The notes beneath the pieces were generated by a model. The model had not been told where the DNA came from, did no database searches, and worked only from the letters and a program-made list of their open reading frames with translations. Shown here one piece after another: positions 1 to 64,000 of a stretch of 64,000 nucleotides of DNA. A program made the position numbers and the translations under genes. Origin of the DNA: Moorella humiferrea (GTDB lineage: Bacteria > Bacillota > DSM-521 > Neomoorellales > Neomoorellaceae); contig NZ_CP136419.1 in assembly GCF_039233145.1 (NCBI RefSeq), forward strand, positions 2,268,001 to 2,332,000. The letters are read 5' to 3'. Each line of letters starts with the position of its first letter. Within the stretch, counting starts at the first letter, position 1.

Positions 1-942
1 GCCGGAAGTAGAAAAGATATACCCCCCTCCGGGGGCTACTTCCCGGAGCAATCGTTCCGCCGCCACCTTAATGGCCGCCGGCGTACCTGTGGTCAGGAGG
101 TTTAAGTCGAAATTGCCCATCAAGCACAGGCGCCCGCCGTATTGTTCCTTAACCATGCCGATATCCATACCGGCCCCCGGTTCCAGACCTTGAAGTCCGT
201 CCAGGGATAATGCGGCCAAATCGGGTAAAACTGCCTGCAGGTTGCCGTCGGAGTGGTAAAGGATCGGTACGCCCAGCGTTTTAATGGCTTCTACCTGACG
301 GCGTAAGAGGGGTAAAAAGATTTCCCGCCATAGCGCCGGACGAATATACGTCCCCCGATCATAGGCGATGTCGTCGCCGATAATGACGGCATGGGCTCCG
401 GCTTGTATGCAGAGGCGGGCCAGCTCCACGTTAAAATCAACAATCGCGGCGGCCAGATCAATGACGGCCTCTTCCCTGCCGGCCACAGCCAGAAGGAAAT
501 CCGTAAAAGCAAAGAGGTTGCCTGTGCCCTGGAAGGGCCCGTCAACAAAAGCGAAAACAAAAAAGTCGGTTTCTTCCCGCCATCGCCTTATGGGCAAGAG
601 ATCAAAAACATCGGCCGCGGGCAGGCGGTAGCCGGCAGCCTCGTGGGTTACAGCGATAGCGGGGGCCTGAACGGTGATTAATCCCCCCTGCTGCCTTAGA
701 CGTCGACCCCAGGCATCCCGGTAACATTCGTTTCCTTCGTCTTTAAGGGGCGCTTTGGGGGTCACAGCCACCAGATCCATGCCCAGTAGCTCCCGGGCGG
801 CCGCCTCTTCGAAAAAGCCGCCCGGTTCTTCCCGGCCCAGAAGGGCCGCCGCCAGCCCCGCACCCAGCTCGAATTCACCCGCCGGGACCCGATCGGATTG
901 TCCACGTGCCAGGGCCGCCCGTACCCGTTCAATGTGGTTCAT
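1..942 (-). CDS. UroD-family methyltransferase (partial, 3' end outside window)
   Basis: A frame open from an ATG at 942 to the window edge gives 314 residues starting MNHIERVRAALARG. GGAGG lies 9 nt before the ATG. The fold family is uroporphyrinogen decarboxylase/MtaA (PF01208): near the visible end sits GGGYIFSTSG, the family's glycine-rich C-terminal motif, preceded by a GNFDLNLL segment. It is the last visible gene of an operon with a corrinoid protein, a methyl-THF methyltransferase and a corrinoid activator, so it is more likely the substrate:corrinoid methyltransferase (methyltransferase I, as in acetogen O-demethylases) than a haem enzyme. The methyl donor, for example a methoxylated aromatic, is inferred and cannot be read from the sequence. 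Confidence 0.8.
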   Translation of the reverse strand, partial: MNHIERVRAALARGQSDRVPAGEFELGAGLAAALLGREEPGGFFEEAAARELLGMDLVAVTPKAPLKDEGNECYRDAWGRRLRQQGGLITVQAPAIAVTHEAAGYRLPAADVFDLLPIRRWREETDFFVFAFVDGPFQGTGNLFAFTDFLLAVAGREEAVIDLAAAIVDFNVELARLCIQAGAHAVIIGDDIAYDRGTYIRPALWREIFLPLLRRQVEAIKTLGVPILYHSDGNLQAVLPDLAALSLDGLQGLEPGAGMDIGMVKEQYGGRLCLMGNFDLNLLTTGTPAAIKVAAERLLREVAPGGGYIFSTSG

Positions 943-961
943 AACGAATCGCCTCCGACGG

Positions 962-2800
962 TTACGGTAAGAGTAGGGATTTCATAAATACGTCCTGGAA
1001 GGACGGCCGGGTCATGAGTTCAATATAGCCCACTTCCCGGGCTATTCTCTCCCCCCGCCGCCTTTCGGACATGGAGATGAGGGACAGCCTGGCACCCGTG
1101 CCGGCGGCGTTGCCCACCTGGCGGAAGGCGCGCAAAGGGAGTTTGGGGAACATACCGATGGCGACGGCACTCTCTACCTTGAGGTGGGTGCCGAAGGCCC
1201 CGGCGACGACAACCTCCTCCAGGTCTTCTACTGTAAGGCCCGCGGCCTCTAGCAGCAAAAGGGTGCCGCTGGCGATGGCCGCCTTAGCCAGCTGGATCTC
1301 GCCGATGTCCTTCTGGGTCACCACCACGTCGCCGTCGATGCCGGTCTCTTCCGCCGGCACCAGCAGGAATTCTGCCGGGCCGCCACCGGCGGGCCGCCTC
1401 ACCCGGGGATGTTTTAAATCCAGGCGGCCGCTGGCGTTAATGACGCCAGTACGGTAGAGCTCGGCCACAACGTCGAGGATGCCTGAGCCGCAGATACCTA
1501 AGGGCGGAGCCCCCCCGATGGTTTCATAGTACACCTCCCGGCCGTCGTCGCTTAACCTTACGGCAGCAATGGCGCCGGTTATGGCCCGCATTCCCTGGGT
1601 GATGTGGGCGCCTTCAAAGGCCGGGCCGGAAGCGCAAGAGCAGGAAAGCATCTTGCCGCCGTAGTTTAACACGATCTCCGTATTGGTGCCGATGTCCAGG
1701 CCCAGGGTCACTTTCTTTGCCGCATCGATGCGGCTACCCTGGATCATGGCCACGTGGTCGCCGCCGACAAAACCTGCTATTACCGGCGTTAAATAAATGT
1801 AGGCCCCCGGGCTGAGGTTCAATCCCAGGTGCCGAGCCCTGACTTCCACCGGCACAGTCAGGGCCGGAACGTAGGGCGCCCGGGCGAGCTGTTCCACCGG
1901 CAGGTGCAGCAGCAGATGGTGCATGGCCGTATTGCCCACGATAACGGCTTCTTCAATGTCCGTTACGGCCACACCTGCTTTTTCTACCAGGGTGGCGGCC
2001 AAGCGGTTCAACCCCTCAACAACCACTCCCTGGATGCGCCGGTACTCTTCTTCCCCTTCCATGGCATACCCCAGGCGGGCCATGACATCTTCGCCGTAGG
2101 CAATCTGGGGATTCATAATCCCGTCGGCGGCCAAGGTGGCCCCCGTTTCCAGATTTATAAGAAAACCGGCCACCTTGGTGGTCCCCAGATCGACGGCCAG
2201 GCCTAGGGGCGGCGGTGCCGGCCGGCCGAAATAGAGGTTAATCGCTTCCGACCCACGCAGCGTGACTACAGCGGTGCCATCGGTCGCCAGGGGTTCCGTG
2301 GCCGCCGCCAGTTCATAGTCTACAACCGGCCGTTCCACGCCGTATGTGCTTTCCAACTGCGCAGCCGCCTGCTGCCAAAGGGGCTGAGGATTATCTATGG
2401 TGGTCCGGGACAACGACAGGGCATATCTTTTCACCGGTGCTTCGGGAACGATGGTCACATCCAACCCTTCTACCTGAAGCTTTTGTACGCCGAGCATGGA
2501 TTCCGGCGGAATTTCTACCTTCAACGGCCCCAGAACCACCGCCTGGCAGGCCAAACGATATCCCTGTTCCAGCTGTTCCGGCTTCAAAAACCGCCTTTCT
2601 GCCGCCGTCGGTTCCCCGGCGTCGCCGGCGGCCACCCGCACCCGGCAGCGCCCGCAGAGACCCCTGCCGCCGCAGGGGGCAGTCAAGCCCCCGGCCCCCA
2701 GGGCCAGTCCCAGCTGCTGGGCCGCGGCCAGAATAGTCTGGCCTCTTTTTACCTGCGCGCGCCTTCCTACCGGTTGAAAATCAATTAACACTTCCTGCAT
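962..2800 (-). CDS. Corrinoid-reactivating protein (2Fe-2S ferredoxin plus ASKHA ATPase, DUF4445)
   Basis: 612 residues from an ATG at 2800, after a GGGGG ribosome site. A longer reading back to 2905 would run inside the upstream gene and is not needed. Residues 1-90 form a plant-type 2Fe-2S domain (CGGRGLCGRC, then a late Cys in RLACQAVV). The rest is the DUF4445 ASKHA ATPase with two phosphate-binding motifs, LAVDLGTTKVAGF and LGLDIGTNTEI. Proteins of this build (RACE) use ATP to drive one-electron reduction of Co(II) corrinoid back to Co(I) after accidental oxidation of methyltransferase corrinoid proteins. It overlaps the response-regulator gene by 20 nt, so translation is probably coupled. 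The partner is presumably the corrinoid protein at 7151-7780. Confidence 0.85.
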   Translation of the reverse strand: MQEVLIDFQPVGRRAQVKRGQTILAAAQQLGLALGAGGLTAPCGGRGLCGRCRVRVAAGDAGEPTAAERRFLKPEQLEQGYRLACQAVVLGPLKVEIPPESMLGVQKLQVEGLDVTIVPEAPVKRYALSLSRTTIDNPQPLWQQAAAQLESTYGVERPVVDYELAAATEPLATDGTAVVTLRGSEAINLYFGRPAPPPLGLAVDLGTTKVAGFLINLETGATLAADGIMNPQIAYGEDVMARLGYAMEGEEEYRRIQGVVVEGLNRLAATLVEKAGVAVTDIEEAVIVGNTAMHHLLLHLPVEQLARAPYVPALTVPVEVRARHLGLNLSPGAYIYLTPVIAGFVGGDHVAMIQGSRIDAAKKVTLGLDIGTNTEIVLNYGGKMLSCSCASGPAFEGAHITQGMRAITGAIAAVRLSDDGREVYYETIGGAPPLGICGSGILDVVAELYRTGVINASGRLDLKHPRVRRPAGGGPAEFLLVPAEETGIDGDVVVTQKDIGEIQLAKAAIASGTLLLLEAAGLTVEDLEEVVVAGAFGTHLKVESAVAIGMFPKLPLRAFRQVGNAAGTGARLSLISMSERRRGERIAREVGYIELMTRPSFQDVFMKSLLLP

Positions 2801-4424
2801 TTTTAGCACCCCCAATTTTACGGAACACGCCTGGCGTGTACCCTTCCTGTTTTTTAAAAACTTGGCCGAAATAGCGGGCGTCATGATAGCCAACGCGCTC
2901 GGCAATGGCCGCTACAGGCAGTTCAGAATTAAGCAGCAGCTCCTTGGCCGCTCCGAGGCGCACCCGGGTCAGGTAGTCGATGAAGTTCTGCCCCTTTACC
3001 TGTTTGAAGAGGCGGCTGAAATAGCAGGGGCTCAAATATACCTGCTGGGCCACTTCCTCCAAAGTGAGGTCCCGGTGGAAATTGGCCTCGATGAATCTGC
3101 AGGCTCGCTCGATGAGGACGGCATTGCGCCTTTCCCGACTGGATGCCACCTGATTAACCAAATCCACCAGGCGCTCCAAAATACGCCGGCGTACGTCCGC
3201 CAGGTTGTCCAGATGGAGAAATTCACCGCTGGCGGCCAGGGTGAGGTTGGAAACGATTTCGGCATCCGCCCCTGCCTCCAGGGCGGCATTGGTCGCCAGG
3301 GCCACCAGTTCCAAAATTTTCATTTTTATTAGAGAAGGACTCTCTTCTTTTATGGTAAGTTCCATTAAAATCCCACCGGCCAGCCGCTGCACCAATTCCC
3401 CATCGCCCATCCGGATGGCCTGTGCCAGTTCCTGTTCTGCCCGATCCGGCAGGAAACGTCTGGCCCGGGAGCGGGCGGCGACGTCGTCGGCGTGGATGAC
3501 CTGGTCGCCGCCATAAAGGAGGCGGTATTCGGCGGCGGCCGCCGCTTCGGCGTAGGAACGGGCGAGTTCGGTAATGTCGGCAACCGGACGGCCGATGCCG
3601 ACGGTTACCGTCGCCCCTGTTTCCCGGCGTACCCGACGGCAGATGGCTTCCCCCAGCGCCACGGCCTCCCGGCGCACATCGCCTTCCCCTGTCAGGCGGT
3701 CCAGGGGGAGAAGGACGGCAAATTCATCCCCGGACACCGGGGCCACCAAGGATCCGGGCCATACGGCCGCCTCTTTCTCAATGCTTTCTTTCACCCTTTG
3801 TTTTAACAGCTGACGTTCGATCTCCGCTCCATCCCGAGCAAGGTCGGCGAAATTATCTATATCCACCAGAATTGCCAGTCGCGGCAGGGAAGTAATGCCT
3901 AAAAAAAGGGCCCGGCTTTCCGCCTCGTTCGCCGTTATATTGCCATTAAGCAGATCCATTATGAATCCTAGGCGAATCAGGGGTTTCATTTCCTCCAAGG
4001 CCTCTTTGAGGCGAGCCGTCTCCTGCCGGCGCCGGCGGGCGGCGAGAATATCGGCAGCAAGTTCATCTAAAAGCTTTATCATTTCTTCCCCGTCCACCGG
4101 CTTTAATAAATATTTGGAAGCGCCCAGGGACACTGCTTCCCTGGCGTAGTCGAACTCCCCGTAAGCGGATACGAAAACCAATCTGGACTCCGGTAGCAGG
4201 GCGCGGATCTTCCTTCCGGCGGCCAGGCCGTCCATACCGGGCATTTTGATGTCTAGGAAGACGACATCCGGTTTTAAAGCGTCCGCCAGCTCTACGGCCT
4301 CCAGCCCGTTGCCGGCTTCCGCCGCCACCTGGTAGTGGGGACGTTCCCTGGAGAGGATAAAGCGCAGTGCCTGGCGTTCCAACGGTTCATCGTCGACAAG
4401 GAGGATTTTCAACGTCGCTGCCAA
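2781..4424 (-). CDS. YesN-type response regulator (REC, degenerate GGDEF-like region, AraC HTH)
   Basis: 547 residues from a TTG at 4424, 7 nt after GGAGG. An apparent N-terminal extension upstream would lie within the kinase gene and has no receiver character. Domains: receiver at about 3-125 (ILLVDDEP, phosphoacceptor Asp in VVFLDIKMPG, Lys in LLKPVDG); a middle region with SGDEF, a degenerate GGDEF-like block seen in YesN proteins; and a C-terminal AraC double helix-turn-helix (EVAQQVYLSPCYFSRLFKQ, then VAERVGYHDARYF). It starts 28 nt after the sensor kinase, so the two form a two-component pair that likely controls this methyltransferase operon. The DNA target is not identified. Confidence 0.85.
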   Translation of the reverse strand: MAATLKILLVDDEPLERQALRFILSRERPHYQVAAEAGNGLEAVELADALKPDVVFLDIKMPGMDGLAAGRKIRALLPESRLVFVSAYGEFDYAREAVSLGASKYLLKPVDGEEMIKLLDELAADILAARRRRQETARLKEALEEMKPLIRLGFIMDLLNGNITANEAESRALFLGITSLPRLAILVDIDNFADLARDGAEIERQLLKQRVKESIEKEAAVWPGSLVAPVSGDEFAVLLPLDRLTGEGDVRREAVALGEAICRRVRRETGATVTVGIGRPVADITELARSYAEAAAAAEYRLLYGGDQVIHADDVAARSRARRFLPDRAEQELAQAIRMGDGELVQRLAGGILMELTIKEESPSLIKMKILELVALATNAALEAGADAEIVSNLTLAASGEFLHLDNLADVRRRILERLVDLVNQVASSRERRNAVLIERACRFIEANFHRDLTLEEVAQQVYLSPCYFSRLFKQVKGQNFIDYLTRVRLGAAKELLLNSELPVAAIAERVGYHDARYFGQVFKKQEGYTPGVFRKIGGAKNAGSVN

Positions 4425-4452
4425 AACCGGGCCTCCTTCACAAATACGTGGG

Positions 4453-6273
4453 TTATTCTTTAGTATAAGGAAAAGTAAGCTGGATGCAAGTCCCTTTTCC
4501 CGGCGCGCCATTGACGTCCAGGGCGCAGTTACTACCGAACTGATGCTGCAGGCGGCGGTAGACGTTGACGATCCCCAGCCCGCTGACCTGTCCCTTGCCG
4601 CCGCCGCGTACCTGGAGGTCAAAAATGGCCCGCTGTACCTCGGGTGGAATGCCGACGCCGTCGTCCTTTATTTCAATATGGACCTGGTCTCCAACACGGC
4701 AGCCGGAGATTATAACCGTACCACCCGTCTCCTTGGGTTCCAAGCCGTGGATGACAGCGTTTTCCACCAGAGGCTGCAGGATCATGCAGGGGACCCTGGC
4801 GTCCAGCACCTCATCCCCTACAAGGATCTGGCCCCGGATCCTGTCCGGGAAGCGCGTTTCCTGGATAAAAAGATAGTCGCGGACGGCAGCCACCTCTTCG
4901 GCCAGGGTTACCGTTTCTTTCACCTGGTAGAGGCTGTAGCGCATCAGGCGAGCCAGAGAACGCACAACCCTTTCCGTAGCCGCCGCCCCTTCAAAAAGGG
5001 CCAGGCGGGCAACGGTATTTAAAGAGTTGAACAGGAAATGGGGGTTGACCTGGGACTGAAGGACTTTCAGCTCGGCGTCCTTTAAGGCCTGCTCCAACTG
5101 GTGCTGCCTTTTCAGGAAATGGACAAAACTGGCGCGCTGCTCCTCCAGTTCTTTATTGGCCAGTAAAACGGCGTTGAGCTTAATTATCTGCCCGGCCACA
5201 AAGGACAGAAGGCCGCATACGGCTTCAAGATCTTTTATATCCAGGACCGGTACCGCCGTCCGCAATTCTTCGGTGGCCGGGTCGCCTGCCAAAAGGCAGT
5301 GGCCGCAGAGGACGGCGCCTACGGTACCGTCTTCATTGGCCAGGGGGTAAGATATTTCTATCAAGCCGGCGTGACAGCGGTAAATAAAGGCTTCTTTGAA
5401 ATTGCCGGGCAGGGTGGTGACGTCCACGTCTTTCGCCGGGCAATCCTGGAGCAGATGACAGTGTGAAGAGCACTCCAGGAAGCCTCCCAGGGGTGTCAGG
5501 GGGCTGCCGGAGGAATCAACCATCACCAGATGCAGACCGGTCATACGGTTAAAGGCACGCTGCAGGTCTTCCAGGGATCCTTCCCTGAAAAATAAATCCA
5601 GGGTCGCCGGAGCCAGGACCGCCCGGCGCTCCCGCCCGGTGCCGATGAGATCTTTGATTAGCTGCACGGCGGTGGTGGCATCAGGGGCATAGCCGTCGGC
5701 ACCCATCCTGGCGGCGATGGTTTCATTGAGGGGCGTGCCTCCAACCACTACTTTTACTTTGTCCCGCCAGCCGGCCTCTTTGAGGGCGGCAATGGTTTCG
5801 CCCATGGCGCCCCGGGTAGAAGAAAGGAGGGCCGACAGGCACAGCACATCCGGCCGGTATTTAATCACGGCTTCCACAAAGGTGCTGGGAGCCACGTTAA
5901 CACCCAGATCGATTACTTCAAAGCCGGAGGCTTCCAACATTATTCCCAGCAAATTTTTACCGATGTCGTGGATATCCCCCTGAACGGTGCCGATAACGGC
6001 CCGTCCTACCGGCCGCACCTGGCCGGCGACCATGAAGGGCTTAAGTTCTTTCAAACCGGTATGCATGGCCCTGGCGGTGATAATCAGGTCGGTGACGTAA
6101 ATCTCATTGCGTTCGAATCTTTCCCCCACCACATCCATGGCGGCCACGAAGCCGTCGGATATGATGCGCGCCGGATCGACTCCGGCGGCCAGGGCCTTTT
6201 TTACTTCTTCCCGCACCTGGACGGCGTTACCGTTGATTATGGCCTGGATTAGATTTTCCAGGGAAAAAGGCAT
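4453..6273 (-). CDS. Hybrid sensor kinase: corrinoid-binding domain, PocR domain, LytS/YesM histidine kinase
   Basis: 606 residues. Residues 1-212 are a complete methyltransferase-type corrinoid protein, clearly paralogous to the one at 7151-7780. They include the four-helix cap and the B12 motif GDIHDIGKNLL, with His102 as the expected lower cobalt ligand. Residues about 222-375 are a PocR sensory domain with Cys268, Cys272, Cys278, Cys300 and a CGHC (323-326). A coiled linker (375-405) leads to the LytS/YesM kinase motif QSQVNPHFLFNSLN (phosphoacceptor His412), then a HATPase with N box VENAVIHG and DDGVGIPPE. No membrane segment is visible, so it should sense a cytoplasmic signal, plausibly methyl-corrinoid or corrinoid redox state plus a small ligand in PocR. 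GGAGG precedes the ATG. Confidence 0.88.
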   Translation of the reverse strand: MPFSLENLIQAIINGNAVQVREEVKKALAAGVDPARIISDGFVAAMDVVGERFERNEIYVTDLIITARAMHTGLKELKPFMVAGQVRPVGRAVIGTVQGDIHDIGKNLLGIMLEASGFEVIDLGVNVAPSTFVEAVIKYRPDVLCLSALLSSTRGAMGETIAALKEAGWRDKVKVVVGGTPLNETIAARMGADGYAPDATTAVQLIKDLIGTGRERRAVLAPATLDLFFREGSLEDLQRAFNRMTGLHLVMVDSSGSPLTPLGGFLECSSHCHLLQDCPAKDVDVTTLPGNFKEAFIYRCHAGLIEISYPLANEDGTVGAVLCGHCLLAGDPATEELRTAVPVLDIKDLEAVCGLLSFVAGQIIKLNAVLLANKELEEQRASFVHFLKRQHQLEQALKDAELKVLQSQVNPHFLFNSLNTVARLALFEGAAATERVVRSLARLMRYSLYQVKETVTLAEEVAAVRDYLFIQETRFPDRIRGQILVGDEVLDARVPCMILQPLVENAVIHGLEPKETGGTVIISGCRVGDQVHIEIKDDGVGIPPEVQRAIFDLQVRGGGKGQVSGLGIVNVYRRLQHQFGSNCALDVNGAPGKGTCIQLTFPYTKE

Positions 6274-6287
6274 CTTTTTCCTCCTAA

Positions 6288-6324
6288 TAAAAACGACCGC
6301 GGCAGGGGTTTCCCCTGCCTGCGG
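6288..6324 (-). terminator. Intrinsic terminator or attenuator inside the methyltransferase operon
   Basis: A 12-bp stem with one bulged base (arms 6297-6308 and 6312-6324, loop of three T) is followed on the minus strand by TCGTTTTTATT. It sits between the methyl-THF methyltransferase stop and the kinase ribosome site, so it probably lowers transcription into the sensor, regulator and activator genes relative to the two methyl-transfer genes. Confidence 0.75.
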
Positions 6325-6341
6325 CCGGTTTTTATCATGTT

Positions 6342-7139
6342 TTATGCTTTAATCCTGCCGGCACGGGCGGCGGCAATGTATTCCAAACAGTATTCGTCCT
6401 GTCCGGCCAGGGCCATGGCTGCCTTTAAAAGGCCCATCAACTGCCCGTCCAGGGGATCGAGGATAAAGGCATCCATCCCCTTGGTCAGGCACATTACCAT
6501 AAAGGCCCGGTTTAACAGGCGCCGCTCCGGCAGACCGTAAGAAACGTTGGAAAGGCCGCAGATGGTATGAACCTTAGGATACTTTTCCTTTAACGCCGCT
6601 ACCGCGTCCAGTGCTTCCACTCCGTACCGGCTATTAACTCCCAGAGGCTTGATCAGGGGATCAAGATAGATATCGTCCTCGGGTATCCCGGCCTCCAGGA
6701 GCCCCGGTACCAATTTGTCAGCAACCCGCAGACGGTCTTCTACCGTTTCCGGCATGCCGCCGTCGTCCATGCAGAGGGCGATAATTTTTGCTTTATATTT
6801 CTGCACCAGGGGCAAAACTTCCTGCCAGCGATCCTTCTCCGCCGTGATGGAATTGATCATGGCCTGCCCCTTATGAACGGCCAGACCGGCAGCCAGGGCT
6901 CCGGCACTGGGACTGTCGATGCATAAGGGGACGTCTACGACTTCCTGGACGCTCGTAACCAGCCAGGTCATCACCTTTTCTTCTTCGCCGATGCTTGTCC
7001 CGCAGTTGACGTCGATAATATGGGCTCCAGCCTCGACCTGCTTTCTGGCCAGGTCCTGGATGTATTCCGTATTACGCTCGGCAATGGCCTGGGCAACGGC
7101 CTTGCGGCTGGAATTTATAAGCTCGCCGACTACCAGCAT
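6342..7139 (-). CDS. Methyltetrahydrofolate:corrinoid protein methyltransferase (MtvA/AcsE type)
   Basis: 265 residues with the pterin-binding TIM barrel of the DHPS/MeTr family: GELINSSRKAV at the N-terminus, GAHIIDVNCGTS, CIDSPSAGAL, INSITAEKDR and CGLSNVSYGLP. The family moves a methyl group between a corrinoid protein and tetrahydrofolate. The length and motifs fit AcsE, but the neighbours (corrinoid protein 11 nt upstream, UroD methyltransferase and activator downstream) fit methyltransferase II of an O-demethylase system. There, methyl groups taken from a substrate onto the corrinoid protein are delivered to tetrahydrofolate and enter the Wood-Ljungdahl pathway. The direction of transfer is inferred from context. 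Confidence 0.85.
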   Translation of the reverse strand: MLVVGELINSSRKAVAQAIAERNTEYIQDLARKQVEAGAHIIDVNCGTSIGEEEKVMTWLVTSVQEVVDVPLCIDSPSAGALAAGLAVHKGQAMINSITAEKDRWQEVLPLVQKYKAKIIALCMDDGGMPETVEDRLRVADKLVPGLLEAGIPEDDIYLDPLIKPLGVNSRYGVEALDAVAALKEKYPKVHTICGLSNVSYGLPERRLLNRAFMVMCLTKGMDAFILDPLDGQLMGLLKAAMALAGQDEYCLEYIAAARAGRIKA

Positions 7140-7150
7140 CCCCCAGCCTC

Positions 7151-7780
7151 CTATGACGCCAGCAACTGGCGGGCGAGGTCTACGGCGGAGGCGGCATCGG
7201 GCGCGTAACCATCGGCTCCGATTTCATCGGCAAATTTCTGGGTTACCGGCGCGCCGCCGACCATGATCTTGATCTTATCGCGGTAAGCCGCCAGACCCTC
7301 GACAGTCTTCTTCATTTGCATCATGGTCGAGGTCAAAAGGGCAGATATGCCGACCAATTGGGGTTTGTGCTCTTCCACCGCCTGGACGAACTTTTCTACG
7401 GGCACGTCGATACCCAAATCGATTACTTTAAAACCGGCACCTTCCATCATCATGATGACCAGGTTCTTGCCGATGTCGTGAAGGTCGCCTTTAACCGTTC
7501 CGATGACCATTGTACCCTTTTCTTCCAGGGCGTCACCGGTGAGGAGGGGTTTGACTACGTCCATACCGGCGTGCATGGCCCGGGCCGCCACCAAAACTTC
7601 GGGAACGTAAACTTCATTGTTTTTAAACTTGACGCCGATGACGTTCATGGCGGCAATGAGGCCGTCGTTGATTATGGTAGTGGGGGCGATGCCTTCATCC
7701 AGGGCCTTCTGGGTAAGCTCCCTGACCTTGTTGGCATTACCGGCCATCAGGGCTTCCTTGATTTCCTCCAGGACTGCCAC
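7151..7780 (-). CDS. Methyltransferase corrinoid protein (MtvC/MtgC type)
   Basis: 209 residues, the usual family length. The start is GTG at 7780 behind AGGAGG. Residues 1-85 are the helical cap; residues 90-205 are the Rossmann B12-binding domain with GDLHDIGKNL, where His101 is the expected lower cobalt ligand. It carries the methyl group between the UroD-family enzyme and the methyl-THF methyltransferase. It is the first gene of the operon. The AT-rich 105 bp before it hold a weak sigma-A-like pair (TTCGTC, 17 nt, TATAAA on the minus strand). Its closest visible relative is the N-terminal domain of the sensor kinase in the same operon. Confidence 0.9.
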   Translation of the reverse strand: MAVLEEIKEALMAGNANKVRELTQKALDEGIAPTTIINDGLIAAMNVIGVKFKNNEVYVPEVLVAARAMHAGMDVVKPLLTGDALEEKGTMVIGTVKGDLHDIGKNLVIMMMEGAGFKVIDLGIDVPVEKFVQAVEEHKPQLVGISALLTSTMMQMKKTVEGLAAYRDKIKIMVGGAPVTQKFADEIGADGYAPDAASAVDLARQLLAS

Positions 7781-7885
7781 TTCGCCTTGCCTCCTTAAAA
7801 TTCAATTTGCTTTATAATTTAAGTTTATTTTAAGACGAATTACGCGGCAAGGCTAAATTATTGCCAAAGGTTTATTATCTTGTCA

Positions 7886-8437
7886 TTACACACGGCGATA
7901 CTCCGCCCGGCCGATGGCATATAAGTCGTTGCCCAGGGTGTCGATGCCCACAATCACCGGAAAGTCCTCCACTTCCAGGCGATATATGGCCTCCGGCCCC
8001 AGGTCTTCGTAAGCCACAACTTCGGCCTTCTTGATATGCCGGGCCATAAGGACCCCAGCTCCTCCTATCGCCAAAAAGTATACGGCCCCGGCTTCCTGCA
8101 TGGCCTTGATTACTTCCGGGCTGCGGCCGCCCTTGCCGATCATTCCCCTAAGACCCTTTTCCCTGATGAGCAGCGGCGCATAGGGGTCCATGCGCCCGCT
8201 GGTGGTGGGCCCCGCCGAACCGATCACTTTGCCGGGCCGGGCCGGACAGGGCCCGACGTAATAGATAATCTGGTCGCGGAGATCCACGGGCAGCTCCCCG
8301 CCGGCCCGCAGTGTTTCCACCATGCGCTTATGGGCGGCATCCCGCCCGGTGTAAATGATGCCGCTGATTAAAACCTGATCCCCGGCCTTTAAGCTTCGGA
8401 CCGTAGCTTCATCCAGGGGTGTCGTTATCTTAAGCAC
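7886..8437 (-). CDS. Class I fumarate hydratase, beta (C-terminal) subunit
   Basis: 183 residues from a GTG at 8437, which AGGAGG precedes; a longer N-terminal reading would overlap the alpha-subunit gene. Family motifs include ISGIIYTGRDAAHKRM, YVGPCPARPGKVIGSAGPTTSGRMD and GKGGRS. With the alpha subunit it forms the oxygen-sensitive 4Fe-4S hydratase that interconverts fumarate and malate. L(+)-tartrate dehydratase has the same architecture and cannot be excluded from sequence alone, but adjacency to aspartate ammonia-lyase, which makes fumarate, favours fumarase. Beta follows alpha after 11 nt. Confidence 0.85.
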   Translation of the reverse strand: MLKITTPLDEATVRSLKAGDQVLISGIIYTGRDAAHKRMVETLRAGGELPVDLRDQIIYYVGPCPARPGKVIGSAGPTTSGRMDPYAPLLIREKGLRGMIGKGGRSPEVIKAMQEAGAVYFLAIGGAGVLMARHIKKAEVVAYEDLGPEAIYRLEVEDFPVIVGIDTLGNDLYAIGRAEYRRV

Positions 8438-8448
8438 GGGCCTACCTC

Positions 8449-9291
8449 CTAAAGAATCGCCGTGGCGTGCCGGGCGGCATGGCACTGTAAATTAACTGCC
8501 ACCGGCAGCGACGCGATGTGGGTTGGGTAAATTTCTATATGGACGTCTAAAGCTGTTACCCTTCCTCCCAGGCCCTGGGGGCCGATGCCGCTGGCGTTGA
8601 TGGCCGCCAGCAATTCTTCTTCCAGGGCAGCTACGTGTTTTAATGGGTGGCGCTGCCCCAGGGGGCGCAGGAGGGCCTTTTTAGCCAGGTATGGTGCTTT
8701 TTCCAGGTTGCCGCCGATGCCTACCCCGACGACAATGGGCGGGCAGGGGTTGCCGCCGGCCTCCTCTACCACCTGGAGGACATACTTCTTGATGCCCGCC
8801 ACGCCGTCGGCCGGTTTGAGCATCTTGACCCCCGACATGTTTTCGCTGCCGGCGCCCTTGGGGGCCACCGTGATCTTTAGATGGTCGCCGTCAACGATTT
8901 CCGTATGAATAATAGCCGGCGTGTTGTCCCCGGTATTACGGCGCAGCAAGGGGTCGTCCACCACCGACTTGCGCAGGTACCCTTCCGTATATCCCTGCCG
9001 CACGCCGGCGTTGATGGCGTCGTAAAGGTTACCTCCACTGATGTGCACTTGTTGCCCCAGCTCCACAAAGACCACCGCCACCCCGGTGTCCTGGCAGATG
9101 GGCTCAAGGTTTTCGGCCGCTAGGAGAGCGTTTTCCTGGAGCTTTTTTAATATGTCCCGCCCCAACGGTGCTTCTTCTTTGGCCTCGGCCGCCGCCATGG
9201 CCTGCCACCAGTCAGGCCCCAGGACCGAGCAGGCTTCGATGCACAGCCGGGCCACCGTTGCCGTGATTTCTTCGGCCCTCACTTCCCGCAT
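8449..9291 (-). CDS. Class I fumarate hydratase, alpha (N-terminal) subunit
   Basis: 280 residues, the normal length for the separate alpha subunit. Characteristic segments are ICQDTGVAVVFVELG, VDDPLLRRNTGDNTPAIIHTEIV, KGAGSENMSG and GVGIGGNLEKAP; the Cys residues that bind the 4Fe-4S cluster are in place (CQDTG, and CPP in GGNPCPPIVVGVG). GGAGC precedes the ATG. A TATAAT about 40 nt upstream, with TTACCC 18 nt before it inside the aspA stop region, may be its own promoter, but this is weak. It supplies malate from the fumarate made by the upstream aspartase. Confidence 0.87.
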   Translation of the reverse strand: MREVRAEEITATVARLCIEACSVLGPDWWQAMAAAEAKEEAPLGRDILKKLQENALLAAENLEPICQDTGVAVVFVELGQQVHISGGNLYDAINAGVRQGYTEGYLRKSVVDDPLLRRNTGDNTPAIIHTEIVDGDHLKITVAPKGAGSENMSGVKMLKPADGVAGIKKYVLQVVEEAGGNPCPPIVVGVGIGGNLEKAPYLAKKALLRPLGQRHPLKHVAALEEELLAAINASGIGPQGLGGRVTALDVHIEIYPTHIASLPVAVNLQCHAARHATAIL

Positions 9292-9351
9292 TCCACGACG
9301 CTCCTTTTTAATGCCATAAGTAATACAGAATAATTATAGCATAGCGTATGT

Positions 9352-10755
9352 CTAATGGGTAAGCATTTTCCGAGGGTCCAGCAGTTCCCGCGCCTGTTCT
9401 TCCGGCAAAAGCTTCATTTCCAGGACAACATCGAGAACGCCTTTATTTTCGGCCAATGCCTTCTTGGCCACCTCGGCTGCCGCGGCGTACCCGATTACCG
9501 GCACCAGCGAAGTTACGAGGCTCAAAGCGTTCTCCGCGTAATAACGACAGCGGTCCACCCGGAACTTCATCCCCTTGACGGCTTTAACAGCCAGGGTTTT
9601 TACCGCTTCGCTCAGCATATCGATGCTCTCAAAGAGGGCGAAGGCCAGAACCGGTTGCATCACGTTGAGCTCCAATTGTCCGGCAGCGGCGGCCATGGTA
9701 ATGGTCAAATCATTACCGAAAACTTTGAAACATACTTGATTCACCACTTCAGGAATAATGGGATTGACCTTGCCGGCCATTATACTGGAACCGGCGGCCA
9801 GGGCGGGCAACTCCACTTCGCCGAAGCCGGCCACGGGGCCGGAGGCCAACAAACGCAGGTCGTTGCAAATTTTCGTCAGGGTAACGGCCCCCGTTCTCAA
9901 CAGCCCGCCTATCTCTACAATTACATCTAAATTCTGGGTGGCGTCAATTAAATTCTTCGCCGGTCTAAGGAGATGAATGCCAGTTGCCTGACGCAATTCT
10001 TCAATGATTATTTCTCGGTAGAGAGGGTGGGCATTTAGCCCCGTACCGACGGCCGTACCGCCAATGTTAACTTCGGCCAGGAGTTTGCACGCCTGATTGC
10101 CCCGTTCCACATCGCGTTCAATGGCTTCCGCCCATGCTTCCAATTCCTCGCCGATGGTCATAGGCACGGCGTCCTGAAGATGGGTACGCCCCAGCTTAAT
10201 GGCGTCCCTGTATTCCCCGGCCTTATCCATTAAGGTTCGCGCTAGAAGACGATTGGCCTTGATATAGCGTTGCATGAGCCGGTAGGCGGCGATTCTTATT
10301 GCCGTAGGTAAAACGTCATTGGTCGACTGGCCTTTATTGACATCATCGATAGGGTTCAGTTTTTCATAAGCCCCCGGCTGCTGACCCAATATGGCCAGGG
10401 CCCGGTTGGCAATCACTTCATTGGCATTCATGTTTATGGCCGTACCGGCCCCGCCCTGGATGGCCTCCCCGATAAAATATTCATGCCATTTTCCGCCAAT
10501 AATTTCATCGGCCGCCCGGGCAATGGCCATGGCCTTGGCCCGTTCCAGGGTTCCCGCCTTCATATTGGCCAAGGCTGCGGCCTTTTTGACCATAGCCAGG
10601 GCAATTATTAATTCCGGATGCAGCCGGTACCCGCTGACAGTGAAGTTCTCTTTGGCCCGCAAACTATGGATACCGTAATAGGCATTGCCCTCAATAATCT
10701 TTTCCCCCAGGGAATCTTTTTCAATCCGCGTTGACCTGCTCTTTTCCGCCAGCAT
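9352..10755 (-). CDS. aspA: Aspartate ammonia-lyase
   Basis: 467 residues from ATG at 10755, directly after GGAGG. A longer upstream reading crosses the promoter and is rejected. Fumarase/aspartase superfamily; aspartase rather than fumarase C because of the N-terminal RIEKDSLGEK..AYYGIHSLRA pattern and EVVNQVCFKVFGND after the catalytic loop. The loop reads GSSIMAGKVNP (Ser323 or Ser324 catalytic), with Ala where most members have Pro. It deaminates aspartate to fumarate and ammonia. It lies just downstream of the carbamate-kinase terminator and just upstream of fumarase, so it should handle the aspartate released by the PyrB reaction in the neighbouring operon. Confidence 0.88.
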   Translation of the reverse strand: MLAEKSRSTRIEKDSLGEKIIEGNAYYGIHSLRAKENFTVSGYRLHPELIIALAMVKKAAALANMKAGTLERAKAMAIARAADEIIGGKWHEYFIGEAIQGGAGTAINMNANEVIANRALAILGQQPGAYEKLNPIDDVNKGQSTNDVLPTAIRIAAYRLMQRYIKANRLLARTLMDKAGEYRDAIKLGRTHLQDAVPMTIGEELEAWAEAIERDVERGNQACKLLAEVNIGGTAVGTGLNAHPLYREIIIEELRQATGIHLLRPAKNLIDATQNLDVIVEIGGLLRTGAVTLTKICNDLRLLASGPVAGFGEVELPALAAGSSIMAGKVNPIIPEVVNQVCFKVFGNDLTITMAAAAGQLELNVMQPVLAFALFESIDMLSEAVKTLAVKAVKGMKFRVDRCRYYAENALSLVTSLVPVIGYAAAAEVAKKALAENKGVLDVVLEMKLLPEEQARELLDPRKMLTH

Positions 10756-10794
10756 TTTCCTCCGCCCCCGTTTAAAAATGCTTCCTGTAAATAC

Positions 10795-10824
10795 ATTATA
10801 ATGCATACTGTACCATGTATACAA
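10795..10824 (-). promoter_or_regulatory. Promoter of aspA with an overlapping GntR-like half palindrome
   Basis: On the minus strand TTGTAT (10824-10819) and TATAAT (10800-10795) are 18 nt apart, 40 nt before the aspA start. The -35 region carries TTGTATACAT, which resembles the TTGTATACAA core of many FCD-type GntR operators. The GntR regulator at 20836-21525 is therefore a candidate controller; this is inference. Confidence 0.5.
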
Positions 10825-10845
10825 TATACTTGTTAAAATTTTATA

Positions 10846-10873
10846 GAAGCGAAGGGTTGGTGCCCTTCGCTTC
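10846..10873 (-). terminator. Intrinsic terminator after carbamate kinase
   Basis: A perfect 11-bp stem (10846-10856 with 10863-10873; GAAGCGAAGGG arm) and 6-nt loop, followed on the minus strand by TATAAAATTTTAAC. It marks the 3' end of the GntR-to-arcC operon and separates it from aspA. Confidence 0.75.
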
Positions 10874-10903
10874 CAGACAATTACCTGCAACTTTATCGCA
10901 TAG

Positions 10904-11842
10904 CTATGGAACGATTCTGGTGCCTTCCTCACCCTCTACAGCGGCAACCAGCCCCGCCGGCGAGGTGATGATACCTTCTTTCCCGCCGTTCTTCAGGTAC
11001 CGTATAATGGCCTCAATCTTCGGTCCCATATTTCCCGGTGGGAAGTGGCCGGCGGCCATATATGCCTCGGCTTCGGCTACGGTCATTTTATCTATATCTT
11101 TCTGCCACAGTTTTCCATAATTAAGGGCTACCTTATTCACTCCGGTAGATATCACCAGGGCATCGGCCCCAATCTCCCTCGCCAACAACGACGAAGCATA
11201 ATCTTTATCGATCACAGCAGCTATTCCCTCCAGATTGCCGTCTTTTTCGATTACTGGAATGCCGCCGCCGCCGACACAGATAACGATATATCCCTTCGCT
11301 ATTAAATCTTTGATCGCTTCGCTTTCGACTATCCTCTGGGGCTCCGGTGAAGGTACGACCCGCCGCCAGCCGCGGCCGGCGTCCTCCACCACCGTCCACC
11401 CGTCTTCTTTGACGTGCCGCTCCGCTTCTTCTTTGGTCATAAAGCTGCCGATGGGCTTGGTGGGGTTTTGGAAGGCCGGGTCGTTTTTATCTACTACTAC
11501 CTGGGTTACCACCGTTACGGCCTGCCTCTTGATACCCCGCCTTTGGAATTCATTCATCAGGGACTGCTGGATCATGTAGCCTATGGCGCCCTGGGTGTCG
11601 GCGACGGCAAATTCCAGGGGGATCGGCGGCAGTTCCCCTGCCGCCAGTTCCGCCCGCCGGATTAAAAATCCTACCTGAGGCCCGTTGCCGTGGGTGATGG
11701 CTACGTTCCATCCTTTTTCTACCAGTTCGGCTATATTGGCACAGGTTTCTTTTACCGTGGCGAGTTGGTCCATTAGCCCTATCCGGTTTTTTTCTTTGAT
11801 CAGGGAATTGCCCCCTATGGCTATTACTGCCAGCCTACCCAA
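10904..11842 (-). CDS. arcC: Carbamate kinase
   Basis: 312 residues, the normal length. Start is a TTG at 11842 (GAGAGAG upstream, a weak ribosome site). Family motifs: VIAIGGNSLI at the N-terminus, THGNGPQVGFLI, VVDKNDPAF..PTKPIG, and CVGGGGIPV. The enzyme makes ATP and carbamate from carbamoyl phosphate and ADP, with carbamate falling apart to CO2 and ammonia. It is the last gene of the operon, 51 nt after pyrB. No arginine deiminase or ornithine carbamoyltransferase lies nearby, so its carbamoyl phosphate most plausibly comes from reverse action of the adjacent aspartate carbamoyltransferase. Confidence 0.92.
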   Translation of the reverse strand: MGRLAVIAIGGNSLIKEKNRIGLMDQLATVKETCANIAELVEKGWNVAITHGNGPQVGFLIRRAELAAGELPPIPLEFAVADTQGAIGYMIQQSLMNEFQRRGIKRQAVTVVTQVVVDKNDPAFQNPTKPIGSFMTKEEAERHVKEDGWTVVEDAGRGWRRVVPSPEPQRIVESEAIKDLIAKGYIVICVGGGGIPVIEKDGNLEGIAAVIDKDYASSLLAREIGADALVISTGVNKVALNYGKLWQKDIDKMTVAEAEAYMAAGHFPPGNMGPKIEAIIRYLKNGGKEGIITSPAGLVAAVEGEEGTRIVP

Positions 11843-11893
11843 TGCTCTCTCACTCTCCCGTATTTATGGTTATCTCTGTTAATTTGTTCCTCC

Positions 11894-12862
11894 TTAGCGT
11901 ACGTTCCCCGTGGTCAGGGCTAGTAATGCCATCCTGATGGGTACGCCGTTGTGGGCCTGGCGGAAGTAGGCCGCACCAGCATAGGTGTCGACTGATACGG
12001 CAATCTCGTTTACCCGCGGCAGGGGGTGTAAGATGCTCATGCCTTTTTTGGCGGCGGCTACTATTTCGTCGTTGACGATGTAGGAGTCTTTCACGCTTTC
12101 GTATTCTTCCTGGCTAGGGAAGCGTTCCCGCTGGATGCGTGTTACATAGAGGATGTCGGCTTCGGCTACCGCTGCTTTTAAGTCTGCTGTTTCTTCTACT
12201 TTAATGCCTTCTTGCTTTAGTTCGTTAGTTATTTCTTCCGGCATCTTTAGCTGCGGGGGTGAGACAAAGATCATGTCGCAGCCGTAGTGTTTTAGTAGAT
12301 AGACCAGGGAGTGCACGGTGCGGCCGTACTTTAAGTCTCCCAGCAGGGCTACCTTCATTCCTTCTACATGTCCGTGCTCTTTGATAATGGTGTAAATGTC
12401 TAAGAGGGCCTGGGTGGGGTGCTGCCCGGTGCCGTCCCCGGCGTTGATTACCGGGTGTTCGGCGGCTTCCGCCGCTTCCTGGGCTGCTCCTTTTATGGGA
12501 CTGCGGACGACGATTACGTCTACATATCCGTCGACTACTTTGATGGCGTCGTGCAGGGTTTCTCCTTTGGCCGTGGACGAGGTCTGCATCTGCGGCGTTT
12601 CGGATACTGTGATAACATTTCCTCCCAGCCGCTGCATGGCTGCTTCGAAGGACAGGCGCGTGCGCGTGCTGGGTTCGAAAAACAGGGAGGCCATGATTTT
12701 ACCGTCCATATCATACAACCGCCGCTTGTTGACCAGGGCGTCTTCATAGTAGGCTGCCGTCTTCATGATCAGTTGCAGTTGGGCAAAGCTTAGGTCCCTG
12801 GCAGATAATACATCTTGGCCTTTTAATAGTTCCATTTCTTCCGGGGTGGGTTTTTGCAGCAT
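11894..12862 (-). CDS. pyrB: Aspartate carbamoyltransferase, catalytic chain
   Basis: 322 residues from ATG at 12862; AGGAGG lies 12 nt upstream, which is long but unique. Signature motifs: FFEPSTRTRLSFE (carbamoyl phosphate loop), SSTAKGETLHDAI, HPTQALLDIYTI (ATCase rather than OTCase) and HPLPRVNEIAV. No regulatory PyrI chain is encoded here. In biosynthesis it makes carbamoyl-aspartate, but placed between dihydroorotase and carbamate kinase and behind an ABC transporter, it is likely used in the phosphorolytic direction, giving aspartate and carbamoyl phosphate. That direction is an inference from context; the reaction is known to be reversible. Confidence 0.92.
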   Translation of the reverse strand: MLQKPTPEEMELLKGQDVLSARDLSFAQLQLIMKTAAYYEDALVNKRRLYDMDGKIMASLFFEPSTRTRLSFEAAMQRLGGNVITVSETPQMQTSSTAKGETLHDAIKVVDGYVDVIVVRSPIKGAAQEAAEAAEHPVINAGDGTGQHPTQALLDIYTIIKEHGHVEGMKVALLGDLKYGRTVHSLVYLLKHYGCDMIFVSPPQLKMPEEITNELKQEGIKVEETADLKAAVAEADILYVTRIQRERFPSQEEYESVKDSYIVNDEIVAAAKKGMSILHPLPRVNEIAVSVDTYAGAAYFRQAHNGVPIRMALLALTTGNVR

Positions 12863-12924
12863 ATGGGTTGAATTCCTCCTATATTTAGAATGAAATATAA
12901 GCGATTTTTGTTTTGCCTTTTGGG

Positions 12925-14217
12925 TTAAACCAATAGCCTTCCGTCTTCCATGACTATCCGGCCTCCGACGATGGTCATTACGGCTTTGCCTTTTAGCCAG
13001 CGGCCGTGCTGCGGGCAGTTCCTGCTTTTGGAGGCGCTTTCGTTGACATCGACCTGCCATTCTAGGTCGGGATCGATTACTACTATATCGGCGTCCCCGC
13101 CTATATCCAGGGTGCCTTTATTTAAACCTAAGAGCTTCGCTGGGTTGCACGTCATCTTGGCCAGGGCTTCCGGTAAACTTAATAATCCGCTGTGGACCAT
13201 TTCTGTTAGTACTACACCCAGGGCTGTTTCCAGGCCGATTAATCCAAAGGGTGCTTCTTTAAAATTACGTTCTTTTTCTGCTCTCGTGTAAGGTGCGTGA
13301 TCAGTCGCAATAACTTCTATGGTCCCGTCTACCAGGCCCTCTTTTAATGCTTCCTGATCTCGTTTGCTGCCAAAGGGCGGTTTTATCTTGAAACGTCCTT
13401 CCAGGGTCTGGACATCTTCTTCTGTCGTATTTAAATAATGGGATATTACTTCGCCTGTGACTTTTATGCCCCGCTTTTTACCTTCGCGGATTAATTCTAC
13501 CGACCGTGCGCATCCTACATGACAGATGTGTACCCTGCCGCCGGTTTCTTCGGCCAGCAGTATGTCCCGCGCGACCATTACCGCTTCTGAGGTGTACGGT
13601 ATCCCTCTTATTCCTAAACGCCGTGCGACTTCGCCGTCGTTTATTACCCCTTCGCCTGTGATGGTACGGTCTTCGCAGTGCACTGCTAGTACTTTGTTTA
13701 GGGCCCCGGCGATAATTAATGCCTGGCGCATTAATCCGGCATTGCTTACCGGCTGCCCGTCGTCGGAAAAGGCTACGCATCCGGCTTCTATTAGTTCGGC
13801 AAAGGGTGCCAGCTCCTCGCCCTTTTGCCCCAGGGTTATGGCCCCGTAAGGTAGCACATTGACTATGCCTTCGCGTCTGCTCTTGGAAAGCACATATTCA
13901 ACTACAACCGGGTTATCGCATACGGGATTGGTGTTGGGCATGGCGATTAATGTTGTAAAACCACCCCTCGCTGCTGCCCGCGTCCCGCTTTTAAAGTCTT
14001 CCCTTTCTGGGTAACCTGGGTCGCGCAGGTGACAGTGGATATCTATAAGCCCAGGCGCTACTACTTTGCCTTCGACGTTCTTTACCTGGGCCGTCCCCGC
14101 CTCTAGATCTTTATCTATCTTCGCAATCTTGCCGTCTTCTATTAGCACATCCGCTATTATGTCTACTTTGTTGCCGGGGTCGATTACTCGCCCGCCTTTG
14201 AGGAGAATTTTGCTCAT
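12925..14217 (-). CDS. pyrC: Dihydroorotase, class I
   Basis: 430 residues. The amidohydrolase metal motif is DIHCHLRDPG; EDFKSGTRAAARGGFTTLIAMPNTNP, later HCEDRTI and HICHVG, and ATDHAPY supply the remaining metal ligands. The C-terminal GTLDIGGDADIVVIDPD block is the usual beta sandwich. These fit dihydroorotase better than hydantoinase or allantoinase. It interconverts dihydroorotate and carbamoyl-aspartate. It lies 24 nt after the ABC ATPase gene and 62 nt before pyrB, within one minus-strand operon. Confidence 0.92.
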   Translation of the reverse strand: MSKILLKGGRVIDPGNKVDIIADVLIEDGKIAKIDKDLEAGTAQVKNVEGKVVAPGLIDIHCHLRDPGYPEREDFKSGTRAAARGGFTTLIAMPNTNPVCDNPVVVEYVLSKSRREGIVNVLPYGAITLGQKGEELAPFAELIEAGCVAFSDDGQPVSNAGLMRQALIIAGALNKVLAVHCEDRTITGEGVINDGEVARRLGIRGIPYTSEAVMVARDILLAEETGGRVHICHVGCARSVELIREGKKRGIKVTGEVISHYLNTTEEDVQTLEGRFKIKPPFGSKRDQEALKEGLVDGTIEVIATDHAPYTRAEKERNFKEAPFGLIGLETALGVVLTEMVHSGLLSLPEALAKMTCNPAKLLGLNKGTLDIGGDADIVVIDPDLEWQVDVNESASKSRNCPQHGRWLKGKAVMTIVGGRIVMEDGRLLV

Positions 14218-14241
14218 AGCAAACTAAACCCTCTCCCCTTT

Positions 14242-14988
14242 CTATACACCCAAATAAGCTTCGCGTATTGCTTCATTATTAATTAAATCCCGGCTGTTAC
14301 CGGAAATGGATATACGTCCATTTTCTAAAACATAGCCGCGACTGGCCACGGAAAGGGCCAGTTCCATATCTTGTTCGACTATCATAATCGTAATTTCGCG
14401 CTCGCGATGGATTTTCTGCAGGGTCTCATAGATTCTGTCTACTATGACGGGCGCGAGGCCCAAAGATAATTCATCAATTAAAAGTATAGACGGATCGCCC
14501 ATCAATCCCCGCCCGATGGCCACCATTTGTTGCTCGCCGCCGCTCAACGTACCTGCCAATTGATTGCGTCGTTTAGCAATTTCGGGGAAAAAATTATATA
14601 TCCATTCCAGCCGCTCATTAATTTCTGCTCGCGATTTTTTTAACGCGAAAGCGCCCATGCGTAAATTCTCTTCCACGGAAAGTCCGTAAAATAATTGCCG
14701 ACCCTCGGGTACATGGCAAATACCTTTATTCACCAGATCCGGGGGCGTATAACCCTTTACATCCTCGCCGTTAATCTTGTATTCGCCGCTCCATAATGGC
14801 AAAACACCCGATAAAACCCTCAGTACCGTCGTCTTCCCGGCTCCATTGGAACCAATTAAGGCTACAATTTCTCGGGGATAAAGCTCCAATGTAATCTCCC
14901 ACAGGGCCTGGGCTATACCATAACCGGTAGAAGCATTTTTCAAGGTTATGATGGGTTGTTTTAAACTATTATTTACTCCAGACACCAT
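14242..14988 (-). CDS. ABC transporter ATP-binding protein, LivF type
   Basis: 248 residues from ATG at 14988; GGGAGG lies 9 nt upstream inside the end of the preceding gene, whose TGA is separated by one base. Walker A GSNGAGKTTVLR, signature LSGGEQQM, Walker B ILLIDELSLGLAP. Q-loop and H-loop are present (IMIVEQDME). The compact LivF form lacks the extended tail of LivG. It pairs with the LivG-like ATPase to energise uptake of the operon's substrate. Confidence 0.9.
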   Translation of the reverse strand: MVSGVNNSLKQPIITLKNASTGYGIAQALWEITLELYPREIVALIGSNGAGKTTVLRVLSGVLPLWSGEYKINGEDVKGYTPPDLVNKGICHVPEGRQLFYGLSVEENLRMGAFALKKSRAEINERLEWIYNFFPEIAKRRNQLAGTLSGGEQQMVAIGRGLMGDPSILLIDELSLGLAPVIVDRIYETLQKIHREREITIMIVEQDMELALSVASRGYVLENGRISISGNSRDLINNEAIREAYLGV

Positions 14989-14989
14989 T

Positions 14990-15745
14990 TCACTTAGCCT
15001 CCCTGTACAACCCCTTATGACGCCGTTTGCCAAGATAAGCTTCTATTACCTTTGGATCCTGGGTAATAACTTCCGGCGGCCCCTCGGCAATTAAACTTCC
15101 GTGATGCATGACTAGAACCCGGTTAGAAAGCCCCATGACGGCCTTCATTACATGTTCAATTACCAGGATGGTAACCCCACGACCGTTCAGCTTGCGGACT
15201 AATTCCATCAACCGCTCAATTTCCTTTAAGTTAAGCCCGGCCATAACCTCATCCAGTAGCAATAATTTTGGTCCCATAGCCATAGCCCGGGCGAGTTCAA
15301 GGTGTTTCCTCTGGGCCAAGTTCAACTGTTCTACAGGTTCTTCGGCCTTTCTGTCAAGTTCTAACAAATCCAGGGCCTCGTCAACAACCTGCTTTACTGC
15401 AGAACCTTTCAAGCCTTGAAGGTCCGGACGAAATAAAGCTCCCATCATCACGTTCTCGCGTACTGTCATTCCCTGGAAGGGTTTTACGATCTGGAAGGTA
15501 CGAGCAATTCCTTTCCGGGCAATTACATGGGGTTTGAGGCCTGATATGCGAGCCCCTTGAAAACGAATTTCTCCTTCATCAATTTTTATAAGACCGGAAA
15601 TCAAATTCATCATCGTTGTTTTTCCGGCACCGTTGGGTCCAATAAGCCCCACTATTTCGCCTTCATTAACTGAAAAGGTAACGTTTTTTACCGCCTGTAC
15701 GCCCCCGAATGAACGGCTTACATTTTGCACTTCCAAAAGGGCCAT
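14990..15745 (-). CDS. ABC transporter ATP-binding protein, LivG type
   Basis: 251 residues. Walker A GPNGAGKTTMMN; the LivG-specific insert ARTFQIVKPFQGMTVRENVMMGAL; the signature region is modified to LNLAQRKHLELARAMA, as common in LivG; Walker B LLLLDEVMAGLN; C-terminal GPPEVITQDPKVIEAYLG. GGAGGAG precedes the ATG. Second ATPase of the hydrophobic/branched-chain amino acid transporter class (HAAT). Its ligand cannot be read from the ATPases. Confidence 0.9.
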   Translation of the reverse strand: MALLEVQNVSRSFGGVQAVKNVTFSVNEGEIVGLIGPNGAGKTTMMNLISGLIKIDEGEIRFQGARISGLKPHVIARKGIARTFQIVKPFQGMTVRENVMMGALFRPDLQGLKGSAVKQVVDEALDLLELDRKAEEPVEQLNLAQRKHLELARAMAMGPKLLLLDEVMAGLNLKEIERLMELVRKLNGRGVTILVIEHVMKAVMGLSNRVLVMHHGSLIAEGPPEVITQDPKVIEAYLGKRRHKGLYREAK

Positions 15746-15772
15746 TCAATCCATCTCCTCCGTAGTCCCCTG

Positions 15773-16753
15773 TTATTGGTTTGCCGCGGTAGTCCTAACC
15801 TTACTCCAGCGCAAAGTGATCTGACGCCATAGTCCCATAATTCCCGAGGGTAAAAAGAGAGTAATTATGACTATGATCAAACCCAAAACGCCCATATGGA
15901 TGAGGGTAAACTGGCTCCAAATCAACTCTGAAAGAAGTTTCAGGAAAAAGGCGCCTATTACAGGCCCAAAAATTGTTGCCGGCCCGCCTAAAAGCACCAT
16001 CACAAAGGCTTCGACCGAAATCATAATATCAAAAACAAATAGGGGTTCCAGAAATGTTAACCAGTAAGCATTTATAGAACCGGCAACACCAGTTAACGCC
16101 GCGCTAATGCTCCATGCCAAGACTTTGTAAAGGGTGGTATTAACACCCATTACCTCTGCTGCTTCCGGTTCGGTTTTAATGGCCCGCAAACCGTAACCCA
16201 GCCTGCTATTGGCAACCCAGTAGGTTATAGCCACGCTTAATATCAACAAAATGAACATGCAGTAGTAAAAGAATAAACCTTGTTTTACGATATTGCCCGG
16301 ATAAATCGGCAGGCTTATTCCTTTGCCGCCTCCGGTGATTCCTATATAGGTCACTATTTCCATAACTGCCATATTGATGCCAATGGTGGCTATGGCAAAG
16401 TAGTGCCCACGAAGCCTTAAAACGGGCCATCCTAGAATAAAAGCGAGGGCTGCCGCCAAAAAACAGCTAGCTGCCATGGCCGGAAAAAAGGACCATCCAA
16501 GGCGAGTCATTAGGACGGCAGTAGTATAAGCACCGATGCCAAAAAACACCCCGTTACCAAAGGCTGCATATCCGGCATAGCCGACCACAAGATTAAGGGC
16601 TTCCGCTAATACTGCGGACATAAAAAGCGTTGTAAGTACCCTTATCCAATAACCGCGAATATAAAAGGGTAATAATGCAAGTATGACTACCATTACAATT
16701 AATGCAACTATAGATAATGGGAAACGTCGCCTGGCTACGGCACTACTGTTCAT
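15773..16753 (-). CDS. ABC transporter permease, LivM type
   Basis: 326 residues with about nine hydrophobic segments, beginning SIVALIVMVVILALLPFYI. The family motif AEALNLVVGYAGYAAFGNGVFFGIGAY and the cytoplasmic EAA-like region LGYGLRAIKTEPEAAEVMGVNT are present. The inner-membrane half partner is the LivH-like permease. GGGGAG precedes the ATG. The base composition is distinctly lower in GC than the housekeeping genes at the window ends (26 of 60 bases in the line starting 16201). Confidence 0.9.
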   Translation of the reverse strand: MNSSAVARRRFPLSIVALIVMVVILALLPFYIRGYWIRVLTTLFMSAVLAEALNLVVGYAGYAAFGNGVFFGIGAYTTAVLMTRLGWSFFPAMAASCFLAAALAFILGWPVLRLRGHYFAIATIGINMAVMEIVTYIGITGGGKGISLPIYPGNIVKQGLFFYYCMFILLILSVAITYWVANSRLGYGLRAIKTEPEAAEVMGVNTTLYKVLAWSISAALTGVAGSINAYWLTFLEPLFVFDIMISVEAFVMVLLGGPATIFGPVIGAFFLKLLSELIWSQFTLIHMGVLGLIIVIITLFLPSGIMGLWRQITLRWSKVRTTAANQ

Positions 16754-16782
16754 AAAAAGTTCTCCCCTTTTAAATTACCAAT

Positions 16783-17649
16783 TTAAGCACCATAAAACTG
16801 CTTACCCATAAGCCCCTGGGGTCTGAAAATTAATATCACTACCAGCAGTATAAAACTCACGGCATTCATAAGGCCGGGGGCAATATAAGAAGCAGTTAAA
16901 GCCTCAGTAATACCTAATATAAGTCCGCCCAATACCGCCCCGGGTAAACTGCCAAATCCCCCTAATACCGTAACTACAAAGATTTTGGTCATAAAAGCTC
17001 CGCCAAGATTGGGTGATACGGTATAAACCATGGAAATAAGGGAACCGGCCATGCCTACCAGGGCTGCCGCCAGGCTGTAAGTTAAAGCATAAATAAACTC
17101 CGTACGTATGCCGACCAAGTTTGCGGCCAACCTGTTTAAGGCCGTTGCCCTGATGGCGTTGCCGATTCGGGTCTTATTGAGAAAAATGGTTAAAAGGGCT
17201 ACAAGTAACAAAGCGGCAATAAACAAGGCCAGACGTATATAGGGAATATTTACACCGGCAATACTTATTCCAGCCCCGCTGTAGGACGGTGTCACCGAAC
17301 GGTAGTCTGCCGACCAGGCCACCAGCATAGCATTCTGCAGTAAAAGATTAAGCCCATATGTTACTACCAGTAGCATTACAAAACCGTAGCGCAATACCCT
17401 TTTAATAATCTGGCTTTCAACTATAAATCCCAAGCTAAATAAAATAATTGCCGATACGGGTAGGGTGAGGAAAGGATCAACACCCCACAATTTAAAAAGC
17501 CAGAAGGTAATGTAAGCGCCCAATGTCAAATAGGCCCCCTGGGCCAAGTCAACTATATTCATTACACCCCAGATTAACGAAAAACCTACCGCCGCAAGCC
17601 CATACAAACCTCCCAGGAGTATGCCGTTGATAATCACTTGCCAGTCCAC
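16783..17649 (-). CDS. ABC transporter permease, LivH type
   Basis: 288 residues from GTG at 17649, after AAGGGGG. Motifs: GILLGGLYGLAAVGFSLIWGVMNIVDLAQG at the N-terminus and the EAA-like loop GNAIRATALNRLAANLVGI; about eight membrane segments. It follows the substrate-binding protein gene after a hairpin and precedes LivM by 29 nt, forming the translocation pore with it. Confidence 0.9.
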   Translation of the reverse strand: MDWQVIINGILLGGLYGLAAVGFSLIWGVMNIVDLAQGAYLTLGAYITFWLFKLWGVDPFLTLPVSAIILFSLGFIVESQIIKRVLRYGFVMLLVVTYGLNLLLQNAMLVAWSADYRSVTPSYSGAGISIAGVNIPYIRLALFIAALLLVALLTIFLNKTRIGNAIRATALNRLAANLVGIRTEFIYALTYSLAAALVGMAGSLISMVYTVSPNLGGAFMTKIFVVTVLGGFGSLPGAVLGGLILGITEALTASYIAPGLMNAVSFILLVVILIFRPQGLMGKQFYGA

Positions 17650-17687
17650 TTTTAATAGTCCCCCTTAAAGCCGCTGAATTATTTTAA

Positions 17688-17719
17688 ACATGGGGCGGCC
17701 AAGGACTGCCGCCCCATGT
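17688..17719 (-). terminator. Intercistronic hairpin after the substrate-binding protein gene
   Basis: A perfect 12-bp stem (17688-17699 with 17708-17719, GCCGCCCCATGT arm) with 8-nt loop, followed on the minus strand by TTTAAAATAATT. The T tract is weak, so it is probably a leaky terminator or mRNA-stabilising hairpin that keeps the binding protein more abundant than the permeases, a common layout for ABC importers. Confidence 0.65.
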
Positions 17720-17741
17720 CCTTTAGCCCGAAATCCATGCC

Positions 17742-18980
17742 TTACGGTTTGGGATAAAGGGGTTTACTTTGTTGCAGTTCTTTTGGCCAGATAACTACTA
17801 CCTGACCATTTTGAATCTGGCTTACGGCAGCGCTCGTGGTACCGATATTAACGCCCTTCTCGTTAAACTTAATGGGACCCCAGAAGGTCTGTATATCCAG
17901 GCTGCGCATGGCGTCGCGGACCTTGTCTACATCCAGACTGCCGGCCTTTTCAATGGCCTTTTGCAAGATTACCCCGGCAACGGAAGCCGCCGCGCTATAA
18001 TAAGCCGGTTCTTCACCGTATTCTGCTTTAAAGAGTTTGGCATAATCCTCTGCCGAACCGAAAATATCACCTTTCCACTTCATATTCGGGGTCCACCACT
18101 CGCCGCCCATGATGCCTTCGGCGTCGGCCCCGAGGGATTTACGAAAATCCGGTATGGAGGTTGCGATGGTGAAGGCCATTATAGCCGGCTTATACCCGAG
18201 ATCCTTCGCATTACGTACGGCTAGTACGCCGTCGGCTAAATAACCTGTGCCTAGCAAAATCTGAGCGCCCGCATTCTTGATGTTGGTGATCATTGATGAC
18301 AAGTCTTTCGTATCAGACGGATATTTGTCGTAATAAACTACCTGGAAGCCGTTGGCCTCAGCATATTTTTTTGCACCTTCGGCCACCGACAGAGAGAAGA
18401 GGGCGTCGGGTGAAATAATGGCTACCTTTTTCAGGTTGGGATCCAAGGTTTTGGCTAGATCGAGGACGCCGTTCAAATAGGTCGTCGCCAGGGGCAAAAC
18501 GCCAAAAAGGTTTTTATAGCCCTGCTCATAAAGGGAAGGGGCATTGGCCAAAGGAACGATAGTCAACTTGTTGTACTTCTCGGCAATGGCCGCGGTGGCC
18601 GCCGAAATACCGCTGGAATAGGGTCCCAATAAGAAATTGACCCCTTCTTCCGTAATCATTTGCTCTGTGAGCTTGGCGCTGCGCTGGGCTTCCGATTGGT
18701 CGTCTTTGTAAACAATTTCTACTTTGTATTTCTCGCCATTGACATTGATCCCGCCGGCTTCATTAACCTTTTTTACCCACAGATCGTACCCTTTCTTCGT
18801 TAGATTGCCTTCCCGGGAAAGCTGACCGGTGAAGGATAAAGAAGCTCCTATTTTGATCACTTTTTCGCCTTTACCCTTGCTCTCTTGCCCGGTGGCGCCG
18901 CCTTTGCCGCCGCAACCGGCCAGCAGCATAGTTATCGCCACCATTAGGGCGAGCAAATAAATCAACCGCCGGTTCTTCAT
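17742..18980 (-). CDS. ABC transporter substrate-binding lipoprotein, LivK type (candidate orotate/dihydroorotate binder)
   Basis: 412 residues. The signal peptide ends in the lipobox LLAGC with Cys23, so the protein is a lipid-anchored extracytoplasmic receptor. The mature part is a type I periplasmic-binding fold (KIGASLSFTGQLSREGNLTKKGYDLWV, KVEIVYKDDQSEAQRSAKL, LLGPYSSGISAATAAIAEKY). Family members bind amino acids, amides, urea and aromatic acids, so the fold does not tell the ligand. Being embedded between pyrKD and pyrCB-arcC suggests orotate, dihydroorotate or carbamoyl-aspartate. A start at ATG 18980 follows GGGGGGATTAACTAA. Confidence 0.8.
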   Translation of the reverse strand: MKNRRLIYLLALMVAITMLLAGCGGKGGATGQESKGKGEKVIKIGASLSFTGQLSREGNLTKKGYDLWVKKVNEAGGINVNGEKYKVEIVYKDDQSEAQRSAKLTEQMITEEGVNFLLGPYSSGISAATAAIAEKYNKLTIVPLANAPSLYEQGYKNLFGVLPLATTYLNGVLDLAKTLDPNLKKVAIISPDALFSLSVAEGAKKYAEANGFQVVYYDKYPSDTKDLSSMITNIKNAGAQILLGTGYLADGVLAVRNAKDLGYKPAIMAFTIATSIPDFRKSLGADAEGIMGGEWWTPNMKWKGDIFGSAEDYAKLFKAEYGEEPAYYSAAASVAGVILQKAIEKAGSLDVDKVRDAMRSLDIQTFWGPIKFNEKGVNIGTTSAAVSQIQNGQVVVIWPKELQQSKPLYPKP

Positions 18981-19109
18981 TTAGTTAATCCCCCCATTTT
19001 CTTTTTGCATGGTTTTAATTTAATCTTTCCTGTGGCGCCTCCTCGTTGACGTTGATTTCGTACGTGACCAATCAATTAATACTCCCACCTCCCCAATTTT
19101 ATTTCTTTT

Positions 19110-20027
19110 TTACTTTCGCGCCAAGCCGACGATATCTTCCACCTTGGCAAAACCGTTTTCTTGTAAGTAATCGGCAATACCTTCGATAATTTCGAGCATC
19201 ACCATGGGATTGGCAAAATTGGCGGTGCCGACTTGAACGGCGCGAGCTCCAGCCATGATAAACTCCAGGGCGTCGGCGGCATTGGTTATCCCGCCAACAC
19301 CTATTACCGGAATATCGACCGCACCGGCTACCTCCCATACCATTCTTAGGGCTATGGGTTTAATCGCCGGGCCGGAAAGACCGCCGAAAATGTTCCCCAA
19401 CACCGGTTTCCGTTTACGTATGTCAATGGCCATGCCCGTCAACGTATTGGCAACTGTAAGAATATCCGCACCCGCTTCCCGCGCTCGACGGGCCATCAAA
19501 CGAATGTCGGCGACATTGGGAGATAGTTTAACAATTAACGGTCGTGCAGCCACTTTTCGTATCTTTTTTAACGCCAGGGCAAGCAATTCAGGATCGGTCC
19601 CATAAGGCATACCGTCACCTAAATTGGGACACGAAAAATTGAGCTCATAGGCGGCAATTCCCTCTTCTTCTTCCAGACTGCCGATGACTTTGATAAAATC
19701 GGCCGGCGTTTCTCCAGCAACGCTTACTATCAGCGCAGTATCGTATTTCTTTAACCCCGGTAAAGTATGACGTTTAAAAGCATCCACACCTTCCGAGGGT
19801 ATGCCTACGGCATTTAACAGACCGCAGGGCGTTTCATATAACCGCGGTGGAGCATTGCCGGCGCGGGGAGAAGCCGCGACGCTTTTGGTCACAATGGCCC
19901 CCAATAAAGAAGGATCGAATGCGTTGGCCCCCTCGCCGTAATCATAGGTACCTGAAGCCGGCATAACGGGGTTTTTCAATATTAAACCTGGAACTAGTTC
20001 GCCGGACAGTTCTGGCTTTTTCACCAT
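19110..20027 (-). CDS. pyrD: Dihydroorotate dehydrogenase type B catalytic subunit, second copy (operon with transporter)
   Basis: 305 residues from ATG at 20027 (GAGGTGAT before it); the start overlaps the pyrK stop by 7 nt. FMN TIM barrel with [30 protein letters not shown], the catalytic-base motif NFSCPN (Cys133), and GVGGITNAADALEFIMAGA. Cys at this position and the adjacent PyrK identify the NAD-linked type B enzyme. It shares most motifs with the copy at 22282-23217 but differs at many positions, so it is not a recent duplicate. In this operon it probably reduces orotate with NADH, the catabolic direction known for orotate-fermenting clostridia. Confidence 0.85.
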   Translation of the reverse strand: MVKKPELSGELVPGLILKNPVMPASGTYDYGEGANAFDPSLLGAIVTKSVAASPRAGNAPPRLYETPCGLLNAVGIPSEGVDAFKRHTLPGLKKYDTALIVSVAGETPADFIKVIGSLEEEEGIAAYELNFSCPNLGDGMPYGTDPELLALALKKIRKVAARPLIVKLSPNVADIRLMARRAREAGADILTVANTLTGMAIDIRKRKPVLGNIFGGLSGPAIKPIALRMVWEVAGAVDIPVIGVGGITNAADALEFIMAGARAVQVGTANFANPMVMLEIIEGIADYLQENGFAKVEDIVGLARK

Positions 20028-20812
20028 ATCACCTCGCTGACGGGAAAGACCGGCCCCTCTTGGCAAACCCTTTTATAAACAAAACCTTCCGGCGTATCAG
20101 GGTTTTTCACTTTACAAACACAACCCTTACAAGAACCGATGCCGCAGGCCATGATTTCTTCCAAAAGTACATAGGCCGTAAAGTTGTACTTTTGTTCCAT
20201 TGAGTACAAGCCTTTTGCCAAACGCCGCGAACCGCAGGTAAAAACGATATTTATTTCCACGCCTTCTGCCGTAATCAAATCTTCCAGCAAGAAAGTTAAC
20301 AGGCGTCCCTCATTTATTTCCCCATCGTCAGTGGATAAAGTCACTTTCTGCGCCACGCGCTCAAAATCATTTAAACCCGGAATTAAATCTTTTTTCTTGG
20401 CCGAAAGAAAGGTGTAAACGCCCAAACCCCTGCTATAAGCAGCTTCTCCAATTGCCATTAAAGGTGCCGCCCCGATACCCCGTCCCAGCAGGGCTATATT
20501 TCCCCGTTCCGGCAAGGTTACTCCCCGGCCGAGGGGGCCGATAATGGCCACTTCTTCTCCCGGTTTTCTATTGGCGATTTCCATAGTTGCCTTTCCTCTA
20601 ATTTTATAGAGGATTTGCAACTGCCCTTTTTCAGGTAAAATGCGATAAAGACTAAAAGGTCGCGGTAAAACGATATCCCGGCGTTCCCAGGCCCGCAACA
20701 TGATAAATTGACCAGGTCGCGCCTGCCGGGCTATTTCCTCTTGTTCAATAATAATTAGCCTGTGCTCAACATCCACTTGTTTATGGTCGACAATCTTACC
20801 CTTTACGTACAT
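20021..20812 (-). CDS. pyrK: Dihydroorotate dehydrogenase electron-transfer subunit PyrK, second copy
   Basis: 263 residues, ferredoxin-reductase fold. FAD-binding RPFSLYRI, NAD-binding GRGIGAAPLMAI, and a C-terminal 2Fe-2S site ACGIGSCKGCVCKV..RVCQEGPVF with four conserved Cys. It passes electrons between NAD(H) and the FMN of PyrD. The gene starts 23 nt after the GntR regulator and overlaps pyrD. Compared with the copy at 23223-24014 the core motifs are conserved but the sequences clearly diverge. Confidence 0.87.
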   Translation of the reverse strand: MYVKGKIVDHKQVDVEHRLIIIEQEEIARQARPGQFIMLRAWERRDIVLPRPFSLYRILPEKGQLQILYKIRGKATMEIANRKPGEEVAIIGPLGRGVTLPERGNIALLGRGIGAAPLMAIGEAAYSRGLGVYTFLSAKKKDLIPGLNDFERVAQKVTLSTDDGEINEGRLLTFLLEDLITAEGVEINIVFTCGSRRLAKGLYSMEQKYNFTAYVLLEEIMACGIGSCKGCVCKVKNPDTPEGFVYKRVCQEGPVFPVSEVIW

Positions 20813-20835
20813 GTACCATCTACCTCAAAACCGTT

Positions 20836-21525
20836 TTATTTTGTTTCTCCGTCCCCTTCTTCGATCCCCGACAAATAAACCTTCCGGCTATGCTCTACAT
20901 GCTTGCGCATCAGCTCTTCAGCCTTCTCTTTATCGCCATGTCTTATCGCATTCAGGATGGCGCTATGTTCTTCCATCAGCCTATCTCTTTTTTTATACCA
21001 GGTGATGCTTTCCGTCCTTACGATGTAATCTTGATAGCGCTTTAAAAGGCCTATAAGATGCTTATTTTTTGTACAGTTAAAAAGTATTTCATTGAACTCC
21101 CGATGGGCATTTTGATAGCAGGGGAAATCGTTATTCGCTATTGCCTTCTGCATTTCCAGGAGCTTTATTTCCAATGCCGTTATCTCGTTGGATGAAATAT
21201 TTTCCGCCGCCAGCCGCGCTGCTATGCCTTCCAGAGCCATCATTATCGAATAAATTTCCAGCATGTCCTTGGCACCCAAATATATAACCACAATCCCCTT
21301 ACCTAACTCATAGGCGACCAAGCCTTCTTGCTCCAGCTTACGTAAGGCCTCCCGTACGGGGGTGCGGCTAATTGCCAACTCTTTGGCGATCTCCGCCTCC
21401 GTCAACCTATCACCCTTCTGATAGCGACCTTCCAAAATGCTTTCTTTAAGGTACTCATAAACCGTATATCTTAAAGGCTTTCTCTGATTTTCCAGTTGTG
21501 TATGGATTTCCGCTTTTTCAAACAC
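20836..21525 (-). CDS. GntR-family transcriptional regulator (FCD subfamily)
   Basis: 229 residues from GTG at 21525, 8 nt after GGAGGG. Winged helix at about 15-80 (LRYTVYEYLKESILEGRYQ, LTEAEIAKELAISRTPVREALRKLEQEGLV) and an all-helical FCD effector domain with the metal-binding His pattern (NAHREFNEIL, EEHSAILNAI, MRKHVEHSRK). FCD proteins commonly sense organic acids, so orotate or dihydroorotate is a sensible ligand. First gene of the operon and therefore probably autoregulated. Its likely regulatory region (21526-21629) contains GGATCC twice, one base apart; no clear TTGTATACAA-like site is seen there. Confidence 0.87.
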   Translation of the reverse strand: MFEKAEIHTQLENQRKPLRYTVYEYLKESILEGRYQKGDRLTEAEIAKELAISRTPVREALRKLEQEGLVAYELGKGIVVIYLGAKDMLEIYSIMMALEGIAARLAAENISSNEITALEIKLLEMQKAIANNDFPCYQNAHREFNEILFNCTKNKHLIGLLKRYQDYIVRTESITWYKKRDRLMEEHSAILNAIRHGDKEKAEELMRKHVEHSRKVYLSGIEEGDGETK

Positions 21526-21629
21526 GCCATTTTCCCTCCAGGTCGGGATCCTGGATCCTATCTGAAAAATATCATTCTACAATTTTCATCAAAATCCTGC
21601 TGCTCTTCGAACATAATAAAAAAATTTTT

Positions 21630-21658
21630 AACCCAGGCCGTTTATAACAACCTGGGTT
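21630..21658 (-). terminator. Terminator after pyrE
   Basis: An 8-bp stem (21630-21637 with 21651-21658, AACCCAGG arm) with 13-nt loop, followed on the minus strand by AAAAATTTTTTTATT. It separates the pyrK-pyrD-pyrE unit from the GntR-led operon. Confidence 0.7.
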
Positions 21659-21668
21659 ATGAATGGAT

Positions 21669-22256
21669 TTAAGGCATAACCGTTATCTGCCTGCTGCCGG
21701 GTTTGACTATGGGCAATCCCTGCCGGCACAACGGGCAATTATCCGGCTTGTAGGTTTCGATGTCGAAGGTAATGAGGGAGTGGATAGGCAGGCCTAAATC
21801 CGCCCGACCGCCGCTGCGGTCGACCAGGGCGCCGACGGCCACCGGCACGGCCCCGTGCTGCTTCACCACTTCAATCACCTCCCGGGCCGAACCGCCTGTG
21901 GTGATAACGTCTTCCACCACCAGAACCCGTTCGCCCGGCTCCAGGGTAAAGCTGCGCCGCAGGGTCATGACCCCGTTTTCCCGCTCGGCAAACAGCGCCC
22001 TTGTCCCCAAGTGGCGGGAAATTTCATAAGACATGATAATCGCCCCGATGGCCGGGCCGATGACGGTGTCAATGTTCTGATCCTTGAATTTTTCCGCGAG
22101 TTCCCGACAGAGGAGGGTGTTTTCTTCCGGGTACTGCTGCACCCGGGCGCACTGGAGGTAATGGGCGCTATGCAGGCCGGAAGTCAAAACAAAGTGACCT
22201 TCCCATAAAACCCCCGTACGGCGAAAGATGTCCATGATTTCCTCTCTGGTCAACAT
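21669..22256 (-). CDS. pyrE: Orotate phosphoribosyltransferase
   Basis: 195 residues. PRPP-binding motif VLVVEDVITTGGSAREVIEV; N-terminal FRRTGVLWEGHFVLTSGLHSAHYLQCARV typical of the Thermus/archaeal-like PyrE group; a C-terminal CPLCRQGLP pair of cysteines also fits that group. It makes OMP from orotate and PRPP. It follows the first pyrK-pyrD pair (25 nt after pyrD), so this unit is the biosynthetic one. No pyrF or carAB is in the window. Confidence 0.9.
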   Translation of the reverse strand: MLTREEIMDIFRRTGVLWEGHFVLTSGLHSAHYLQCARVQQYPEENTLLCRELAEKFKDQNIDTVIGPAIGAIIMSYEISRHLGTRALFAERENGVMTLRRSFTLEPGERVLVVEDVITTGGSAREVIEVVKQHGAVPVAVGALVDRSGGRADLGLPIHSLITFDIETYKPDNCPLCRQGLPIVKPGSRQITVMP

Positions 22257-22281
22257 AAAAAATCACCCCATTTATGCATTA

Positions 22282-23217
22282 TTAAAATTGCGCCGCCCCG
22301 ATTAGTTCCTTAACGTCTCCAAACCCTTCTTCCAGGAGATAACGCTCCAGACCGTCTATAATTTCAACTAAAGCCTTGGGGTTGACCAAACTGGCCGTCC
22401 CTACGGCCACGGCCGTGGCCCCCGCCAGCAGGAACTCAACTGCGTCCTGGGCACTAGTGATGCCGCCCATGCCGATTAAAGGTATTTTGACAACTTGAGC
22501 CACCTGCCAGACGGCGTAGAGGGCTATGGGTTTTACTGCCGGACCGCTTAAGCCGCCGACAATGCTGGCCAGGGCGGGACGGCGGGTTTTAATATCAATG
22601 GCCATGCCTCGAACGGTATTAATCAAGGAGAGGGCGTCGGCGCCGGCATCTTCGACGGCTCTGGCAATTTCCGTTATATCCGTAACGTTGGGCGTCAGTT
22701 TAACTATTACCGGTAGATGGGTGTGGCTCTTCACTGCCGCCGTCACCCGGGCCGCCATCGCCGGCACGGTGCCGAAAACGATGCCTCCCTCCCGGACGTT
22801 GGGACAGGAGATATTGACTTCCAGTGCGGCCACACCCTCCGCCGCACTTAAACGCTCCGCCAGCTCCGCATATTCGTCAATTGTTTTGCCGGCGATATTG
22901 ACGATTAGAGGCGGAGATAACTGCCGCAGATAAGGGAGTTTTTCGCGGAGAAAAACATCTAGCCCTGGATTTTGCAGACCAATGGAATTGAGGAGCCCGC
23001 ACGGGGTTTCCATCAAACGCGGCGGGGGATTGCCGATTAACGGCTTTAGGGTGATGGTCTTTACAACTATTGCCCCCAGCCGGTTTAAATCGATAAAGGG
23101 GGCGTATTCCTCACCAAAGCCAAAGGTGCCGGAGGCGGGCATAACCGGATTTTTTAATGATAAACCAGCAATTTTTACCGCCAGGTTGGCTTTAGCTTTT
23201 TTAATACCCTGCTCCAT
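22282..23217 (-). CDS. pyrD: Dihydroorotate dehydrogenase type B catalytic subunit, biosynthetic copy
   Basis: 311 residues from ATG at 23217, about 10 nt after GGGGAGA; an ATG 18 nt further up overlaps the pyrK end and lacks a site. FMN barrel with [34 protein letters not shown], catalytic motif NISCPN (Cys138) and [19 protein letters not shown]. Oxidises dihydroorotate to orotate with PyrK and NAD. Directly upstream of pyrE, which uses the product. Confidence 0.9.
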
Positions 23218-23222
23218 TTTAT

Positions 23223-24014
23223 CTAGTCTCCCCAATACACGCTGGCCGCGTCAAATACAGGTCCGCCCGTGCATACATTTTCGTAATATATTTTCCCCTG
23301 GGCATCAAGAAGGGCCGTCACGCAACCGCGACAGGCCCCAAATCCGCAGGCCATCCTTTCTTCTAAAGAAACTTCGGCAGGAATACCATATCGTGCCGCC
23401 AGACGGGCGAATGCCGCCAATCCTGCCCTCGGACCGCAGGCATAACTTAAGTCATAAGTCTTTTCTCGGAGATGTTCCTTCCACAACTCGGTCACCGGAC
23501 CGTGAAACCCGGTGCTGCCGTCATCTGTGGCCACAAACAGGTTAATCGCCATGGCCTCTAAGGTTTCCAGCCGGTATAACCGTTCCTTGTCCTGGGCGCC
23601 GTAGAAAAAGTCGACTACATTCCCCGCCTCCAGGGCCCGCCGGGCAAGAAAAAGCAAGGGAACAATGCCCAGCCCCCCTGCTACTAAAGCCACCCTTTTC
23701 TTGGCCGGTAAAGTAAAACCGCGGCCAATAGGGCCTAAAATATCAACTTTATCGCCTACCTGCCGCCCGGCCAGCCAGGCCGTCCCGCGACCCTTTACCT
23801 GGTACAGCAGAAATAATTCTCCCCCGGCGCCGACGTCGTGAATGCTTAAAGGCCGCCTCAACAGGGGATCCATGGTTTCCCCACAGCGAATATGAACAAA
23901 CTGCCCCGGCTGCGCAACCTTTGCGATTGCCGGGGCCCGCAGCTTTAACAGGAAAACCTCCGGGCCCGCCTGATGTGAAGCCAGGACCTCGGCTGCAATA
24001 TTTTGGATCAACAC
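23223..24014 (-). CDS. pyrK: Dihydroorotate dehydrogenase electron-transfer subunit PyrK, biosynthetic copy
   Basis: About 263 residues. GTG at 24014 has AAGG at a good distance (6 nt); GTG at 24020 is too close to it, so 24014 is preferred. RRPLSIHD (FAD), [14 protein letters not shown] (NAD) and the 2Fe-2S motif [23 protein letters not shown]. Works with the adjacent PyrD. First gene of the pyrK-pyrD-pyrE unit; no clear promoter was found in the 80 bp before it, and no PyrR-type attenuator is evident. Confidence 0.88.
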
Positions 24015-24091
24015 GGTCACCCTTCACGCAAAAATCTCTAATATATTCTCCATGATTTGCGATTTTCCTGCATGGGAAAGCGGTATAAAAT

Positions 24092-24121
24092 AAAAAATTC
24101 CCTGCAGAACATTGCAGGGAA
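24092..24121 (-). terminator. Terminator of the molybdenum-cofactor operon
   Basis: A perfect 9-bp stem (24098-24106 with 24113-24121; TTCCCTGCA arm) and 6-nt loop directly followed on the minus strand by TTTTTTATTTTAT. It lies just after the mogA stop codon. Confidence 0.88.
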
Positions 24122-24129
24122 AATCTCCT

Positions 24130-24657
24130 TTACTCCCGTCCGCACTCGCCGACCTCGCCCTTCAGGATAGCCAGGCCGTGGGGCAGGGCCGGAAGTATCG
24201 TGGCCAGGTTTTCCCGCACCCCTTTGGGGCTGCCGGGTAAATTGATGATGAGGGTCTTTCCCCGGATGCCGGCTATGGCCCGGGAGAGCATGGCGTGGGG
24301 AGTTGCCTTCAGGCTGGCGGCCCGCATGGCCTCCGGAAGCCCCGGCACTTCCCTTTCGATTACGTCCCTGGTCGCTTCCGGGGTTACATCCCGTGGGCTA
24401 AAGCCGGTGCCGCCGGTGGTGAGGATGAGATCGACCCCCACCGTGTCGCAGAACTCCCGCAGTTTGGCGGCCAGTATCTGGCGTTCGTCGGGTACGACCG
24501 CATAGGCTACCACTTCACCCAGCCCCGCCACCATTTCCCGGATGACGGCCGCGCTCTTATCTTCGCGCTCGCCCCGGGAACCCTTGTCGCTGGCCGTAAG
24601 GATGGCAATACGGAAGGCCGGAACCGGTGCTTCGTTAGCAATCCCCGTGTCTTTCAC
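24130..24657 (-). CDS. mogA: Molybdopterin adenylyltransferase (MogA/MoaB family)
   Basis: 175 residues from GTG at 24657 after GGAGGG. MPT-binding fold: AILTASDKGSRGEREDKSA, the key TTGGTGFSPRDVTPEAT loop, LINLPGSPKGVRENL. It activates molybdopterin by adenylation before metal insertion by MoeA. Last gene of the moco operon, 66 nt after the MOSC gene. MogA and MoaB are hard to separate by eye; the function is the same in Firmicutes. Confidence 0.88.
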   Translation of the reverse strand: MKDTGIANEAPVPAFRIAILTASDKGSRGEREDKSAAVIREMVAGLGEVVAYAVVPDERQILAAKLREFCDTVGVDLILTTGGTGFSPRDVTPEATRDVIEREVPGLPEAMRAASLKATPHAMLSRAIAGIRGKTLIINLPGSPKGVRENLATILPALPHGLAILKGEVGECGRE

Positions 24658-24723
24658 TAGCTTTATCCCTCCACCGTCCAGGCAATACTCTCCTGGAAGG
24701 TATTATTCTAAAGTATCTGGGGC

Positions 24724-25170
24724 TCACTCCGTTCCTGGATCAATCACTTCGATCCGGTCGCCCACCTGGACCGGGCCGCCCTCCAGGACAGCTACAAAAA
24801 TTCCCTCCCTGGGCATGACGCAGTCTCCCGCCTGGCGATAAATGGCGCAGCGGCTGTGGCACTCCTTGCCGATCTGGGTGACCTCGGTTAGGACCCGGTC
24901 GCCGATTTTTAGTTTCGTACCCACCGGCAGGGATACCAAATCAATACCCTCCGTTGTCAGGTTCTCGGCGAAGTCGCCGGGGCCGACTTTCAGACCTTTG
25001 GCCTGCATCTTGGCGATGCTTTCCATAGCCAGCAGGCTCACCTGGCGGTGCCAGGGGCCGGCATGGGCGTCTCCTTCCAGGCCGTGGTTGGCGATGAGCA
25101 TGCCCCGGCCTATATTCTTCTTGCGCTCGCCTTTATTGGCCGACACACATACGGCTACGATACGTCCCAT
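24724..25170 (-). CDS. MOSC-domain protein
   Basis: 148 residues, a stand-alone MOSC domain ([41 protein letters not shown], then [11 protein letters not shown] with conserved Cys). MOSC domains bind sulfur or molybdenum cofactor for sulfur transfer or cofactor handling. It overlaps the moaC end by 16 nt and lies before mogA, a frequent arrangement in Firmicutes and Deltaproteobacteria, so a late moco-maturation or carrier role is likely. The exact reaction is not known for this subgroup. Confidence 0.82.
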
Positions 25171-25658
25171 GGTTTCTCCCCTTCCCGCTGATAATGGCCG
25201 CTGCGGCCACCCGATTTTTCTATCAACCTTATGTTGTCGATGACCATACCGCGTTCGACTGCCTTACACATATCGTAAATGGTCAGGGCGGCCACGCTTA
25301 CCGCCGTCAGGGCCTCCATTTCCACGCCGGTCTGCCCGGTGGTTTTTACTCGGGCTTCGATTTCCAGGGCTCCCGCGTCCCTGTCGGGGCGAAAGTCGAT
25401 ACTCACCGCGCTTATAGCCAGGGGGTGGCAGAGGGGGATTAACGACCCCGTTTTTTTGGCGGCCATGATCCCGGCCACCCGGGCCACGGCAAGGACGTCA
25501 CCTTTGGGAACATGTCCCTCCAAAATGAGGTCCAGGGTGCTTTTGCCCATTAGCACCCGTCCCCGGGCCACAGCCAACCGTTCGGTAACGGCCTTGGCGC
25601 CCACGTCCACCATCCGTGCAGCTCCTTTAGCGTCAAGATGGGTGAGGCCATTAGCCAT
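25155..25658 (-). CDS. moaC: Cyclic pyranopterin monophosphate synthase
   Basis: 167 residues from ATG at 25658 after AAGGAG; a longer upstream reading is rejected. Motifs [50 protein letters not shown] and the terminal KSGG. Works after MoaA to build the pyranopterin ring from GTP. Gap of 102 nt to moaA. Confidence 0.92.
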
Positions 25659-25760
25659 CGTACCACTCCTTAAGTTTATAGCCTTCCTTTCGCCACGGCT
25701 TTGTTGGGCAGTACCAAGAACTTCCACTATCCGGCCGGCATCTAGCCTTCGCCCCGCCGG

Positions 25761-26732
25761 TTAACCGCCGATTTGGGACATGACCCGGGCCTGGCGCCAG
25801 CCCCTTTCCATATGGTGCTCGGCCGGTTTGAGGCTTACGGCCCGGGCGAAAATGGAAGCCAATTCCTCTTCGGTTGCTCCGGCGCGCAAGGCTCCTTTGA
25901 TGTCGATTTCCCCGTCCCAGTAGAGGCAGGGCCTGAGTTTCCCATCGGCCGTCAGGCGCAAGCGGTTGCAACGGTTACAAAAATGTTCGGATATGGCGCT
26001 AATAAAGCCGATACTGCCCCGGCCGCCGGCCACTCGAAAGTTAACGGCAGGGCCGTTGGTCGCCAGATCAGTTAAAGGTTCTAAAGGATAAACCGCTTCA
26101 ATCCGGCCCTTAATCTCAGCCATAGGCAAAAAACTACAGCCAGAAGCGGCGGCCGCGCCGATGGGCATCAACTCTATAAAACGTATATGCAGGGGTTCCT
26201 CCATAGCCAGCCGAGCAAAGTCTAGGATTTCGTCGTCATTAAAGCCCCTGGCGACGACAACATTAATTTTTACCGGCGTCAAACCTACGGCCAGGGCGGC
26301 GCGAATGCCCTGCCAGACGCTCGCTATATTGCCCCGGCGGGTGATGTAGCGGTAGCGATCTTTTTGCAGCGTATCCAGGCTGATATTCACCCGGCTCAAG
26401 CCTGCTTCTTTAAGGGCTGCGGCCAATCCTGCCAGGAAGGTACCATTGGTGGTCAGGGAAATCTCTTTGAGGGTCGGAAGTTTAGCCAGTTCCCGCACCA
26501 AGGTCACCACATTTTTCCTCACCAGGGGTTCACCCCCGGTGAGGCGAATGCGGTTAATCCCAATTCTCATCGCCGCACGCGCCAGGGTGACAATCTCTTC
26601 CAACCGCAGGATGTCATCGTGGCCCTTCAAGGGCACCCCGGCGGCCGGCATGCAGTAGCGGCAGCGCAGATTGCAGCGGTCGGTGATAGCAATGCGCAGG
26701 TAATTTATCTGACGGGAAAAATGATCTTCCAC
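25761..26732 (-). CDS. moaA: GTP 3',8-cyclase
   Basis: 323 residues. N-terminal radical-SAM site DRCNLRCRYCMP (CxxxCxxC), TGGEPLVRKN, and a second 4Fe-4S site CNRCNRLRLTADGKLRPCL that binds GTP; the chain ends in Gly-Gly, as MoaA needs. Carries out the first step of molybdopterin synthesis. Lies 64 nt after the second moeA. Confidence 0.95.
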   Translation of the reverse strand: MEDHFSRQINYLRIAITDRCNLRCRYCMPAAGVPLKGHDDILRLEEIVTLARAAMRIGINRIRLTGGEPLVRKNVVTLVRELAKLPTLKEISLTTNGTFLAGLAAALKEAGLSRVNISLDTLQKDRYRYITRRGNIASVWQGIRAALAVGLTPVKINVVVARGFNDDEILDFARLAMEEPLHIRFIELMPIGAAAASGCSFLPMAEIKGRIEAVYPLEPLTDLATNGPAVNFRVAGGRGSIGFISAISEHFCNRCNRLRLTADGKLRPCLYWDGEIDIKGALRAGATEEELASIFARAVSLKPAEHHMERGWRQARVMSQIGG

Positions 26733-26796
26733 CGCTCTCCCTCTTTTCTCCGTTCAAACAAGTTGCCTACCGCCGGCACGTTCTCAGGGAAAAGCT

Positions 26797-28044
26797 CTAT
26801 TCCTCCCGGCTGCCGTAGGCCTCTTCTGCAAGGTCCTCCAACGGCCGCAGGAGATACACCGTAACTTCCTGGCCGGCGGCAAAACCCTCGGCAAGGCGGG
26901 GTACCACTACGATGCCATCGGCGCGGGCCAGGGCCATGATGGTGGCGGCCCCTCGTGATGTGGGATGGGCCACCAGCCTGTCCCCCTCCTTCTCTAGCCG
27001 GACGCGGATAAATTCCTCCCGGCCCAGGGGGGAGTAAATTTTACGTCCCAGGACGGCCCTGACCTGTTCCCGCCGGGGTGGCTCCAACCCTTGGCGATAA
27101 TAGATTAGCGGCCGGGCAAAGAGTTCCGCGCACAGGGCGGCGGATACCGGGTAACCCGGAACGCCGATTACCGGTTTGCCTTCGACCATACCCAGGATTA
27201 CCGGTTTCCCGGGCTTAGTGGCGACGCCGTGGGTTAAAACCCGTCCCACCTCGGCCACCAGGCCGGCGGTATAATCCTCCCGGCCGGCCGAAGAACCAGC
27301 GTTGATGAGGACCAGGTCACTTGCCGCCACTGCCTCAAGGAGGCGTTCCTTGAGAAGGCGGTAATCATCGGGCGTTATGGGATAAACCTGGGGCTCACCT
27401 CCCCAGAGGGTCACCAGCCCGGCCAGCATAGTCCCGTTGGATTCCAGTATCTGGCCGGGAGCCGGATTGGGATTGGGCGGCACCAATTCCGTTCCTGTAG
27501 GTAGGATGGCCACCCGCGGCCGGGGCCGGACAGCCACCCGGGTGACCCCGGCCGAAAGGAGTCCCCCCAGATCAAAAGGAGTTAGGACATGGCCGGCCGG
27601 CACCAACAGCTCGCCGGCCTTAATATTCTCACCCACCGGCCGGATGTTCTGGCCGGGCACGGCCGGGCGCCGGATCACGGCAACGCCTTTATCTTCAAAG
27701 GTTACTTCTTCAATCATAATAACGGCATCAAAGCCTTCCGGTACGGGATCGCCGGTATCCACCGTCACCGCCTCGTGGCCAAGGGCCAGTTCCAGAGGGT
27801 TCCCCTCGCCGGCAGTAAAGGTCGCTTCCGCCCGTACCGCTATCCCGTCCATGGCCGCCGCCGGGTAATGGGGAGAGGAGACGGCGGCATAAACCGGCGC
27901 CGCCGTCACCCGGCCCAGGGCTGCAGTTACTTCTATCTCTTCCACCGGCAACTCCGTCAGATAGCCTTCGGCCCTTAATGTCGCCAGGAATTCCTCTCGG
28001 GCTTCCTGCCAGGGGCGGTTAGAAAGAAAGACCTTGCGCGTCAA
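26797..28044 (-). CDS. moeA: Molybdopterin molybdenumtransferase, second copy
   Basis: 415 residues with a TTG start at 28044 (GAAGGG 7 nt upstream); a TTG at 28083 gives a longer form without better support. MoeA motifs: AMDGIAVRAE, DTGDPVPEGFDAVIMIE, LPTGTELVPP, NAGSSAGREDYT, VGRVLTHGVATKPGKPVILG, GVPGYPVSA. Inserts molybdate or tungstate into adenylated molybdopterin. It lies 44 nt downstream of another MoeA with the same domain order. Confidence 0.87.
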   Translation of the reverse strand: MTRKVFLSNRPWQEAREEFLATLRAEGYLTELPVEEIEVTAALGRVTAAPVYAAVSSPHYPAAAMDGIAVRAEATFTAGEGNPLELALGHEAVTVDTGDPVPEGFDAVIMIEEVTFEDKGVAVIRRPAVPGQNIRPVGENIKAGELLVPAGHVLTPFDLGGLLSAGVTRVAVRPRPRVAILPTGTELVPPNPNPAPGQILESNGTMLAGLVTLWGGEPQVYPITPDDYRLLKERLLEAVAASDLVLINAGSSAGREDYTAGLVAEVGRVLTHGVATKPGKPVILGMVEGKPVIGVPGYPVSAALCAELFARPLIYYRQGLEPPRREQVRAVLGRKIYSPLGREEFIRVRLEKEGDRLVAHPTSRGAATIMALARADGIVVVPRLAEGFAAGQEVTVYLLRPLEDLAEEAYGSREE

Positions 28045-28088
28045 AAATCGACCCTTCTTTCCAGGGTATAATAACGAACGCAACGTGC

Positions 28089-29318
28089 TTAAAACAGGTG
28101 CACTTCAACCAAAGTACCTGCTTCCAAACCCTCTTCTTCCAGGGGAACGACAATCAAGCCGTCAGCCCATACCATCGAGGAGATCATGCTCGAACCCCCC
28201 GGCACCGGTACGGCCAGGAGGCCCTCCGGTCCTTCTTCCAGGCGGACGCGGATATAGTCTTCGCGTCCGGGAATGGAGGTAACGGTACGGCTTAAACGCG
28301 CCGTCACCGCCGCCCGGCCCGAGGGATGGTCGTAGCCGCCGTACTTAAGCAACGGTTCGATAAGGATGCGAAAAACGACCATGGCCGAAACGGGATGGCC
28401 GGGAAGTCCTATAATCATCCTGTCGCCGGCCACCGTCGCCACCGTCGGCTTGCCCGGGCGGACGGCCACGCCGTGGAAAAGGATACCCGGTTGTCCCAGG
28501 CCGGCCAACACCCGGACGGTTAAATCACGGGTACCTACAGAGCTCCCACCGGAAAGAAGTACAAGGTGGTTTTCCGCCATGGCCTGCTTGACTCTGGTGA
28601 CAAGGGTCTCCAGGTCATCAGGGGCGATGCCGTAGAGGGTGACTGCGGCACCGCTTCTCCCAGCCAGGCCCGCCAGGGTATAGGAATTGATATCCCTCAC
28701 CTGACCGGGCGCAGGTTCCTCATCAGGAGGAACGATTTCATTGCCCGTAGCCAGGATGCCTACCCGCCAGGGTTCATATACCGTTACGCGAGTTACTCCC
28801 AGGCCTGCCAAAATTCCTAGATCCTGGGGACGCAAGATGTGACCGGCCGGCAGGATACAGGCGCCGGCACGGGCGTCGGCACCCCGGCGCACCAGGTCCT
28901 GCCCCGGGGCCACGGGTTTGAAAACGGCTACTCTATCGCCGGAAATAATTTCTGTATTTTCTACCATTACTACTGCATCGGCACCCTCTGGAATCATACT
29001 TCCCGTGGCCACGGATACAGCCTGGCCGGGTCCCACGGCGACCGTGGCCGGCTGCCCCATAGGAACTTCTCCTACCAGCTGCAAAATTACCGGTTCCCCT
29101 TCTGCGGCCCCGAAGGTATCCTCTGCCCGGACGGCATAACCGTCCATGGTGGCCCGGGTAAAACCCGGAATGTCGTCCTGGGCCGTTACCGGCCGGGCCA
29201 GTTCGCGTCCCAGGGCGGCAAGCAAAGGTAAAACCTCTTTCCGCCGCCCCTTGAGGGGCCAGTAACGGGATAGCAATTGGCGCGCTTCGGCCAACGTCAC
29301 TACGCGAAAAAGTTCCAT
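28089..29318 (-). CDS. moeA: Molybdopterin molybdenumtransferase, first copy
   Basis: 409 residues from ATG at 29318 after AGGGGG; it begins 13 nt after the small Cys protein. Motifs: TMDGYAVRAEDTF, ATGSMIPEGADAVVMVE, LATGNEIVPP, SGGSSVGTRDLT, FHGVAVRPGKPTVA, GLPGHPVSAMV. The two adjacent copies keep all family motifs yet are diverged, suggesting different partners or metals (Mo versus W). That split is an inference. Confidence 0.88.
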   Translation of the reverse strand: MELFRVVTLAEARQLLSRYWPLKGRRKEVLPLLAALGRELARPVTAQDDIPGFTRATMDGYAVRAEDTFGAAEGEPVILQLVGEVPMGQPATVAVGPGQAVSVATGSMIPEGADAVVMVENTEIISGDRVAVFKPVAPGQDLVRRGADARAGACILPAGHILRPQDLGILAGLGVTRVTVYEPWRVGILATGNEIVPPDEEPAPGQVRDINSYTLAGLAGRSGAAVTLYGIAPDDLETLVTRVKQAMAENHLVLLSGGSSVGTRDLTVRVLAGLGQPGILFHGVAVRPGKPTVATVAGDRMIIGLPGHPVSAMVVFRILIEPLLKYGGYDHPSGRAAVTARLSRTVTSIPGREDYIRVRLEEGPEGLLAVPVPGGSSMISSMVWADGLIVVPLEEEGLEAGTLVEVHLF

Positions 29319-29331
29319 TGCCGACCCCCTG

Positions 29332-29517
29332 CTACTCGAAACACCCAAGCTGGCACTGGATGATTTTTATCTTGAGTTCGTCGGCGGCCCGGCCCACTTC
29401 CCGCATGGGTACCTGCAGACGGCGGGCCAATTCCTGGGCCACCGCGCAGGGCAGCCTGCCGCCGTGTTCTGCCGCGGCTTCCTTTACCGCTGCCTGAACG
29501 GCCTGCCGGTCGATCAT
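29332..29517 (-). CDS. Small conserved Cys-tailed protein heading the moco operon
   Basis: 61 residues from ATG at 29517, after a run of GGGGGGG. The sequence looks like a small helical, winged-helix-like fold (AVQAAVKEAAAEHGGRLPCAVAQELARRLQV, EVGRAADELKIKI) ending in CQLGCFE; a third Cys lies in LPCAV. The two C-terminal Cys could bind metal or take part in thiol chemistry. I do not recognise a named family. Its position immediately after the Moco riboswitch and before two moeA genes points to a role in molybdenum or tungsten cofactor handling or control. Confidence 0.7.
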   Translation of the reverse strand: MIDRQAVQAAVKEAAAEHGGRLPCAVAQELARRLQVPMREVGRAADELKIKIIQCQLGCFE

Positions 29518-29540
29518 CTGCTGCCCCCCCTTTTTGGCAT

Positions 29541-29571
29541 TGTTAAAAATATAAAGCACCCGGAAGGGTGC
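29541..29571 (-). terminator. Leader terminator of the Moco riboswitch (expression platform)
   Basis: A 6-bp GC stem extendable by G-T and A-T pairs (29556-29561 with 29566-29571, loop of four) followed on the minus strand by TTTATATTTTTAAC. It lies between the aptamer and the first start codon, so it fits transcription-termination control by the riboswitch. Confidence 0.7.
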
Positions 29572-29588
29572 CTGAAGTTTACGAAAAA

Positions 29589-29703
29589 CTCCTTTCCCAT
29601 TCCGGGAGGCAGGCAGGTTTCCCCGCCTACCCCGTCGCTGCCTGTAAAAAAGGCAGGAGGCCAGCAACCATAGCTTTAACACCTTAGGTCCACTGGCTCG
29701 GAG
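29589..29703 (-). ncRNA. Moco (molybdenum cofactor) riboswitch aptamer
   Basis: On the minus strand the leader begins CTCCGAGCC and ends GGGAAAGGAG, so CTCC and GGAG can close the outer helix. GCCAG pairs with CTGGC inside; a CTGCCT..AGGCAG hairpin follows; then GGGGAAACC and GCCTCCCGGAATGGG. These blocks match my recollection of the conserved core of the MOCO_RNA_motif family (CUCCGAGCC, GGGAAACC, GCCUCCCG..GGAAAGGAG). It lies between a strong promoter and a moco biosynthesis operon, exactly where this riboswitch class is known to act. A covariance-model search would settle it. Confidence 0.82.
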
Positions 29704-29721
29704 GTATATGCAGTTATGTTT

Positions 29722-29750
29722 ATTGTAGCATAACCAGAAGCAGGAAGCAA
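29722..29750 (-). promoter_or_regulatory. Sigma-A promoter of the moco operon
   Basis: Minus strand: TTGCTT (29750-29745), 17-nt spacer, TACAAT (29727-29722). It lies about 20 nt before the riboswitch aptamer and just after the end of the neighbouring FAD oxidoreductase gene. Confidence 0.75.
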
Positions 29751-29757
29751 GGGGTGA

Positions 29758-31695
29758 TTAAATTTTTCCTACCAGGGCGCAGAGCCTCTCGGTAGCGTAG
29801 TAGGCTTCCGCTCCGGTTACTATTCCCTGTGGATCGCTTCCCGTCTTATCCACGGGTAGGAGGCCTTTTGCCGCGGCCTGGGCTACTGCCGCCTCCGGAT
29901 CTAAAGCCACTGCATCCTCACCCAGGTAGGTGAGGAGGAGGCGGGCGGCATTGCCCCGCGTCAAGGGTTCCCGTTGGAGATAGGGTTTTAAGACCGCTGC
30001 TTTGGCGGCAACCAGGTCGCCCCGGCCGGCCGCCCTTTTTAAGGCATTAGCCGTCATATAGTAAAAGCTTGCCTGGTTGACGGGGGCATCCAATTTCCAG
30101 TCGTTGTTATAACCGGCGACAATCAATCCCCATCGGTTGACGAACTTAAGCCCGTTGAAGGCCCAGTGATTTTCAAGGGGATTTTTGATCTGGTAGTCCT
30201 TTAAATAGGCGCCGGCCTTCACCAGGAGGTCCTGGATTTCCTTAATGTCTGCCCGGTCGGCCGCCAGCTCGGGGAAGGTCTTTTTTACCTTCAAGGAATA
30301 AGCGGCCGCCACCCCGGCGGCGTCGCCGGTGGCCATGCCTATGGGCACCACCCTGGCGCTGCCGGCGGCCAGGTGGGTATAGCCGGCCGAACGCCCTACC
30401 ACCAGGAGGTTATCGACTCCCTGGGGCACCAAGGAACGGAAGGGAATGCTGTAAACTTCCGGCCGGCCGTAAACGTACCCCGTATCCTGGGGCGAAGTCG
30501 CCTGGACATCCACCGGGTAGGAGCCCAGGGCGATGGCATCGGCGAAATAGCGGTTGAAGAGGACGTCATTCAGTTCCAGCTGGTAAAGGGCCTTGATGTG
30601 ACGGGTCTCCCGAACGTAGAGTTCCGGCGCCGCCCCTAAGAGTTTGGCCCCGGCAAAGCCGGGCAGCCGTTCGCGCAGGAAAGCGGTTATGGCGGGTAGC
30701 TCTTTTTGGGCCAGCTCCATGGCTTCAGCTTTGGAAACCTCGCTTAGGCCATCGACGCCGAAGATCTGCAGGGCATTGATGAGGATAGTGCCGTCATTTT
30801 GGCGGCCGATGTTCAAGCCCCGCAGCCGCAGACGTGGAGTGGAAGGTTGATAGGCCGCGCCCACGTCGGCAAAACCCCAAGCGGCCCGGTCGGATATTTT
30901 AGCGTCTTTGATTCGTCCTTCCTTGACAGCCTGCTCCAGGGCTTCCCAGTCGATATTTCCCAGGTGAAAGACCAGGGTCACGGCCTGGCGCCGCTCGGGT
31001 TCGCCCATATCTTCGGCGCCGACCGTATAGGGAACACCGGCGGCAGCGGCAACAATGGCATCCTGGGTGGCATCGATGATCCGATCGCCGTAAAAAGTTA
31101 TTTCCTGCCCGTCCCGGACAGCCTTGATGCCTGTAATCCTGCCGCCTTCCATAATGGGTTCTTTAAATTTGGTATTCAGGCTTAAAGCCAGGTTGGGATA
31201 ACGTTCCACCATATCCTGGAAAACCTTTTTGGCCACGGCGACATCAAAAACGCTGCCCCCCACCTGGCGGTAAAAATCAAGGAAAGTACCGCGGGTCAGC
31301 AATTCTTGCTTCGGCCCGTAATTCATGTCAATAAAGTTCAGCCAGCCGTAAGTAAAAAGCCCCCCCAGGCCATCGCGCTTTTCCACCAGGAGGACCTTTA
31401 CCCCCTGGCGGGCAGCGGAAACGGCGGCGGCCACACCTTCCGGCTGCCCGCCCACCACCACTACATCATACCTTGTCCCGTCGAGGGCCGGAGGCGCCGG
31501 CGGAAAAGAAGACGGATCCCTTTCCTGCCGAGCAAGCACCTGCCCTGACCGGGCCTGCCAAATAGTCAAGTGGTACCTCGCCCGCTCCAACATGGCCATC
31601 CTGGCGGGCCAAACCTTCCATCCTGCCACAAGTACTAATAATACCAGGAAGCTTAAAAAAAGGAGTGCTTTCCTTCTATCCGGCATCCTGCACAT
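29758..31695 (-). CDS. Membrane-anchored FAD-dependent oxidoreductase with SLH-like C-terminus
   Basis: 645 residues. One hydrophobic N-terminal segment (about 9-28, LLFLSFLVLLVLVAGW) suggests export with an uncleaved anchor. Residues about 75-490 are an FAD_oxidored domain (DVVVVGGQPEGVAAAVSAARQG, EKRDGLGGLFTYGWLNF, then RSAGYTHLAAGSARV), with an altered dinucleotide motif GGQPEG. The last 140 residues contain SLH-like blocks (HWAFNGLKFVNRWGLIVAGYN, PLTRGNAARLLLTYLG) that may hold it to the cell wall. Relatives are FAD-dependent oxidoreductases of unknown substrate found beside secreted glycosidases, and here the upstream gene is a GH26 protein. Confidence 0.75.
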   Translation of the reverse strand: MCRMPDRRKALLFLSFLVLLVLVAGWKVWPARMAMLERARYHLTIWQARSGQVLARQERDPSSFPPAPPALDGTRYDVVVVGGQPEGVAAAVSAARQGVKVLLVEKRDGLGGLFTYGWLNFIDMNYGPKQELLTRGTFLDFYRQVGGSVFDVAVAKKVFQDMVERYPNLALSLNTKFKEPIMEGGRITGIKAVRDGQEITFYGDRIIDATQDAIVAAAAGVPYTVGAEDMGEPERRQAVTLVFHLGNIDWEALEQAVKEGRIKDAKISDRAAWGFADVGAAYQPSTPRLRLRGLNIGRQNDGTILINALQIFGVDGLSEVSKAEAMELAQKELPAITAFLRERLPGFAGAKLLGAAPELYVRETRHIKALYQLELNDVLFNRYFADAIALGSYPVDVQATSPQDTGYVYGRPEVYSIPFRSLVPQGVDNLLVVGRSAGYTHLAAGSARVVPIGMATGDAAGVAAAYSLKVKKTFPELAADRADIKEIQDLLVKAGAYLKDYQIKNPLENHWAFNGLKFVNRWGLIVAGYNNDWKLDAPVNQASFYYMTANALKRAAGRGDLVAAKAAVLKPYLQREPLTRGNAARLLLTYLGEDAVALDPEAAVAQAAAKGLLPVDKTGSDPQGIVTGAEAYYATERLCALVGKI

Positions 31696-31745
31696 TCACA
31701 CCTTTTCCCCAGGGCTTTAAATACCACCGCCTGCCGAAACCCTTT

Positions 31746-33296
31746 CTATCTCGGGGTCACCGCCTGGAAGCGGTAGCGTGGATCCTTAAGGCCTTCTTTA
31801 AAGGCTTCCCGGCTGCGGGGTGAAGAATCGAGGTTATAGAGCCACTTGCCGTCCACCTGGTTAAACCACACGGCAATTTTGATATTGGGGTATTGCGCCA
31901 GACTACGGAAACATTCCCGGATCCAGGCGGCCTTGTCACCGCCTTCTTCATTACTGGAAAACTCGGTGATCATAAAGGGCTTGTCGCCGAAATGATACAT
32001 ATATTCGCGATACAGGGGTGCATAGATTTCATTAAACCCGCGCCAGACGTCGGCCTCATGGCTGGTGCCGTTGTTATACCCCGTCAGGCCGATCCAGTCC
32101 ACTGTTTGGTCACCGGGATAATAGAGGAGGTAATTGTTCCATTTGAAGTTAGGAAAAGAACGATCGTGGGGATTAAAGACGAAAAGGACATTTTCGGCCC
32201 CCTCCGCCTTAAAGATACGGTATACATGCTCCCATGCCATTTTAAAAATATCTGCATCTTTGCCGTAATACCAGGCCGACCAGGTGGACCAGTCGCCGTT
32301 CATCTCGTTGCCGAAGCGGACAAACACCGGGTCCTCCAGGGCTTTAAACTGCCGCGCCCATTCCCGCAGGATTGAGTCATATTTCCCATCGATAAGGTCG
32401 ATAAGGGAAGTATCCTCCCTCTTTCCATACCACCAGGGCTGCAGAGCGATCATCAATACGCGATTGTCATCATAGATCTTCTTCAACTCAGCAAAGTTGA
32501 AGCGGGTGTCAAAGGCGGCATAAGTGATAAGGAACTGAAATTTAAAATCGAGTTCTTTTTCCAGGGGCAGCAGTTTTGTAAAATATTCTAGTTGTCCTAA
32601 CTTATGGGAATTAAGGATGCCCCACAGGATTTTATCCGCCGGGATTTGTAAAAGGTGATGCCGGCCGGCAATGGTAATATCTCGCTGTACCATCTGGGGC
32701 TCAGGCAGGGCAGGAGCGCCTCGGGCCGGTTGCGGCTTGAAGCTGCTGATAATCCGGTTTAAATCCCTTACTGCGGCCGTAAAACCGGCCTGGTTGCTTT
32801 TAAGCATAAAAGTATATACAGTTTTGTCGATAACCAGGTCATACTCACAGTAATAGTTTAAATCTCCGGCGCCCAGCTGCCGGCGCGTCCATTCAAACCG
32901 CCAGGCCAGGTTGCCCTTGATATTTAACTGCTGCTGTTTACGCAGTTTGATACCCCCCCAGCCCTCCTGAAGGCTGCGGTTGCTGTAAAGGACGTACTCC
33001 TCAGCGCTGATTTTACCCAGGGGCTGGGCAAAAATTGATATTTTGGCATTGCCGGGCTGCACCAAAATGGTTACCACACCGGGAATAATCTCCGGTCGCC
33101 AGTCTCCGGGATACCTTAAACTGAAACCGTCATATGTATTTACTAAATCCTTATAATCGCGTTCATTGTTGTCGACCGGGGATTTGCTCCAGACGGCGGA
33201 CGTTTTTCCGCTACCAAAGGGTTGGGGTGGCAGGCGCCCACCGCCCAAAGCCAGTAAAAAAAGAAGAAGGAAAACCAACCAGCTCCCTTTACGCAT
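31746..33296 (-). CDS. Secreted GH26-family glycoside hydrolase with an N-terminal PsbP-like domain
   Basis: 516 residues from ATG at 33296; a longer upstream reading runs inside the cyclo-ligase gene. Signal peptide at 1-20. Residues about 50-185 resemble PsbP/DUF-type small domains (FSLRYPGDWRPEII..VTILVQPG). Residues about 215-500 are a GH26 (mannanase-type) barrel, with the acid/base in RFGNEMNG (Glu331) and nucleophile in MITEFSSNEE (Glu445). GH26 members cleave beta-mannans or mixed beta-glucans, but bacterial wall-associated forms exist. The substrate is not determined. Overlaps the preceding cyclo-ligase gene by 8 nt. Confidence 0.78.
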   Translation of the reverse strand: MRKGSWLVFLLLFLLALGGGRLPPQPFGSGKTSAVWSKSPVDNNERDYKDLVNTYDGFSLRYPGDWRPEIIPGVVTILVQPGNAKISIFAQPLGKISAEEYVLYSNRSLQEGWGGIKLRKQQQLNIKGNLAWRFEWTRRQLGAGDLNYYCEYDLVIDKTVYTFMLKSNQAGFTAAVRDLNRIISSFKPQPARGAPALPEPQMVQRDITIAGRHHLLQIPADKILWGILNSHKLGQLEYFTKLLPLEKELDFKFQFLITYAAFDTRFNFAELKKIYDDNRVLMIALQPWWYGKREDTSLIDLIDGKYDSILREWARQFKALEDPVFVRFGNEMNGDWSTWSAWYYGKDADIFKMAWEHVYRIFKAEGAENVLFVFNPHDRSFPNFKWNNYLLYYPGDQTVDWIGLTGYNNGTSHEADVWRGFNEIYAPLYREYMYHFGDKPFMITEFSSNEEGGDKAAWIRECFRSLAQYPNIKIAVWFNQVDGKWLYNLDSSPRSREAFKEGLKDPRYRFQAVTPR

Positions 33297-33891
33297 TTCC
33301 TTGCTCCCTTCGCCGATAATAACCGCAACAGTTAATAACTTCTTCGTCGGTAACCACCATGTCCACCGGCAGATCATGGTCCTCGGCGTAAACGTCGGGA
33401 ACGATCTGCTCAGAAAAGGCCAGGGCAATGATCGCGGCCCCCGGCCTTAACGTCTTAAGAAAACGGTCATAGTAGCCGGCCCCATAACCCAGGCGGTTGC
33501 CCTTCCTGTCGAAAGCCACCCCCGGAACAATGACCAGATCGATGAGTTGCGGATCCAGGGGGCGTAAACATTCCTGGCGGGGCTCCAGGATGCCCCAAGT
33601 GCCGGGACGCAAATCGTCAGGAAAGGCGAAAATTTCCGAAGGGATGAGACACCGACCTTCCCGGACGCATAAGGGCACAGCCACCCTTTTCCCCACGGCC
33701 AGAGCCCCTTTGATCAGGGCGTGGGTGGTCACCTCGCTGCCAAAAGAAACATAGCTCATGACCACCTCAGCCTGCTGCCAGGCAGGAAGTCCCGTAAGTT
33801 TGTTATATATGATTTCACTTTTAGTTTCCCTCACGGTTTCCGCCAGGGCGTTGCGCCGGGCAATTACCAGCCGCCTCAGTTCCTGTTTCAT
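33289..33891 (-). CDS. 5-formyltetrahydrofolate cyclo-ligase
   Basis: 200 residues. N-terminal MKQELRRLVIARRNAL, VPLCVREGRCLIP, and the ATP/folate motif GNRLGYGAGYYDRFL. Converts 5-formyl-THF to methenyl-THF, salvaging a folate that would otherwise inhibit C1 metabolism. AAGGAG precedes the ATG. Upstream lies the DnaA-box region, so this gene starts the three-gene unit with GH26 and the FAD oxidoreductase. Confidence 0.9.
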   Translation of the reverse strand: MKQELRRLVIARRNALAETVRETKSEIIYNKLTGLPAWQQAEVVMSYVSFGSEVTTHALIKGALAVGKRVAVPLCVREGRCLIPSEIFAFPDDLRPGTWGILEPRQECLRPLDPQLIDLVIVPGVAFDRKGNRLGYGAGYYDRFLKTLRPGAAIIALAFSEQIVPDVYAEDHDLPVDMVVTDEEVINCCGYYRRREQGNA

Positions 33892-33975
33892 CGCTCCTTC
33901 TCCCGCCCCTTCAAGCTTAAATATGATTTAGACACAAGAGCAACTAATTCCTGCCCGACGCAGCTTAAAATTGTT

Positions 33976-34152
33976 ATATCCACAACCTTTCCACAAAATT
34001 CTCCTTTGAAAATCAAGCCTTCCGGCAGGTTATCCACATTAAGTGTATAACTATCCACCGGAAGGCCTTAAATTTTATCCACAACCCGGGGAACCTCAAT
34101 TCTCAGTTAGTCACAGATTTATACACATTATCCACAGGACGAACCGTCCACA
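33976..34152 (+). promoter_or_regulatory. Cluster of DnaA boxes
   Basis: Three perfect TTATCCACA boxes at 34030-34038, 34075-34083 and 34128-34136, all in the same direction. Near matches: ATATCCACA (33976-33984), CTTTCCACA (33987-33995), TTATACACA (34119-34127, abutting a perfect box) and CCGTCCACA (34144-34152). All lie in the non-coding stretch between the cyclo-ligase and the island edge. The cluster is far denser than chance. It could be a DnaA-titration or DnaA-regulated site; no dnaA, dnaN or rpmH is nearby. Confidence 0.8.
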
Positions 34153-34165
34153 AAAAACAACCGTT

Positions 34166-34204
34166 CAGGTCCCAAATTAGTCCCGACTGGGGACTAAGGA
34201 CCTG
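34166..34204 (-). terminator. Strong hairpin next to the left repeat (probable ancestral tsaD terminator)
   Basis: Nested arms CAGGTCC/GGACCTG (34166-34172, 34198-34204) and TTAGTCCC/GGGACTAA (34077 equivalent positions 34177-34184 and 34190-34197) with a 4-nt bulge and 5-nt loop. On the minus strand it is followed by AACGGTTGTTTTTTG. It touches the 34-bp repeat that copies the tsaD end, so it reads as tsaD's former terminator; today it can stop transcription leaving the island operon. Confidence 0.7.
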
Positions 34205-34238
34205 TTAATAAAGGGGCAAATCGGGGATAGCGTTTAAA
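34205..34238 (+). repeat. Left 34-bp direct repeat (attachment-site-like copy of the tsaD 3' end)
   Basis: 34 bases starting TTAATAAAGGGGCAAATCGG and ending GATAGCGTTTAAA are identical to 54456-54489, in the same orientation. The bases just outside differ on both sides. Only the right copy is part of a gene (last 11 codons plus stop of tsaD); this one is non-coding. Confidence 0.9.
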
Positions 34239-34249
34239 ATTACATGTGC

Positions 34250-34282
34250 CGGTGCAGAAAGAAATGCACATATTCTGCACCG
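34250..34282. repeat. Inverted repeat at the island's left end
   Basis: A perfect 10-bp inverted repeat, CGGTGCAGAA (34250-34259) and TTCTGCACCG (34273-34282), with a 13-nt loop that itself contains ATGCACAT, complementary to ATGTGC just upstream. It lies 80 nt after the last gene of the island operon. No T tract follows, so it may be an element-end structure rather than a terminator. Confidence 0.6.
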
Positions 34283-34362
34283 CTGTAGATCCCATAGTAA
34301 AAAAAGCAACAACCCGGTACCTATTCTATCAGTTTTTCCCTAAAGATATCTTTAAAAAACGA

Positions 34363-35526
34363 TTAGCAATTTTTAAGTGATGATACAATAAATTCCGTAA
34401 GGTCTTGAACTCGTACTCTTACCCTGGCTTTTCTAATGGCCCCCCCTATGGTACGCTTGCATTGTTGGCAAGTGGTGATTACTGTCTGGGCTCCCGTCCT
34501 TTTTATCATTTCTACCTTTAGACTACCAATCGCCGCCGAGAGTTGCTGGTCGACCATTTCCAAATTCCCCCCGCCGCCACAGCAAAGGGAGTTGGCCCGG
34601 TTTCGTTCCATCTCAATCAATTCTATTCCTGGCACTGAGGTGATTAATTGCCGCGGTTCTTCATAAATACCATTATTGCGCCCTAGATCGCAGGGGTCAT
34701 GGTAAGTTACAACTTCCTTGCGGGTAGAAATATTTAATCTTCCTTCCTCCACCAATCGAAGTAAGTACTGGCTGCTGTGGAGGATTGGCACCGGTAAAGC
34801 TCTATTTAGTAGCCGCGGATATTCATGCTTCCAAGTATGCAGGCAAGAAGGGCAAGTAGTTACAATTAAAGAAGGAGCTAGAGCTTCAACCTTTGCTATA
34901 TTACGGACAGCTAGCTGGGCTGCCTCTTCTGGCATTCCTGCTGCCAGCAAAGGAAAGCCACAACAAATCTCATCAGCTCCCAGGGTTGTAAAATTGACAC
35001 CGGCCTTAAGCATAATTTTGACCATCGACTGGGAAATGCTAAAGGCAGCCGGATATAAGGAAGCCACACAGCCGAGAAAGTATAATACCTCCGCCTGTTT
35101 TTTACCAGTCAATCCTACGGGCAGTTCTTCACCAAGATTCTCTGCCCATAGCAGGCGGCTTTGAGGATCTTCTCCGGATATATTTCCTTTAGCTAACACG
35201 GTTTCTTTGAGAGAATACATGGCCTCCGGAGCCAGCCCGGCGGATACTATCCGGTGACGCAGTTCCAACCACATCTTACGGGTATCAATATTAACGTGAC
35301 ATGCTTCCCGGCAGGCGCTGCATAATGTGCACTGGTAAACGCGTTCGACAAGCTTTGGGGGATATTCATTGTTTTTCATGGCCTGCACCAGCGCCAATTT
35401 CCCCCGGGGCGAATAAGTTTCCCAGCCCCCGGCCGCAAATGCCGGGCACACATCCCGGCAGTAACCACAGCGGCCACAGATTGTGGCTTCTTCTTGCAAA
35501 CCTGTATAATAAAACTTCTTTTCCAC
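34363..35526 (-). CDS. Fe-S oxidoreductase with two 4Fe-4S and two CCG domains (GlpC/GlcF/HdrD type)
   Basis: 387 residues taking GTG at 35526 (GGGAG 8 nt upstream); ATG at 35541 has no ribosome site. Residues 15-80 hold two 4Fe-4S sites (CGRCGYCRDVCP, CTLCSACREACH). Two CCG domains follow (GCVASLYP..CCGFPLL..CPSCLHTW and DPCDLGR..CCGGGG..CQQCKR), the folds that bind noncubane 4Fe-4S clusters or pass electrons in Hdr and GlcF proteins. It follows the FAD-linked oxidase by 5 nt and is its probable electron acceptor, as in glycolate or lactate oxidases. Last gene of the island's long operon. Confidence 0.85.
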   Translation of the reverse strand: MEKKFYYTGLQEEATICGRCGYCRDVCPAFAAGGWETYSPRGKLALVQAMKNNEYPPKLVERVYQCTLCSACREACHVNIDTRKMWLELRHRIVSAGLAPEAMYSLKETVLAKGNISGEDPQSRLLWAENLGEELPVGLTGKKQAEVLYFLGCVASLYPAAFSISQSMVKIMLKAGVNFTTLGADEICCGFPLLAAGMPEEAAQLAVRNIAKVEALAPSLIVTTCPSCLHTWKHEYPRLLNRALPVPILHSSQYLLRLVEEGRLNISTRKEVVTYHDPCDLGRNNGIYEEPRQLITSVPGIELIEMERNRANSLCCGGGGNLEMVDQQLSAAIGSLKVEMIKRTGAQTVITTCQQCKRTIGGAIRKARVRVRVQDLTEFIVSSLKNC

Positions 35527-35531
35527 ACTTT

Positions 35532-36968
35532 TCACTCCCATTCACACGGCCCGGTAAATCTCTGTAGCGAACTAACCACATTGACACCCAGTGAAAAAAG
35601 CCAAGGCGCCAGCAGGACAGGATAGGTATAGTGTTTACCAGGGTTGAACAGGCCCTGTGGATCAAGCTGCTCCTTCCGTCTCCTGAGTTCGGCCAATTCC
35701 TCTCGAGAGTAAATGATAGGTAAATAAGGAGTATTCCATAGCCCAAGGGAATAAGGATAACCCCCTAGCTTCCTGGCCAGCGCATGTAACCGCCCCGTGA
35801 CAGCCATGGCTACCACATACGCCAGCTTTTGCCTTGCATCTGCACGGTACCCGGTGAAAACTGTCATTTTATCTGGAGAAACAATGGTTCCATAGCTATA
35901 AAATTTAGTGCCCAACCGACGGCTTAATTTTTTTAATGTTTCCCGGTACTTACCTAAATTCTGGAGGGGCAGCCAATCTTCAGCCGCCATTAACGTTGGT
36001 CCTAGTCGCTTAAAACGCATATGGTAGAAACGCTCTTCCCATTTATGAGCCGTTATGTCCGGATCTAAGATTATAGCGTTATATTTTCTGGCAACCTCTT
36101 CTACCACTGCCCTGCCAGCTGCAACGCTTGCTTTTTCTCCTTCATAATCAACCTCAAGAATTTCTCCCTCAGGTGCTGGGGTTCCCAGTTGACGAAGGAA
36201 GTCAAAATAAGTACTGCTGAAATAGCCAAGATGGTAAGGCTTCTCAGTAGCCGCCGCCAGTTCCCTGGCAGCTTCGCAAAGAGTTTCTGATTGATTAAAA
36301 GACAACAGCCAATGCCCCTCTGCCGCTGGAGCTCGCCTGATGCTCAGGGTTATTCGGGTGATAACTCCTAAAGTGCCATCACAACCCGCAAACCATGCAA
36401 CCGGCGGCCTGCTTTCTTGCGTAACCTCTTGAACTGTCCCATCGGATAAAACAACCTCAAGCTTTGTTACCTGATTGCTCAAAGGACCATAATACACGCT
36501 ACCAATACCATACCCTTCCATACTCAGCCAGCCGGCCACTGTTGCCGCAGGAGCGCTGGTTGGGTAGCTTTTAACAGCCCAACCCGATTGCCTTAACTCT
36601 TGATCAAGGGCTTGCCACCGGGTACCTGCTCCAACTGTAACTTCCTCTCGTTCGCCATTCAGCAGCTCGATACCCTTAAAGCTGCTCATATCAAGTGTTA
36701 GCCCTTTTTTTACCGGAACGCTGTTAAAAAATGCCGAGGAACCGCTCCCTCGCGGCGTGATGGGCATACCTTTATTGCTGGCATATTTGACCAGCGCCGC
36801 TGTTTCTTCGGTGTTTACCGGACGGGCCACCATATCGGGGACAGTCTCTAATCCTAATATACGGCACATGATTTTTGGCACTTCCGCTAAATCACGCCCG
36901 TATACTATGCGCTCCCACCAATCTTCAGTAACGCGATCACCAAGTAGGTCGGTTAAAAACTTGTCCAT
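35532..36968 (-). CDS. FAD-linked 2-hydroxyacid oxidase/dehydrogenase (GlcD/VAO type)
   Basis: 478 residues from ATG at 36968 after AAAGGTGG. FAD_binding_4 domain (VARPVNTEETAALVKYASNKGMPITPRGSGS, then SYPTSAPAATVAGWLSMEGYG) and FAD-oxidase C-terminal domain (RRRKEQLDPQGLFNPGKHY). An unusual tail, VLLAPWLFSLGVNVVSSLQRF, could be a membrane-touching helix. Family members oxidise D-lactate, glycolate or related hydroxyacids, or reduce alkyl-DHAP; the substrate is open. It likely sends electrons to the CCG protein downstream. Confidence 0.8.
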   Translation of the reverse strand: MDKFLTDLLGDRVTEDWWERIVYGRDLAEVPKIMCRILGLETVPDMVARPVNTEETAALVKYASNKGMPITPRGSGSSAFFNSVPVKKGLTLDMSSFKGIELLNGEREEVTVGAGTRWQALDQELRQSGWAVKSYPTSAPAATVAGWLSMEGYGIGSVYYGPLSNQVTKLEVVLSDGTVQEVTQESRPPVAWFAGCDGTLGVITRITLSIRRAPAAEGHWLLSFNQSETLCEAARELAAATEKPYHLGYFSSTYFDFLRQLGTPAPEGEILEVDYEGEKASVAAGRAVVEEVARKYNAIILDPDITAHKWEERFYHMRFKRLGPTLMAAEDWLPLQNLGKYRETLKKLSRRLGTKFYSYGTIVSPDKMTVFTGYRADARQKLAYVVAMAVTGRLHALARKLGGYPYSLGLWNTPYLPIIYSREELAELRRRKEQLDPQGLFNPGKHYTYPVLLAPWLFSLGVNVVSSLQRFTGPCEWE

Positions 36969-37049
36969 AAATACCACCTTTGACCAAATCTTAAACCCAC
37001 AACCTTGCACTTATGGTGGTGTGAAGTGGTCACAGCTCTAAACACATTT

Positions 37050-38312
37050 TTAACTAACAAACCTGGCCCCTTGGTAATACCAGGGGGCACCTTTTAGATA
37101 AATCGTATTAGATAAAACCTCTCTGGCTGCGGATAAAGTAGTACCTTTCTGCATCCAAGCCAGAACTGCCCCGGCTCCTTGCAAGCTCCCCACAAATTGT
37201 ACGCCTAGAATTCTACCATCTTTCGTTATTAATTTGGTGTAACCTTTGTCGTTCATATCTGTGCTTATAGTAGTCTCTCCCACATCTTTAAGGGCGGCTT
37301 CAGTAAACCCTGCAGATACAGCTGTAACATCACCGGCTTCTACAATTAAAACCCCTAAAGAGCCGGGATATTCGCGAGGCGCTGTACCTAAACAGTTATG
37401 AGCGACAATAGCGGCCTGCTCTTTAGCACTGGCCCATAATAAACTTAAACCAGGCCTTTTAAGTATGCGGTCCCACGTTTCCACGCAGTCACCACAGGCA
37501 TAAATATTAGAGACGCTGGTAGCCATTTCTTTATTGACTTTGATGCCGCGAAATTGCCCTATTTCCAGGCCCGCGTCTTGGGCCAGGGCAGTATTAGGCC
37601 GTACCCCAGCCGCCCAAATCACCATGTCACAGGTTATAAGGCCCTGGCTGGTTTTTACCCCGGTGACCCTGTCTTTCCCTTCTACTCCTACAACCTTCTC
37701 TCCCACTAAAACCTTAATACCGTGCTTTTCAATCTCTTTTTGAAATAAACGTGAAGCTTCTAAATCAAAAGCAGTAGGTAAAATGCGATCCAGCAGTTCA
37801 ATAAGGGTGACCTCGATCTCCCGCTTACGTAAGGCAATACTTGCTTCCACACCGATGGCTCCTGAACCAACTACAACAGCAGATTTCCCCTCCCAGGCCA
37901 GGATTGCCTCCACGTCGGCCAGGGTTTTAAGAGTAAAATTACCGGCAAGTCTTGTTCCCGGTACAGGCGGCACCAGGGCCACGCTTCCAGTAGCTAGTAT
38001 CAGCTTGTCATACGGCAGTCGTTGTCCCCCTGCACTTACCCGCTGATCTTTAGGGTCAAACCCCTCAGCTGCTATGCCTTTCCATATTTTTATCCCGTCA
38101 AGCCCACGAAAAGGAGGCAAAAAAATATTTTCCTTCGGAAGGTATCCTCCCAGGTAATCCGGCAGGGCACAGGCTGAATATGGCTGTGTTTTTTCAGCTC
38201 CGATTAAAGTAACAGGTACCTCTGGAGCAAGAAGCCGGAGCTGCCTGGCAGCCGTATACCCGGCAATACCGTCACCTATAATTACAATTTGTAAATCCCG
38301 GTAGTTATTCAT
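37050..38312 (-). CDS. NAD(P)/FAD pyridine nucleotide-disulfide oxidoreductase (NADH oxidase/NirB-N type)
   Basis: 420 residues. FAD motif IVIIGDGIAGYTAARQLR, NAD motif AVVVGSGAIGVEASIAL, second FAD motif SNIYACGDCVE. There is no redox-active CxxxxC, so it belongs to the rubredoxin reductase/NirB N-terminal group rather than the disulfide reductases. It overlaps the AOR-like gene by 4 nt. Expected to exchange electrons between NAD(P)H and the ferredoxin-like partners of the same operon. Confidence 0.83.
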   Translation of the reverse strand: MNNYRDLQIVIIGDGIAGYTAARQLRLLAPEVPVTLIGAEKTQPYSACALPDYLGGYLPKENIFLPPFRGLDGIKIWKGIAAEGFDPKDQRVSAGGQRLPYDKLILATGSVALVPPVPGTRLAGNFTLKTLADVEAILAWEGKSAVVVGSGAIGVEASIALRKREIEVTLIELLDRILPTAFDLEASRLFQKEIEKHGIKVLVGEKVVGVEGKDRVTGVKTSQGLITCDMVIWAAGVRPNTALAQDAGLEIGQFRGIKVNKEMATSVSNIYACGDCVETWDRILKRPGLSLLWASAKEQAAIVAHNCLGTAPREYPGSLGVLIVEAGDVTAVSAGFTEAALKDVGETTISTDMNDKGYTKLITKDGRILGVQFVGSLQGAGAVLAWMQKGTTLSAAREVLSNTIYLKGAPWYYQGARFVS

Positions 38313-39271
38313 TTACCAAACCAGCCCCCCAACTCCTCGCTCAGGACCTTATTGGCATTGTGTATTTTGTGGGCGATCTTCCAAAGCTGCTCCCGAGAGC
38401 ACTGCCATCCTGTCACCGCGCAGATCAGTTTTTCCAGGTCTGCTGCCGCCCATGGGCTGGCCCCGGAGGCAATCAGTTGCGGGCAAATTCCAGCGGCCAA
38501 CCATAAACTGGAAGCCACCTGGTCATTTTCCTCACAGGTGACCGCCTTTTCTCTTTGCCGGCAGCTTCCATGACATGCCAGGCAGCCACTGTAGCCCCAT
38601 TTCATTCCCGTTATTAGCCATCTTTGAACAGCGTTACGGGCTTCATGCAAAACCGTTTCAGGATCGGCCAGGTTCACACTGCCCTGCTTTTGAACGGCAA
38701 TCGCACGGAGGTTACGCTTTGCAAGCAACGAGCCAACAGCAACCTGGTCTTCAAAAACAAGGCCCCTATCGCTCACAATTCCCTGGAACGTAAAGACCAA
38801 TATTGCCGCTTCAGCATCCCCAAGTTTTTTCCTTATGAATTTCGCAATAGCGCCTGCATCTTCTATGGGCTCTTGTATTCTTTCAAGGCAACACCCATCT
38901 TTGTCAATCACTAGATATGAAGGCCGTACGGCAGTCCGTCCCAGTATCACCTGGTCCCAGCCTGTAAACTTTAAATATGCACCCCAGTTTCCCGTTCCAT
39001 AAGCGAACGCTAAACCCGGCTCCGGGCTACTCGGACCGGCAGCTGACCATGTATTAGCACCCATCAAGGGGCTGCCTACCAATGCTCCTGATGCAATAGC
39101 AACTGCATCTCCAGCCAATTTTTCCCATCCTGCCATTTTGCCTGTATGCAACGCAATATTAAGGCCGGGCCCCCCAAGCCACTGCTGATAAAATTGTTCA
39201 GGTAACGATTTGCTTTCCCAGCTTCCCTCGCTCAAATCGACTGCAAGAACTTTTCCTGCCCAACCAAACAC
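38309..39271 (-). CDS. Miniature aldehyde:ferredoxin oxidoreductase-like protein
   Basis: 320 residues from GTG at 39271 after GGGAGAGGGG; full AORs have about 600. Residues 1-205 fit the AOR N-terminal domain (KVLAVDLSEGSWE, WLGGPGLNIAL, ANTWSAAGPSS, GNWGAYLKFTGWDQVILGR). Then follow the Fe-S Cys cluster CLACHGSC (230, 233, 237), a GICP segment (Cys263) where AORs have the fourth ligand, and the usual terminal block AVTGWQCSREQLWKIAHKI. About 250-280 residues between these blocks are missing, which would remove much of the second pterin-binding region. It may be an electron-transfer or scaffold derivative of AOR. The reading frame is intact. Confidence 0.75.
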   Translation of the reverse strand: MFGWAGKVLAVDLSEGSWESKSLPEQFYQQWLGGPGLNIALHTGKMAGWEKLAGDAVAIASGALVGSPLMGANTWSAAGPSSPEPGLAFAYGTGNWGAYLKFTGWDQVILGRTAVRPSYLVIDKDGCCLERIQEPIEDAGAIAKFIRKKLGDAEAAILVFTFQGIVSDRGLVFEDQVAVGSLLAKRNLRAIAVQKQGSVNLADPETVLHEARNAVQRWLITGMKWGYSGCLACHGSCRQREKAVTCEENDQVASSLWLAAGICPQLIASGASPWAAADLEKLICAVTGWQCSREQLWKIAHKIHNANKVLSEELGGWFGK

Positions 39272-39285
39272 TTTTCCCCTCTCCC

Positions 39286-39771
39286 TCAAAGCACTGCTGC
39301 AGACGTATTTGGACCTGATAGAGCTATGCGTTCCGCTGCAAACTGTCGCTTTTTCATACTTATATCTTTGGGGCTCGCCAGCTGGAGGGCCCCGGTGGGA
39401 CAGATATCGACGCAATACGGCTCACCGGAGCAGAGGTCGCAGCTTACAGCTACATCTCGATCGGTATCCAATACTACAGCACCCCAGGGGCAGACGATCA
39501 CGCATGCCTGACAACCAATACAAAAGGATTCATTGCGAAGAATGACACCGTCTTCCCCTTTCGTGATTGCTTCCATTAGGCAGGCTGTGACACAAACTGG
39601 CTCGTCGCAGTGATTGCAAGTTAGTGCTACGCAGCCACCTTCAGCTAGTTTGTCAACTCTGATACGAGATATTTGCAAGCCTGCACGTCCGGTTTTTTTG
39701 GCCATACAACCTATTTGGCACAATTGGCAACCGTTGCATCGTTCCTGGTTGATGGCAATAACCTTTGGCAT
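39286..39771 (-). CDS. 4Fe-4S polyferredoxin (HycB/DmsB-like)
   Basis: 161 residues from ATG at 39771 after GGAGG. Four 4Fe-4S motifs in order: CNGCQLCQIGC, CNHCDEPVCVTAC, CIGCQACVIVCP and CDLCSGEPYCVDICP. This four-cluster layout is the electron-transfer subunit of molybdoenzymes and AORs. It lies directly before the AOR-like gene (14 nt). Confidence 0.87.
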   Translation of the reverse strand: MPKVIAINQERCNGCQLCQIGCMAKKTGRAGLQISRIRVDKLAEGGCVALTCNHCDEPVCVTACLMEAITKGEDGVILRNESFCIGCQACVIVCPWGAVVLDTDRDVAVSCDLCSGEPYCVDICPTGALQLASPKDISMKKRQFAAERIALSGPNTSAAVL

Positions 39772-39821
39772 GGGCTCACCTCCTACCATATACTCTAAAA
39801 CCGTCCCTGGTATACTTTAAT

Positions 39822-39872
39822 GCTGGGTTAGGCTGGCCCATAGAAAACCCCGGAGCCAGCCTTTCACCCAGC
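39822..39872. repeat. Hairpin between the two polyferredoxin genes
   Basis: GCTGGGT/ACCCAGC (39822-39828, 39866-39872) enclose GGCTGG/CCAGCC (39831-39836, 39856-39861). The 150-bp gap holding it is the largest inside the operon's second half. No T tract, so it is probably an mRNA-processing or stability hairpin. Confidence 0.55.
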
Positions 39873-39921
39873 CATAGCCACTGTTTATCAATCGTCACCA
39901 GGCTTATTTATAAAACCTTGC

Positions 39922-40449
39922 TTAAGCTTGCATATATTTGCCTTCAAAAAGCATTTTTCTGCTGCTATTAGCATACCGCTCTCTGAGTGTCTTAGAAATT
40001 TCATCCACTGTCCCGACCAGGATGGCCTCTGCCGGGCAGGCTGCCTGGCACGCTGTCGGCAACCCTTTTGAAGTAAGGTGGACACACAGGGTACATTTTT
40101 CCATTTTGTTGTCCAACCCGAACTGCGGGACGCCGAAGGGGCAGGCCCATAGACATTGACGGCAACCAATGCATTTATCTTTATTAACCAGGACTATACC
40201 GTCTTCCGGTCGCTTATAGATCGCGCCTGCCGGGCAAGCTTTTTCACAGGCTGGTTCCCCGCAATGCAGGCATGGCATGGGTAGAAAAACAGTCTTATCA
40301 ATGCCGTCCTGGGTAACTTCCACTTCGGCAACCATCATCCACCTTGGTCCGGCCGGCAAACCGTTCTCCAGTTTGCAAGCCGTTTCGCAAGCACGGCAGT
40401 TCATGCAACGCCTTGTATCAACATAGATAGTCTTTTGCCGGCTGGTCAT
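39922..40449 (-). CDS. 4Fe-4S electron-transfer subunit (DmsB/PhsB-like) of the molybdoenzyme
   Basis: 175 residues. Four cluster motifs: CMNCRACETACK, CLHCGEPACEKACP, CIGCRQCLWACP and CTLCVHLTSKGLPTACQAACP. The last one, with the long loop, is typical of DmsB/NrfC/PhsB subunits. It starts 12 nt after the molybdopterin subunit and is its obvious partner. No signal peptide, so the pair works in the cytoplasm. Confidence 0.88.
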   Translation of the reverse strand: MTSRQKTIYVDTRRCMNCRACETACKLENGLPAGPRWMMVAEVEVTQDGIDKTVFLPMPCLHCGEPACEKACPAGAIYKRPEDGIVLVNKDKCIGCRQCLWACPFGVPQFGLDNKMEKCTLCVHLTSKGLPTACQAACPAEAILVGTVDEISKTLRERYANSSRKMLFEGKYMQA

Positions 40450-40461
40450 AACGCTTCCTCC

Positions 40462-42669
40462 CTACATTTTCTCAATTTGGACCAAGGTATTGAAATAAGC
40501 GGTCGTATTACCATCCAACAAGGGATGGTATTCTTCCATAATGCCATCGCCAACATCCCTTGGTCCACCTATGGTGCGCGAAGCTAGGACGTTCACGTTA
40601 GCGCCCAACTTCACCCACATACCACTAGAAAGCTCGGCCGTACCAGGTTTAACCCTAATGGTAGGCTTGGCATAAACGCCTCTCAATTCACCACGGTCGT
40701 TAAAAATGCGAACCTTGTCGCCCTCTTTGATCCCGCGCTTGGCGGCGTCGTCCTTATTGATAAATACTTTGGGCGGTCCCTCAATTTCCCGAATCCACGG
40801 CAGATTGTAATACTGCGAATGGGTACGGAAAGCAGGATGCTGGGAAATTAAGGTTATTGGATATTTAGCGTACAACTCCGGCGTGCTAATCGGACTCTCG
40901 GCTGGCTCCAGGTGATAGGGTACAGGTTTGAAGTCGCCCGGGAATTTCTTGCCCCTCTCTTCCATACCGATAGAATAGAATTCGAATTTGCCACTTGGTG
41001 TGTTGAACTTGTAGTCAGCATAAGGCACCCGCGGGCACCACTTTTCAGGAATGCGTAATGGACCCCGTGGTGATACAGCTTCGTCAATGGGCAGGTCTTC
41101 GGGAACCATAGCTTTGATATAATCGAGGCCAGTAACCCCTTGCGGGAAATATTCCTCCCAACCCATACGGCGCCCAAGTTCAGCCCAAATTTCGATGTCA
41201 GGTACAGCTTCATAGCTGGGCTGGCACACAGGTACAAGTACCTGCAGGTAATGATGCCAATAGGAAGGATGGAATCCGTATTGCTCGAGATAATGACATC
41301 CGGGCAGGACCACGTCGGCCCAATCAGTATCGTCGGTCATGAACTGCTCAATGGTTACAAACAGATCGAGTTTTTTCAGCGCTTCAATTGTATAAGCAAC
41401 ATCTGGCTGCTGCGAAATTAAACCGCCACGGTAGGATATGACGCCTTTAATCGGCGGATTGTCTGCAGCGTGTATACCTGCAGCAAAAGTGCTGATGTTG
41501 AGCAACCGTGTCTTGGCAATTTCAACCCCGGCAGGCACCGCCACTTTGGCAGCGTTCATAAAGCCCGGAATTGCGGGGAAACCCATCTGATCAATAAAAT
41601 TGTAATTACCCGTCTCCTTACCGATATGCCCGCAGAGGGCGGCCAGGCAGGCATAGGCACGCTGGGTCTGATGGCCATTGGAATACCTCTGATGGCCATA
41701 GCCGCATTCAGTATGCGTCTTATGAGTGGCGTACCACTCTGCAGCTAATCTAATTTTATCGGCCTCGATGCCCGTAAGTTCTGCTGCTTTTTCTACAGGC
41801 ATCTTCTTAACTTCTTCCAGCAGTTCTTCAAAACCATGGGTATGCTTGGCAATAAATTCTTTGTCATGCAAATCGCGGGAAATAATGTGGTTCATCATTC
41901 CCAAGGCGAGCACAACGTCGGTACCAGGGCGCGGCTGCAGGTGCAGATCGGCTTTAGAAGCAACGGCTGTTACGTAAGGATCTACAACAATTAGCTTGGC
42001 ACCCCGCTCCATCGCTCTATAAAGGAACGGGTAAATGTGGGGATTGGTGAAAGAGGGATTCCTGCCTACCAGGAAAACCAGTTCTGTCTTCTCAGACCAT
42101 ATCTCCGGGGACATAGTATGCTGATCGCCTACACTGTAGTATGAACCCGCCGCGCCGCTCAAAAGGCAGAAACTACCGACTAATTTTGTTGCCCCGTATA
42201 AATTAAGGAAGCGGCCGCTAACAGCTTTTGCCATATGCTCGCGATTGCCTGAATAGCAATACTCCGTAAAAGCCTCGCCGCCATAACGGCTGCGAATATC
42301 TTTCAATTTATCAACAATATAATCCAGTGCTTCATCCCAAGAAACCCGCCGAAACTTTCCTTCGCCCCTTTCTCCGACGCGAATCATGGGGTATTTAACA
42401 CGCTCAGGACTGTTTATCTTCTGCACATTGGCATATCCTTTAACGCACAGGTGTCCTCTCGTAATCGGATGGTCCGGATCGCCAGCAATTTTTATAACCT
42501 TCTCATCTTTGACGTATGCAAGCACGCCGCAGGTGTCATAACAGTTGTGAGGACAAGCGGTTTTGACCACACGGTCTGCAATTACCGTCTTACCGCCTAC
42601 AGTAACCGGAACATTACGCGCAATGGCATACTTATCCAGGTCTTCGTGTAAGCGTGTAAAATTAGCCAT
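40462..42669 (-). CDS. Cytoplasmic molybdopterin oxidoreductase (DMSO reductase superfamily)
   Basis: 735 residues. N-terminal 4Fe-4S site CPHNCYDTC (39, 43, 47) with Cys75; then HPITRGHLCVKGY, RRVSWDEALDYI, and the metal-ligand region GSFCLLSGAAGSYYSVG (Cys168 or Ser171 is the candidate Mo/W ligand). The C-terminal molydop_binding barrel begins near FINKDDAAKRGIKEGD. No twin-arginine signal. The sequence does not match formate dehydrogenase's VCR or nitrate reductase motifs, so the substrate is unknown. First catalytic gene of the island operon, paired with two polyferredoxins. Confidence 0.85.
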   Translation of the reverse strand: MANFTRLHEDLDKYAIARNVPVTVGGKTVIADRVVKTACPHNCYDTCGVLAYVKDEKVIKIAGDPDHPITRGHLCVKGYANVQKINSPERVKYPMIRVGERGEGKFRRVSWDEALDYIVDKLKDIRSRYGGEAFTEYCYSGNREHMAKAVSGRFLNLYGATKLVGSFCLLSGAAGSYYSVGDQHTMSPEIWSEKTELVFLVGRNPSFTNPHIYPFLYRAMERGAKLIVVDPYVTAVASKADLHLQPRPGTDVVLALGMMNHIISRDLHDKEFIAKHTHGFEELLEEVKKMPVEKAAELTGIEADKIRLAAEWYATHKTHTECGYGHQRYSNGHQTQRAYACLAALCGHIGKETGNYNFIDQMGFPAIPGFMNAAKVAVPAGVEIAKTRLLNISTFAAGIHAADNPPIKGVISYRGGLISQQPDVAYTIEALKKLDLFVTIEQFMTDDTDWADVVLPGCHYLEQYGFHPSYWHHYLQVLVPVCQPSYEAVPDIEIWAELGRRMGWEEYFPQGVTGLDYIKAMVPEDLPIDEAVSPRGPLRIPEKWCPRVPYADYKFNTPSGKFEFYSIGMEERGKKFPGDFKPVPYHLEPAESPISTPELYAKYPITLISQHPAFRTHSQYYNLPWIREIEGPPKVFINKDDAAKRGIKEGDKVRIFNDRGELRGVYAKPTIRVKPGTAELSSGMWVKLGANVNVLASRTIGGPRDVGDGIMEEYHPLLDGNTTAYFNTLVQIEKM

Positions 42670-42768
42670 CGCCTAACATTACCTCCAATCTTAAAGCTTA
42701 ATAATACAAATTTTTCAACAGGAGAAAACTACTATTTACCTTAATGTACATCAATATCGAATATCGAC

Positions 42769-43269
42769 TTAATCCGTGTCAGCACCCCCTTTCAAACTCG
42801 CCAGTAAGTTGCAGCATTGCTCACACAAATTCGCCGGTTTGTTTTGGATACCACGTACAGTCCAAGACGGGCGCATGCAACAATTATTGCGGCAGTGCTG
42901 TAAGCCCAAGAGGTGCCCCACTTCATGGCAGGCCTCTTTACAAACATCTTCTAAATTCTCTATGCGAGCAGTAGAAACAATAGCGCGTTGTTTTCCTGCC
43001 GCTCCAAAGACATAGCTATGCCATGGATCACCTATATCCACACTCACCAGCCACAGGACCAGATCTTTCCCTTGAGGAGCGAGCAATGCTTCGAGGAGGA
43101 AATGAACATCGTACTGCCCGCGAAAAGTGTCCCACCCGGCAGCAGGGGGCTCAAGAGGAGCAACTGGTATGCTCTTTATTAAAAAGAATACTTTCTCTAT
43201 TTGTTTACCAAGCACACCTGCCGCCGGGTACAATTCTGCCTGCCAGTAAAGATATAGATTAATTGACAT
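42769..43269 (-). CDS. Archaemetzincin-like zinc metalloprotease
   Basis: 166 residues. The active site reads HEVGHLLGLQHC, followed by RNNCCM and, 16 residues later, CEQC: the archaemetzincin pattern HExxHxxGxxxC..CxM..CxxC with one residue fewer between the first Cys pair. A second zinc site is thus likely. No export signal. Family members are cytosolic peptidases of unknown target. Lies between the MFS transporter (18 nt) and the molybdoenzyme. Confidence 0.82.
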   Translation of the reverse strand: MSINLYLYWQAELYPAAGVLGKQIEKVFFLIKSIPVAPLEPPAAGWDTFRGQYDVHFLLEALLAPQGKDLVLWLVSVDIGDPWHSYVFGAAGKQRAIVSTARIENLEDVCKEACHEVGHLLGLQHCRNNCCMRPSWTVRGIQNKPANLCEQCCNLLASLKGGADTD

Positions 43270-43287
43270 ATTTTGCTTCTTACTTCG

Positions 43288-44559
43288 CTACATTTTGCCT
43301 CCGGTCATCAACCTGGCCTGAGGCAGTTTTCTTAGAATTAAAGCGGATATAGGAGCAACTATCGCGCCCACGCCCAGGGCCAGGAATGCCGGTCCCCAAA
43401 TCCTTGCTGCCGTTGGATCGGTCGTAGCGTTGTAAGCCTGTAATATCTTCCCAAAAGCAATCGGAGCGATAATTGTCATCGAGTAGCCAACGGCCGATTG
43501 GAGCCCCAGTATTGTAGCCCTTATTTTGGGCGATACCATATCAGTAAGGCCGGCTTTGTATATGGCAGAGTCTGAAATCACCCAAAAACCTATCCACAAT
43601 CCAACTAAAACCACCAGCCCCAGAGGCTTTCCAATTAAATAGCCGAAGAAGAATTCGGGAATCAGGCTACATGTAGCCCCCAGTAAAATCGCTTTGGTTC
43701 GTCCTATTTTGTCAGCCAGAATCCCAAGCAGCCAGACGGCCGGCGCCCCAACAAGGGTTATACACGCCGCCATTAACCCGCCCCATTTCACAGCTGCATC
43801 TGCCGCCATACCCGCAACACTGGCATTAGCTACCATATAAGGACCAATCCATCCCCAAAAGGCATACAATTCCCACATGTGTCCCATATAGGAGAGAGTA
43901 ATCATGCAGGGACCAGCGTATCCGCCTTCCGGCGCTGGCAAAATTCTAGCTGGTGCTACTGTAGGTATTCCTGGTGCTCCATCAAACTGAACACCCTGGG
44001 TGGGCTTTTCCTGCACAAATAGTAATATAATGAGAAAAGCAAGGAAAACCGGCACTGACGTCCACAGCATTCCTACGCGCCAACCGTGGGCCGCCGCAAT
44101 CGGTGCTGCTACAAAATAACCGCCCGCAGAGGCTGCAGTCAAAGCCCCTGTATAGGCACCGAGAGCCCCACCCCGTTCGTGGGGGGCAAACCAGTTGGAT
44201 AGGAGAGCCATACCCGGAGCATAAATTGCACCAGCGGCACAACCGGTAAGTAACCGCATGATCAAAACGGTCCATTTGTCATGGACAACGAAGACAAACG
44301 CAGTCGCAAAAATCCCTGTTAACAAGGTTGCATAAAGTACGACCCTCTTTGTGCCAATTTTATCGGCGAGCCATCCTGTGATTAATACAACTATCACATA
44401 CCCGGCTTGAAAAGCAGCAATAATCATGCCCGTATCCGAGGCGTTTAAATGGAATTCAGCCGAAATGTACTTCAGCACCGCAGAAAAGTTGTACCATGGC
44501 AAATAGCCAATGATCATTGATAGAACCATCCATAACAAAATTTGCTTTTTCTTTTCCAT
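43288..44559 (-). CDS. MFS transporter (candidate organic anion carrier)
   Basis: 423 residues with 12 predicted membrane segments. MFS loop motif GWLADKIGTKRVV between TM2 and TM3; a related loop, GILADKIGRTKAILL, between TM8 and TM9. First gene of the nine-gene operon and directly behind a sigma-54 promoter. Presumably imports or exports the substrate or product of the oxidoreductases; similarity is to the broad NarK/oxalate-type carriers, and a ligand cannot be named. Confidence 0.83.
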   Translation of the reverse strand: MEKKKQILLWMVLSMIIGYLPWYNFSAVLKYISAEFHLNASDTGMIIAAFQAGYVIVVLITGWLADKIGTKRVVLYATLLTGIFATAFVFVVHDKWTVLIMRLLTGCAAGAIYAPGMALLSNWFAPHERGGALGAYTGALTAASAGGYFVAAPIAAAHGWRVGMLWTSVPVFLAFLIILLFVQEKPTQGVQFDGAPGIPTVAPARILPAPEGGYAGPCMITLSYMGHMWELYAFWGWIGPYMVANASVAGMAADAAVKWGGLMAACITLVGAPAVWLLGILADKIGRTKAILLGATCSLIPEFFFGYLIGKPLGLVVLVGLWIGFWVISDSAIYKAGLTDMVSPKIRATILGLQSAVGYSMTIIAPIAFGKILQAYNATTDPTAARIWGPAFLALGVGAIVAPISALILRKLPQARLMTGGKM

Positions 44560-44666
44560 AATGAATAAATTCCACCCTCCCTTTTTAGCCTAAAAACAAA
44601 ATCTATAACTTTTTGATCACCTCCAGCCCCATGGGTACCCATTTCAATGTTACATAAATTATAAAT

Positions 44667-44682
44667 AGCAATTTCTATGCCA
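44667..44682 (-). promoter_or_regulatory. Sigma-54 promoter of the MFS-molybdoenzyme operon
   Basis: Minus strand TGGCATAGAAATTGCT: GG and GC elements with the exact 16-base spacing of the -24/-12 consensus (TGGCACGNNNNTTGCA). About 108 nt before the MFS start. Confidence 0.75.
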
Positions 44683-44700
44683 AAGAAGAGGCAGAAACAC

Positions 44701-44737
44701 GACAAGGTTGGTAACAAAGACCCAACAACCCCTTGTC
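44701..44737. promoter_or_regulatory. Inverted repeat between divergent sigma-54 promoters (candidate activator site)
   Basis: GACAAGG (44701-44707) and CCTTGTC (44731-44737), centred between the promoters at 44667 and 44909. This intergenic stretch (44560-44981) has no gene; it holds the two promoters and this repeat. Activator binding is an inference from position only. Confidence 0.4.
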
Positions 44738-44908
44738 CTATTTTAACTCACTAAATGTACTATTTTAAGACCAATAAACAAAAATGTCCCAACTTCAAAC
44801 ACGCATTGAGCATAAAAAGCACTAGAGGCGGACCTGCATCTTATCTTTCAATCTAAAAATAAATTAATGCAAATAAATTACGCACAGCATAACACACGAT
44901 TATTTTTG

Positions 44909-44924
44909 TGGCACGAAATTTGCA
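44909..44924 (+). promoter_or_regulatory. Sigma-54 promoter of hdrBC
   Basis: TGGCACGAAATTTGCA matches the -24/-12 consensus at every conserved base. About 58 nt before the hdrB-like start on the plus strand. Confidence 0.85.
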
Positions 44925-44981
44925 TTTGTAGACCTTTATTGGAAAAACTACGTAATTAAAATAGGTTCTGCAGGTGAAATA

Positions 44982-45827
44982 ATGTCTGAAACAATTATTC
45001 TCTACCCCGGGTGTCTGGTTTCCTACCGCTTCCCGGAGTATGAAGCAGCAGCTAAGCTCTTGCTGCAACATCTCGGCTACAATGTGACCAGCCTTCCCCA
45101 CGCCCTATGCTGCGGCTCTTTTTTAGAAGGCAGCACACCAAACTGGATCAATTACACTGCTTACAATCTGGCTCTGGCAGCAAAAATGCAATCCCCTCTG
45201 GTAACGTTGTGTGGTGGTTGTACTAACGCTTTCAAGCGCGTTCAGCACATGTTACTTGCCGAACCGCAGCTTTTGAGCCTGGTAAATGCAAGGCTCGCTC
45301 GCTTAAACCTGAAATTAGAACCTGTTGTACCAGTACAACACCTGATTCAAATTTTGCTGACCAGGCATAAAGACCTGCAAGAAATGGTCACGCGCTTTTT
45401 GCCTTTTAAAGTCGCGCCTGTATATCCATGCCAGGTATTTAGACCCGGCAATATTATGAACTTCGATCACCCCCTACGACCCAGTTCTCTGCTGCAACTA
45501 ATCACGCTAACTGGTGCCACCGCCCAAAATTACTCCCAGGAATATCAGTGCTGCGGTTCCAGCCTTTACATGGTAGACCCCCAAATGGCATTCACCATGG
45601 GTAAAATAAAAATCGAAAGCATGATTGCCTCTGGTGCCGATTTTGCCCTCACCGCTTGCGGGAACTGCCATCTGCTGCTTCAAAGGCTTCAATCCAGATA
45701 CCATCATGGCATTCCTTTTCCTGTCATCTTTTTACCGCAACTGATCGGGCTCGCCCTGGGGTGGTCTCCAAGCCGAATGGGCATTGCCAACCCGCAACTG
45801 AGGAGGCTCCTTACAAATGTTATCTGA
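44982..45827 (+). CDS. HdrB-like subunit (two CCG domains)
   Basis: 281 residues. Two complete cysteine sets: Cys11, Cys43-Cys44, Cys77, Cys80, and Cys150, Cys190-Cys191, Cys226, Cys229, spaced like the CX31CCX32CxxC motifs of HdrB that bind the paired noncubane clusters at which disulfides are cleaved. No transmembrane part. In HdrABC and in the sulfur-oxidising sHdr complex, HdrB is the site of thiol/disulfide chemistry. Here no HdrA flavoprotein is encoded, so the disulfide partner is probably the lipoyl protein at 50844-51284. A very good sigma-54 promoter lies upstream. Confidence 0.87.
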   Translation: MSETIILYPGCLVSYRFPEYEAAAKLLLQHLGYNVTSLPHALCCGSFLEGSTPNWINYTAYNLALAAKMQSPLVTLCGGCTNAFKRVQHMLLAEPQLLSLVNARLARLNLKLEPVVPVQHLIQILLTRHKDLQEMVTRFLPFKVAPVYPCQVFRPGNIMNFDHPLRPSSLLQLITLTGATAQNYSQEYQCCGSSLYMVDPQMAFTMGKIKIESMIASGADFALTACGNCHLLLQRLQSRYHHGIPFPVIFLPQLIGLALGWSPSRMGIANPQLRRLLTNVI

Positions 45828-46176
45828 TTGTCGCCATTGTGATGCCTGCCGCCGCGTCTGCCCCGTCCTAAAACTAGGAGTGCCCGCTTTTCCAGCTTGT
45901 TACGAAACAAGCGAGCGAAGCCCGGCTGTTTGGAACTGTACCAATTGCTGGCTGTGTCATGAAGCCTGCCCTGCCGGAATAAATCTTTGGCAGAAAAAAG
46001 CCCTGGCCCAGCAGCAGTGCATACCTCCAGCCGCGATAGCGCAGGGCATCGATAATCTCAAAGCTACGGGCCTCGTCTTCCCTTTTACGCCAGAGCTGAA
46101 CGAAAGACGCCGGGCTTATGGCCTCGAACCGGTAAAACTGCTAGACCAACGAAAACTGTCGTTACTCATCAGCTAA
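45817..46176 (+). CDS. HdrC-like subunit (two 4Fe-4S clusters)
   Basis: 119 residues, start overlapping the hdrB end by 11 nt. CRHCDACRRVCP and CTNCWLCHEACP are two 4Fe-4S sites, followed by a helical tail. HdrC wires HdrB to an electron source. Its 3' end overlaps the convergent radical-SAM gene by 15 nt. Short but a complete HdrC for soluble complexes. Confidence 0.83.
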   Translation: MLSDCRHCDACRRVCPVLKLGVPAFPACYETSERSPAVWNCTNCWLCHEACPAGINLWQKKALAQQQCIPPAAIAQGIDNLKATGLVFPFTPELNERRRAYGLEPVKLLDQRKLSLLIS

Positions 46177-47142
46177 GGTACAGCACCGGTCATTGAATTC
46201 AATTTCAAGCGCCATCTCACGGGCCAGCCTGATAGTCTCGGGGCTGGGATAGGCTATGGCATTAACGCCTGCATTAATAGCAAATTGCTCTAACAGCGGT
46301 CTTTCATACCCAGCAGGCCGGGCGCAGCCAAGGGAAAGCTGGGCCCGGGGATTAGCTAGCCTGGCCAGGGCAATGATGCGGCCGCATTTTTCCACCGACG
46401 GCAGGGTCACCCTGGCCATAGGAGTACCCCGCAGCGGTGTAAGAACAACCACCACTACGTGCCGGGGTTGGGCGTTGCTAATCATTTTCAGGGCCTCTAT
46501 CTCGCCATTTATGCGTCCATAGTGAAGGCCTACAACTATATGGGGAGCTACCTCTAGTTGATATTGCTGGCATAAATCTAAAAAGCTCTGGTATACCTCC
46601 GGGCCATAATCAAGGTGGTATACATCGCGAATAGTTTCTCGCGCCCCAATAACATCTACCAAAACTTGATCAACGTCAGCTTGCTTTAGTCCGGCAATAA
46701 TTTCCTCGCTTACCAGACCGGTATGCACAATTATTTTAAGGCCCCAGGTTTTGATCTTCTTAATGGCTTCCATAAATGGGCCCAAGGGCACAGCGCCGGA
46801 TTTATCCGCGCCACCGCTCAGAAGAATTCCCTGACACCCTTCAGCTTGAAGCTCTTTTACTGTATCCAACAGTTTTTCCGGGGTGGTGCAGCTAAGCATC
46901 GAATGCAGGAGCTTTTTTTGGCAGTGATCACAGTTCAAAGCACAGCTAGTACCAGTAAGGCTTATGGCCACGAACCGATTACGATTATTACGGTAGTATT
47001 CGTTTTCATAGCCCTTGGTCCCGGGAGCAGAAAAAAAGATCTTGTTGTCAAAATATTGGCGCCTTACCCGCCAGGCTTCGTTTAACAAAATACTTGTCGG
47101 TAGAGACAACCAGGTATCAAAATCAAAACCTTGAAAAGTCAT
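46162..47142 (-). CDS. Radical SAM protein, BioB-like, in the lipoyl cluster
   Basis: 326 residues. Cluster motif CALNCDHC (Cys67, Cys71, Cys74), LSGGADKSG, and a late SLGCARPAGYER that resembles a second cluster region in biotin-synthase-like enzymes. Starts with ATGA overlap of the lplA stop. Last gene of the operon led by the lipoyl protein, so sulfur insertion or modification of the lipoyl cofactor is a fair guess; the exact reaction is unknown. Confidence 0.75.
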   Translation of the reverse strand: MTFQGFDFDTWLSLPTSILLNEAWRVRRQYFDNKIFFSAPGTKGYENEYYRNNRNRFVAISLTGTSCALNCDHCQKKLLHSMLSCTTPEKLLDTVKELQAEGCQGILLSGGADKSGAVPLGPFMEAIKKIKTWGLKIIVHTGLVSEEIIAGLKQADVDQVLVDVIGARETIRDVYHLDYGPEVYQSFLDLCQQYQLEVAPHIVVGLHYGRINGEIEALKMISNAQPRHVVVVVLTPLRGTPMARVTLPSVEKCGRIIALARLANPRAQLSLGCARPAGYERPLLEQFAINAGVNAIAYPSPETIRLAREMALEIEFNDRCCTLADE

Positions 47143-48218
47143 TTTTCATCCTCTCCCTGCAAGCAGGAAACAGTTGCGGCTTTAATGGCAAGTATAAAAT
47201 CATCGGGGGTAACACCAGGGAGATAATATTCCCTGCCGGCGAAAAAAGCCTGTACCCGTTTTTGAAGGGCATTAAGGCGGCAATTTTTTAAAGTTGCTTC
47301 CAAATCAGCGATCAGGCGCGGGGGATAGGCAAAAAAATCGCCTGTAATTAGCAGTCCGCTAATAATATCTCGCTGCCGGTCGAGACATAAATCCACCCTT
47401 ATCAAGCCGCCAGGCGCCTTATGGCTGGATGTGCCCATTGCCTGCCAGCCGGCTTTTCTATGGCCATAAATCCATTCGTCCGAGTTATACCACGGCAGCT
47501 TGTGCTCCAATTCTTTTTGTTCATCTGCCGAAAGGCCTTCTTGCTGAAAACTAACACCCAGCATTTCTTGAAATCCGGCGACTACAGCCTCTTTTATCTC
47601 ATCTAAAGAAGGAACTTGAGCCAGTTCCCGACTCAACCAGGTAAGCCTTTCCCGCAAAGAGTGGATCCCTTTGTCCGCTAACTTTACCGCTGGTATGCGT
47701 AAAGCCTTGACCATTGTGTCCAACCTGAAGTCGATTAAAATCGTACCGTGAAATAGAAAAGCACTCCCTAACTCTGTACCCCCCGCGCCGCTGATCTTTT
47801 TACCGTTGATTTCGATATCGTTGTGCGGGCGGAACTGGGCTTTAATTCCCAATTTGTCTAAAGCTTTTATACATCCCTCGCAAAGCAAACGGTAGGTCTC
47901 TTCTATGGAACCCCAGCCATCTATCACATCCTTGCTGGCAACCAGCTCCCAGCCCAGGATTCCTGGATCCATTAATATAGCACCGCCGCCACTAAGGCGG
48001 CGGTTAATAGCCAGGCCATTCGACCTGCAGAACTCCACGTCGATCTCATCATAAACGTTCTGGTTATAACCTACCAAAACGCAAGGGAAAAACCTTAAAA
48101 ACCTGAGGGTGTTTCTGCTCAGCCTCTTGTTAATTGCCTCTAACAAGACGGCATCGAGGGCCATATTTGTGCCTGCAGGCAACAGCCCGGTATCCAGCAA
48201 GCGCCATGCCTTTTTCAC
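47139..48218 (-). CDS. lplA: Lipoate-protein ligase with accessory C-terminal domain
   Basis: 359 residues from GTG at 48218, overlapping the preceding stop by 4 nt. BPL/LplA catalytic fold: RFFPCVLVGYNQNVYDEID, RRLSGGGAILMD, PHNDIEINGKKISGAGG (lipoyl-AMP Lys). A C-terminal part (about 250-345; GGLIRVDLCLDRQRDIISGLLITGDFFA) is the LplA accessory domain. It would attach lipoate or octanoate to the GcvH-like protein of the same operon. Confidence 0.87.
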   Translation of the reverse strand: MKKAWRLLDTGLLPAGTNMALDAVLLEAINKRLSRNTLRFLRFFPCVLVGYNQNVYDEIDVEFCRSNGLAINRRLSGGGAILMDPGILGWELVASKDVIDGWGSIEETYRLLCEGCIKALDKLGIKAQFRPHNDIEINGKKISGAGGTELGSAFLFHGTILIDFRLDTMVKALRIPAVKLADKGIHSLRERLTWLSRELAQVPSLDEIKEAVVAGFQEMLGVSFQQEGLSADEQKELEHKLPWYNSDEWIYGHRKAGWQAMGTSSHKAPGGLIRVDLCLDRQRDIISGLLITGDFFAYPPRLIADLEATLKNCRLNALQKRVQAFFAGREYYLPGVTPDDFILAIKAATVSCLQGEDEK

Positions 48219-49267
48219 GCCATCTTCACCTCGTTATCAACCGGCGGCTCATACTGGTTCAGCTGGGTACGAATTTCAAGAATATCACCTGGGGATGGCT
48301 GAAAAGGGAAGTTACGAATAGGCTGCGATGGCCTTTCGTTGCCATAAGGGCGATTGCAGGCTACCGTACCATCGGAACCGGGGCAGCCTGATGTTAAAAA
48401 GGGTGCTCCCCCGTTTATCACCTGGTCTAATAACGATGGCGAAACACCGAAATTAATTATTTGTCCATACTCGTTAAACTGCATGTATCGCCCCCGGGTC
48501 AACCCTTTGTTTATCAAATAACGGGCAAGTTGAACCCGCCGGTAATGGCCCAGGTGGGGCTGGGGTCTACCGGCTAATTTGCTACCAGCTTCTGGATAAA
48601 ACGAAAATAAATGAGTTTCTGCACCTAGATCTTCGGCTCGCTGGATCACCTGGACCATCTCGGCCTCTGTTTCTCCAAGGCCAACAACTAGATGAATGCC
48701 AACCTGCTTTTCTCCAAAAACTGCAACGGCTTCTCTCACGCCTTGCCAGTATCTGTTCCAGCTGTGTGGCCCCTGTACCCCATGGCCACGATGGCGATCA
48801 AACAGCACCTCTGTTGCTGCATCAATAGCGATTCCCACCCTATCCGCCCCACTGGTCCGGATTTGTTCCAGGGCAGTTACGCTGTTGACCAGCGTGGGTG
48901 TAATCAGGGCGCTGACTGGATATGGGGTGCTGGCTTTGACTTCCTGAATCACCCGGCAAAGATCCTCCAAAGCGCGCGGATGGGTAATCATCGATACACA
49001 AACTCGTTGCACTTGATCGGTTACTAATAAAGAGCGTTCAATCACTTCTTTTAATGGGTAAACCGGCCAAGTTACCCGGATAAAGGTTGGGGTGCCAGAA
49101 CGTGAGCGCGCCAGGCCGCAATAAGCACAATTGGCAGCACAGCCCTGCTCATATGTTAACAGCAAGTTTAAAGCTTTTAATTTGGCCTCGCGGTAAAATA
49201 CCCCTTCTTTCAGGCCAAGTGTCATGGCTGCAGCCAGGCTGGTTTTTACATATTTTGGGCTCTGCAC
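48215..49267 (-). CDS. Radical SAM protein, candidate lipoyl synthase subunit (LipS-like)
   Basis: About 350 residues; GTG at 49267 lies 7 nt after GGGAGG, while the ATGs at 49285 and 49282 precede that site. Cluster motif CAANCAYCGLARSR, then TFIRVTWPVYPL. Shares with the next gene the segments GLGETE and QMQF.(E/D)(Y/F)GQ(I/V)I.FG, so the two are paralogous partners. Paired radical-SAM genes beside lplA and a lipoyl-domain gene match the two-protein lipoyl synthase LipS1/LipS2 known from Thermococcus and sHdr clusters. This assignment is by context and pattern, not by a search. Confidence 0.7.
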   Translation of the reverse strand: MQSPKYVKTSLAAAMTLGLKEGVFYREAKLKALNLLLTYEQGCAANCAYCGLARSRSGTPTFIRVTWPVYPLKEVIERSLLVTDQVQRVCVSMITHPRALEDLCRVIQEVKASTPYPVSALITPTLVNSVTALEQIRTSGADRVGIAIDAATEVLFDRHRGHGVQGPHSWNRYWQGVREAVAVFGEKQVGIHLVVGLGETEAEMVQVIQRAEDLGAETHLFSFYPEAGSKLAGRPQPHLGHYRRVQLARYLINKGLTRGRYMQFNEYGQIINFGVSPSLLDQVINGGAPFLTSGCPGSDGTVACNRPYGNERPSQPIRNFPFQPSPGDILEIRTQLNQYEPPVDNEVKMA

Positions 49268-49288
49268 AGAGTTTCCTCCCATCATAGG

Positions 49289-50311
49289 TTACTTGGATCG
49301 ATATGTTCTCCCCAGCTCTGCTATCAGTTTATAAATCGAACCATTACCGGCTTCGATTTCATCTTCGTCAAAATCTTCACCGTCTAGTTCAAATACACGT
49401 CTTTGGGTAATCCAGGCCTCTCGCCAGTCCATTTTACAAATTTGTCCTATCAGGGTGGGTACTTCATCTTTATCAGGGGCTCCCTTTAAAAACCAGCCCG
49501 ACATTTCTTCAAGCCGCCCAAAGTTGGAACAGTCGAGCCACAGGCCGGTTTGTTCCAGGGGCTTACCGCTCGCTACTATTTCGATGAATCTTTCTTTTGG
49601 GATCCCAAAGTGAATAACCTGTCCAAAATCGCCAAATTGCATCTGACTGCACGATGATATCTGATTGATGATGAGGTACCTGCCCACTAAGATCCTGTAG
49701 AACTTGCCCAAGCTCACCTTAATTTTAGCGGTAGCTTCCAGGGGGCTAACATAGGGCAAGACTCCCATGTCCTTTGCCTTTTGCATGGTTGCTAGAATCT
49801 GCTGTTCAGTTTCTCCTAACCCCACGCTCAAAGTAAGGCCGACTCTATCCTTGCCCCACAGTTCAACTGCTGCCTCTGTTAATCGCCAGCATTCATCCCA
49901 CCAGGACAGCCCGCTTCTATTTCCATGTCTAACGCTGGCATCCAGGTTTCTGGTGGCGCTAATAAGAGAAAAACAAACTCCAGCGACCCCCGCTTGTTTT
50001 AAGAGCCGCAATTCACTTATATCCTTCAGCGCCCCTGGGCCTAAAGTGACTACGATCGGCCCTCCACCACAATCTACAATCTTACCTGTTAGGCTACACA
50101 CATCTTCTATAACTCCCGGGTATGGATACGTTACAATATTAATACCCCGCTCTCCAGCGGTCCAATCCTGCAAATCTTCTATAGCTAAAAATCGGGTTTT
50201 TTCCAGGGAATTCGAGCAGTAATCGCATGCATTCTGACAGGTTGCGTCCCTACGAAGTAGCATTGCCCGCCAGGGATATGTTTCCGTGTCGAGGGCAACA
50301 TTTAGTATCAT
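49289..50311 (-). CDS. Radical SAM protein, candidate lipoyl synthase partner (LipS-like)
   Basis: 340 residues from ATG at 50311, right after GAGGGAGGG. Cluster motif CQNACDYC (Cys25, Cys29, Cys32), GLGETEQQI, SQMQFGDFGQVIHFGI and a C-terminal acidic stretch. Paralogous to the following gene at 48215-49267 and probably forms a heterodimer with it. LipS1/LipS2 together insert the two sulfurs of lipoyl groups. No classical LipA signature (second CxxxxCxxxxxC at the N-terminus) is present in either. Confidence 0.7.
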   Translation of the reverse strand: MILNVALDTETYPWRAMLLRRDATCQNACDYCSNSLEKTRFLAIEDLQDWTAGERGINIVTYPYPGVIEDVCSLTGKIVDCGGGPIVVTLGPGALKDISELRLLKQAGVAGVCFSLISATRNLDASVRHGNRSGLSWWDECWRLTEAAVELWGKDRVGLTLSVGLGETEQQILATMQKAKDMGVLPYVSPLEATAKIKVSLGKFYRILVGRYLIINQISSCSQMQFGDFGQVIHFGIPKERFIEIVASGKPLEQTGLWLDCSNFGRLEEMSGWFLKGAPDKDEVPTLIGQICKMDWREAWITQRRVFELDGEDFDEDEIEAGNGSIYKLIAELGRTYRSK

Positions 50312-50412
50312 AAATGTCCCTCCCTCTACCCCCATTTTCTAAATTAAACAGACACCACAGCTCGCACAAAAGCCATGGTGCCTGCAACAGCCAGTTAGTG
50401 CCTTAGTTTTAA

Positions 50413-50772
50413 TTAATCTACCCAAAAAGCTTCGACTGCTTCGGTCAAGTACGTGCAGGCATAGGCAAAAGTCTTAGCCCCACCAAAAGGAATCGCAACG
50501 CTTGCTGCTTCGTAAATCTCTTCTTTGGTAGCGCCTTCCTGAATGGCGTTGTAAGTATGAATAACAATGCAGTACTTGCACGGAGTTCTTACACCCTGCG
50601 CCAGCATCATCAGCTCTTTGGTTTTATTATCGAAAACCCCGTAATTGGCAGCAGCATATTTTTCCAAATCCATGTAGGCCTGAATAGTTTTGGGCATGGC
50701 AACCTTGGCCCGCTCCAACCCATCCTGAAAGTCTTTCAAAATACGCTGGGCCCTATTTAGTTCTTCGGCCAT
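50413..50772 (-). CDS. AhpD-like dithiol protein (carboxymuconolactone decarboxylase fold)
   Basis: 119 residues, all helical. The active-site motif is PCKYCIVIHTYNA with Cys65, Cys68 and His72, as in AhpD. AhpD proteins reduce peroxiredoxins or disulfides with electrons from lipoylated proteins. Being directly downstream of the lipoyl protein gene, it likely docks on that protein. The gap to the next gene is 101 nt. Confidence 0.82.
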   Translation of the reverse strand: MAEELNRAQRILKDFQDGLERAKVAMPKTIQAYMDLEKYAAANYGVFDNKTKELMMLAQGVRTPCKYCIVIHTYNAIQEGATKEEIYEAASVAIPFGGAKTFAYACTYLTEAVEAFWVD

Positions 50773-50843
50773 TTTACCCGTACCTCCCTTGGGATAATCA
50801 TTGGGATAATCAATACATTGGCACTAACTGGCCGGTCGTCTTT

Positions 50844-51284
50844 TTAAAAGCCTTTTTTCTCTTGTAGCTTCTTTTGCCGTTCGATTTCAGGTTCTAGCCA
50901 TTCCCTTAAATTATCGCTCCGCAGCAGATTTGCCAGTTCCGCTTCAAGGTTATCGGGTTTGATTTTGGCAATCCATCCCTCACCATAAGGGTCCTGATTT
51001 ACCAGCGAAGGGTCAAACTCCAGCTCGGGGTTTATAGCTAATATTTGTCCTGACACTGGGGCATAAACGCGGCCAACCCATTTGCCAGATTCTATGGACA
51101 TAAAGGCCTTATCCTGTTGTACTTTTTTCCCGGGTTCAACCATCTCGACGAAGACCAGCTCACCAGCCATACTGGTAGCATATTCGGTCATACCCATTAC
51201 AACCACATCATCATCCACGCGAGCCCAAAAATGATGCTTATCATAATAGTAGTCATCCGGGAAATTAAATTTGTCAACCCGCAA
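50844..51284 (-). CDS. GcvH-like lipoyl-carrier protein (LbpA-type candidate)
   Basis: 146 residues from TTG at 51284 (AGGAGG 8 nt upstream). GcvH-type lipoyl domain: KHHFWARVDDDVVVMGMTEYA, the modification hairpin SIESGKWVGRVYAPVSG with Lys68 as lipoylation site, and NQDPYGEGWIAKIKP. Canonical GcvH has ESVKA at the site; here it is ESGKW. No gcvP or gcvT is present; instead hdrBC, lplA and radical-SAM genes are, as for lipoate-binding proteins of sHdr systems. It probably carries a dihydrolipoyl arm between an acceptor site and HdrB. Confidence 0.82.
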   Translation of the reverse strand: MRVDKFNFPDDYYYDKHHFWARVDDDVVVMGMTEYATSMAGELVFVEMVEPGKKVQQDKAFMSIESGKWVGRVYAPVSGQILAINPELEFDPSLVNQDPYGEGWIAKIKPDNLEAELANLLRSDNLREWLEPEIERQKKLQEKKGF

Positions 51285-51330
51285 GGCTGTAACCTCCTTG
51301 TCAGTATCAGCAGCGATATTTTCTTTTCAT

Positions 51331-51346
51331 TGCAATTCCTATGCCA
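51331..51346 (-). promoter_or_regulatory. Sigma-54 promoter of the lipoyl operon
   Basis: Minus strand TGGCATAGGAATTGCA, with exact -24/-12 spacing, about 47 nt before the lipoyl-protein start. It differs from the promoter at 44667-44682 in only two of 16 bases. Confidence 0.8.
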
Positions 51347-51403
51347 GCATCTTTCCGCTACCAATAAATTTAAGCAAGCTTAAAAACTAAAGAGATAATA
51401 AGA

Positions 51404-51431
51404 ACAAAAAAGCCCCTGTTAAAAACGGGGC
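51404..51431 (-). terminator. Terminator after the sigma-54 activator gene
   Basis: GCCCC (51412-51416) pairs with GGGGC (51427-51431), extended by GTT/AAC with a bulge, and is followed on the minus strand by TTTTTTGTTCTT. It isolates the activator gene from the lipoyl operon downstream. Confidence 0.82.
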
Positions 51432-51536
51432 AATCGCAAGATCTTACTTGTTTTTTTCTAATGTCTTATTATGATACATTGACCGTTTTATTTTGGGCCA
51501 TTAAATTATTTTCAAGGCACCCTTTGTGTTTCAAAA

Positions 51537-53525
51537 TTAGTCTTCTTTATAAGGAATGTTGTACTGATCTATTTTACGGTAAAGGGTGCTACGACTTATA
51601 CCTAGAACCTTAGCTGCTTCCACAATACTGGGTACCCGATTCAAAGTATTGATTATAGCTCTTCTTTCAATTTCAGCCAAGGGAAGTAATTCTACTTGCT
51701 GCACCGGCGTTGTATACTGCCCCGCTAAAACCGATTCTGGAATATCCCCGCAATCCAGAATTTCACCCTGCGCTACTACGACACCACGTTCGAGGACATT
51801 TTCCAATTCACGAACATTACCGGGCCAATCGTAATCCTGCAAGCATTTCAGGGCCCTTGGGGTAATACCAATCACCTTCTTCCCTAGCCGCTTGCTGATT
51901 TGAGGTAGCATATATTCAACAAGCAGTGGAATGTCTTCTTTGCGCTCCCGCAAAGGCGGTATATTAATCGTAACTACGTTCAACCTGAAGTAGAGGTCTT
52001 CACGAAAAGTGCCTTCAGCCACCTTCGCCGCCAGATTTTTGTTAGTAGCCGCTATAACCCTTACATCAATAGGTATGGGTTTGAATCCCCCCACCCGAAC
52101 GACCTGCCTCTCTTGCAGGACCCTCAAGAGCACCGCCTGGAGATCGAGAGGCATATCACCTATTTCATCGAGAAAAATCGTGCCGCCATTAGCACGTTCA
52201 AACTTTCCCGGACGGCCATTGCGGTTGGCGCCAGTAAAGCTACCTGCCTCATAGCCAAACAGTTCGCTTTCGATCAAAGTTCTAGGAATAGCCGAACAGT
52301 TCACCGCAATAAAGGGTCCTTTACGCCGGCTGGCGTTGTGGATGCTCTGGGCAAACAATTCTTTGCCAGTCCCACTTTCACCTAATAAGAGGATGGTAGA
52401 ATTGGTAAGAGCAGCCGTGCGGGCAATTTCCTTCGCCCTCTCCAGCTTTTTACTCCTGCCAATAATGGCATGAAAGGTGAATTGGGCCTGGGCACCCGTT
52501 ATTTCGTTTACCAGGCGATGAATTGTTTCTCTACCGTGAACGACAATAACCGCACCCATTATTTTGCCTTCCTCGTTTATAATCGGGCGGGCTTTTATCG
52601 TATAACGCAAGGTGTTTTTACCATTTTCAAAGATGACTTCCACATTATCCATTACAGCAGCTTTTTCAACAACGCTCGATAGCGGCGGCGAACATTTGAA
52701 CACATCATCAACAAATTTGCCGATAACGTCTTCTTCTTTTAACCCAAACATACCAGCCACCTTGGGATTAAGCTGTCTAATAAAGCTCTTTTCATCTATA
52801 GTCATAACTCCCTCTGGTACTGAGACAAGGGTCGTTTTCATAATAGCATTGGCCTTAATAATATCTTCCAGAGCTTTTTTAATTTGTATCTCGTTTTCAA
52901 TAGCTTTGGCGGCGGCAATTACCATACCCAAGGTATGTGGATGAACCTTCTCGCTATCGGCTGACATATTAAGAATACCAATCATTTTATGCTCGCCGTC
53001 AAAAATTGGTGCTGCTGAACAGGTAATACTGTGCTGTGTTGCACAATAATGCTCACATCCTACAATCTGCACCGGTTGGCCTATGATAATCGCTGTCCCT
53101 ACCGCGTTGGTTCCTGCTTCTTTTTCGGACCATACGGCTCCTTCCACCAGGTTAATCCGCTTAAAGCGTTCTATTTCTAAAGGATCTCCATCAAGTAGCA
53201 GTACTACACCTTCTTCATCGGCTAAAAAAATTATAAAGCCGCTACCTTCTACTGCTTTATACAACGTTTTTATATACGGTTTAGCAGTCTGCAAAAGGTC
53301 CTGTCTTCTCTTTTTCCTAACGATAAGCTCCTTCGGTGGAATAATGCGAGCTATTTCCCTTGAAAAAGGATCTACTTTCATTTGGGCGCAGCGTTGCCAA
53401 GATTCAAGGATTAGCTTTCGTACCCCCTGAGGAATTTCACCGTGATAAACAAATTTTTCCCAGGCTTCTTTGTTTTTGAAACCCAACAAAGATGATTCCG
53501 TGTTTGCACTGGTGATACTCGTCAA
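51537..53525 (-). CDS. AcoR-type sigma-54-dependent activator (GAF, PAS, AAA+, Fis HTH)
   Basis: 662 residues from TTG at 53525. N-terminal GAF-like sensor (about 85-215) with Cys157, Cys161 and Cys169; PAS at about 230-340; AAA+ domain with Walker A GESGTGKE (382-389), sigma-54 contact loop GSFTGA (428-433, Ser in place of Ala of GAFTGA), Walker B TIFLDEIGDMPL; Fis-type HTH at the end (EAAKVLGISRSTLYRKID). It is the only regulator in the island, and three sigma-54 promoters lie in the same island, so it is their likely activator. The inducing signal is unknown. Confidence 0.9.
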   Translation of the reverse strand: MTSITSANTESSLLGFKNKEAWEKFVYHGEIPQGVRKLILESWQRCAQMKVDPFSREIARIIPPKELIVRKKRRQDLLQTAKPYIKTLYKAVEGSGFIIFLADEEGVVLLLDGDPLEIERFKRINLVEGAVWSEKEAGTNAVGTAIIIGQPVQIVGCEHYCATQHSITCSAAPIFDGEHKMIGILNMSADSEKVHPHTLGMVIAAAKAIENEIQIKKALEDIIKANAIMKTTLVSVPEGVMTIDEKSFIRQLNPKVAGMFGLKEEDVIGKFVDDVFKCSPPLSSVVEKAAVMDNVEVIFENGKNTLRYTIKARPIINEEGKIMGAVIVVHGRETIHRLVNEITGAQAQFTFHAIIGRSKKLERAKEIARTAALTNSTILLLGESGTGKELFAQSIHNASRRKGPFIAVNCSAIPRTLIESELFGYEAGSFTGANRNGRPGKFERANGGTIFLDEIGDMPLDLQAVLLRVLQERQVVRVGGFKPIPIDVRVIAATNKNLAAKVAEGTFREDLYFRLNVVTINIPPLRERKEDIPLLVEYMLPQISKRLGKKVIGITPRALKCLQDYDWPGNVRELENVLERGVVVAQGEILDCGDIPESVLAGQYTTPVQQVELLPLAEIERRAIINTLNRVPSIVEAAKVLGISRSTLYRKIDQYNIPYKED

Positions 53526-53800
53526 TTGCCTTTCACCTCTCAGGCATAACAGTTACTTCCTGTCAATGCCAACCAGGCTATTTGTTAACCACCATACTTT
53601 CTGTGTGCTGAATGTTTATTTAGTAATCAGCATTATTCATGCGCCCTTATCTTACATATTACTACTTCAAATTCAATCTCGCCTCCCCTCACCTGTTAAT
53701 ATCTGATAGGTTGCACCGCCTCTTCTCGGGTGTCCGGTAAGATGTGGGAATAAGTGTTCACGGAGTTGTAAACCTGGTAAATTAAAGGTTTAAAGTCAGG
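53526..53800. other. Non-coding stretch upstream of the sigma-54 activator
   Basis: AT-rich, no convincing ORF, RNA or sigma-54 site. It must hold the activator's own promoter, which I could not identify with confidence. Confidence 0.5.
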
Positions 53801-53843
53801 AAATATAAAAAACGGGCGGCGTTTCTTCCCTAGGTCGCCGCCC
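53801..53843 (-). terminator. Terminator downstream of the broken DUF2283 gene
   Basis: A perfect 8-bp GC stem, GGGCGGCG (53814-53821) with CGCCGCCC (53836-53843), followed on the minus strand by GTTTTTTATATTT. Confidence 0.85.
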
Positions 53844-53933
53844 AGCGGTCAAATCTGTGCCGGGCTGATTTCCGTCGCAAAGCAGAAACTTCGCTGCTTA
53901 TGCGTGCAATACGGTTGTTACCTTCCTTTGCCC

Positions 53934-54184
53934 TCACTCTTTTCCCCGTTTCCGCCTGCTCGCATTCAAAATTGTCACTCCTACTACTTCGCTACCGCAG
54001 TAGCGCACCACGGTGTCTTCCCCGACGAATTCACTGTCGTCGGCGGCGACCGGCTGTTCGGTGAAATGCACGTATAGGACGTCTCCTATCGGGTCGTAGG
54101 ATACCCGTAGAAGGGGAAGGCCGGACCCACAACCGCCTGAGACACCGCTTCGGCTAGCTTAATATAACTCATTGCTTCGGCCAT
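53934..54184 (-). pseudogene. Frameshifted DUF2283-like gene
   Basis: Starting at ATG 54184 (GAGGGTGATCAT before it) the frame reads MAEAMSYIKLAEAVSQAV and soon meets a stop. Shifting frame continues as LPLLRVSYDPIGDVLYVHF, EDTVVRY and VVGVTILNASRR to a TGA at 53934, which is the DUF2283 pattern (YD..aDVLYi.F, VVGi.IlnAs). The break lies near 54105. DUF2283 genes often sit beside DUF4258 toxin-like genes. It could be a real inactivation or a sequencing error. Confidence 0.6.
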
Positions 54185-54233
54185 ATGATCACCCTCTTCT
54201 CTAGTTGCCCACCCTTCCGTGTCAGGAATGCTG

Positions 54234-54410
54234 TTATGATAAAGCCGTCACCAGAAATTCCGCGGGAGTATTTTCTCGCACGGCCAACAGCTCTCCGCCG
54301 CTCCCTGCCAAAACCCCAGCATATGCCCCCGTCTTCTCTCCAATCACAATTTTCTCCAGCTCCCTTTCTGCTAACTTTAGTCTAACAGAAATGTGCGGCA
54401 TCAGCAACAT
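54234..54410 (-). CDS. Short ORF of 58 residues, possibly a decayed DUF4258-like gene
   Basis: ATG at 54410 to TAA at 54234: starts MLLMPHISVRLKLAERELE and ends ENTPAEFLVTALS. The last part vaguely recalls the C-terminal strand of DUF4258 proteins, which pair with DUF2283. No ribosome site is visible and the match is weak, so it may be a relic or not a gene at all. Confidence 0.25.
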   Translation of the reverse strand: MLLMPHISVRLKLAERELEKIVIGEKTGAYAGVLAGSGGELLAVRENTPAEFLVTALS

Positions 54411-54455
54411 TAATACAAGTACCGGTTGCTGGGTTAGGTTACATTATAATTACTC

Positions 54456-54489
54456 TTAATAAAGGGGCAAATCGGGGATAGCGTTTAAA
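54456..54489 (+). repeat. Right 34-bp direct repeat (tsaD 3' end)
   Basis: Identical to 34205-34238, same orientation, 20,251 bp apart. Read on the minus strand it encodes the last 11 residues of TsaD and the stop codon, so this side of the junction keeps the gene whole. Confidence 0.9.
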
Positions 54490-55469
54490 TCCAGGGGGGC
54501 AAAATCCCGGCGCAGATACTGGTAGTAGGCCGCGCAGGCGATCATGGCGGCGTTGTCGGTGCAGAGTCGAGGTTCTGGGCAAAAAAAGGGCAGGGCTGCT
54601 TCCCTGGCCGCCGCCGCCATTTCGCGGCGTAAGAACCCGTTGGCAGCCACACCCCCGGCCAGGAGAATGGAACAGGCGTTAAAACGCCGGGCGGCCTGTA
54701 TGGTTTTAGTTACCAGTACTTCCACCACCGCCGCTTGAAAGCTGGCCGCGACATCGGCCGGGTTTACCTCGGCCCCCGTCTGCTGTGCATGGTGCAGGTA
54801 ATTGATTACCGCCGACTTCAGGCCGCTGAAGCTGAAGTCCAGGCTGCCCTCTTCCAGCCAAGCCCGCGGGAAACTGACGGCCCGGGGATCGCCTTCCCGG
54901 GCCAGCTTTTCTAATTCAGGGCCACCCGGGTAGGGTAGGCCCAACACCCGGGCCACTTTGTCGAAGGCTTCCCCCGCGGCGTCGTCCCGGGTGGAACCGA
55001 GAATACGCCGGCGGGTGTGGCTTTCCAGATACACTAAATTGGTGTGACCGCCGGAAACTACGAGGCAGACGGCCGGCAAGGGCAGCTCGGGGTATTGTAA
55101 AAATCCGGCATAAATATGGCCCAGCAGATGGTGGACGCCGATCAGGGGTTTATCCAGGGCATAGGCCAGGCTTTTGGCATAGGCCAGACCCACCAGCAGC
55201 GCGCCCACCAGCCCCGGGCCGTAGGTGACCGCCACGGCATCCAGCTCATAAAAGGAGAGCCCTGCGACTTCAAGGGCTTCGGCCACCACCGGGACGATAT
55301 TTTCCATGTGATGACGGGAAGCTACCTCTGGTACTACGCCCCCAAAGCGGCGATGGCTCGCAATCTGGGAAGCCACGATGTTCGAACGTATCTCCCTGCC
55401 GCCGATGACAACGGCAGCCGCCGTCTCGTCACAGGAAGTTTCAATGGCCAGAATGGTCGCCGGTTCCAC
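54456..55469 (-). CDS. tsaD: tRNA N6-threonylcarbamoyladenosine synthase subunit TsaD
   Basis: 337 residues taking GTG at 55469, 7 nt after GAGGAG; ATG at 55475 overlaps that site. ASKHA fold with ILAIETSCDETAAAV, the metal-binding HHLLGHIYAGF, CLVVSGGHTNLVY and ARRFNACSILLAGGVAANG. With TsaB and TsaE (same operon) it transfers threonylcarbamoyl to A37 of ANN-decoding tRNAs. The final codons lie inside the 34-bp repeat that borders the island. It overlaps rimI by 29 nt. Confidence 0.93.
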   Translation of the reverse strand: MEPATILAIETSCDETAAAVVIGGREIRSNIVASQIASHRRFGGVVPEVASRHHMENIVPVVAEALEVAGLSFYELDAVAVTYGPGLVGALLVGLAYAKSLAYALDKPLIGVHHLLGHIYAGFLQYPELPLPAVCLVVSGGHTNLVYLESHTRRRILGSTRDDAAGEAFDKVARVLGLPYPGGPELEKLAREGDPRAVSFPRAWLEEGSLDFSFSGLKSAVINYLHHAQQTGAEVNPADVAASFQAAVVEVLVTKTIQAARRFNACSILLAGGVAANGFLRREMAAAAREAALPFFCPEPRLCTDNAAMIACAAYYQYLRRDFAPLDLNAIPDLPLY

Positions 55470-55920
55470 CGTCATTCTCCTCAAAAAAATGTTTCCACAT
55501 TATAATGGCGTCTTCACGGTTGTCGTTATAATACCCTTTACGTATGCCGGCGCGGCAAAAACCGAGGCGTTCGTAAAGGCGCTGGGCCGGCAAATTGGAC
55601 ACCCGCACCTCCAGGGTCATCCTGTCGGCGCCCAGGCGAACGGCTTCCTGCATCAGTACCTTGAGGAGGACCTCCCCCAGGCGCCGGCCGCGGTAGCGGG
55701 GATGGACGGCCACGTTGGTAACATGGGCTTCGTCGAGGATAATCCACATGCCGGCATAGCCCACAACCTGGCGTCCGGCCAGGGCCACATAATAGTAGGC
55801 GAAGTTATTGTTATATATTTCGTTCAAAAATGAGTGGCGCGTCCAGGGTGTGGGGAAGGAAACCCGTTCGATGGCCAGCACCCCATCCAGGTATTCGCCC
55901 GTCATGGGCTGAATACACAC
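55441..55920 (-). CDS. rimI: Ribosomal-protein-S18-type N-acetyltransferase
   Basis: 159 residues taking GTG at 55920, which begins two bases after the tsaB stop; ATG at 55905 is an alternative. GNAT fold: LDGVLAIERVSFPTPWTRHSF, VTNVAVHPRYRGRRLGEVLLK (acetyl-CoA loop), LEVRVSNLPAQRLYERLGF. Typically encoded between tsaB and tsaD in Firmicutes. Acetylates the N-terminus of S18 or related targets. Confidence 0.88.
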   Translation of the reverse strand: MCIQPMTGEYLDGVLAIERVSFPTPWTRHSFLNEIYNNNFAYYYVALAGRQVVGYAGMWIILDEAHVTNVAVHPRYRGRRLGEVLLKVLMQEAVRLGADRMTLEVRVSNLPAQRLYERLGFCRAGIRKGYYNDNREDAIIMWKHFFEENDGGTGDHSGH

Positions 55921-55922
55921 CT

Positions 55923-56609
55923 CTAAGGGTTCTGCCTCTCCGCCGGTGAGGGGCGGAGGTAAAGAGGCTTTAACCGGAAAAGATCGTCCGGCCCGTCTGT
56001 CTGCAGCCGTTTCCGACCCAGCATGGCAATTTGCGCCGCCCGCGGTAGTATGCCGGTGGAGGGAAGAAACCGTGCCGAGGGACCCAGCTGTCGCCATACT
56101 TCCAAGTATGGTTCTACGCCATCGCCTAAAAAATAAACCGGCATATTGTAAGATTTTAATGAGGCTGCCAGGGAATAAGGTTCCACGGCCTGATACGGTG
56201 TTAAGCGGCATAACTCTCCCTCCTGCCAGCGATAAAGGGCCGTATACACCTCCCGGCGGCGGGCATAAAGGACCGGGCAGACAAGGCCCGGCACCTCCCA
56301 GGCGTTCCAGGCCAGGCCATCCAGGGTGGGTACGCCGGCCACCGGTTTTTGCAAGGCGTGGGCCAGACCTTTAATGGTGGCCAAACCGATACGCAGGCCG
56401 GTGAAGGAGCCCGGTCCTAGGGCTACGGCCAAGCCGTCGAGTTCGGCCGGTTTTACCCCTGCTTCCTGGAGGAGGGCGGCGATCATGGGGAGTAGACGCT
56501 GGGAGTGATTTTTCCGGGTATTAAAAAACGTCTCGGCCACCAGCCGGTTGTCGTCTATTAAGGCCACCCCGGCAACCTGGGTGGCGCTGTCAAGCCCCAG
56601 GACCAGCAA
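55923..56609 (-). CDS. tsaB: tRNA threonylcarbamoyladenosine biosynthesis protein TsaB
   Basis: 228 residues. LVLGLDSATQVAGVALI, LLPMIAALLQEAGVKPAELDGLAVALGPGSFTGLRIGLATIKGLA are the conserved TsaB blocks. Inactive ASKHA paralogue that scaffolds TsaD. Overlaps tsaE by 20 nt. Confidence 0.92.
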   Translation of the reverse strand: MLVLGLDSATQVAGVALIDDNRLVAETFFNTRKNHSQRLLPMIAALLQEAGVKPAELDGLAVALGPGSFTGLRIGLATIKGLAHALQKPVAGVPTLDGLAWNAWEVPGLVCPVLYARRREVYTALYRWQEGELCRLTPYQAVEPYSLAASLKSYNMPVYFLGDGVEPYLEVWRQLGPSARFLPSTGILPRAAQIAMLGRKRLQTDGPDDLFRLKPLYLRPSPAERQNP

Positions 56610-57072
56610 GTTTTTTCAACTCCTCCAGAATGCGGACATAACGCGCGCCCCGGCCCGTTAGCACGGCGTAACGCCCCCCTTCAGGCCCGTACTCCAGGGA
56701 AACCTCCAGGTATTCGGGAGGCAAAAGCTCCTCCCCTAACAGCCTTCCCCACTCGACCGCCGTCACTCCGCCCCCGTAAAAATATTCATCTAATCCCAGT
56801 TCCAGAGCGGCTTCGGGATCCTCCAGGCGGTAAACGTCGACGTGGAAAAAGGGAATTCGTCCTTCATACTCCTGGATGAGGGTAAAAGAGGGACTGGTGA
56901 TCCTTCCCTTTACTTCCAGGCCCCGGGCTAGGCCCTGGGCCAGGGTGGTCTTGCCGGCGCCCAGTTCGCCGGTGAGGATCACTACATCGCCCGGTTCCAA
57001 AAGTCCGCCGAGAACCCGGCCCAGTTCCCGCGTAGCCATTTCGTCCTTCAGCCATATCCGCACGAACGTCAC
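56590..57072 (-). CDS. tsaE: tRNA threonylcarbamoyladenosine biosynthesis ATPase TsaE
   Basis: 160 residues. Walker A GELGAGKTTLAQGLA, SPSFTLIQEY, FFHVDVYRL, and the GVTAVEWGRLL Walker-B-like strand. Regulates the TsaBD cycle. Two bases separate it from the uracil-DNA glycosylase stop. Confidence 0.92.
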   Translation of the reverse strand: MTFVRIWLKDEMATRELGRVLGGLLEPGDVVILTGELGAGKTTLAQGLARGLEVKGRITSPSFTLIQEYEGRIPFFHVDVYRLEDPEAALELGLDEYFYGGGVTAVEWGRLLGEELLPPEYLEVSLEYGPEGGRYAVLTGRGARYVRILEELKKLAGPGA

Positions 57073-57074
57073 CG

Positions 57075-57656
57075 TTAAACCTCAAATTCCAGGGACAGCT
57101 GTTCCCTTTGCAAGGCGCAATATACTGCCCGCAGTTTTTTAAAATCCTCCCACACAGGTCGTTTCTTCGCCGCATCCCTGAGCAGCGCCGCCGGATGAAA
57201 GGTGGGCAAATAGCGAATGCCCTCCCTCATGATCCATCTTCCCCGCAGCCTGGTAATGCTGGCCCCTGGGGCGATGAGCGCCCTGGTGGCCACCGCCCCC
57301 AGGCAGACGATGATTTGGGGCTTTATAAGTTTAATCTGGGCCTTTAGAATCGGCAGACAGGTCTGCACTTCACCGGGAAGGGGCTGGCGGTTGCCCGGCG
57401 GCCGGCACTTGACGACATTTGTTATATATAATTCTTCCCTTTTAAAGCCTGCGGCAACCAGGATGCGGTCGAGGAGCTCACCTGCCGCGCCTACAAAGGG
57501 CCGGCCCAGTTCGTCTTCCCGGGCCCCGGGCCCTTCGCCGACCAGCATTATAGCTGCCCGGGGGTTGCCTTCACCAAAGACCACCCTCCGGGCCCCCTGT
57601 CTTAAGGCACAACCCCGGCAGGCCAGGGTTCTGCGGCACAGGGTATCCAGATCCAT
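57075..57656 (-). CDS. Family 4 uracil-DNA glycosylase (4Fe-4S)
   Basis: 193 residues. Cluster Cys in CRGCALR near the N-terminus and in VKCRPPGNRQPLPGEVQTC; catalytic region GEGPGAREDELGRPFVGAAGELLD; C-terminal TFHPAALLRD. Typical of thermophiles and many anaerobes. Removes uracil from DNA. First gene of the tsa operon. Confidence 0.9.
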   Translation of the reverse strand: MDLDTLCRRTLACRGCALRQGARRVVFGEGNPRAAIMLVGEGPGAREDELGRPFVGAAGELLDRILVAAGFKREELYITNVVKCRPPGNRQPLPGEVQTCLPILKAQIKLIKPQIIVCLGAVATRALIAPGASITRLRGRWIMREGIRYLPTFHPAALLRDAAKKRPVWEDFKKLRAVYCALQREQLSLEFEV

Positions 57657-57708
57657 AAAACAACACCTTATAGGTTACTTCTACTTATAATGCCATATTC
57701 CTGCCAAA

Positions 57709-58338
57709 CTAACGCCGCGCCCGCCGGACGGCGGACAACAATTCCCTTGCGGCGGCGGCAACGTCCGGGGCGCCGATCACCGCCGAGACGACGGCCACGC
57801 CGTCGGCTCCGGCCGCGATAACCTCGGCGACGTTCCCTGCATCTATACCCCCTATGGCTACTATGGGTACGTCTACAGCCGCGCGTATGGCCTTCAGTCC
57901 CGCCAGGCCGATGGGTTCGCCGGCGTCTCCCTTGCTTTTGGTGGCGAAGATGCTGCCGACACCCAGGTAATCCGCTCCGTCGGCCACCGCCTGACGGGCC
58001 TCAAGCACCGTCCCCGTCGACACCCCCAGGATTTTCCCGGGACCCAGGAGCTTCCGCGCCACCTGTGCCGGCAAATCCTCCTGGCCGATATGCAGGCCGT
58101 CGGCATCCACCGCCAGGGCCACATCCAGTCGATCGTTGACGATAAAGGCCGCTCCTGCGGCCCGGGTGAGGGTCCGGATTTCCCGGCCCAGTTCCACCAT
58201 TTCTCGGGCAGGCATATCCTTTTCCCGCAGCTGGATGGCCGTCGCTCCGCCGGCCAGGGCCTGGCGCACCAGCTCCAGTGTCGGCCGGCCTCCTCCGAGT
58301 TTGGTCGTAATGACCACATACAGATCCCATGAAGCCAT
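57709..58338 (-). CDS. thiE: Thiamine-phosphate synthase
   Basis: 209 residues. TIM barrel motifs QLREKDMPAREM, FIVNDRLDVALAVDADGLHIGQEDLP, LGVSTGTVLEARQAVADGADYLGVGSIFATKSK and AIGGIDAGNV. Joins HMP-PP and thiazole phosphate. No TPP riboswitch seen in the 75 bp before it; the hairpin there looks like the spo0F terminator. Confidence 0.93.
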   Translation of the reverse strand: MASWDLYVVITTKLGGGRPTLELVRQALAGGATAIQLREKDMPAREMVELGREIRTLTRAAGAAFIVNDRLDVALAVDADGLHIGQEDLPAQVARKLLGPGKILGVSTGTVLEARQAVADGADYLGVGSIFATKSKGDAGEPIGLAGLKAIRAAVDVPIVAIGGIDAGNVAEVIAAGADGVAVVSAVIGAPDVAAAARELLSAVRRARR

Positions 58339-58361
58339 GGTCCTTTCTCCTTCCAGAAAGT

Positions 58362-58393
58362 ATAAAAGCCACCTGCCGTGTAGTTCAGGCGGC
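58362..58393 (-). terminator. Terminator between spo0F and thiE
   Basis: An 8-bp stem with one G-U pair (58368-58375 with 58386-58393), 10-nt loop, followed on the minus strand by TTTTATA. Confidence 0.65.
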
Positions 58394-58413
58394 CTTTCTC
58401 CTCCTTAATGTAA

Positions 58414-58803
58414 TCACCGCACCGCTTTTCTACCGTCAAACACCTCTTCCGGCAGGACGGCCTTTACCTTGGCCTTTAACTCCTCAAGGTCGAAGGGTTT
58501 ATAGATAAAGTCGTCGGCCCCCATACGGCGAATTTCATCTACCGCCTCCACTTCCACATAGGCCGACATGATAATTACAGCCGTTTGCGGCGCTATGGTT
58601 TTGATGCGGGGCAGGGTTTCCAGTCCGCCCATTACGGGCATCCTCACATCCATCAATACCACATCGGGCCGCCAGCGTTCCACCTGGCGCAGGGCATCCC
58701 TCCCATTAACCGCCGTTGCCACCTGATATCCTTCTTCTTGAAAGGCCAGCTGCAACAAGGTCCGGACACCGCGCTGATCATCCACCACCAGCATTCTTGC
58801 CAC
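58414..58803 (-). CDS. spo0F: Spo0F-like single-domain response regulator
   Basis: 129 residues, receiver only. MLVVDDQRGVRTLLQLAF matches the start of Spo0F closely; acidic pair DD at 8-9, phosphoacceptor Asp in VVLMDVRMP, Lys in YKPFD. Spo0F relays phosphate from sporulation kinases to Spo0B/Spo0A. A sigma-H-like promoter with an overlapping 0A box lies upstream, supporting the identity. In clostridia without Spo0B such proteins may act otherwise. Confidence 0.78.
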   Translation of the reverse strand: MARMLVVDDQRGVRTLLQLAFQEEGYQVATAVNGRDALRQVERWRPDVVLMDVRMPVMGGLETLPRIKTIAPQTAVIIMSAYVEVEAVDEIRRMGADDFIYKPFDLEELKAKVKAVLPEEVFDGRKAVR

Positions 58804-58859
58804 TCTTTTACATCCTCCGGCTTCTACAGCAATTAAAATTTCCCCGGTACAATATTCTT

Positions 58860-58884
58860 ATTCGACATCCGTTGACCATTTCCT
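58860..58884 (-). promoter_or_regulatory. Sigma-H-like promoter with 0A box upstream of spo0F
   Basis: Minus strand AGGAAAT (58884-58878), 11-nt spacer, GTCGAAT (58866-58860), fitting RnAGGAwww-N11-12-RnnGAAT except the first base. TGTCGAA (58867-58861) is a perfect Spo0A box overlapping the -10. Confidence 0.6.
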
Positions 58885-58995
58885 TGTAACTCAGGAAAAA
58901 AATATACAGGAAAACGCTAACCTGCAAAAGGTATCGACATAATTTTCTAATAGAAACCGTCGAATGGCCGAACCCGGTGATACCAGCTCCTCAGC

Positions 58996-59346
58996 TCATA
59001 TCTCTACTAATCCGAGGCTGATCTCGATGGCGCGGTTGACCTTTTCCAGGGTTTCTTCATCAAGGACGGCAATCTTTTGTTTAAGACGGCTTTTATCAAT
59101 TGTACGGATCTGTTCTAAAAGGATGACCGAATCCCGTTCCAGGCCGCTCTTGGCCGCGCTTATTTCTACATGGGTGGGCAATTTCGCCTTGGCGATTTGG
59201 GAAGTTATAGCGGCAACGATGGTGGTGGGGCTGTATTGGTTGCCGATGTCGTTTTGAATGATGAGCACCGGCCGGGTTCCCCCCTGCTCGGAGCCGACAA
59301 CCGGATTTAGATGGGCGTAAAAGACGTCTCCGCGTCGTACCAGCAT
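58996..59346 (-). CDS. MazF/EndoA-type mRNA interferase toxin
   Basis: 116 residues from ATG at 59346, overlapping nothing but starting one base before the antitoxin stop. [33 protein letters not shown] is the PemK/MazF signature, followed by [11 protein letters not shown] and [13 protein letters not shown]. Cleaves specific RNA sequences when free. Position beside alr is the usual Firmicute ndoA locus. Confidence 0.92.
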
Positions 59347-59347
59347 T

Positions 59348-59623
59348 TTATTTGCACTCCGCCAACCTGTCGTCGTAATGTTTTTGGGCTTCATTTTCTA
59401 CCTCATAGTGTTCCACGGCAAGGGCCAGGTTAATTGAAGCCATTTCCTGGTAACCACGCTTCATCTGTTCCCGGATACTGCGGCGTTTGCGTTCGGTAAT
59501 ATACAACTTCATGGCCTCGCGAATAAATTCACTCCTATTACGCCTTTCCATGGTCGCCAGGCCGTCGACCTCGGCCAGGAGGCTCTCGGGTAAGCTGATC
59601 ATGATTCTTTTGACACCCGGCAA
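59348..59623 (-). CDS. MazE/EndoAI-type ribbon-helix-helix antitoxin
   Basis: 91 residues from TTG at 59623, 9 nt after AGGAGG; a longer upstream reading lacks a site. [38 protein letters not shown] is a ribbon-helix-helix DNA-binding domain; the C-terminal helix should block MazF. Likely autorepresses through the palindrome in its promoter. Confidence 0.88.
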
Positions 59624-59675
59624 GAAAAGGCACCTCCTACTGGGGGGTAACAATATTGCCGTCATGATATAACTA

Positions 59676-59704
59676 ATTATAGCGGTAATAGATTACCAAC
59701 GCAA
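59676..59704 (-). promoter_or_regulatory. Promoter of mazEF with operator palindrome
   Basis: Minus strand TTGCGT (59704-59699), 17-nt spacer, TATAAT (59681-59676). The spacer contains the perfect palindrome GGTAATCTATTACC (59684-59697), well placed for autorepression by the antitoxin. Confidence 0.7.
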
Positions 59705-59720
59705 GGCCAAAAGAAAGCTT

Positions 59721-60842
59721 TTATCTATATACCCGCGGCACCCTCCCGGAAATAAGGCAAAGGATTTCGTAGTTTATCGTACCCATCCAGGCGGCCACTT
59801 CCTCCACGGACAAAACCTCTCCGTCCTGGCTGCCGAAGAGGACTACTTCATCACCGACCCGCACATCCGGTATAGCACTGACGTCTATCATACATTGATC
59901 CATGCAGACCCGGCCGACCACTGGCGCCCTACGTCCTCGGATCAGTACCTCGGCCCGGTTGGAAAGAAGGCGTGAATAGCCGTCGGCGTAGCCCACCGGC
60001 AAAGTGGCTATTCTGGCGGGTGCCGGCGTGCGGTAGGTGCAGCCGTAGCTAATATAGGTTCCAGCCGGTACCTCCTTTACCAGAACGACCCTAGTCTTCA
60101 ACGCCATGGCCGGCCGGAGTTCGATGCGCTTTTTGTCAACTTCCGGCGAGGGATAATGGCCGTACAGGATAATACCCGCCCGTACCAGGTTGAAATGGGT
60201 TTCCGGCAGGTCGATGATGGCGCCGCTGTTGGCCGCGTGGCACCAGGGAAAAGTTACTCCCTTTTCTTCCAACTCGCCGACTACCTTGCGGAACAACTGC
60301 AGCTGCCTTAAGGTGTAGGTCTTGTCGGCCGCGTCAGCGGCGGCAAAGTGGGTAAAAATGCCTTCCAGCAAAACATTCGGCAGCCCGGCGATGGCCAGAA
60401 CTTCTTCAACCGCCCGCTCCGGCAAAAAGCCCAGCCGCCCCATGCCGGTGTCGATTTTTATATGCAGCCGCGCCTTTGTACCGGCAACAGCGGCGGCCGC
60501 ATCCAAAGCCCGGGCCTGTTCCCGGCTAAAAACCGTCTGGGAAAGGTCGGCGGCCACCACCCGTCCGGCGTCTTCGGCCGGGGTGTAACCTAAAATAAGG
60601 AGGGGGGCGGTAATCCCCTCCTCCCGTAATGCCAGAGCTTCGTCCAGGGTGGCCACCCCCAGCCAGGTCACGCCGTTGGCCAGGGCCGTCCTGGCCACCG
60701 GCACGGCCCCGTGGCCGTAAGCGTTGGCTTTGACCACCGCCATGAGTTCGGTATGGGGAGACAATATCTTTTTTATAGCCCGGACGTTATGGGCAATGGC
60801 TTCGAGATCAACCTCGGCCCAAACCGGCCGCGTCACCGGCAT
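59721..60842 (-). CDS. alr: Alanine racemase
   Basis: 373 residues; ATG at 60842 is only 3 nt after GGAGG, so GTG at 60836 is possible. PLP Lys in [13 protein letters not shown], then [12 protein letters not shown], and catalytic Tyr region [11 protein letters not shown] with [14 protein letters not shown]-terminal [12 protein letters not shown]. Makes D-alanine for peptidoglycan; also relevant to spore germination control. Overlaps nnrDE by 35 nt. Confidence 0.93.
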
Positions 60843-62394
60843 CCACCTCCAAATTGCGAAAAGCCGCCGGTAAAAAGTTCAACAAATCTCCCGCCATGAG
60901 GGCATGCTGGCCAAGGGCCGCCCGCCCCAGATCCCCGGCCACTCCATGCAGGTAAGCCCCCAGGGCTGCGGCCGTCCCCGGCTCCAGTCCCTGGGCTATA
61001 AGGCCGGCAATAATGCCCGTCAAGACGTCGCCGCTGCCGGCGGTGGCCATCCCGGGATTGCCGGTAGGATTAATAAAGGTCTGCCCGTCGGGCCAGGCGA
61101 CTATAGTGCGGGCTCCTTTAAGGAGGAGGGCCACCCGCCATTCCCGGGCGTATCTCCTGGCCGTTTCCAGGCGTTCCTCCTGGACCCTGGCCGCAGTCGT
61201 GCCAATAAGGCGGGCCATTTCACCCGGATGGGGGGTCAACACCAGGGGCCCGTGATTGCCGGCAAGTATACCGGGGTCCGTTGCCAGGGCGTTGAGGGCA
61301 TCGGCATCCACCACCGCCGGGACTTTGAGATGCGGCAGCAATTCTTTCACCAGCTCCACCGTGGCCGGTTCCCGGGAAAGGCCGGGGCCCAGGGCCAGCA
61401 CGTTACATTGGTCCAAACGCTCCAGGATGGGATTCAGTGCTTCCCGGCTTAAAGTCCCCGCCGCCGTCTCCGGCAGGGGACAGGTCATCACTTCCGTAGT
61501 CTTCGTTTCTAAAATTTCATGGAGGCTTTTAGGCACGGCCGCCGTGACCAAGCCGGCGCCCGCCCTTAAAGCCGCCGTGGCCGTTAAAGTAATGGCACCC
61601 GTGAGGCCCGGCGAACCGCCCACGGCCAGAACGTGGCCGTAGACGCCTTTGTGGGCGTCGGTTTTACGCCCGGGCAGGTTGGCCCGGCACCAGTCTGCCG
61701 TCAGCAGATGGGTTTTCAAACCCTGATCTTCAACGAGTTTTCGGGGAATACCGATGTCGGCCACTTCCAGACGCCCGGTGAAGCTGGCCCCCGGTTCGAC
61801 GACCAGCCCCAGTTTGGGCAGGGCGAAGGTTACCGTCCAGGTGGCCTGGATGCAGGGACCAAAAATCCGGCCGGTATCAGCTTCCAGGCCCGAGGGAACG
61901 TCGACGGCCACCGTATGGCGGTTGGCCTTGTTGATCATGGTAATGACGGACGCCGGCAGGCCCAGGGCAGCCCCTTTAAAACCAGTACCGAAAATGGCAT
62001 CGACCACCAGATCGGCATAAAGGAGGGCGATATCTGCCCGCTGGAGATGGTTTTCGCCAAGGATGGGATAAAGCCTCCCGCCCATCTTTTGATAAATCTC
62101 CAGGTTCGTCCGGGCGTCGCCCCGCATGTCTTCGGGACGGGCGAGGAGGAAGACTTTTACCTCGGCCCCCTGGTTCAACAGATGCCGGGCCACCACCAGT
62201 CCATCGCCGCCGTTGTTGCCTTTACCGCAGAAGATCAAGATACGGCGGTTCTTCACCCGTTCTTGAAAGTGGCGTCGAATGGATTCTACTACCCTCAATC
62301 CCGCATTTTCCATCAAGACAATGCTGGGGATTAGATATTCACTTGAGGCCAGGCGATCCAGCTGCCCCATTTCCGCGGCCGTTACCAGATACAT
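60808..62394 (-). CDS. nnrD: Bifunctional NAD(P)H-hydrate epimerase/ADP-dependent dehydratase
   Basis: 528 residues. N-terminal YjeF_N epimerase (about 1-215; [43 protein letters not shown]) fused to YjeF_C kinase-like dehydratase (about 225-515; [52 protein letters not shown]). Repairs hydrated NAD(P)H. Lies 67 nt after acpS. Confidence 0.92.
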
Positions 62395-62461
62395 GGCGCA
62401 TCCCTCTTCCGAAAAAAGGTTCTGCCAAATATAGTTCTTTCGTCGAAGCCTGCAGCTTCTT

Positions 62462-62845
62462 TTACAGATCTATTCCGTCAAACAAAGCAATGGCTACCGC
62501 CGCGGCAAAAGAGCGGCAGTGGGACAGGCTAACGGTAATGGTGCCGCCCCCCGCTTTGCGAGCCAGTTTCTCGGCCCGACCATGGAGTACGACCCGAGGC
62601 CGCCCCCCATCTTCCCTGCCAATCTCAATGTCCCGGAAGGAACAACCACCCAACCCCACCCCGAGGACTTTCATCACCGCCTCCTTGGCGGCAAACCGGG
62701 CCGCCAGGGACGCCGCCGGCCGGCCTCGTCCCATACAGTATTCCAGCTCTGCAGGCGTAAACAGCCGCGACAATAACCGCGGGTGGCGCTTTAAAGCCCT
62801 TTCCAGGCGGTCTATTTCAATGATGTCAATACCAATCTGGGCCAT
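62462..62845 (-). CDS. acpS: Holo-[acyl-carrier-protein] synthase
   Basis: 127 residues from ATG at 62845. QIGIDIIEIDRLERALKRHP (metal-binding Asp), RFAAKEAVMKVLG and SLSHCRSFAAAVAI are the AcpS motifs. An in-frame ATG at 62911 would add 22 residues and has a stronger site (AGGAGG, 6 nt), so a longer form or a translated leader is possible. Transfers phosphopantetheine to acyl carrier protein. Confidence 0.9.
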   Translation of the reverse strand: MAQIGIDIIEIDRLERALKRHPRLLSRLFTPAELEYCMGRGRPAASLAARFAAKEAVMKVLGVGLGGCSFRDIEIGREDGGRPRVVLHGRAEKLARKAGGGTITVSLSHCRSFAAAVAIALFDGIDL

Positions 62846-63081
62846 ATTTCCATCCTTACCGGGTTGATTGTTTTTTAACCCTTTCTCTTTGCTTAATTCG
62901 GCAATAAACATGAAAAACCTCCTCGGGAGTAAAAAGTCGATCGGCAGGCGTCAGTGGTAGTCAAGGCAGTTTGAGGCCTTTGACCAACCGTTAAAGCCCG
63001 TACTGCGACCTTTGGCGCCATAAGCCTTTATTTTTCTCCCTTTCCTGATTAAGATAAAACTACAGGAAGGGAGTGGGAACC

Positions 63082-64000
63082 GTGAATAAGGACGTCAGGA
63101 CTTTTGAAGCATTGCTAAAGGAAAACCGCACTTTTCCGCCTCCGCCGGCCTTTACCGCCGCAGCTAACGTCAAGGATACCGGCATCTACAAAGAAGGCGA
63201 AAATATAGAAGAGTTCTGGGCGCGGGAAGCTGCCAAACTCCACTGGTTCCGTCCATGGGACCGGGTGCTGGAATGGGAATATCCCCTGGCCTGGTGGTTC
63301 AACGGCGGCACCCTGAACGTTTCATACAACTGCCTGGACAGGCACCTGGAAACCTGGCGTCGCAACAAGGCGGCCATCATCTGGGAAGGCGAACCGGGGG
63401 ATTCTGTCGTCCTCACTTACCGCGACCTGTACCGGGAAGTCAACAAGTTCGCCGCAGTCCTCCGCTCCCTGGGAATAAAACGCAACGACCGGGTCACCAT
63501 CTATCTTCCCATGATCCCGGAGCTGCCCATCGCCATGCTGGCCTGTACCCGCATCGGCGCCGTTCATAACGTAGTCTTCGGCGGTTTCAGCGCCGCCGCC
63601 TTAAGGGAGCGGATCAACGACATCGGCGCCAAGGTATTGATCACCGCCGACGGCGGTTTCCGTAAAGGAAAAATAGTTGCCCTGAAGGAAAACGCCGATA
63701 CTGCCCTGGCCGGAACGCCGACTATTGAAAAGGTCATCGTCACCAAGCGCACGGGACAGGCGGTCAACATGCAGCGGGGACGCGACCTCTGGTGGCACGA
63801 GCTCATGGCCGCCGCCCCCCTCTACACCCCGCCGGAACACATGGAAGCGGAAGATCCCCTCTTTATCCTCCATACCAGCGGCACCACCGGCAAACCCAAG
63901 GGGATAGTCCACACCACGGGCGGTTATCTCGTCGGCGTCACCACCACTTCCCGTTACATCTTCGATCTCAAGGACGAAGATGTCTACTGGTGTACCGCCG
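63082..64000 (+). CDS. acs: Acetyl-CoA synthetase (AMP-forming), 5' part
   Basis: Open from GTG 63082 (GGGAG upstream) to the window end, 306 codons. N-terminal ACS domain ([43 protein letters not shown]), the [11 protein letters not shown] block of the CoA/substrate region, and the AMP-binding P-loop [21 protein letters not shown]. Activates acetate with ATP and CoA. It is the only gene besides hdrBC on the plus strand and diverges from acpS. No clear promoter recognised in the 236 bp between them. Confidence 0.93.

Follow-up and report, generated by a model that had tools for sequence, protein, structure and literature searches.

What determines which of its many corrinoid methyltransferase systems an anaerobe uses is not yet settled; for Acetobacterium dehalogenans, with 26 such systems, regulation was recently said to remain "largely unexplored" (PMC13222342, 2026). 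The 64,000-nucleotide stretch of DNA from the acetogen Moorella humiferrea analysed here (the window) contains one such system, encoded together with a histidine kinase that itself begins with a corrinoid-protein (CoP) domain. What is a methyl carrier doing on a sensor? The answer that we favor, at a probability only slightly above one half (about 0.52), is that the kinase serves as sensor for a corrinoid methyltransferase operon that regulates itself, with the CoP domain reporting the methylation or redox state of a cobamide. A sensor that has a methyl carrier of its own would make transcription depend on the cofactor's state and not on substrate alone, and in the fused protein the idea is directly testable in one polypeptide.

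Domain architecture of the sensor kinase

The kinase and its parts were delimited as follows:

4453..6273, minus strand: sensor kinase, 606 aa in one open reading frame (Pfam, NCBIfam and PDB matches; orthologs)
5638..6273, minus strand: CoP domain of the kinase, aa 1-212
5959..5976, minus strand: cobalt-ligand motif D100-I-H102-D-I-G105, read from the sequence and conserved across CoPs
5251..5577, minus strand: PocR domain of the kinase, aa 233-341
4462..5076, minus strand: LytS/YesM kinase part, aa 400-604

An earlier note had described residues 1-212 of this 606-aa frame as a full corrinoid protein with the motif DIHDIG, and both Pfam and structural matches agreed. The CoP-type fold comprises a four-helix cap (B12-binding_2, aa 5-78, 72.1 bits against a cut-off of 23) and a Rossmann B12-binding domain (aa 91-203, 85.1 bits against 32.1); residues 5-210 matched the solved Moorella corrinoid protein 1y80 (E 8e-57), covering it end to end. 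The domain scored 173.5 bits against NCBIfam TIGR02370, below the cut-off of 215.3, and for that reason we class it as a homologous domain only and not as a member of that subfamily; the operon's own CoP, at 209 bits, likewise fell below 215.3. The PocR domain was recognized by Pfam (61.1 bits against 23.9), although a sequence search found no solved relative of this region. The LytS/YesM assignment of the remainder was borne out by His_kinase (aa 400-479, 91 bits against 25) and HATPase_c (aa 497-604, 56 bits against 26) and by a match of aa 406-602 to the solved histidine kinase 6swj (E 6e-45). The protein had also been called soluble, and a hydropathy scan found no convincing membrane helix, the highest 19-residue value being 1.75, at the end of the PocR region.

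The methyltransferase operon

In Moorellaceae the gene order was CoP, methyltransferase II (MT2), kinase, response regulator, RACo and UROD-type methyltransferase. The members in the window, in the direction of transcription on either side of the kinase, were:

7151..7780, minus strand: the operon's stand-alone (catalytic) CoP (Pfam; 47% identity to the CoP domain of the kinase)
6342..7139, minus strand: MT2, MeTr-like, methyl-THF:corrinoid protein (Pterin_bind; NCBIfam NF005719, 374.8 bits, cut-off 259)
2781..4427, minus strand: response regulator REC-GGDEF_2-AraC, 548 aa (Pfam; start set by orthologs)
962..2809, minus strand: RACo-type reductive activator of corrinoid proteins (Pfam RACo_C_ter, Raco_middle and Fer2; conserved position)
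1..942, minus strand: UROD/MtaA-superfamily methyltransferase, probable methyltransferase I (tblastn, 77% to the L042 ortholog; RACo-adjacent in the family)

Two starts required a choice. An extension of the response-regulator frame to 4622 was judged spurious from the starts of its orthologs, and a longer RACo frame reaches 2905, many orthologs beginning at the position that matches 2809. The UROD gene is clipped by the left edge of the window and is complete in the genome, at about G000:C1 2267917-2268942. With a probable methyltransferase I (MT1), a CoP, an MT2 and a reductive activator all encoded, the locus amounts to a full corrinoid methyltransferase system. The kinase shared its operon with CoP, MT2, RACo and UROD genes in most kinase-bearing Moorellaceae and in other genera, so the view that it is encoded with the methyltransferases was upheld, and the AraC-type response regulator adjoins it inside the operon. 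The UROD protein scored 63-68 bits against curated MtaA and MtaA/CmuA models, far below all of their cut-offs (235-244); that methoxyaromatics are the substrate of the operon is an assumption.

One locus was incomplete. In the strain labelled M. thermoacetica DSM 21394 (L047 4008-6500), the kinase, response regulator, RACo and UROD genes were intact, the upstream CoP gene and the 35-bp element described below were not found, and MT2 was reduced to fragments.

Distribution of the fusion

Orthologs spanning both CoP and PocR were present in 10 of the 11 searched genomes of the window's genus, counting the window's own (2.67 Mb, a single contig); one genome of the genus (L052) carried only a kinase-domain fragment. 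Three other genera of the family had the fusion too, one copy being cut by a contig end, for a total of 12 further family genomes, and three full fusions were found elsewhere in the phylum (L139, L140, L141). Its presence in 12 further family genomes and three outside the family means that the fusion is neither a chance joining nor a misassembly. Named carriers were Moorella mulderi, M. stamsii, M. sulfitireducens and the DSM 21394 strain. A scan of named genomes with two short peptide patterns turned up no full fusion outside Moorella and close MAGs, a result that does not exclude other groups.

More distant were three proteins (L142-L144) with a CoP domain, a kinase and a degenerate PocR part (Pfam PocR E 1e-4 to 5e-3). 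These fusions with a nearly unrecognizable PocR (L142 8153-9961, L143 8912-10735, L144 8764-10668) adjoin genes for a CoP and a UROD methyltransferase; some also have MT2 and RACo alongside.

A conserved upstream element

Alignment of the region upstream of the operon at 13 loci revealed one conserved block:

7848..7882, minus strand: 35-bp conserved element, candidate response-regulator site, 67-101 bp upstream of the CoP start

The block consists of tandem CAAkAA...CCTT repeats with a period of 18-19 and, after them, a conserved A/T-rich stretch, and was common to the 13 loci although the next upstream gene differs among them; the element lay upstream of the operon in the other genomes that retain the CoP gene. 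Allowing up to three mismatches, the 35-bp pattern had a single match in the window, against none in 100 shuffled versions, and a single match in the 2.67-Mb genome as a whole. The pattern was derived from the 13-locus alignment, so its presence there is by construction; its uniqueness in the genome is not. Tandem direct repeats would suit an AraC-type regulator, making the element a candidate site for the neighboring one.

Ancestry of the corrinoid-protein domain

Despite 46-50% identity to the operon CoP, the CoP domain of the kinase was not sister to it. A recent duplication of the operon CoP into the kinase was rejected on the separate clades that the two occupied in the trees. The closest PocR relatives of the kinase, in a search with the PocR-linker region, were mostly PocR-AraC one-component regulators and PocR-kinases. 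We took 60 regions from that search list, blind to their neighbors, and looked for CoP genes whose start lay no more than 60 bp downstream. Such a gene, on the same strand, followed 22 of 32 PocR-AraC genes and none of the 21 PocR-kinases that lack a CoP domain (Fisher p 2.5e-7, uncorrected for kinship and thus overstated, because the rows are related). Negative gaps between PocR-AraC and CoP genes are an effect of start choice. A regulator-adjacent CoP was present at 30 loci, and 16 of these had a further, separate CoP; the CoP paired with the regulator is therefore often not the only one.

In a maximum-likelihood tree with long branches pruned, the fused CoP domains formed one clade (support 95/89). 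Fused and regulator-adjacent CoPs together fell on one side of a branch and all other CoPs on the other, with a single label change against a shuffled mean of about 30. Support for this branch between regulator-linked and catalytic CoPs was 68/72 after pruning of long branches and 48/23 when these were kept; the split is sharp as a pattern, and its statistical support is moderate. PocR-AraC fragments were left out of the full-length alignment for apparent misalignment onto the CoP domain. These sequence relationships suggest that the fusion probably arose once, from a CoP lineage already tied to PocR regulators, a descent that has moderate support. The pair of PocR-AraC regulator and CoP looks like the unfused form of the fused sensor.

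Arrangements of a PocR-AraC regulator followed by a CoP gene were seen at L147 6117-8078, L148 6867-8864 and 11113-13092, L149 3107-5185 and 11053-13155, L151 6362-8323 and L154 6527-8514, and at L243-L248, L264, L268, L269, L276, L284 and L296. A second CoP was often present at such loci, which look like a widespread split corrinoid sensor. The only other PocR protein of the window's genome is a PocR-AraC regulator (G000:C1:239342-239830; L277 6792-8117), whose gene has a UROD methyltransferase gene at a distance of about 3 kb and no CoP gene nearby.

Conserved and altered residues

Among 18 full-length fused orthologs, F53, V60, D100, H102, G105, S147 and G178-G179 did not vary, in keeping with the proposal that His102 is the conserved cobalt ligand; nor did the kinase boxes P411-H412-F413-L414-F415-N416, N505 and D537-G539-G541. 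The D, H, D and G of the ligand motif were kept in every fused, regulator-adjacent and catalytic CoP compared. Each of the 50 regulator-linked CoPs, 19 fused and 31 regulator-adjacent, retained all signatures of cobamide contact, and every one had the four motif residues, S147 and both glycines.

Other positions had changed. Position 98 was K in 18 of 24 catalytic (MT2-adjacent) CoPs as opposed to A or Q in 43 of the 50 regulator-linked ones, and position 145 was C in all 19 fused domains and G or A in catalytic CoPs; fused and catalytic CoPs differed at positions 61, 75, 98, 138 and 200. Because the binding residues are kept in all 50 while neighboring positions have changed, cofactor binding in regulator-linked CoPs looks to be under selection, with other surfaces apparently altered. 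Since some of the changes lie beside the ligand motif and others elsewhere, the interaction of these proteins with MT1 and MT2 may be altered as well; any role assigned to positions such as 98 and 145 is one that we infer from the alignment. The earlier note's variant, in which the operon's own methyltransferases may methylate the kinase, stays neither proven nor refuted.

The PocR domain had been described as Cys-rich. The domain itself is secure, and C268, C272, C300 and C323 were unvarying within Moorellaceae, but across all 18 fusions C272 was the sole unvarying PocR cysteine. A family-wide metal-binding cluster is unsupported for that reason, and the candidate of a conserved Cys metal site in PocR was dropped.

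Proposed mechanism and alternatives

Starting from the established domain make-up, conserved residues, operon and single genomic site, we propose the following order of events. The CoP domain would hold a cobamide, with H102 as the lower cobalt ligand. The cobalt would be present as methyl-Co(III) or as Co(I)/Co(II), depending on the methyltransferases and RACo of the operon, and the difference may alter the packing of the CoP domain on PocR. Judging from the family, PocR, perhaps with a small methyl-donor ligand as well, would pass this state on to the dimeric LytS-type kinase; the kinase would autophosphorylate at H412 and then phosphorylate the AraC-type response regulator. Conservation and uniqueness of the 35-bp element suggest that the regulator acts there, ahead of the CoP gene; control of this site would switch the whole operon, resulting in self-induction.

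The steps differ in strength. Binding of a cobamide by the CoP domain is very likely, given the residues retained; for sensing of the methyl or redox state, the odds appear about even. The idea of methylation or redox sensing, raised in the earlier note, has gained backing from the pairing of CoP and PocR genes and from the retained binding residues, its sensing step still being read from sequence. Degeneracy of the PocR part in the distant fusions L142-L144 counts against it.

The main rival holds that PocR is the true sensor, of the methyl donor, and that the CoP domain is a dock to the methyltransferase complex or a passive remnant. MecA, a PocR-kinase without a CoP domain (430 aa, PocR only), is proposed to bind a small substrate in the mec (dichloromethane) cassette and so to act as a dichloromethane sensor (PMC9768040); if PocR alone can bind small substrates, corrinoid need not be the signal of the kinase. 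PocR-kinases without any nearby CoP are, moreover, common. A passive tether would not, however, need the absolute conservation of H102, D100, S147 and GG178-179, and in L142-L144 it is PocR that has eroded while the CoP domain is intact. On balance we consider this rival unlikely, though a serious one.

Corrinoid-dependent enzymes are useless without their cofactor, and the CoP domain might accordingly gauge cobamide supply (apo versus holo), the operon being made only when corrinoid is present. This reading requires the same conserved residues. Against it, cobamide supply is usually read by riboswitches, and one would expect a supply sensor to act on more than a single operon, yet the genome has one 35-bp site; we regard it as rather improbable.

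Still more doubtful is a trigger enzyme, with the CoP domain serving as a working methyl carrier as well as a sensor. Its full set of CoP residues and the MT2 and RACo encoded alongside would allow this, but the same operon has a dedicated CoP of the catalytic clade, and the fused domains diverge from such CoPs at the five positions listed above.

The positions of the CarH Trp and Glu-His, which we placed on the kinase by the NCBIfam alignment range and by what we take to be the CarH motif, are occupied by F53 (F in 19 of 19 fused domains) and D62-L63 (D62/E62, then L63, in the window protein). Although B12-binding domains joined to signalling domains are familiar from photoreceptors (PMC10979010), a CarH-type adenosylcobalamin light sensor is very improbable and was rejected: the motif is absent, the score to the NCBIfam CarH model was 30.8 bits against a cut-off of 400, Pfam found no MerR DNA-binding domain in the kinase, and the context is a methyltransferase operon of an anaerobe.

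Relation to known systems

PocR was reportedly defined by Anantharaman and Aravind in 2005. The arrangement resembles MecA/MecD in joining PocR to a histidine kinase with a receiver-type partner, near a corrinoid protein and MtaA/CmuA-type methyltransferases (PMC9768040); unlike MecA, a complete CoP is fused in front here and the operon includes RACo. With the stand-alone CoPs MtvC, MtgC and 1y80 the CoP domain shares the whole fold, the cap residues, the cobalt ligand and the nucleotide-loop residues, but it is fused to a PocR-kinase, belongs to a separate clade and has Q for K98 and C for G145. CarH/LitR and other B12 photoreceptors likewise use a B12-binding domain for signalling; the kinase, however, lacks their Trp/Glu-His signature and DNA-binding domain and lies in a metabolic operon.

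In M. thermoacetica, transcripts of mtvA3/mtvC5 (Mothe_c21690/21700) were up on methanol; the report mentions no kinase or response regulator beside these genes and treats them as solitary copies (PMC13391211, 2026). In Moorella thermoacetica DSM 521 they are very probably the MT2 and CoP of the same operon, because gene numbers and position fit: gene 2170 of 2594 would lie at about 2.11 Mb, and the operon of the 2.5-Mb genome G013 is at 2.11 Mb.

In the openly readable literature we found no precedent for a histidine kinase with a corrinoid domain or for the PocR-AraC/CoP pair; subscription papers lay beyond this scope and may hold an earlier notice. The parts, and the idea of a PocR-kinase, were already known; the whole-CoP fusion and its split PocR-AraC/CoP counterpart appear new within the searchable literature. 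If the favored reading is right, what is sensed may be the methyl carrier itself, a role for B12 in signalling other than with light, and the PocR-AraC/CoP pairs would extend the scheme to many more operons, one-component versions included. Tentatively, and with somewhat less confidence than in the single kinase, we suggest that a distinct sensor-CoP lineage in anaerobic Bacillota, paired with PocR-AraC or fused to a PocR-kinase, reports the state of methyl-corrinoid, and with it pathway flux, and controls operons for methylotrophy, as a light-independent class of B12 signalling.

Neighboring genes

A methyl-donor link to the adjacent nucleobase genes was set aside, the nearest upstream gene differing among loci (pyrE, fumarase, carbamate kinase, PucR). 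In the window, positions 7886-20812 form one run of genes for aspartate carbamoyltransferase, dihydroorotase, carbamate kinase, an aspartase/fumarase-type lyase, a two-subunit fumarase, a branched-chain-type ABC transporter and dihydroorotate dehydrogenase, which could be a pyrimidine (orotate) fermentation route yielding ATP via carbamoyl phosphate. Two separate PyrD/PyrK-type dihydroorotate dehydrogenase pairs lie a few kb apart, at 19110-20812 and 22282-24020.

What the first reader, a model, noticed from the sequence alone, without database searches (positions are those of the whole stretch)
44909..51284. A lipoate-dependent HdrBC redox module with its own lipoyl assembly kit
HdrB and HdrC face an operon for a GcvH-like carrier with ESGK lipoylation site, an AhpD-like dithiol protein, two paired radical-SAM proteins like LipS1/LipS2, LplA and a third radical-SAM protein. 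Glycine cleavage partners are absent. sHdr systems of sulfur oxidisers combine Hdr subunits with lipoate-binding proteins and a dedicated LplA/LipS1/LipS2 route, but they have HdrA and other subunits. Here a minimal HdrBC, in an apparent anaerobe, is joined with AhpD. This could be a new pathway in which a lipoyl arm shuttles a thiol or C1/sulfur intermediate to HdrB.
Basis: partly seen in the sequence, partly recalled or inferred. Interest (0 to 1): 0.9.

Follow-up and report, generated by a model that had tools for sequence, protein, structure and literature searches.

The report
Lipoyl-protein redox relay with heterodisulfide-reductase enzymes
In an acetogen-like anaerobic bacterium, a relative of the glycine-cleavage H protein that has lost its glycine-handling residues sits, with its own lipoic-acid assembly genes, in one co-regulated gene set with heterodisulfide-reductase-type iron-sulfur enzymes, which suggests that lipoic acid is used there as an electron shuttle read by such enzymes instead of the usual dihydrolipoyl dehydrogenase.

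Summary
The genes are real, but the unit is larger than reported: about 34.36-53.53 kb. Three perfect sigma-54 promoters (0.07 expected in the window) lie in front of three operons next to an AcoR/DhaR-like activator: MFS-Mo enzyme-...-GlcD-GlcF, HdrB-HdrC, and GcvHx-AhpD-LipS2b-LipS2-LplA-LipS1. The third radical-SAM gene is LipS1; the 'pair' is LipS2 plus a degenerate LipS2 paralogue. The carrier (GcvHx) belongs to a separate H-protein clade with the signature [EQ]SxKWxG; all 21 members lost both residues that hold the glycine intermediate. It is not LbpA by the published two-cysteine criterion. Across the phylum GcvHx sits beside CCG-domain iron-sulfur enzymes: HdrB, or GlcF with a GlcD homologue that lost its 2-hydroxyacid-oxidase motifs. 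In eight genomes it sits in acetoin-dehydrogenase-type operons that carry AhpD (fused to E2 in three); the five checked genomes keep dihydrolipoyl dehydrogenase elsewhere. Best reading: lipoyl-GcvHx is a dithiol electron carrier between AhpD and CCG enzymes, an E3 substitute; here it is coupled to a rare Cys-ligated Mo/W enzyme of unknown substrate. The association is well supported. The electron flow and the substrate are inferred.

The parts
34363..35541 (-). GlcF-like Fe-S protein with two intact CCG (non-cubane cluster) motifs
   Evidence: NCBIfam relatives LdhH/TfrB/GlpC; both motifs; linked to GcvHx in G042, L063 and 8+ other genomes
35532..37010 (-). GlcD* FAD protein that lacks the HxGDGNxH and EHGxG motifs of 2-hydroxyacid oxidases
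37050..38312 (-). NAD(P)H/FAD oxidoreductase (PadH/CoA-disulfide-reductase superfamily)
   Evidence: the redox Cys of this copy is not conserved in L063
38309..39415 (-). shortened aldehyde:ferredoxin-oxidoreductase-like protein (N-terminal part only)
   Evidence: NF007354 51 bits over residues 4-220 of 703; aligned with L042/L063
39286..39789 (-). 4Fe-4S ferredoxin-type subunit (PadI-like)
   Evidence: syntenic in G042 and L063
39922..40449 (-). DmsB-type 4x4Fe-4S subunit
   Evidence: 67-71% identity in G042/L063
40462..42669 (-). cytoplasmic Mo/W-bisPGD oxidoreductase with a Cys at the metal-ligand position; substrate unknown
   Evidence: close relatives only in genomes with this module
42769..43269 (-). 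archaemetzincin-like protein (inside the operon, not generally conserved)
   Evidence: NF033823 93.6 bits, below its 145-bit cut-off; present in G400
43288..44559 (-). MFS transporter, first gene of a nine-gene operon 44559-34363
   Evidence: PF07690; 90% identity in G400
44667..44682 (-). sigma-54 (-24/-12) promoter TGGCATAGAAATTGCT of the MFS/Mo-enzyme operon
   Evidence: exact match; conserved in G400
44734..44801 (.). three tandem TGTN10GACA-like sites, candidate activator-binding sites (UAS), between the divergent promoters
   Evidence: same spacing (22 and 29 bp) in G400 locus L095
44909..44924 (+). sigma-54 promoter TGGCACGAAATTTGCA of hdrBC
   Evidence: exact match; conserved in G400
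44982..45827 (+). HdrB: all cysteines of both CCG motifs present
   Evidence: TIGR03288 153 bits; PDB HdrB E=1.6e-35; alignment
45817..46176 (+). HdrC-like 2x[4Fe-4S] protein
   Evidence: syntenic in G400, G042, L063
46162..47142 (-). LipS1 lipoyl synthase subunit
   Evidence: NF053742 243.5 bits, above its cut-off of 230
47139..48218 (-). LplA-type lipoate/octanoate:protein ligase with an LplB-like C-terminal domain
   Evidence: PF21948 170 bits; NF053749 60 bits at 265-348, cut-off 65
48215..49285 (-). LipS2 lipoyl synthase subunit
   Evidence: NF053743 231 bits, cut-off 270; motif alignment
49289..50335 (-). LipS2b: degenerate LipS2 paralogue; keeps CxxxCxxC here, lost in L042/L063; auxiliary-cluster motif lost in all four
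50413..50772 (-). AhpD-like CxxC protein, the most conserved protein of the module (99/85/82%)
   Evidence: PF02627 and TIGR00778
50844..51284 (-). GcvHx: lipoyl carrier, K68 in ESGKWVGR; no cysteine; E14 and D67 equivalents are F and R
51331..51346 (-). sigma-54 promoter TGGCATAGGAATTGCA of the GcvHx operon
   Evidence: exact match; conserved in L062
51462..51478 (.). candidate activator-binding palindrome TGTATCATAATAAGACA
51537..53525 (-). sigma-54-dependent activator with GAF, PAS, AAA+ and Fis-HTH domains (AcoR/DhaR type)
   Evidence: orthologues beside the module in G400 and G042, homologues beside acetoin-type modules

Best explanation
GcvHx is a dedicated lipoylated electron carrier (dithiol/disulfide), not a glycine-cleavage or sulfur-oxidation carrier. 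LplA attaches octanoate or lipoate to K68 and LipS1/LipS2 insert the sulfurs (inferred from families). The lipoyl arm is reduced and reoxidised by two kinds of partner: the CxxC protein AhpD and enzymes whose CCG domains hold non-cubane 4Fe-4S clusters (HdrB, GlcF). In related acetoin-dehydrogenase-type operons this relay takes the place of E3: E2 dihydrolipoyl -> AhpD -> lipoyl-GcvHx -> GlcF/GlcD* or HdrBCA. In the window's variant there is no E2 in the genome. The relay instead joins GlcDF and HdrBC to a cytoplasmic Cys-ligated Mo/W enzyme, a PadI/PadH-like NAD(P)H branch and an imported substrate, all switched on together by an AcoR-like sigma-54 activator. Shown: gene content, co-regulation signals, association, motif losses. 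Inferred: lipoylation, direction of electron flow, partners of AhpD. Unknown: the substrate and the Mo enzyme's reaction.
For: (i) Three perfect -24/-12 promoters against 0.07 expected, and matching UAS-like sites, tie the three operons together; the promoters recur in relatives. (ii) Mo enzyme, Fe-S subunits, NOX, GlcD, GlcF, GcvHx, AhpD, LipS2b, LplA and HdrBC are contiguous in G042 and L063; G400 keeps MFS-HdrBC-LipS1 and activator-GcvHx-AhpD-LipS2b-LipS2-LipS1. (iii) GcvHx proteins form a clade apart from GcvH (100/98) with [EQ]SxKWxG and loss of E14 and D67 in 21 of 21. (iv) GlcD* occurs in 12 of 397 other genomes, 11 of them with LipS2 (27 of 397; p=1.8e-13); 11 of 12 have an adjacent GcvHx, and in the twelfth (G108) the GcvHx ORF lies two genes away in the same operon. 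(v) GlcD* lost HxGDGNxH and EHGxG. (vi) E1a-E1b-AcoX-E2-AhpD stand with GcvHx and GlcDF or HdrABC; AhpD is fused to E2 in three genomes. No full-length E3 lies in these operons in the five genomes searched. (vii) G042 has the module, a full GCS and no E3 above the cut-off.
Against: No biochemistry. G000 itself has a true E3 beside LipA, so an E3 could serve GcvHx too. G013 and G237 have GcvHx-HdrABC but no E2, and G000 has no E2, so the electron source differs or is unknown. AhpD could be a peroxidase using lipoyl as reductant. The Mo enzyme's substrate, and whether GcvHx could carry an acyl or aldehyde intermediate, are open.
Confidence: 0.55

Rival explanations
1. GcvHx is a substrate carrier: the lipoyl thiol binds an acyl, aldehyde or C1 intermediate that is passed between the Mo enzyme, AhpD and HdrBC, as in 2-oxoacid dehydrogenases or glycine cleavage.
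For: All classical lipoyl domains carry a covalent intermediate. AhpD belongs to the carboxymuconolactone decarboxylase fold and is almost invariant (99% between two genomes whose other proteins share 52-96%), as if it had a precise active site.
Against: The residues that hold the aminomethyl arm are lost in every member. No TPP- or PLP-type loading enzyme is in the module, and the constant partners are CCG-domain redox enzymes.
Confidence: 0.17
2. An sHdr-type sulfur pathway: GcvHx is an LbpA that presents sulfane sulfur to HdrBC.
For: LbpA + Hdr + LplA/LipS1/LipS2 (+LipT) clusters are established in sulfur oxidisers (PMC6067878, PMC10332631).
Against: GcvHx has no cysteine, whereas LbpA has two strictly conserved ones. 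No HdrA is in the window's module. The same carrier type stands in acetoin-dehydrogenase-type operons, and G000 carries an acetogen-type gene set.
Confidence: 0.1
3. Peroxide defence: lipoyl-GcvHx reduces AhpD, which reduces peroxides, as with AhpD/E2/Lpd in Mycobacterium tuberculosis (own knowledge).
For: The E-x11-CxxC-x3-H catalytic pattern of AhpD is kept.
Against: No peroxiredoxin was recognised in the module. Control by an AcoR-type activator together with a transporter and a Mo enzyme suggests catabolism. AhpD is fused to E2 in acetoin operons of anaerobes.
Confidence: 0.1
4. The kit is only an extra lipoate supply for the genome's glycine cleavage system; HdrBC and the Mo operon are neighbours by chance.
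For: LipS1/LipS2 next to a GCS operon occurs in one relative (L053/G281).
Against: G000 has LipA and a ligase/octanoyltransferase-like gene beside its GCS. Co-regulation and conservation of the whole set in four genomes.
Confidence: 0.04

Closest known systems
sHdr-LbpA sulfur-oxidising system with sLpl(AB)-LipS1-LipT-LipS2 (eLife 2018 PMC6067878; PLoS Biol 2023 PMC10332631)
   Same: GcvH-like lipoyl protein, Hdr-type CCG proteins, dedicated ligase and LipS1/LipS2 pair, gene linkage
   Different: No conserved cysteines in the carrier, no HdrA in the module, no sHdr gene set; partners are AhpD, GlcD*F, a Mo/W enzyme or an acetoin-type E1/E2; AcoR-type sigma-54 control
Acetoin dehydrogenase operons (acoABCL, AcoR-controlled; own knowledge for the canonical set)
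   Same: Related operons carry E1a, E1b, AcoX, E2 and a sigma-54 activator; the window's activator is of the same type
   Different: E3 (AcoL) is missing from those operons and AhpD-GcvHx-GlcDF/HdrABC stand in its place; the window's genome has no E2 at all
HdrB-GcvH association proposed in Culexarchaeia (ISME Commun 2022 PMC9723716)
   Same: Same idea: the lipoyl group on GcvH as the disulfide of HdrB
   Different: Archaeal [NiFe]-hydrogenase/SdhA/CdhA cluster; the passages read mention no lipoylation kit, AhpD or carrier signature
Glycine cleavage H protein (GcvH)
   Same: Fold and lipoyl-lysine position
   Different: E14 and D67 lost, ESVKxxxD replaced by [EQ]SxKWxG[RKQ]; separate clade
Thiol:fumarate reductase TfrB / HdrD-type CCG proteins
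   Same: GlcF and HdrB carry the double CCG motif used for dithiol/disulfide chemistry
   Different: Attached to a GlcD-like flavoprotein without the oxidase motifs

Membership tests
LbpA (sHdr lipoate-binding protein) | lipoylatable lysine in a GcvH-like fold | tested here: met
   K68 aligned with the lipoyl lysine of GcvH
LbpA (sHdr lipoate-binding protein) | two strictly conserved cysteines, near the N- and C-terminus (some archaeal LbpAs excepted; PMC6067878) | tested here: not met
   the window GcvHx has no cysteine; most relatives have 0-1
sHdr system | HdrA-like flavoprotein with two sets of HdrB/HdrC in the cluster | tested here: not met
   only one HdrB and one HdrC in the module and no HdrA among its genes; GlcF is a separate CCG protein
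Glycine cleavage system | GcvP and GcvT linked; H protein with E14 and D67 | tested here: not met
   GCS is elsewhere in the genome with its own H protein; both residues lost in GcvHx
LipS1 | NCBIfam NF053742 equivalog cut-off | tested here: met
   243.5 bits against 230
LipS2 | NCBIfam NF053743 equivalog cut-off | tested here: not met
   231 against 270 bits for 48215-49285; best family by far and both Cys motifs kept, so LipS2-like in function but below the curated line
LipS2 | applied to LipS2b (49289-50335): radical-SAM CxxxCxxC and auxiliary-cluster cysteines | tested here: inconclusive
   CxxxCxxC kept in W/L062, lost in L042/L063; auxiliary motif lost in all four
HdrB | two CCG motifs (five cysteines each) | tested here: met
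   alignment; first motif 3 residues shorter than the usual spacing; TIGR03288 equivalog cut-off 345 not reached (153 bits)
GlcD glycolate/D-lactate oxidase | HxGDGNxH and EHGxG motifs | tested here: not met
   absent in all module GlcD*; present in an unrelated GlcD in G042
AhpD | Glu + CxxC + His catalytic pattern in the CMD fold | tested here: met
   PF02627, TIGR00778; E53, C65, C68, H72
AhpD | peroxidase activity with a lipoyl reductant | not testable with these tools
   needs purified protein
Dihydrolipoyl dehydrogenase-dependent complex | E3 gene in the operon | tested here: not met
   no E3 in the acetoin-type operons of G371, G070, G038, G080, G108; not searched for G125, G189, G295

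The most novel reading that the evidence does not exclude
A third way of using lipoic acid: a dedicated H-protein-like carrier ferries electrons from lipoyl (or AhpD) to heterodisulfide-reductase-type iron-sulfur enzymes, replacing dihydrolipoyl dehydrogenase in anaerobic acetoin-type complexes. In the window's variant it powers a Mo/W-dependent catabolic pathway that has not been described.
Probability: 0.45. Interest if true: 0.88.

Novelty: new variant of a known kind. Interest (0 to 1): 0.76.

Why it matters
For most of its history lipoate was known from 2-oxoacid and acetoin dehydrogenases and glycine cleavage, all read out by one flavoprotein (E3); sHdr was the first exception. A carrier family with its own signature, found beside HdrB/GlcF enzymes in acetogen-like and other anaerobic bacteria, gives a second and testable exception. 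If Hdr-type enzymes accept electrons from dihydrolipoyl groups, electron bifurcation could be coupled to acetoin or 2-oxoacid oxidation, which would change energy budgets for these anaerobes. The signature [EQ]SxKWxG would also help to correct many genes annotated as glycine cleavage H protein.

Tried and rejected
sHdr/LbpA membership: rejected (no cysteines, no HdrA in the module). Ordinary glycine cleavage: rejected (diagnostic residues lost, separate GCS). E3-like role for the operon's NOX: its redox Cys is not conserved in L063, so not assumed. Glycolate/lactate oxidation by GlcDF: weakened by loss of both active-site motifs. Identity of the Mo enzyme: the nearest solved relatives are polysulfide/thiosulfate reductase, acetylene hydratase and FdhF, all too distant to name a reaction. 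AlphaFold models of GlcD* (pLDDT 55) and LipS2b (pLDDT 55) were poor, so no fold search was made. Literature searches for acetoin dehydrogenase with Hdr, GcvH or AhpD found no description in the held library. The genus of G000 is not named by the tools; MetVF-HdrABC-MvhD and what reads by eye as CODH/ACS genes suggest a Moorella-like acetogen, which is only my inference.
Full report
OBSERVATION. All genes named in the finding exist as intact ORFs at the stated places and hit the expected families. Two labels need correcting. The neighbouring pair is LipS2 (48215-49285) plus a divergent LipS2 paralogue, here LipS2b (49289-50335). Lys68 in ESGKW of the 146-aa protein aligns with the lipoyl lysine of GcvH.

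THE UNIT IS LARGER. The consensus TGGCAYRN4TTGCW has exactly three perfect matches in the 64-kb window (0.07 expected). They are 108, 58 and 47 bases from the start codons of the MFS gene, hdrB and GcvHx. The GAF-PAS-AAA+-Fis activator 51537-53525 lies beside the third. The MFS gene starts a same-strand run of nine genes down to 34363 (archaemetzincin, Mo enzyme, two Fe-S subunits, AOR fragment, NOX, GlcD, GlcF); that they form one operon is inferred from spacing. TGTN10GACA-like palindromes stand upstream of the promoters with the same 22 and 29 bp spacing in the same-genus genome G400. This motif was found by eye and then scanned; the strict form is rare, the loose form is not (122 hits in the window), so it is supportive only.

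CONSERVATION. G042 has MoCoA-FeS_B-FeS_C-AORx-NOX-GlcD-GlcF-GcvHx-LipS2b-AhpD-LipS1b-LplA-LipT-LipS2-LipS1-HdrB-HdrC in one run next to an activator 58% identical, with a sigma-54 site in front of the Mo enzyme. L063 (a Syntrophomonadaceae MAG) has the same order without LipS1/LipS2. G400 (same genus; 58% complete; one of its contigs gives the same gene lengths, order and match scores as L062) keeps both halves on two contigs. In the family of the window (18 genomes) only G000 and G400 have this HdrB type, so the module is patchy and probably mobile (inference); the local G+C of 0.47-0.49 between 32 and 52 kb against 0.57-0.60 at the window's ends fits. The most constrained proteins are AhpD (99, 85, 82%), the Mo enzyme (96, 73, 73%), FeS_B and GcvHx; HdrC and LipS2b drift most.

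THE CARRIER. Aligned with canonical H proteins of the same genomes, all 21 GcvHx-type proteins read [EQ]S/T-x-K-W-x-G-[RKQW] where GcvH reads E-S-V-K-x-x-[SA]-D, and none keeps the Glu of HEW (E14) or the Asp (D67). From my own knowledge of the pea H-protein structure, these two residues contact the aminomethyl arm. A maximum-likelihood tree separates the two groups at 100/98. LbpA proteins were not available for the tree, so the exact relation to LbpA is open; the published two-cysteine hallmark (PMC6067878) is absent.

PARTNERS. GlcD* (at least 256 bits to the window protein) is found in 12 of 397 other genomes of the phylum sample; 11 of these have LipS2 (27 of 397; hypergeometric 1.8e-13; the cut was chosen after seeing the scores and the genomes are related). 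A GcvHx gene is adjacent in 11 of the 12 loci; in G108 it lies two genes away in the same operon. These GlcD* have lost HxGDGNxH and EHGxG and share PYxxGxWN instead, whereas an unrelated GlcD near the G042 module keeps both. GlcF and HdrB keep both CCG motifs. In G013, G237 and G371 the carrier stands with HdrC-HdrB-HdrA (plus an MvhD/FlpD gene in G013 and G237) and LplA, LipT, LipS2, LipS1. LipT is the GG-reductase-like protein described in PMC10332631.

ACETOIN-TYPE CONTEXT. In G371, G070, G038, G080, G189 and G295 the GcvHx-GlcDF or GcvHx-HdrABC genes follow E1a, E1b, AcoX and E2 with AhpD; G125 and G108 show the E2/AhpD end at a contig edge. In G038, G080 and G125 AhpD is fused to E2. Activators of the same type are present in G371, G070, G038, G080 and G189. 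Full-length E3 genes exist in G371, G070, G038, G080 and G108 but not in these operons. G042, which carries the window-type module, has a complete GCS but no E3 above the cut-off. The window's genome, G042 and the L063 genome have no E2, so the window's variant is not an acetoin dehydrogenase.

MECHANISM. CCG domains of HdrB catalyse dithiol/disulfide chemistry, and AhpD of M. tuberculosis exchanges electrons with the lipoyl group of E2 (own knowledge). A lipoyl carrier without its carbon-handling residues, always beside a CCG enzyme and often beside AhpD, is most simply an electron carrier. In acetoin-type operons it would pass electrons from E2 through AhpD to GlcF or HdrB, replacing E3. In the window it links AhpD, GlcDF and HdrBC with a Cys-ligated Mo/W enzyme and an NAD(P)H branch. 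The electron source, direction and substrate are not shown. (Exceptions to 'always': in L049 and L055 no CCG gene was recognised in the stretch fetched.)

LipS2b. The paralogue keeps CxxxCxxC in the window and L062 but has lost it in L042 and L063, and all four lack the C-terminal cysteine motif of LipS2; L042 also has a LipS1 paralogue without the motif. I read them as retired synthases kept as carrier-binding proteins (inference, low confidence).

KNOWN AND NEW. Lipoyl proteins with Hdr and a LipS1/LipS2 kit are known from sulfur oxidisers, and a GcvH-HdrB interaction has been suggested in Culexarchaeia. I found no account of the GcvHx signature, the GlcD*F partner, the E2-AhpD fusion, the E3 replacement or the Mo-enzyme module in the held library, which lacks most subscription papers.

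Noticed in passing
window 29573-29715 (-): Molybdenum/tungsten cofactor riboswitch (RF01055, 76.9 bits) upstream of moeA-like genes 28089-29348 and 26797-28083, in the same window as the Mo/W enzyme.
   Followed up: no
L005 8852-9724 (G000:C1 about 2354852-2355724): A third GcvH-type protein (290 aa, domain fused behind a DGC/CoB-like domain) in an ArsR-controlled cluster with an aminotransferase-V protein and small redox proteins; a separate lipoyl-like carrier, also in G013.
   Followed up: partly
L047/L056 (G047, G153) and L126/L127 (G025, G107): GcvHx-GlcD*-GlcF also occur with an ABC transporter, aldo-keto reductase, amidohydrolase and FMN reductase (G047, G153), or beside an aminotransferase (G025, G107), without E2 in G047 and G025; further unexplained uses of the relay.
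   Followed up: partly
G000:C1:1262537-1263328 and 1941503-1942294: Two HdrB hits with the same score and length far apart in the genome; the first lies in a MetVF-HdrABC-MvhD-like cluster (L097). A large duplication of that region is possible.
   Followed up: no
window 19110-24020: Two separate dihydroorotate dehydrogenase/electron-transfer subunit pairs (19110-20812 and 22282-24020) in one pyrimidine gene region.
   Followed up: no
L042 10470-11540 and 11874-12893: Degenerate LipS1 and LipS2 paralogues, both without the radical-SAM CxxxCxxC motif, flank the AhpD gene in G042.
   Followed up: partly
window 42769-43269: An archaemetzincin-like protein is retained between the MFS and Mo-enzyme genes in G000 and G400 (59% identity) for no obvious reason.
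   Followed up: no
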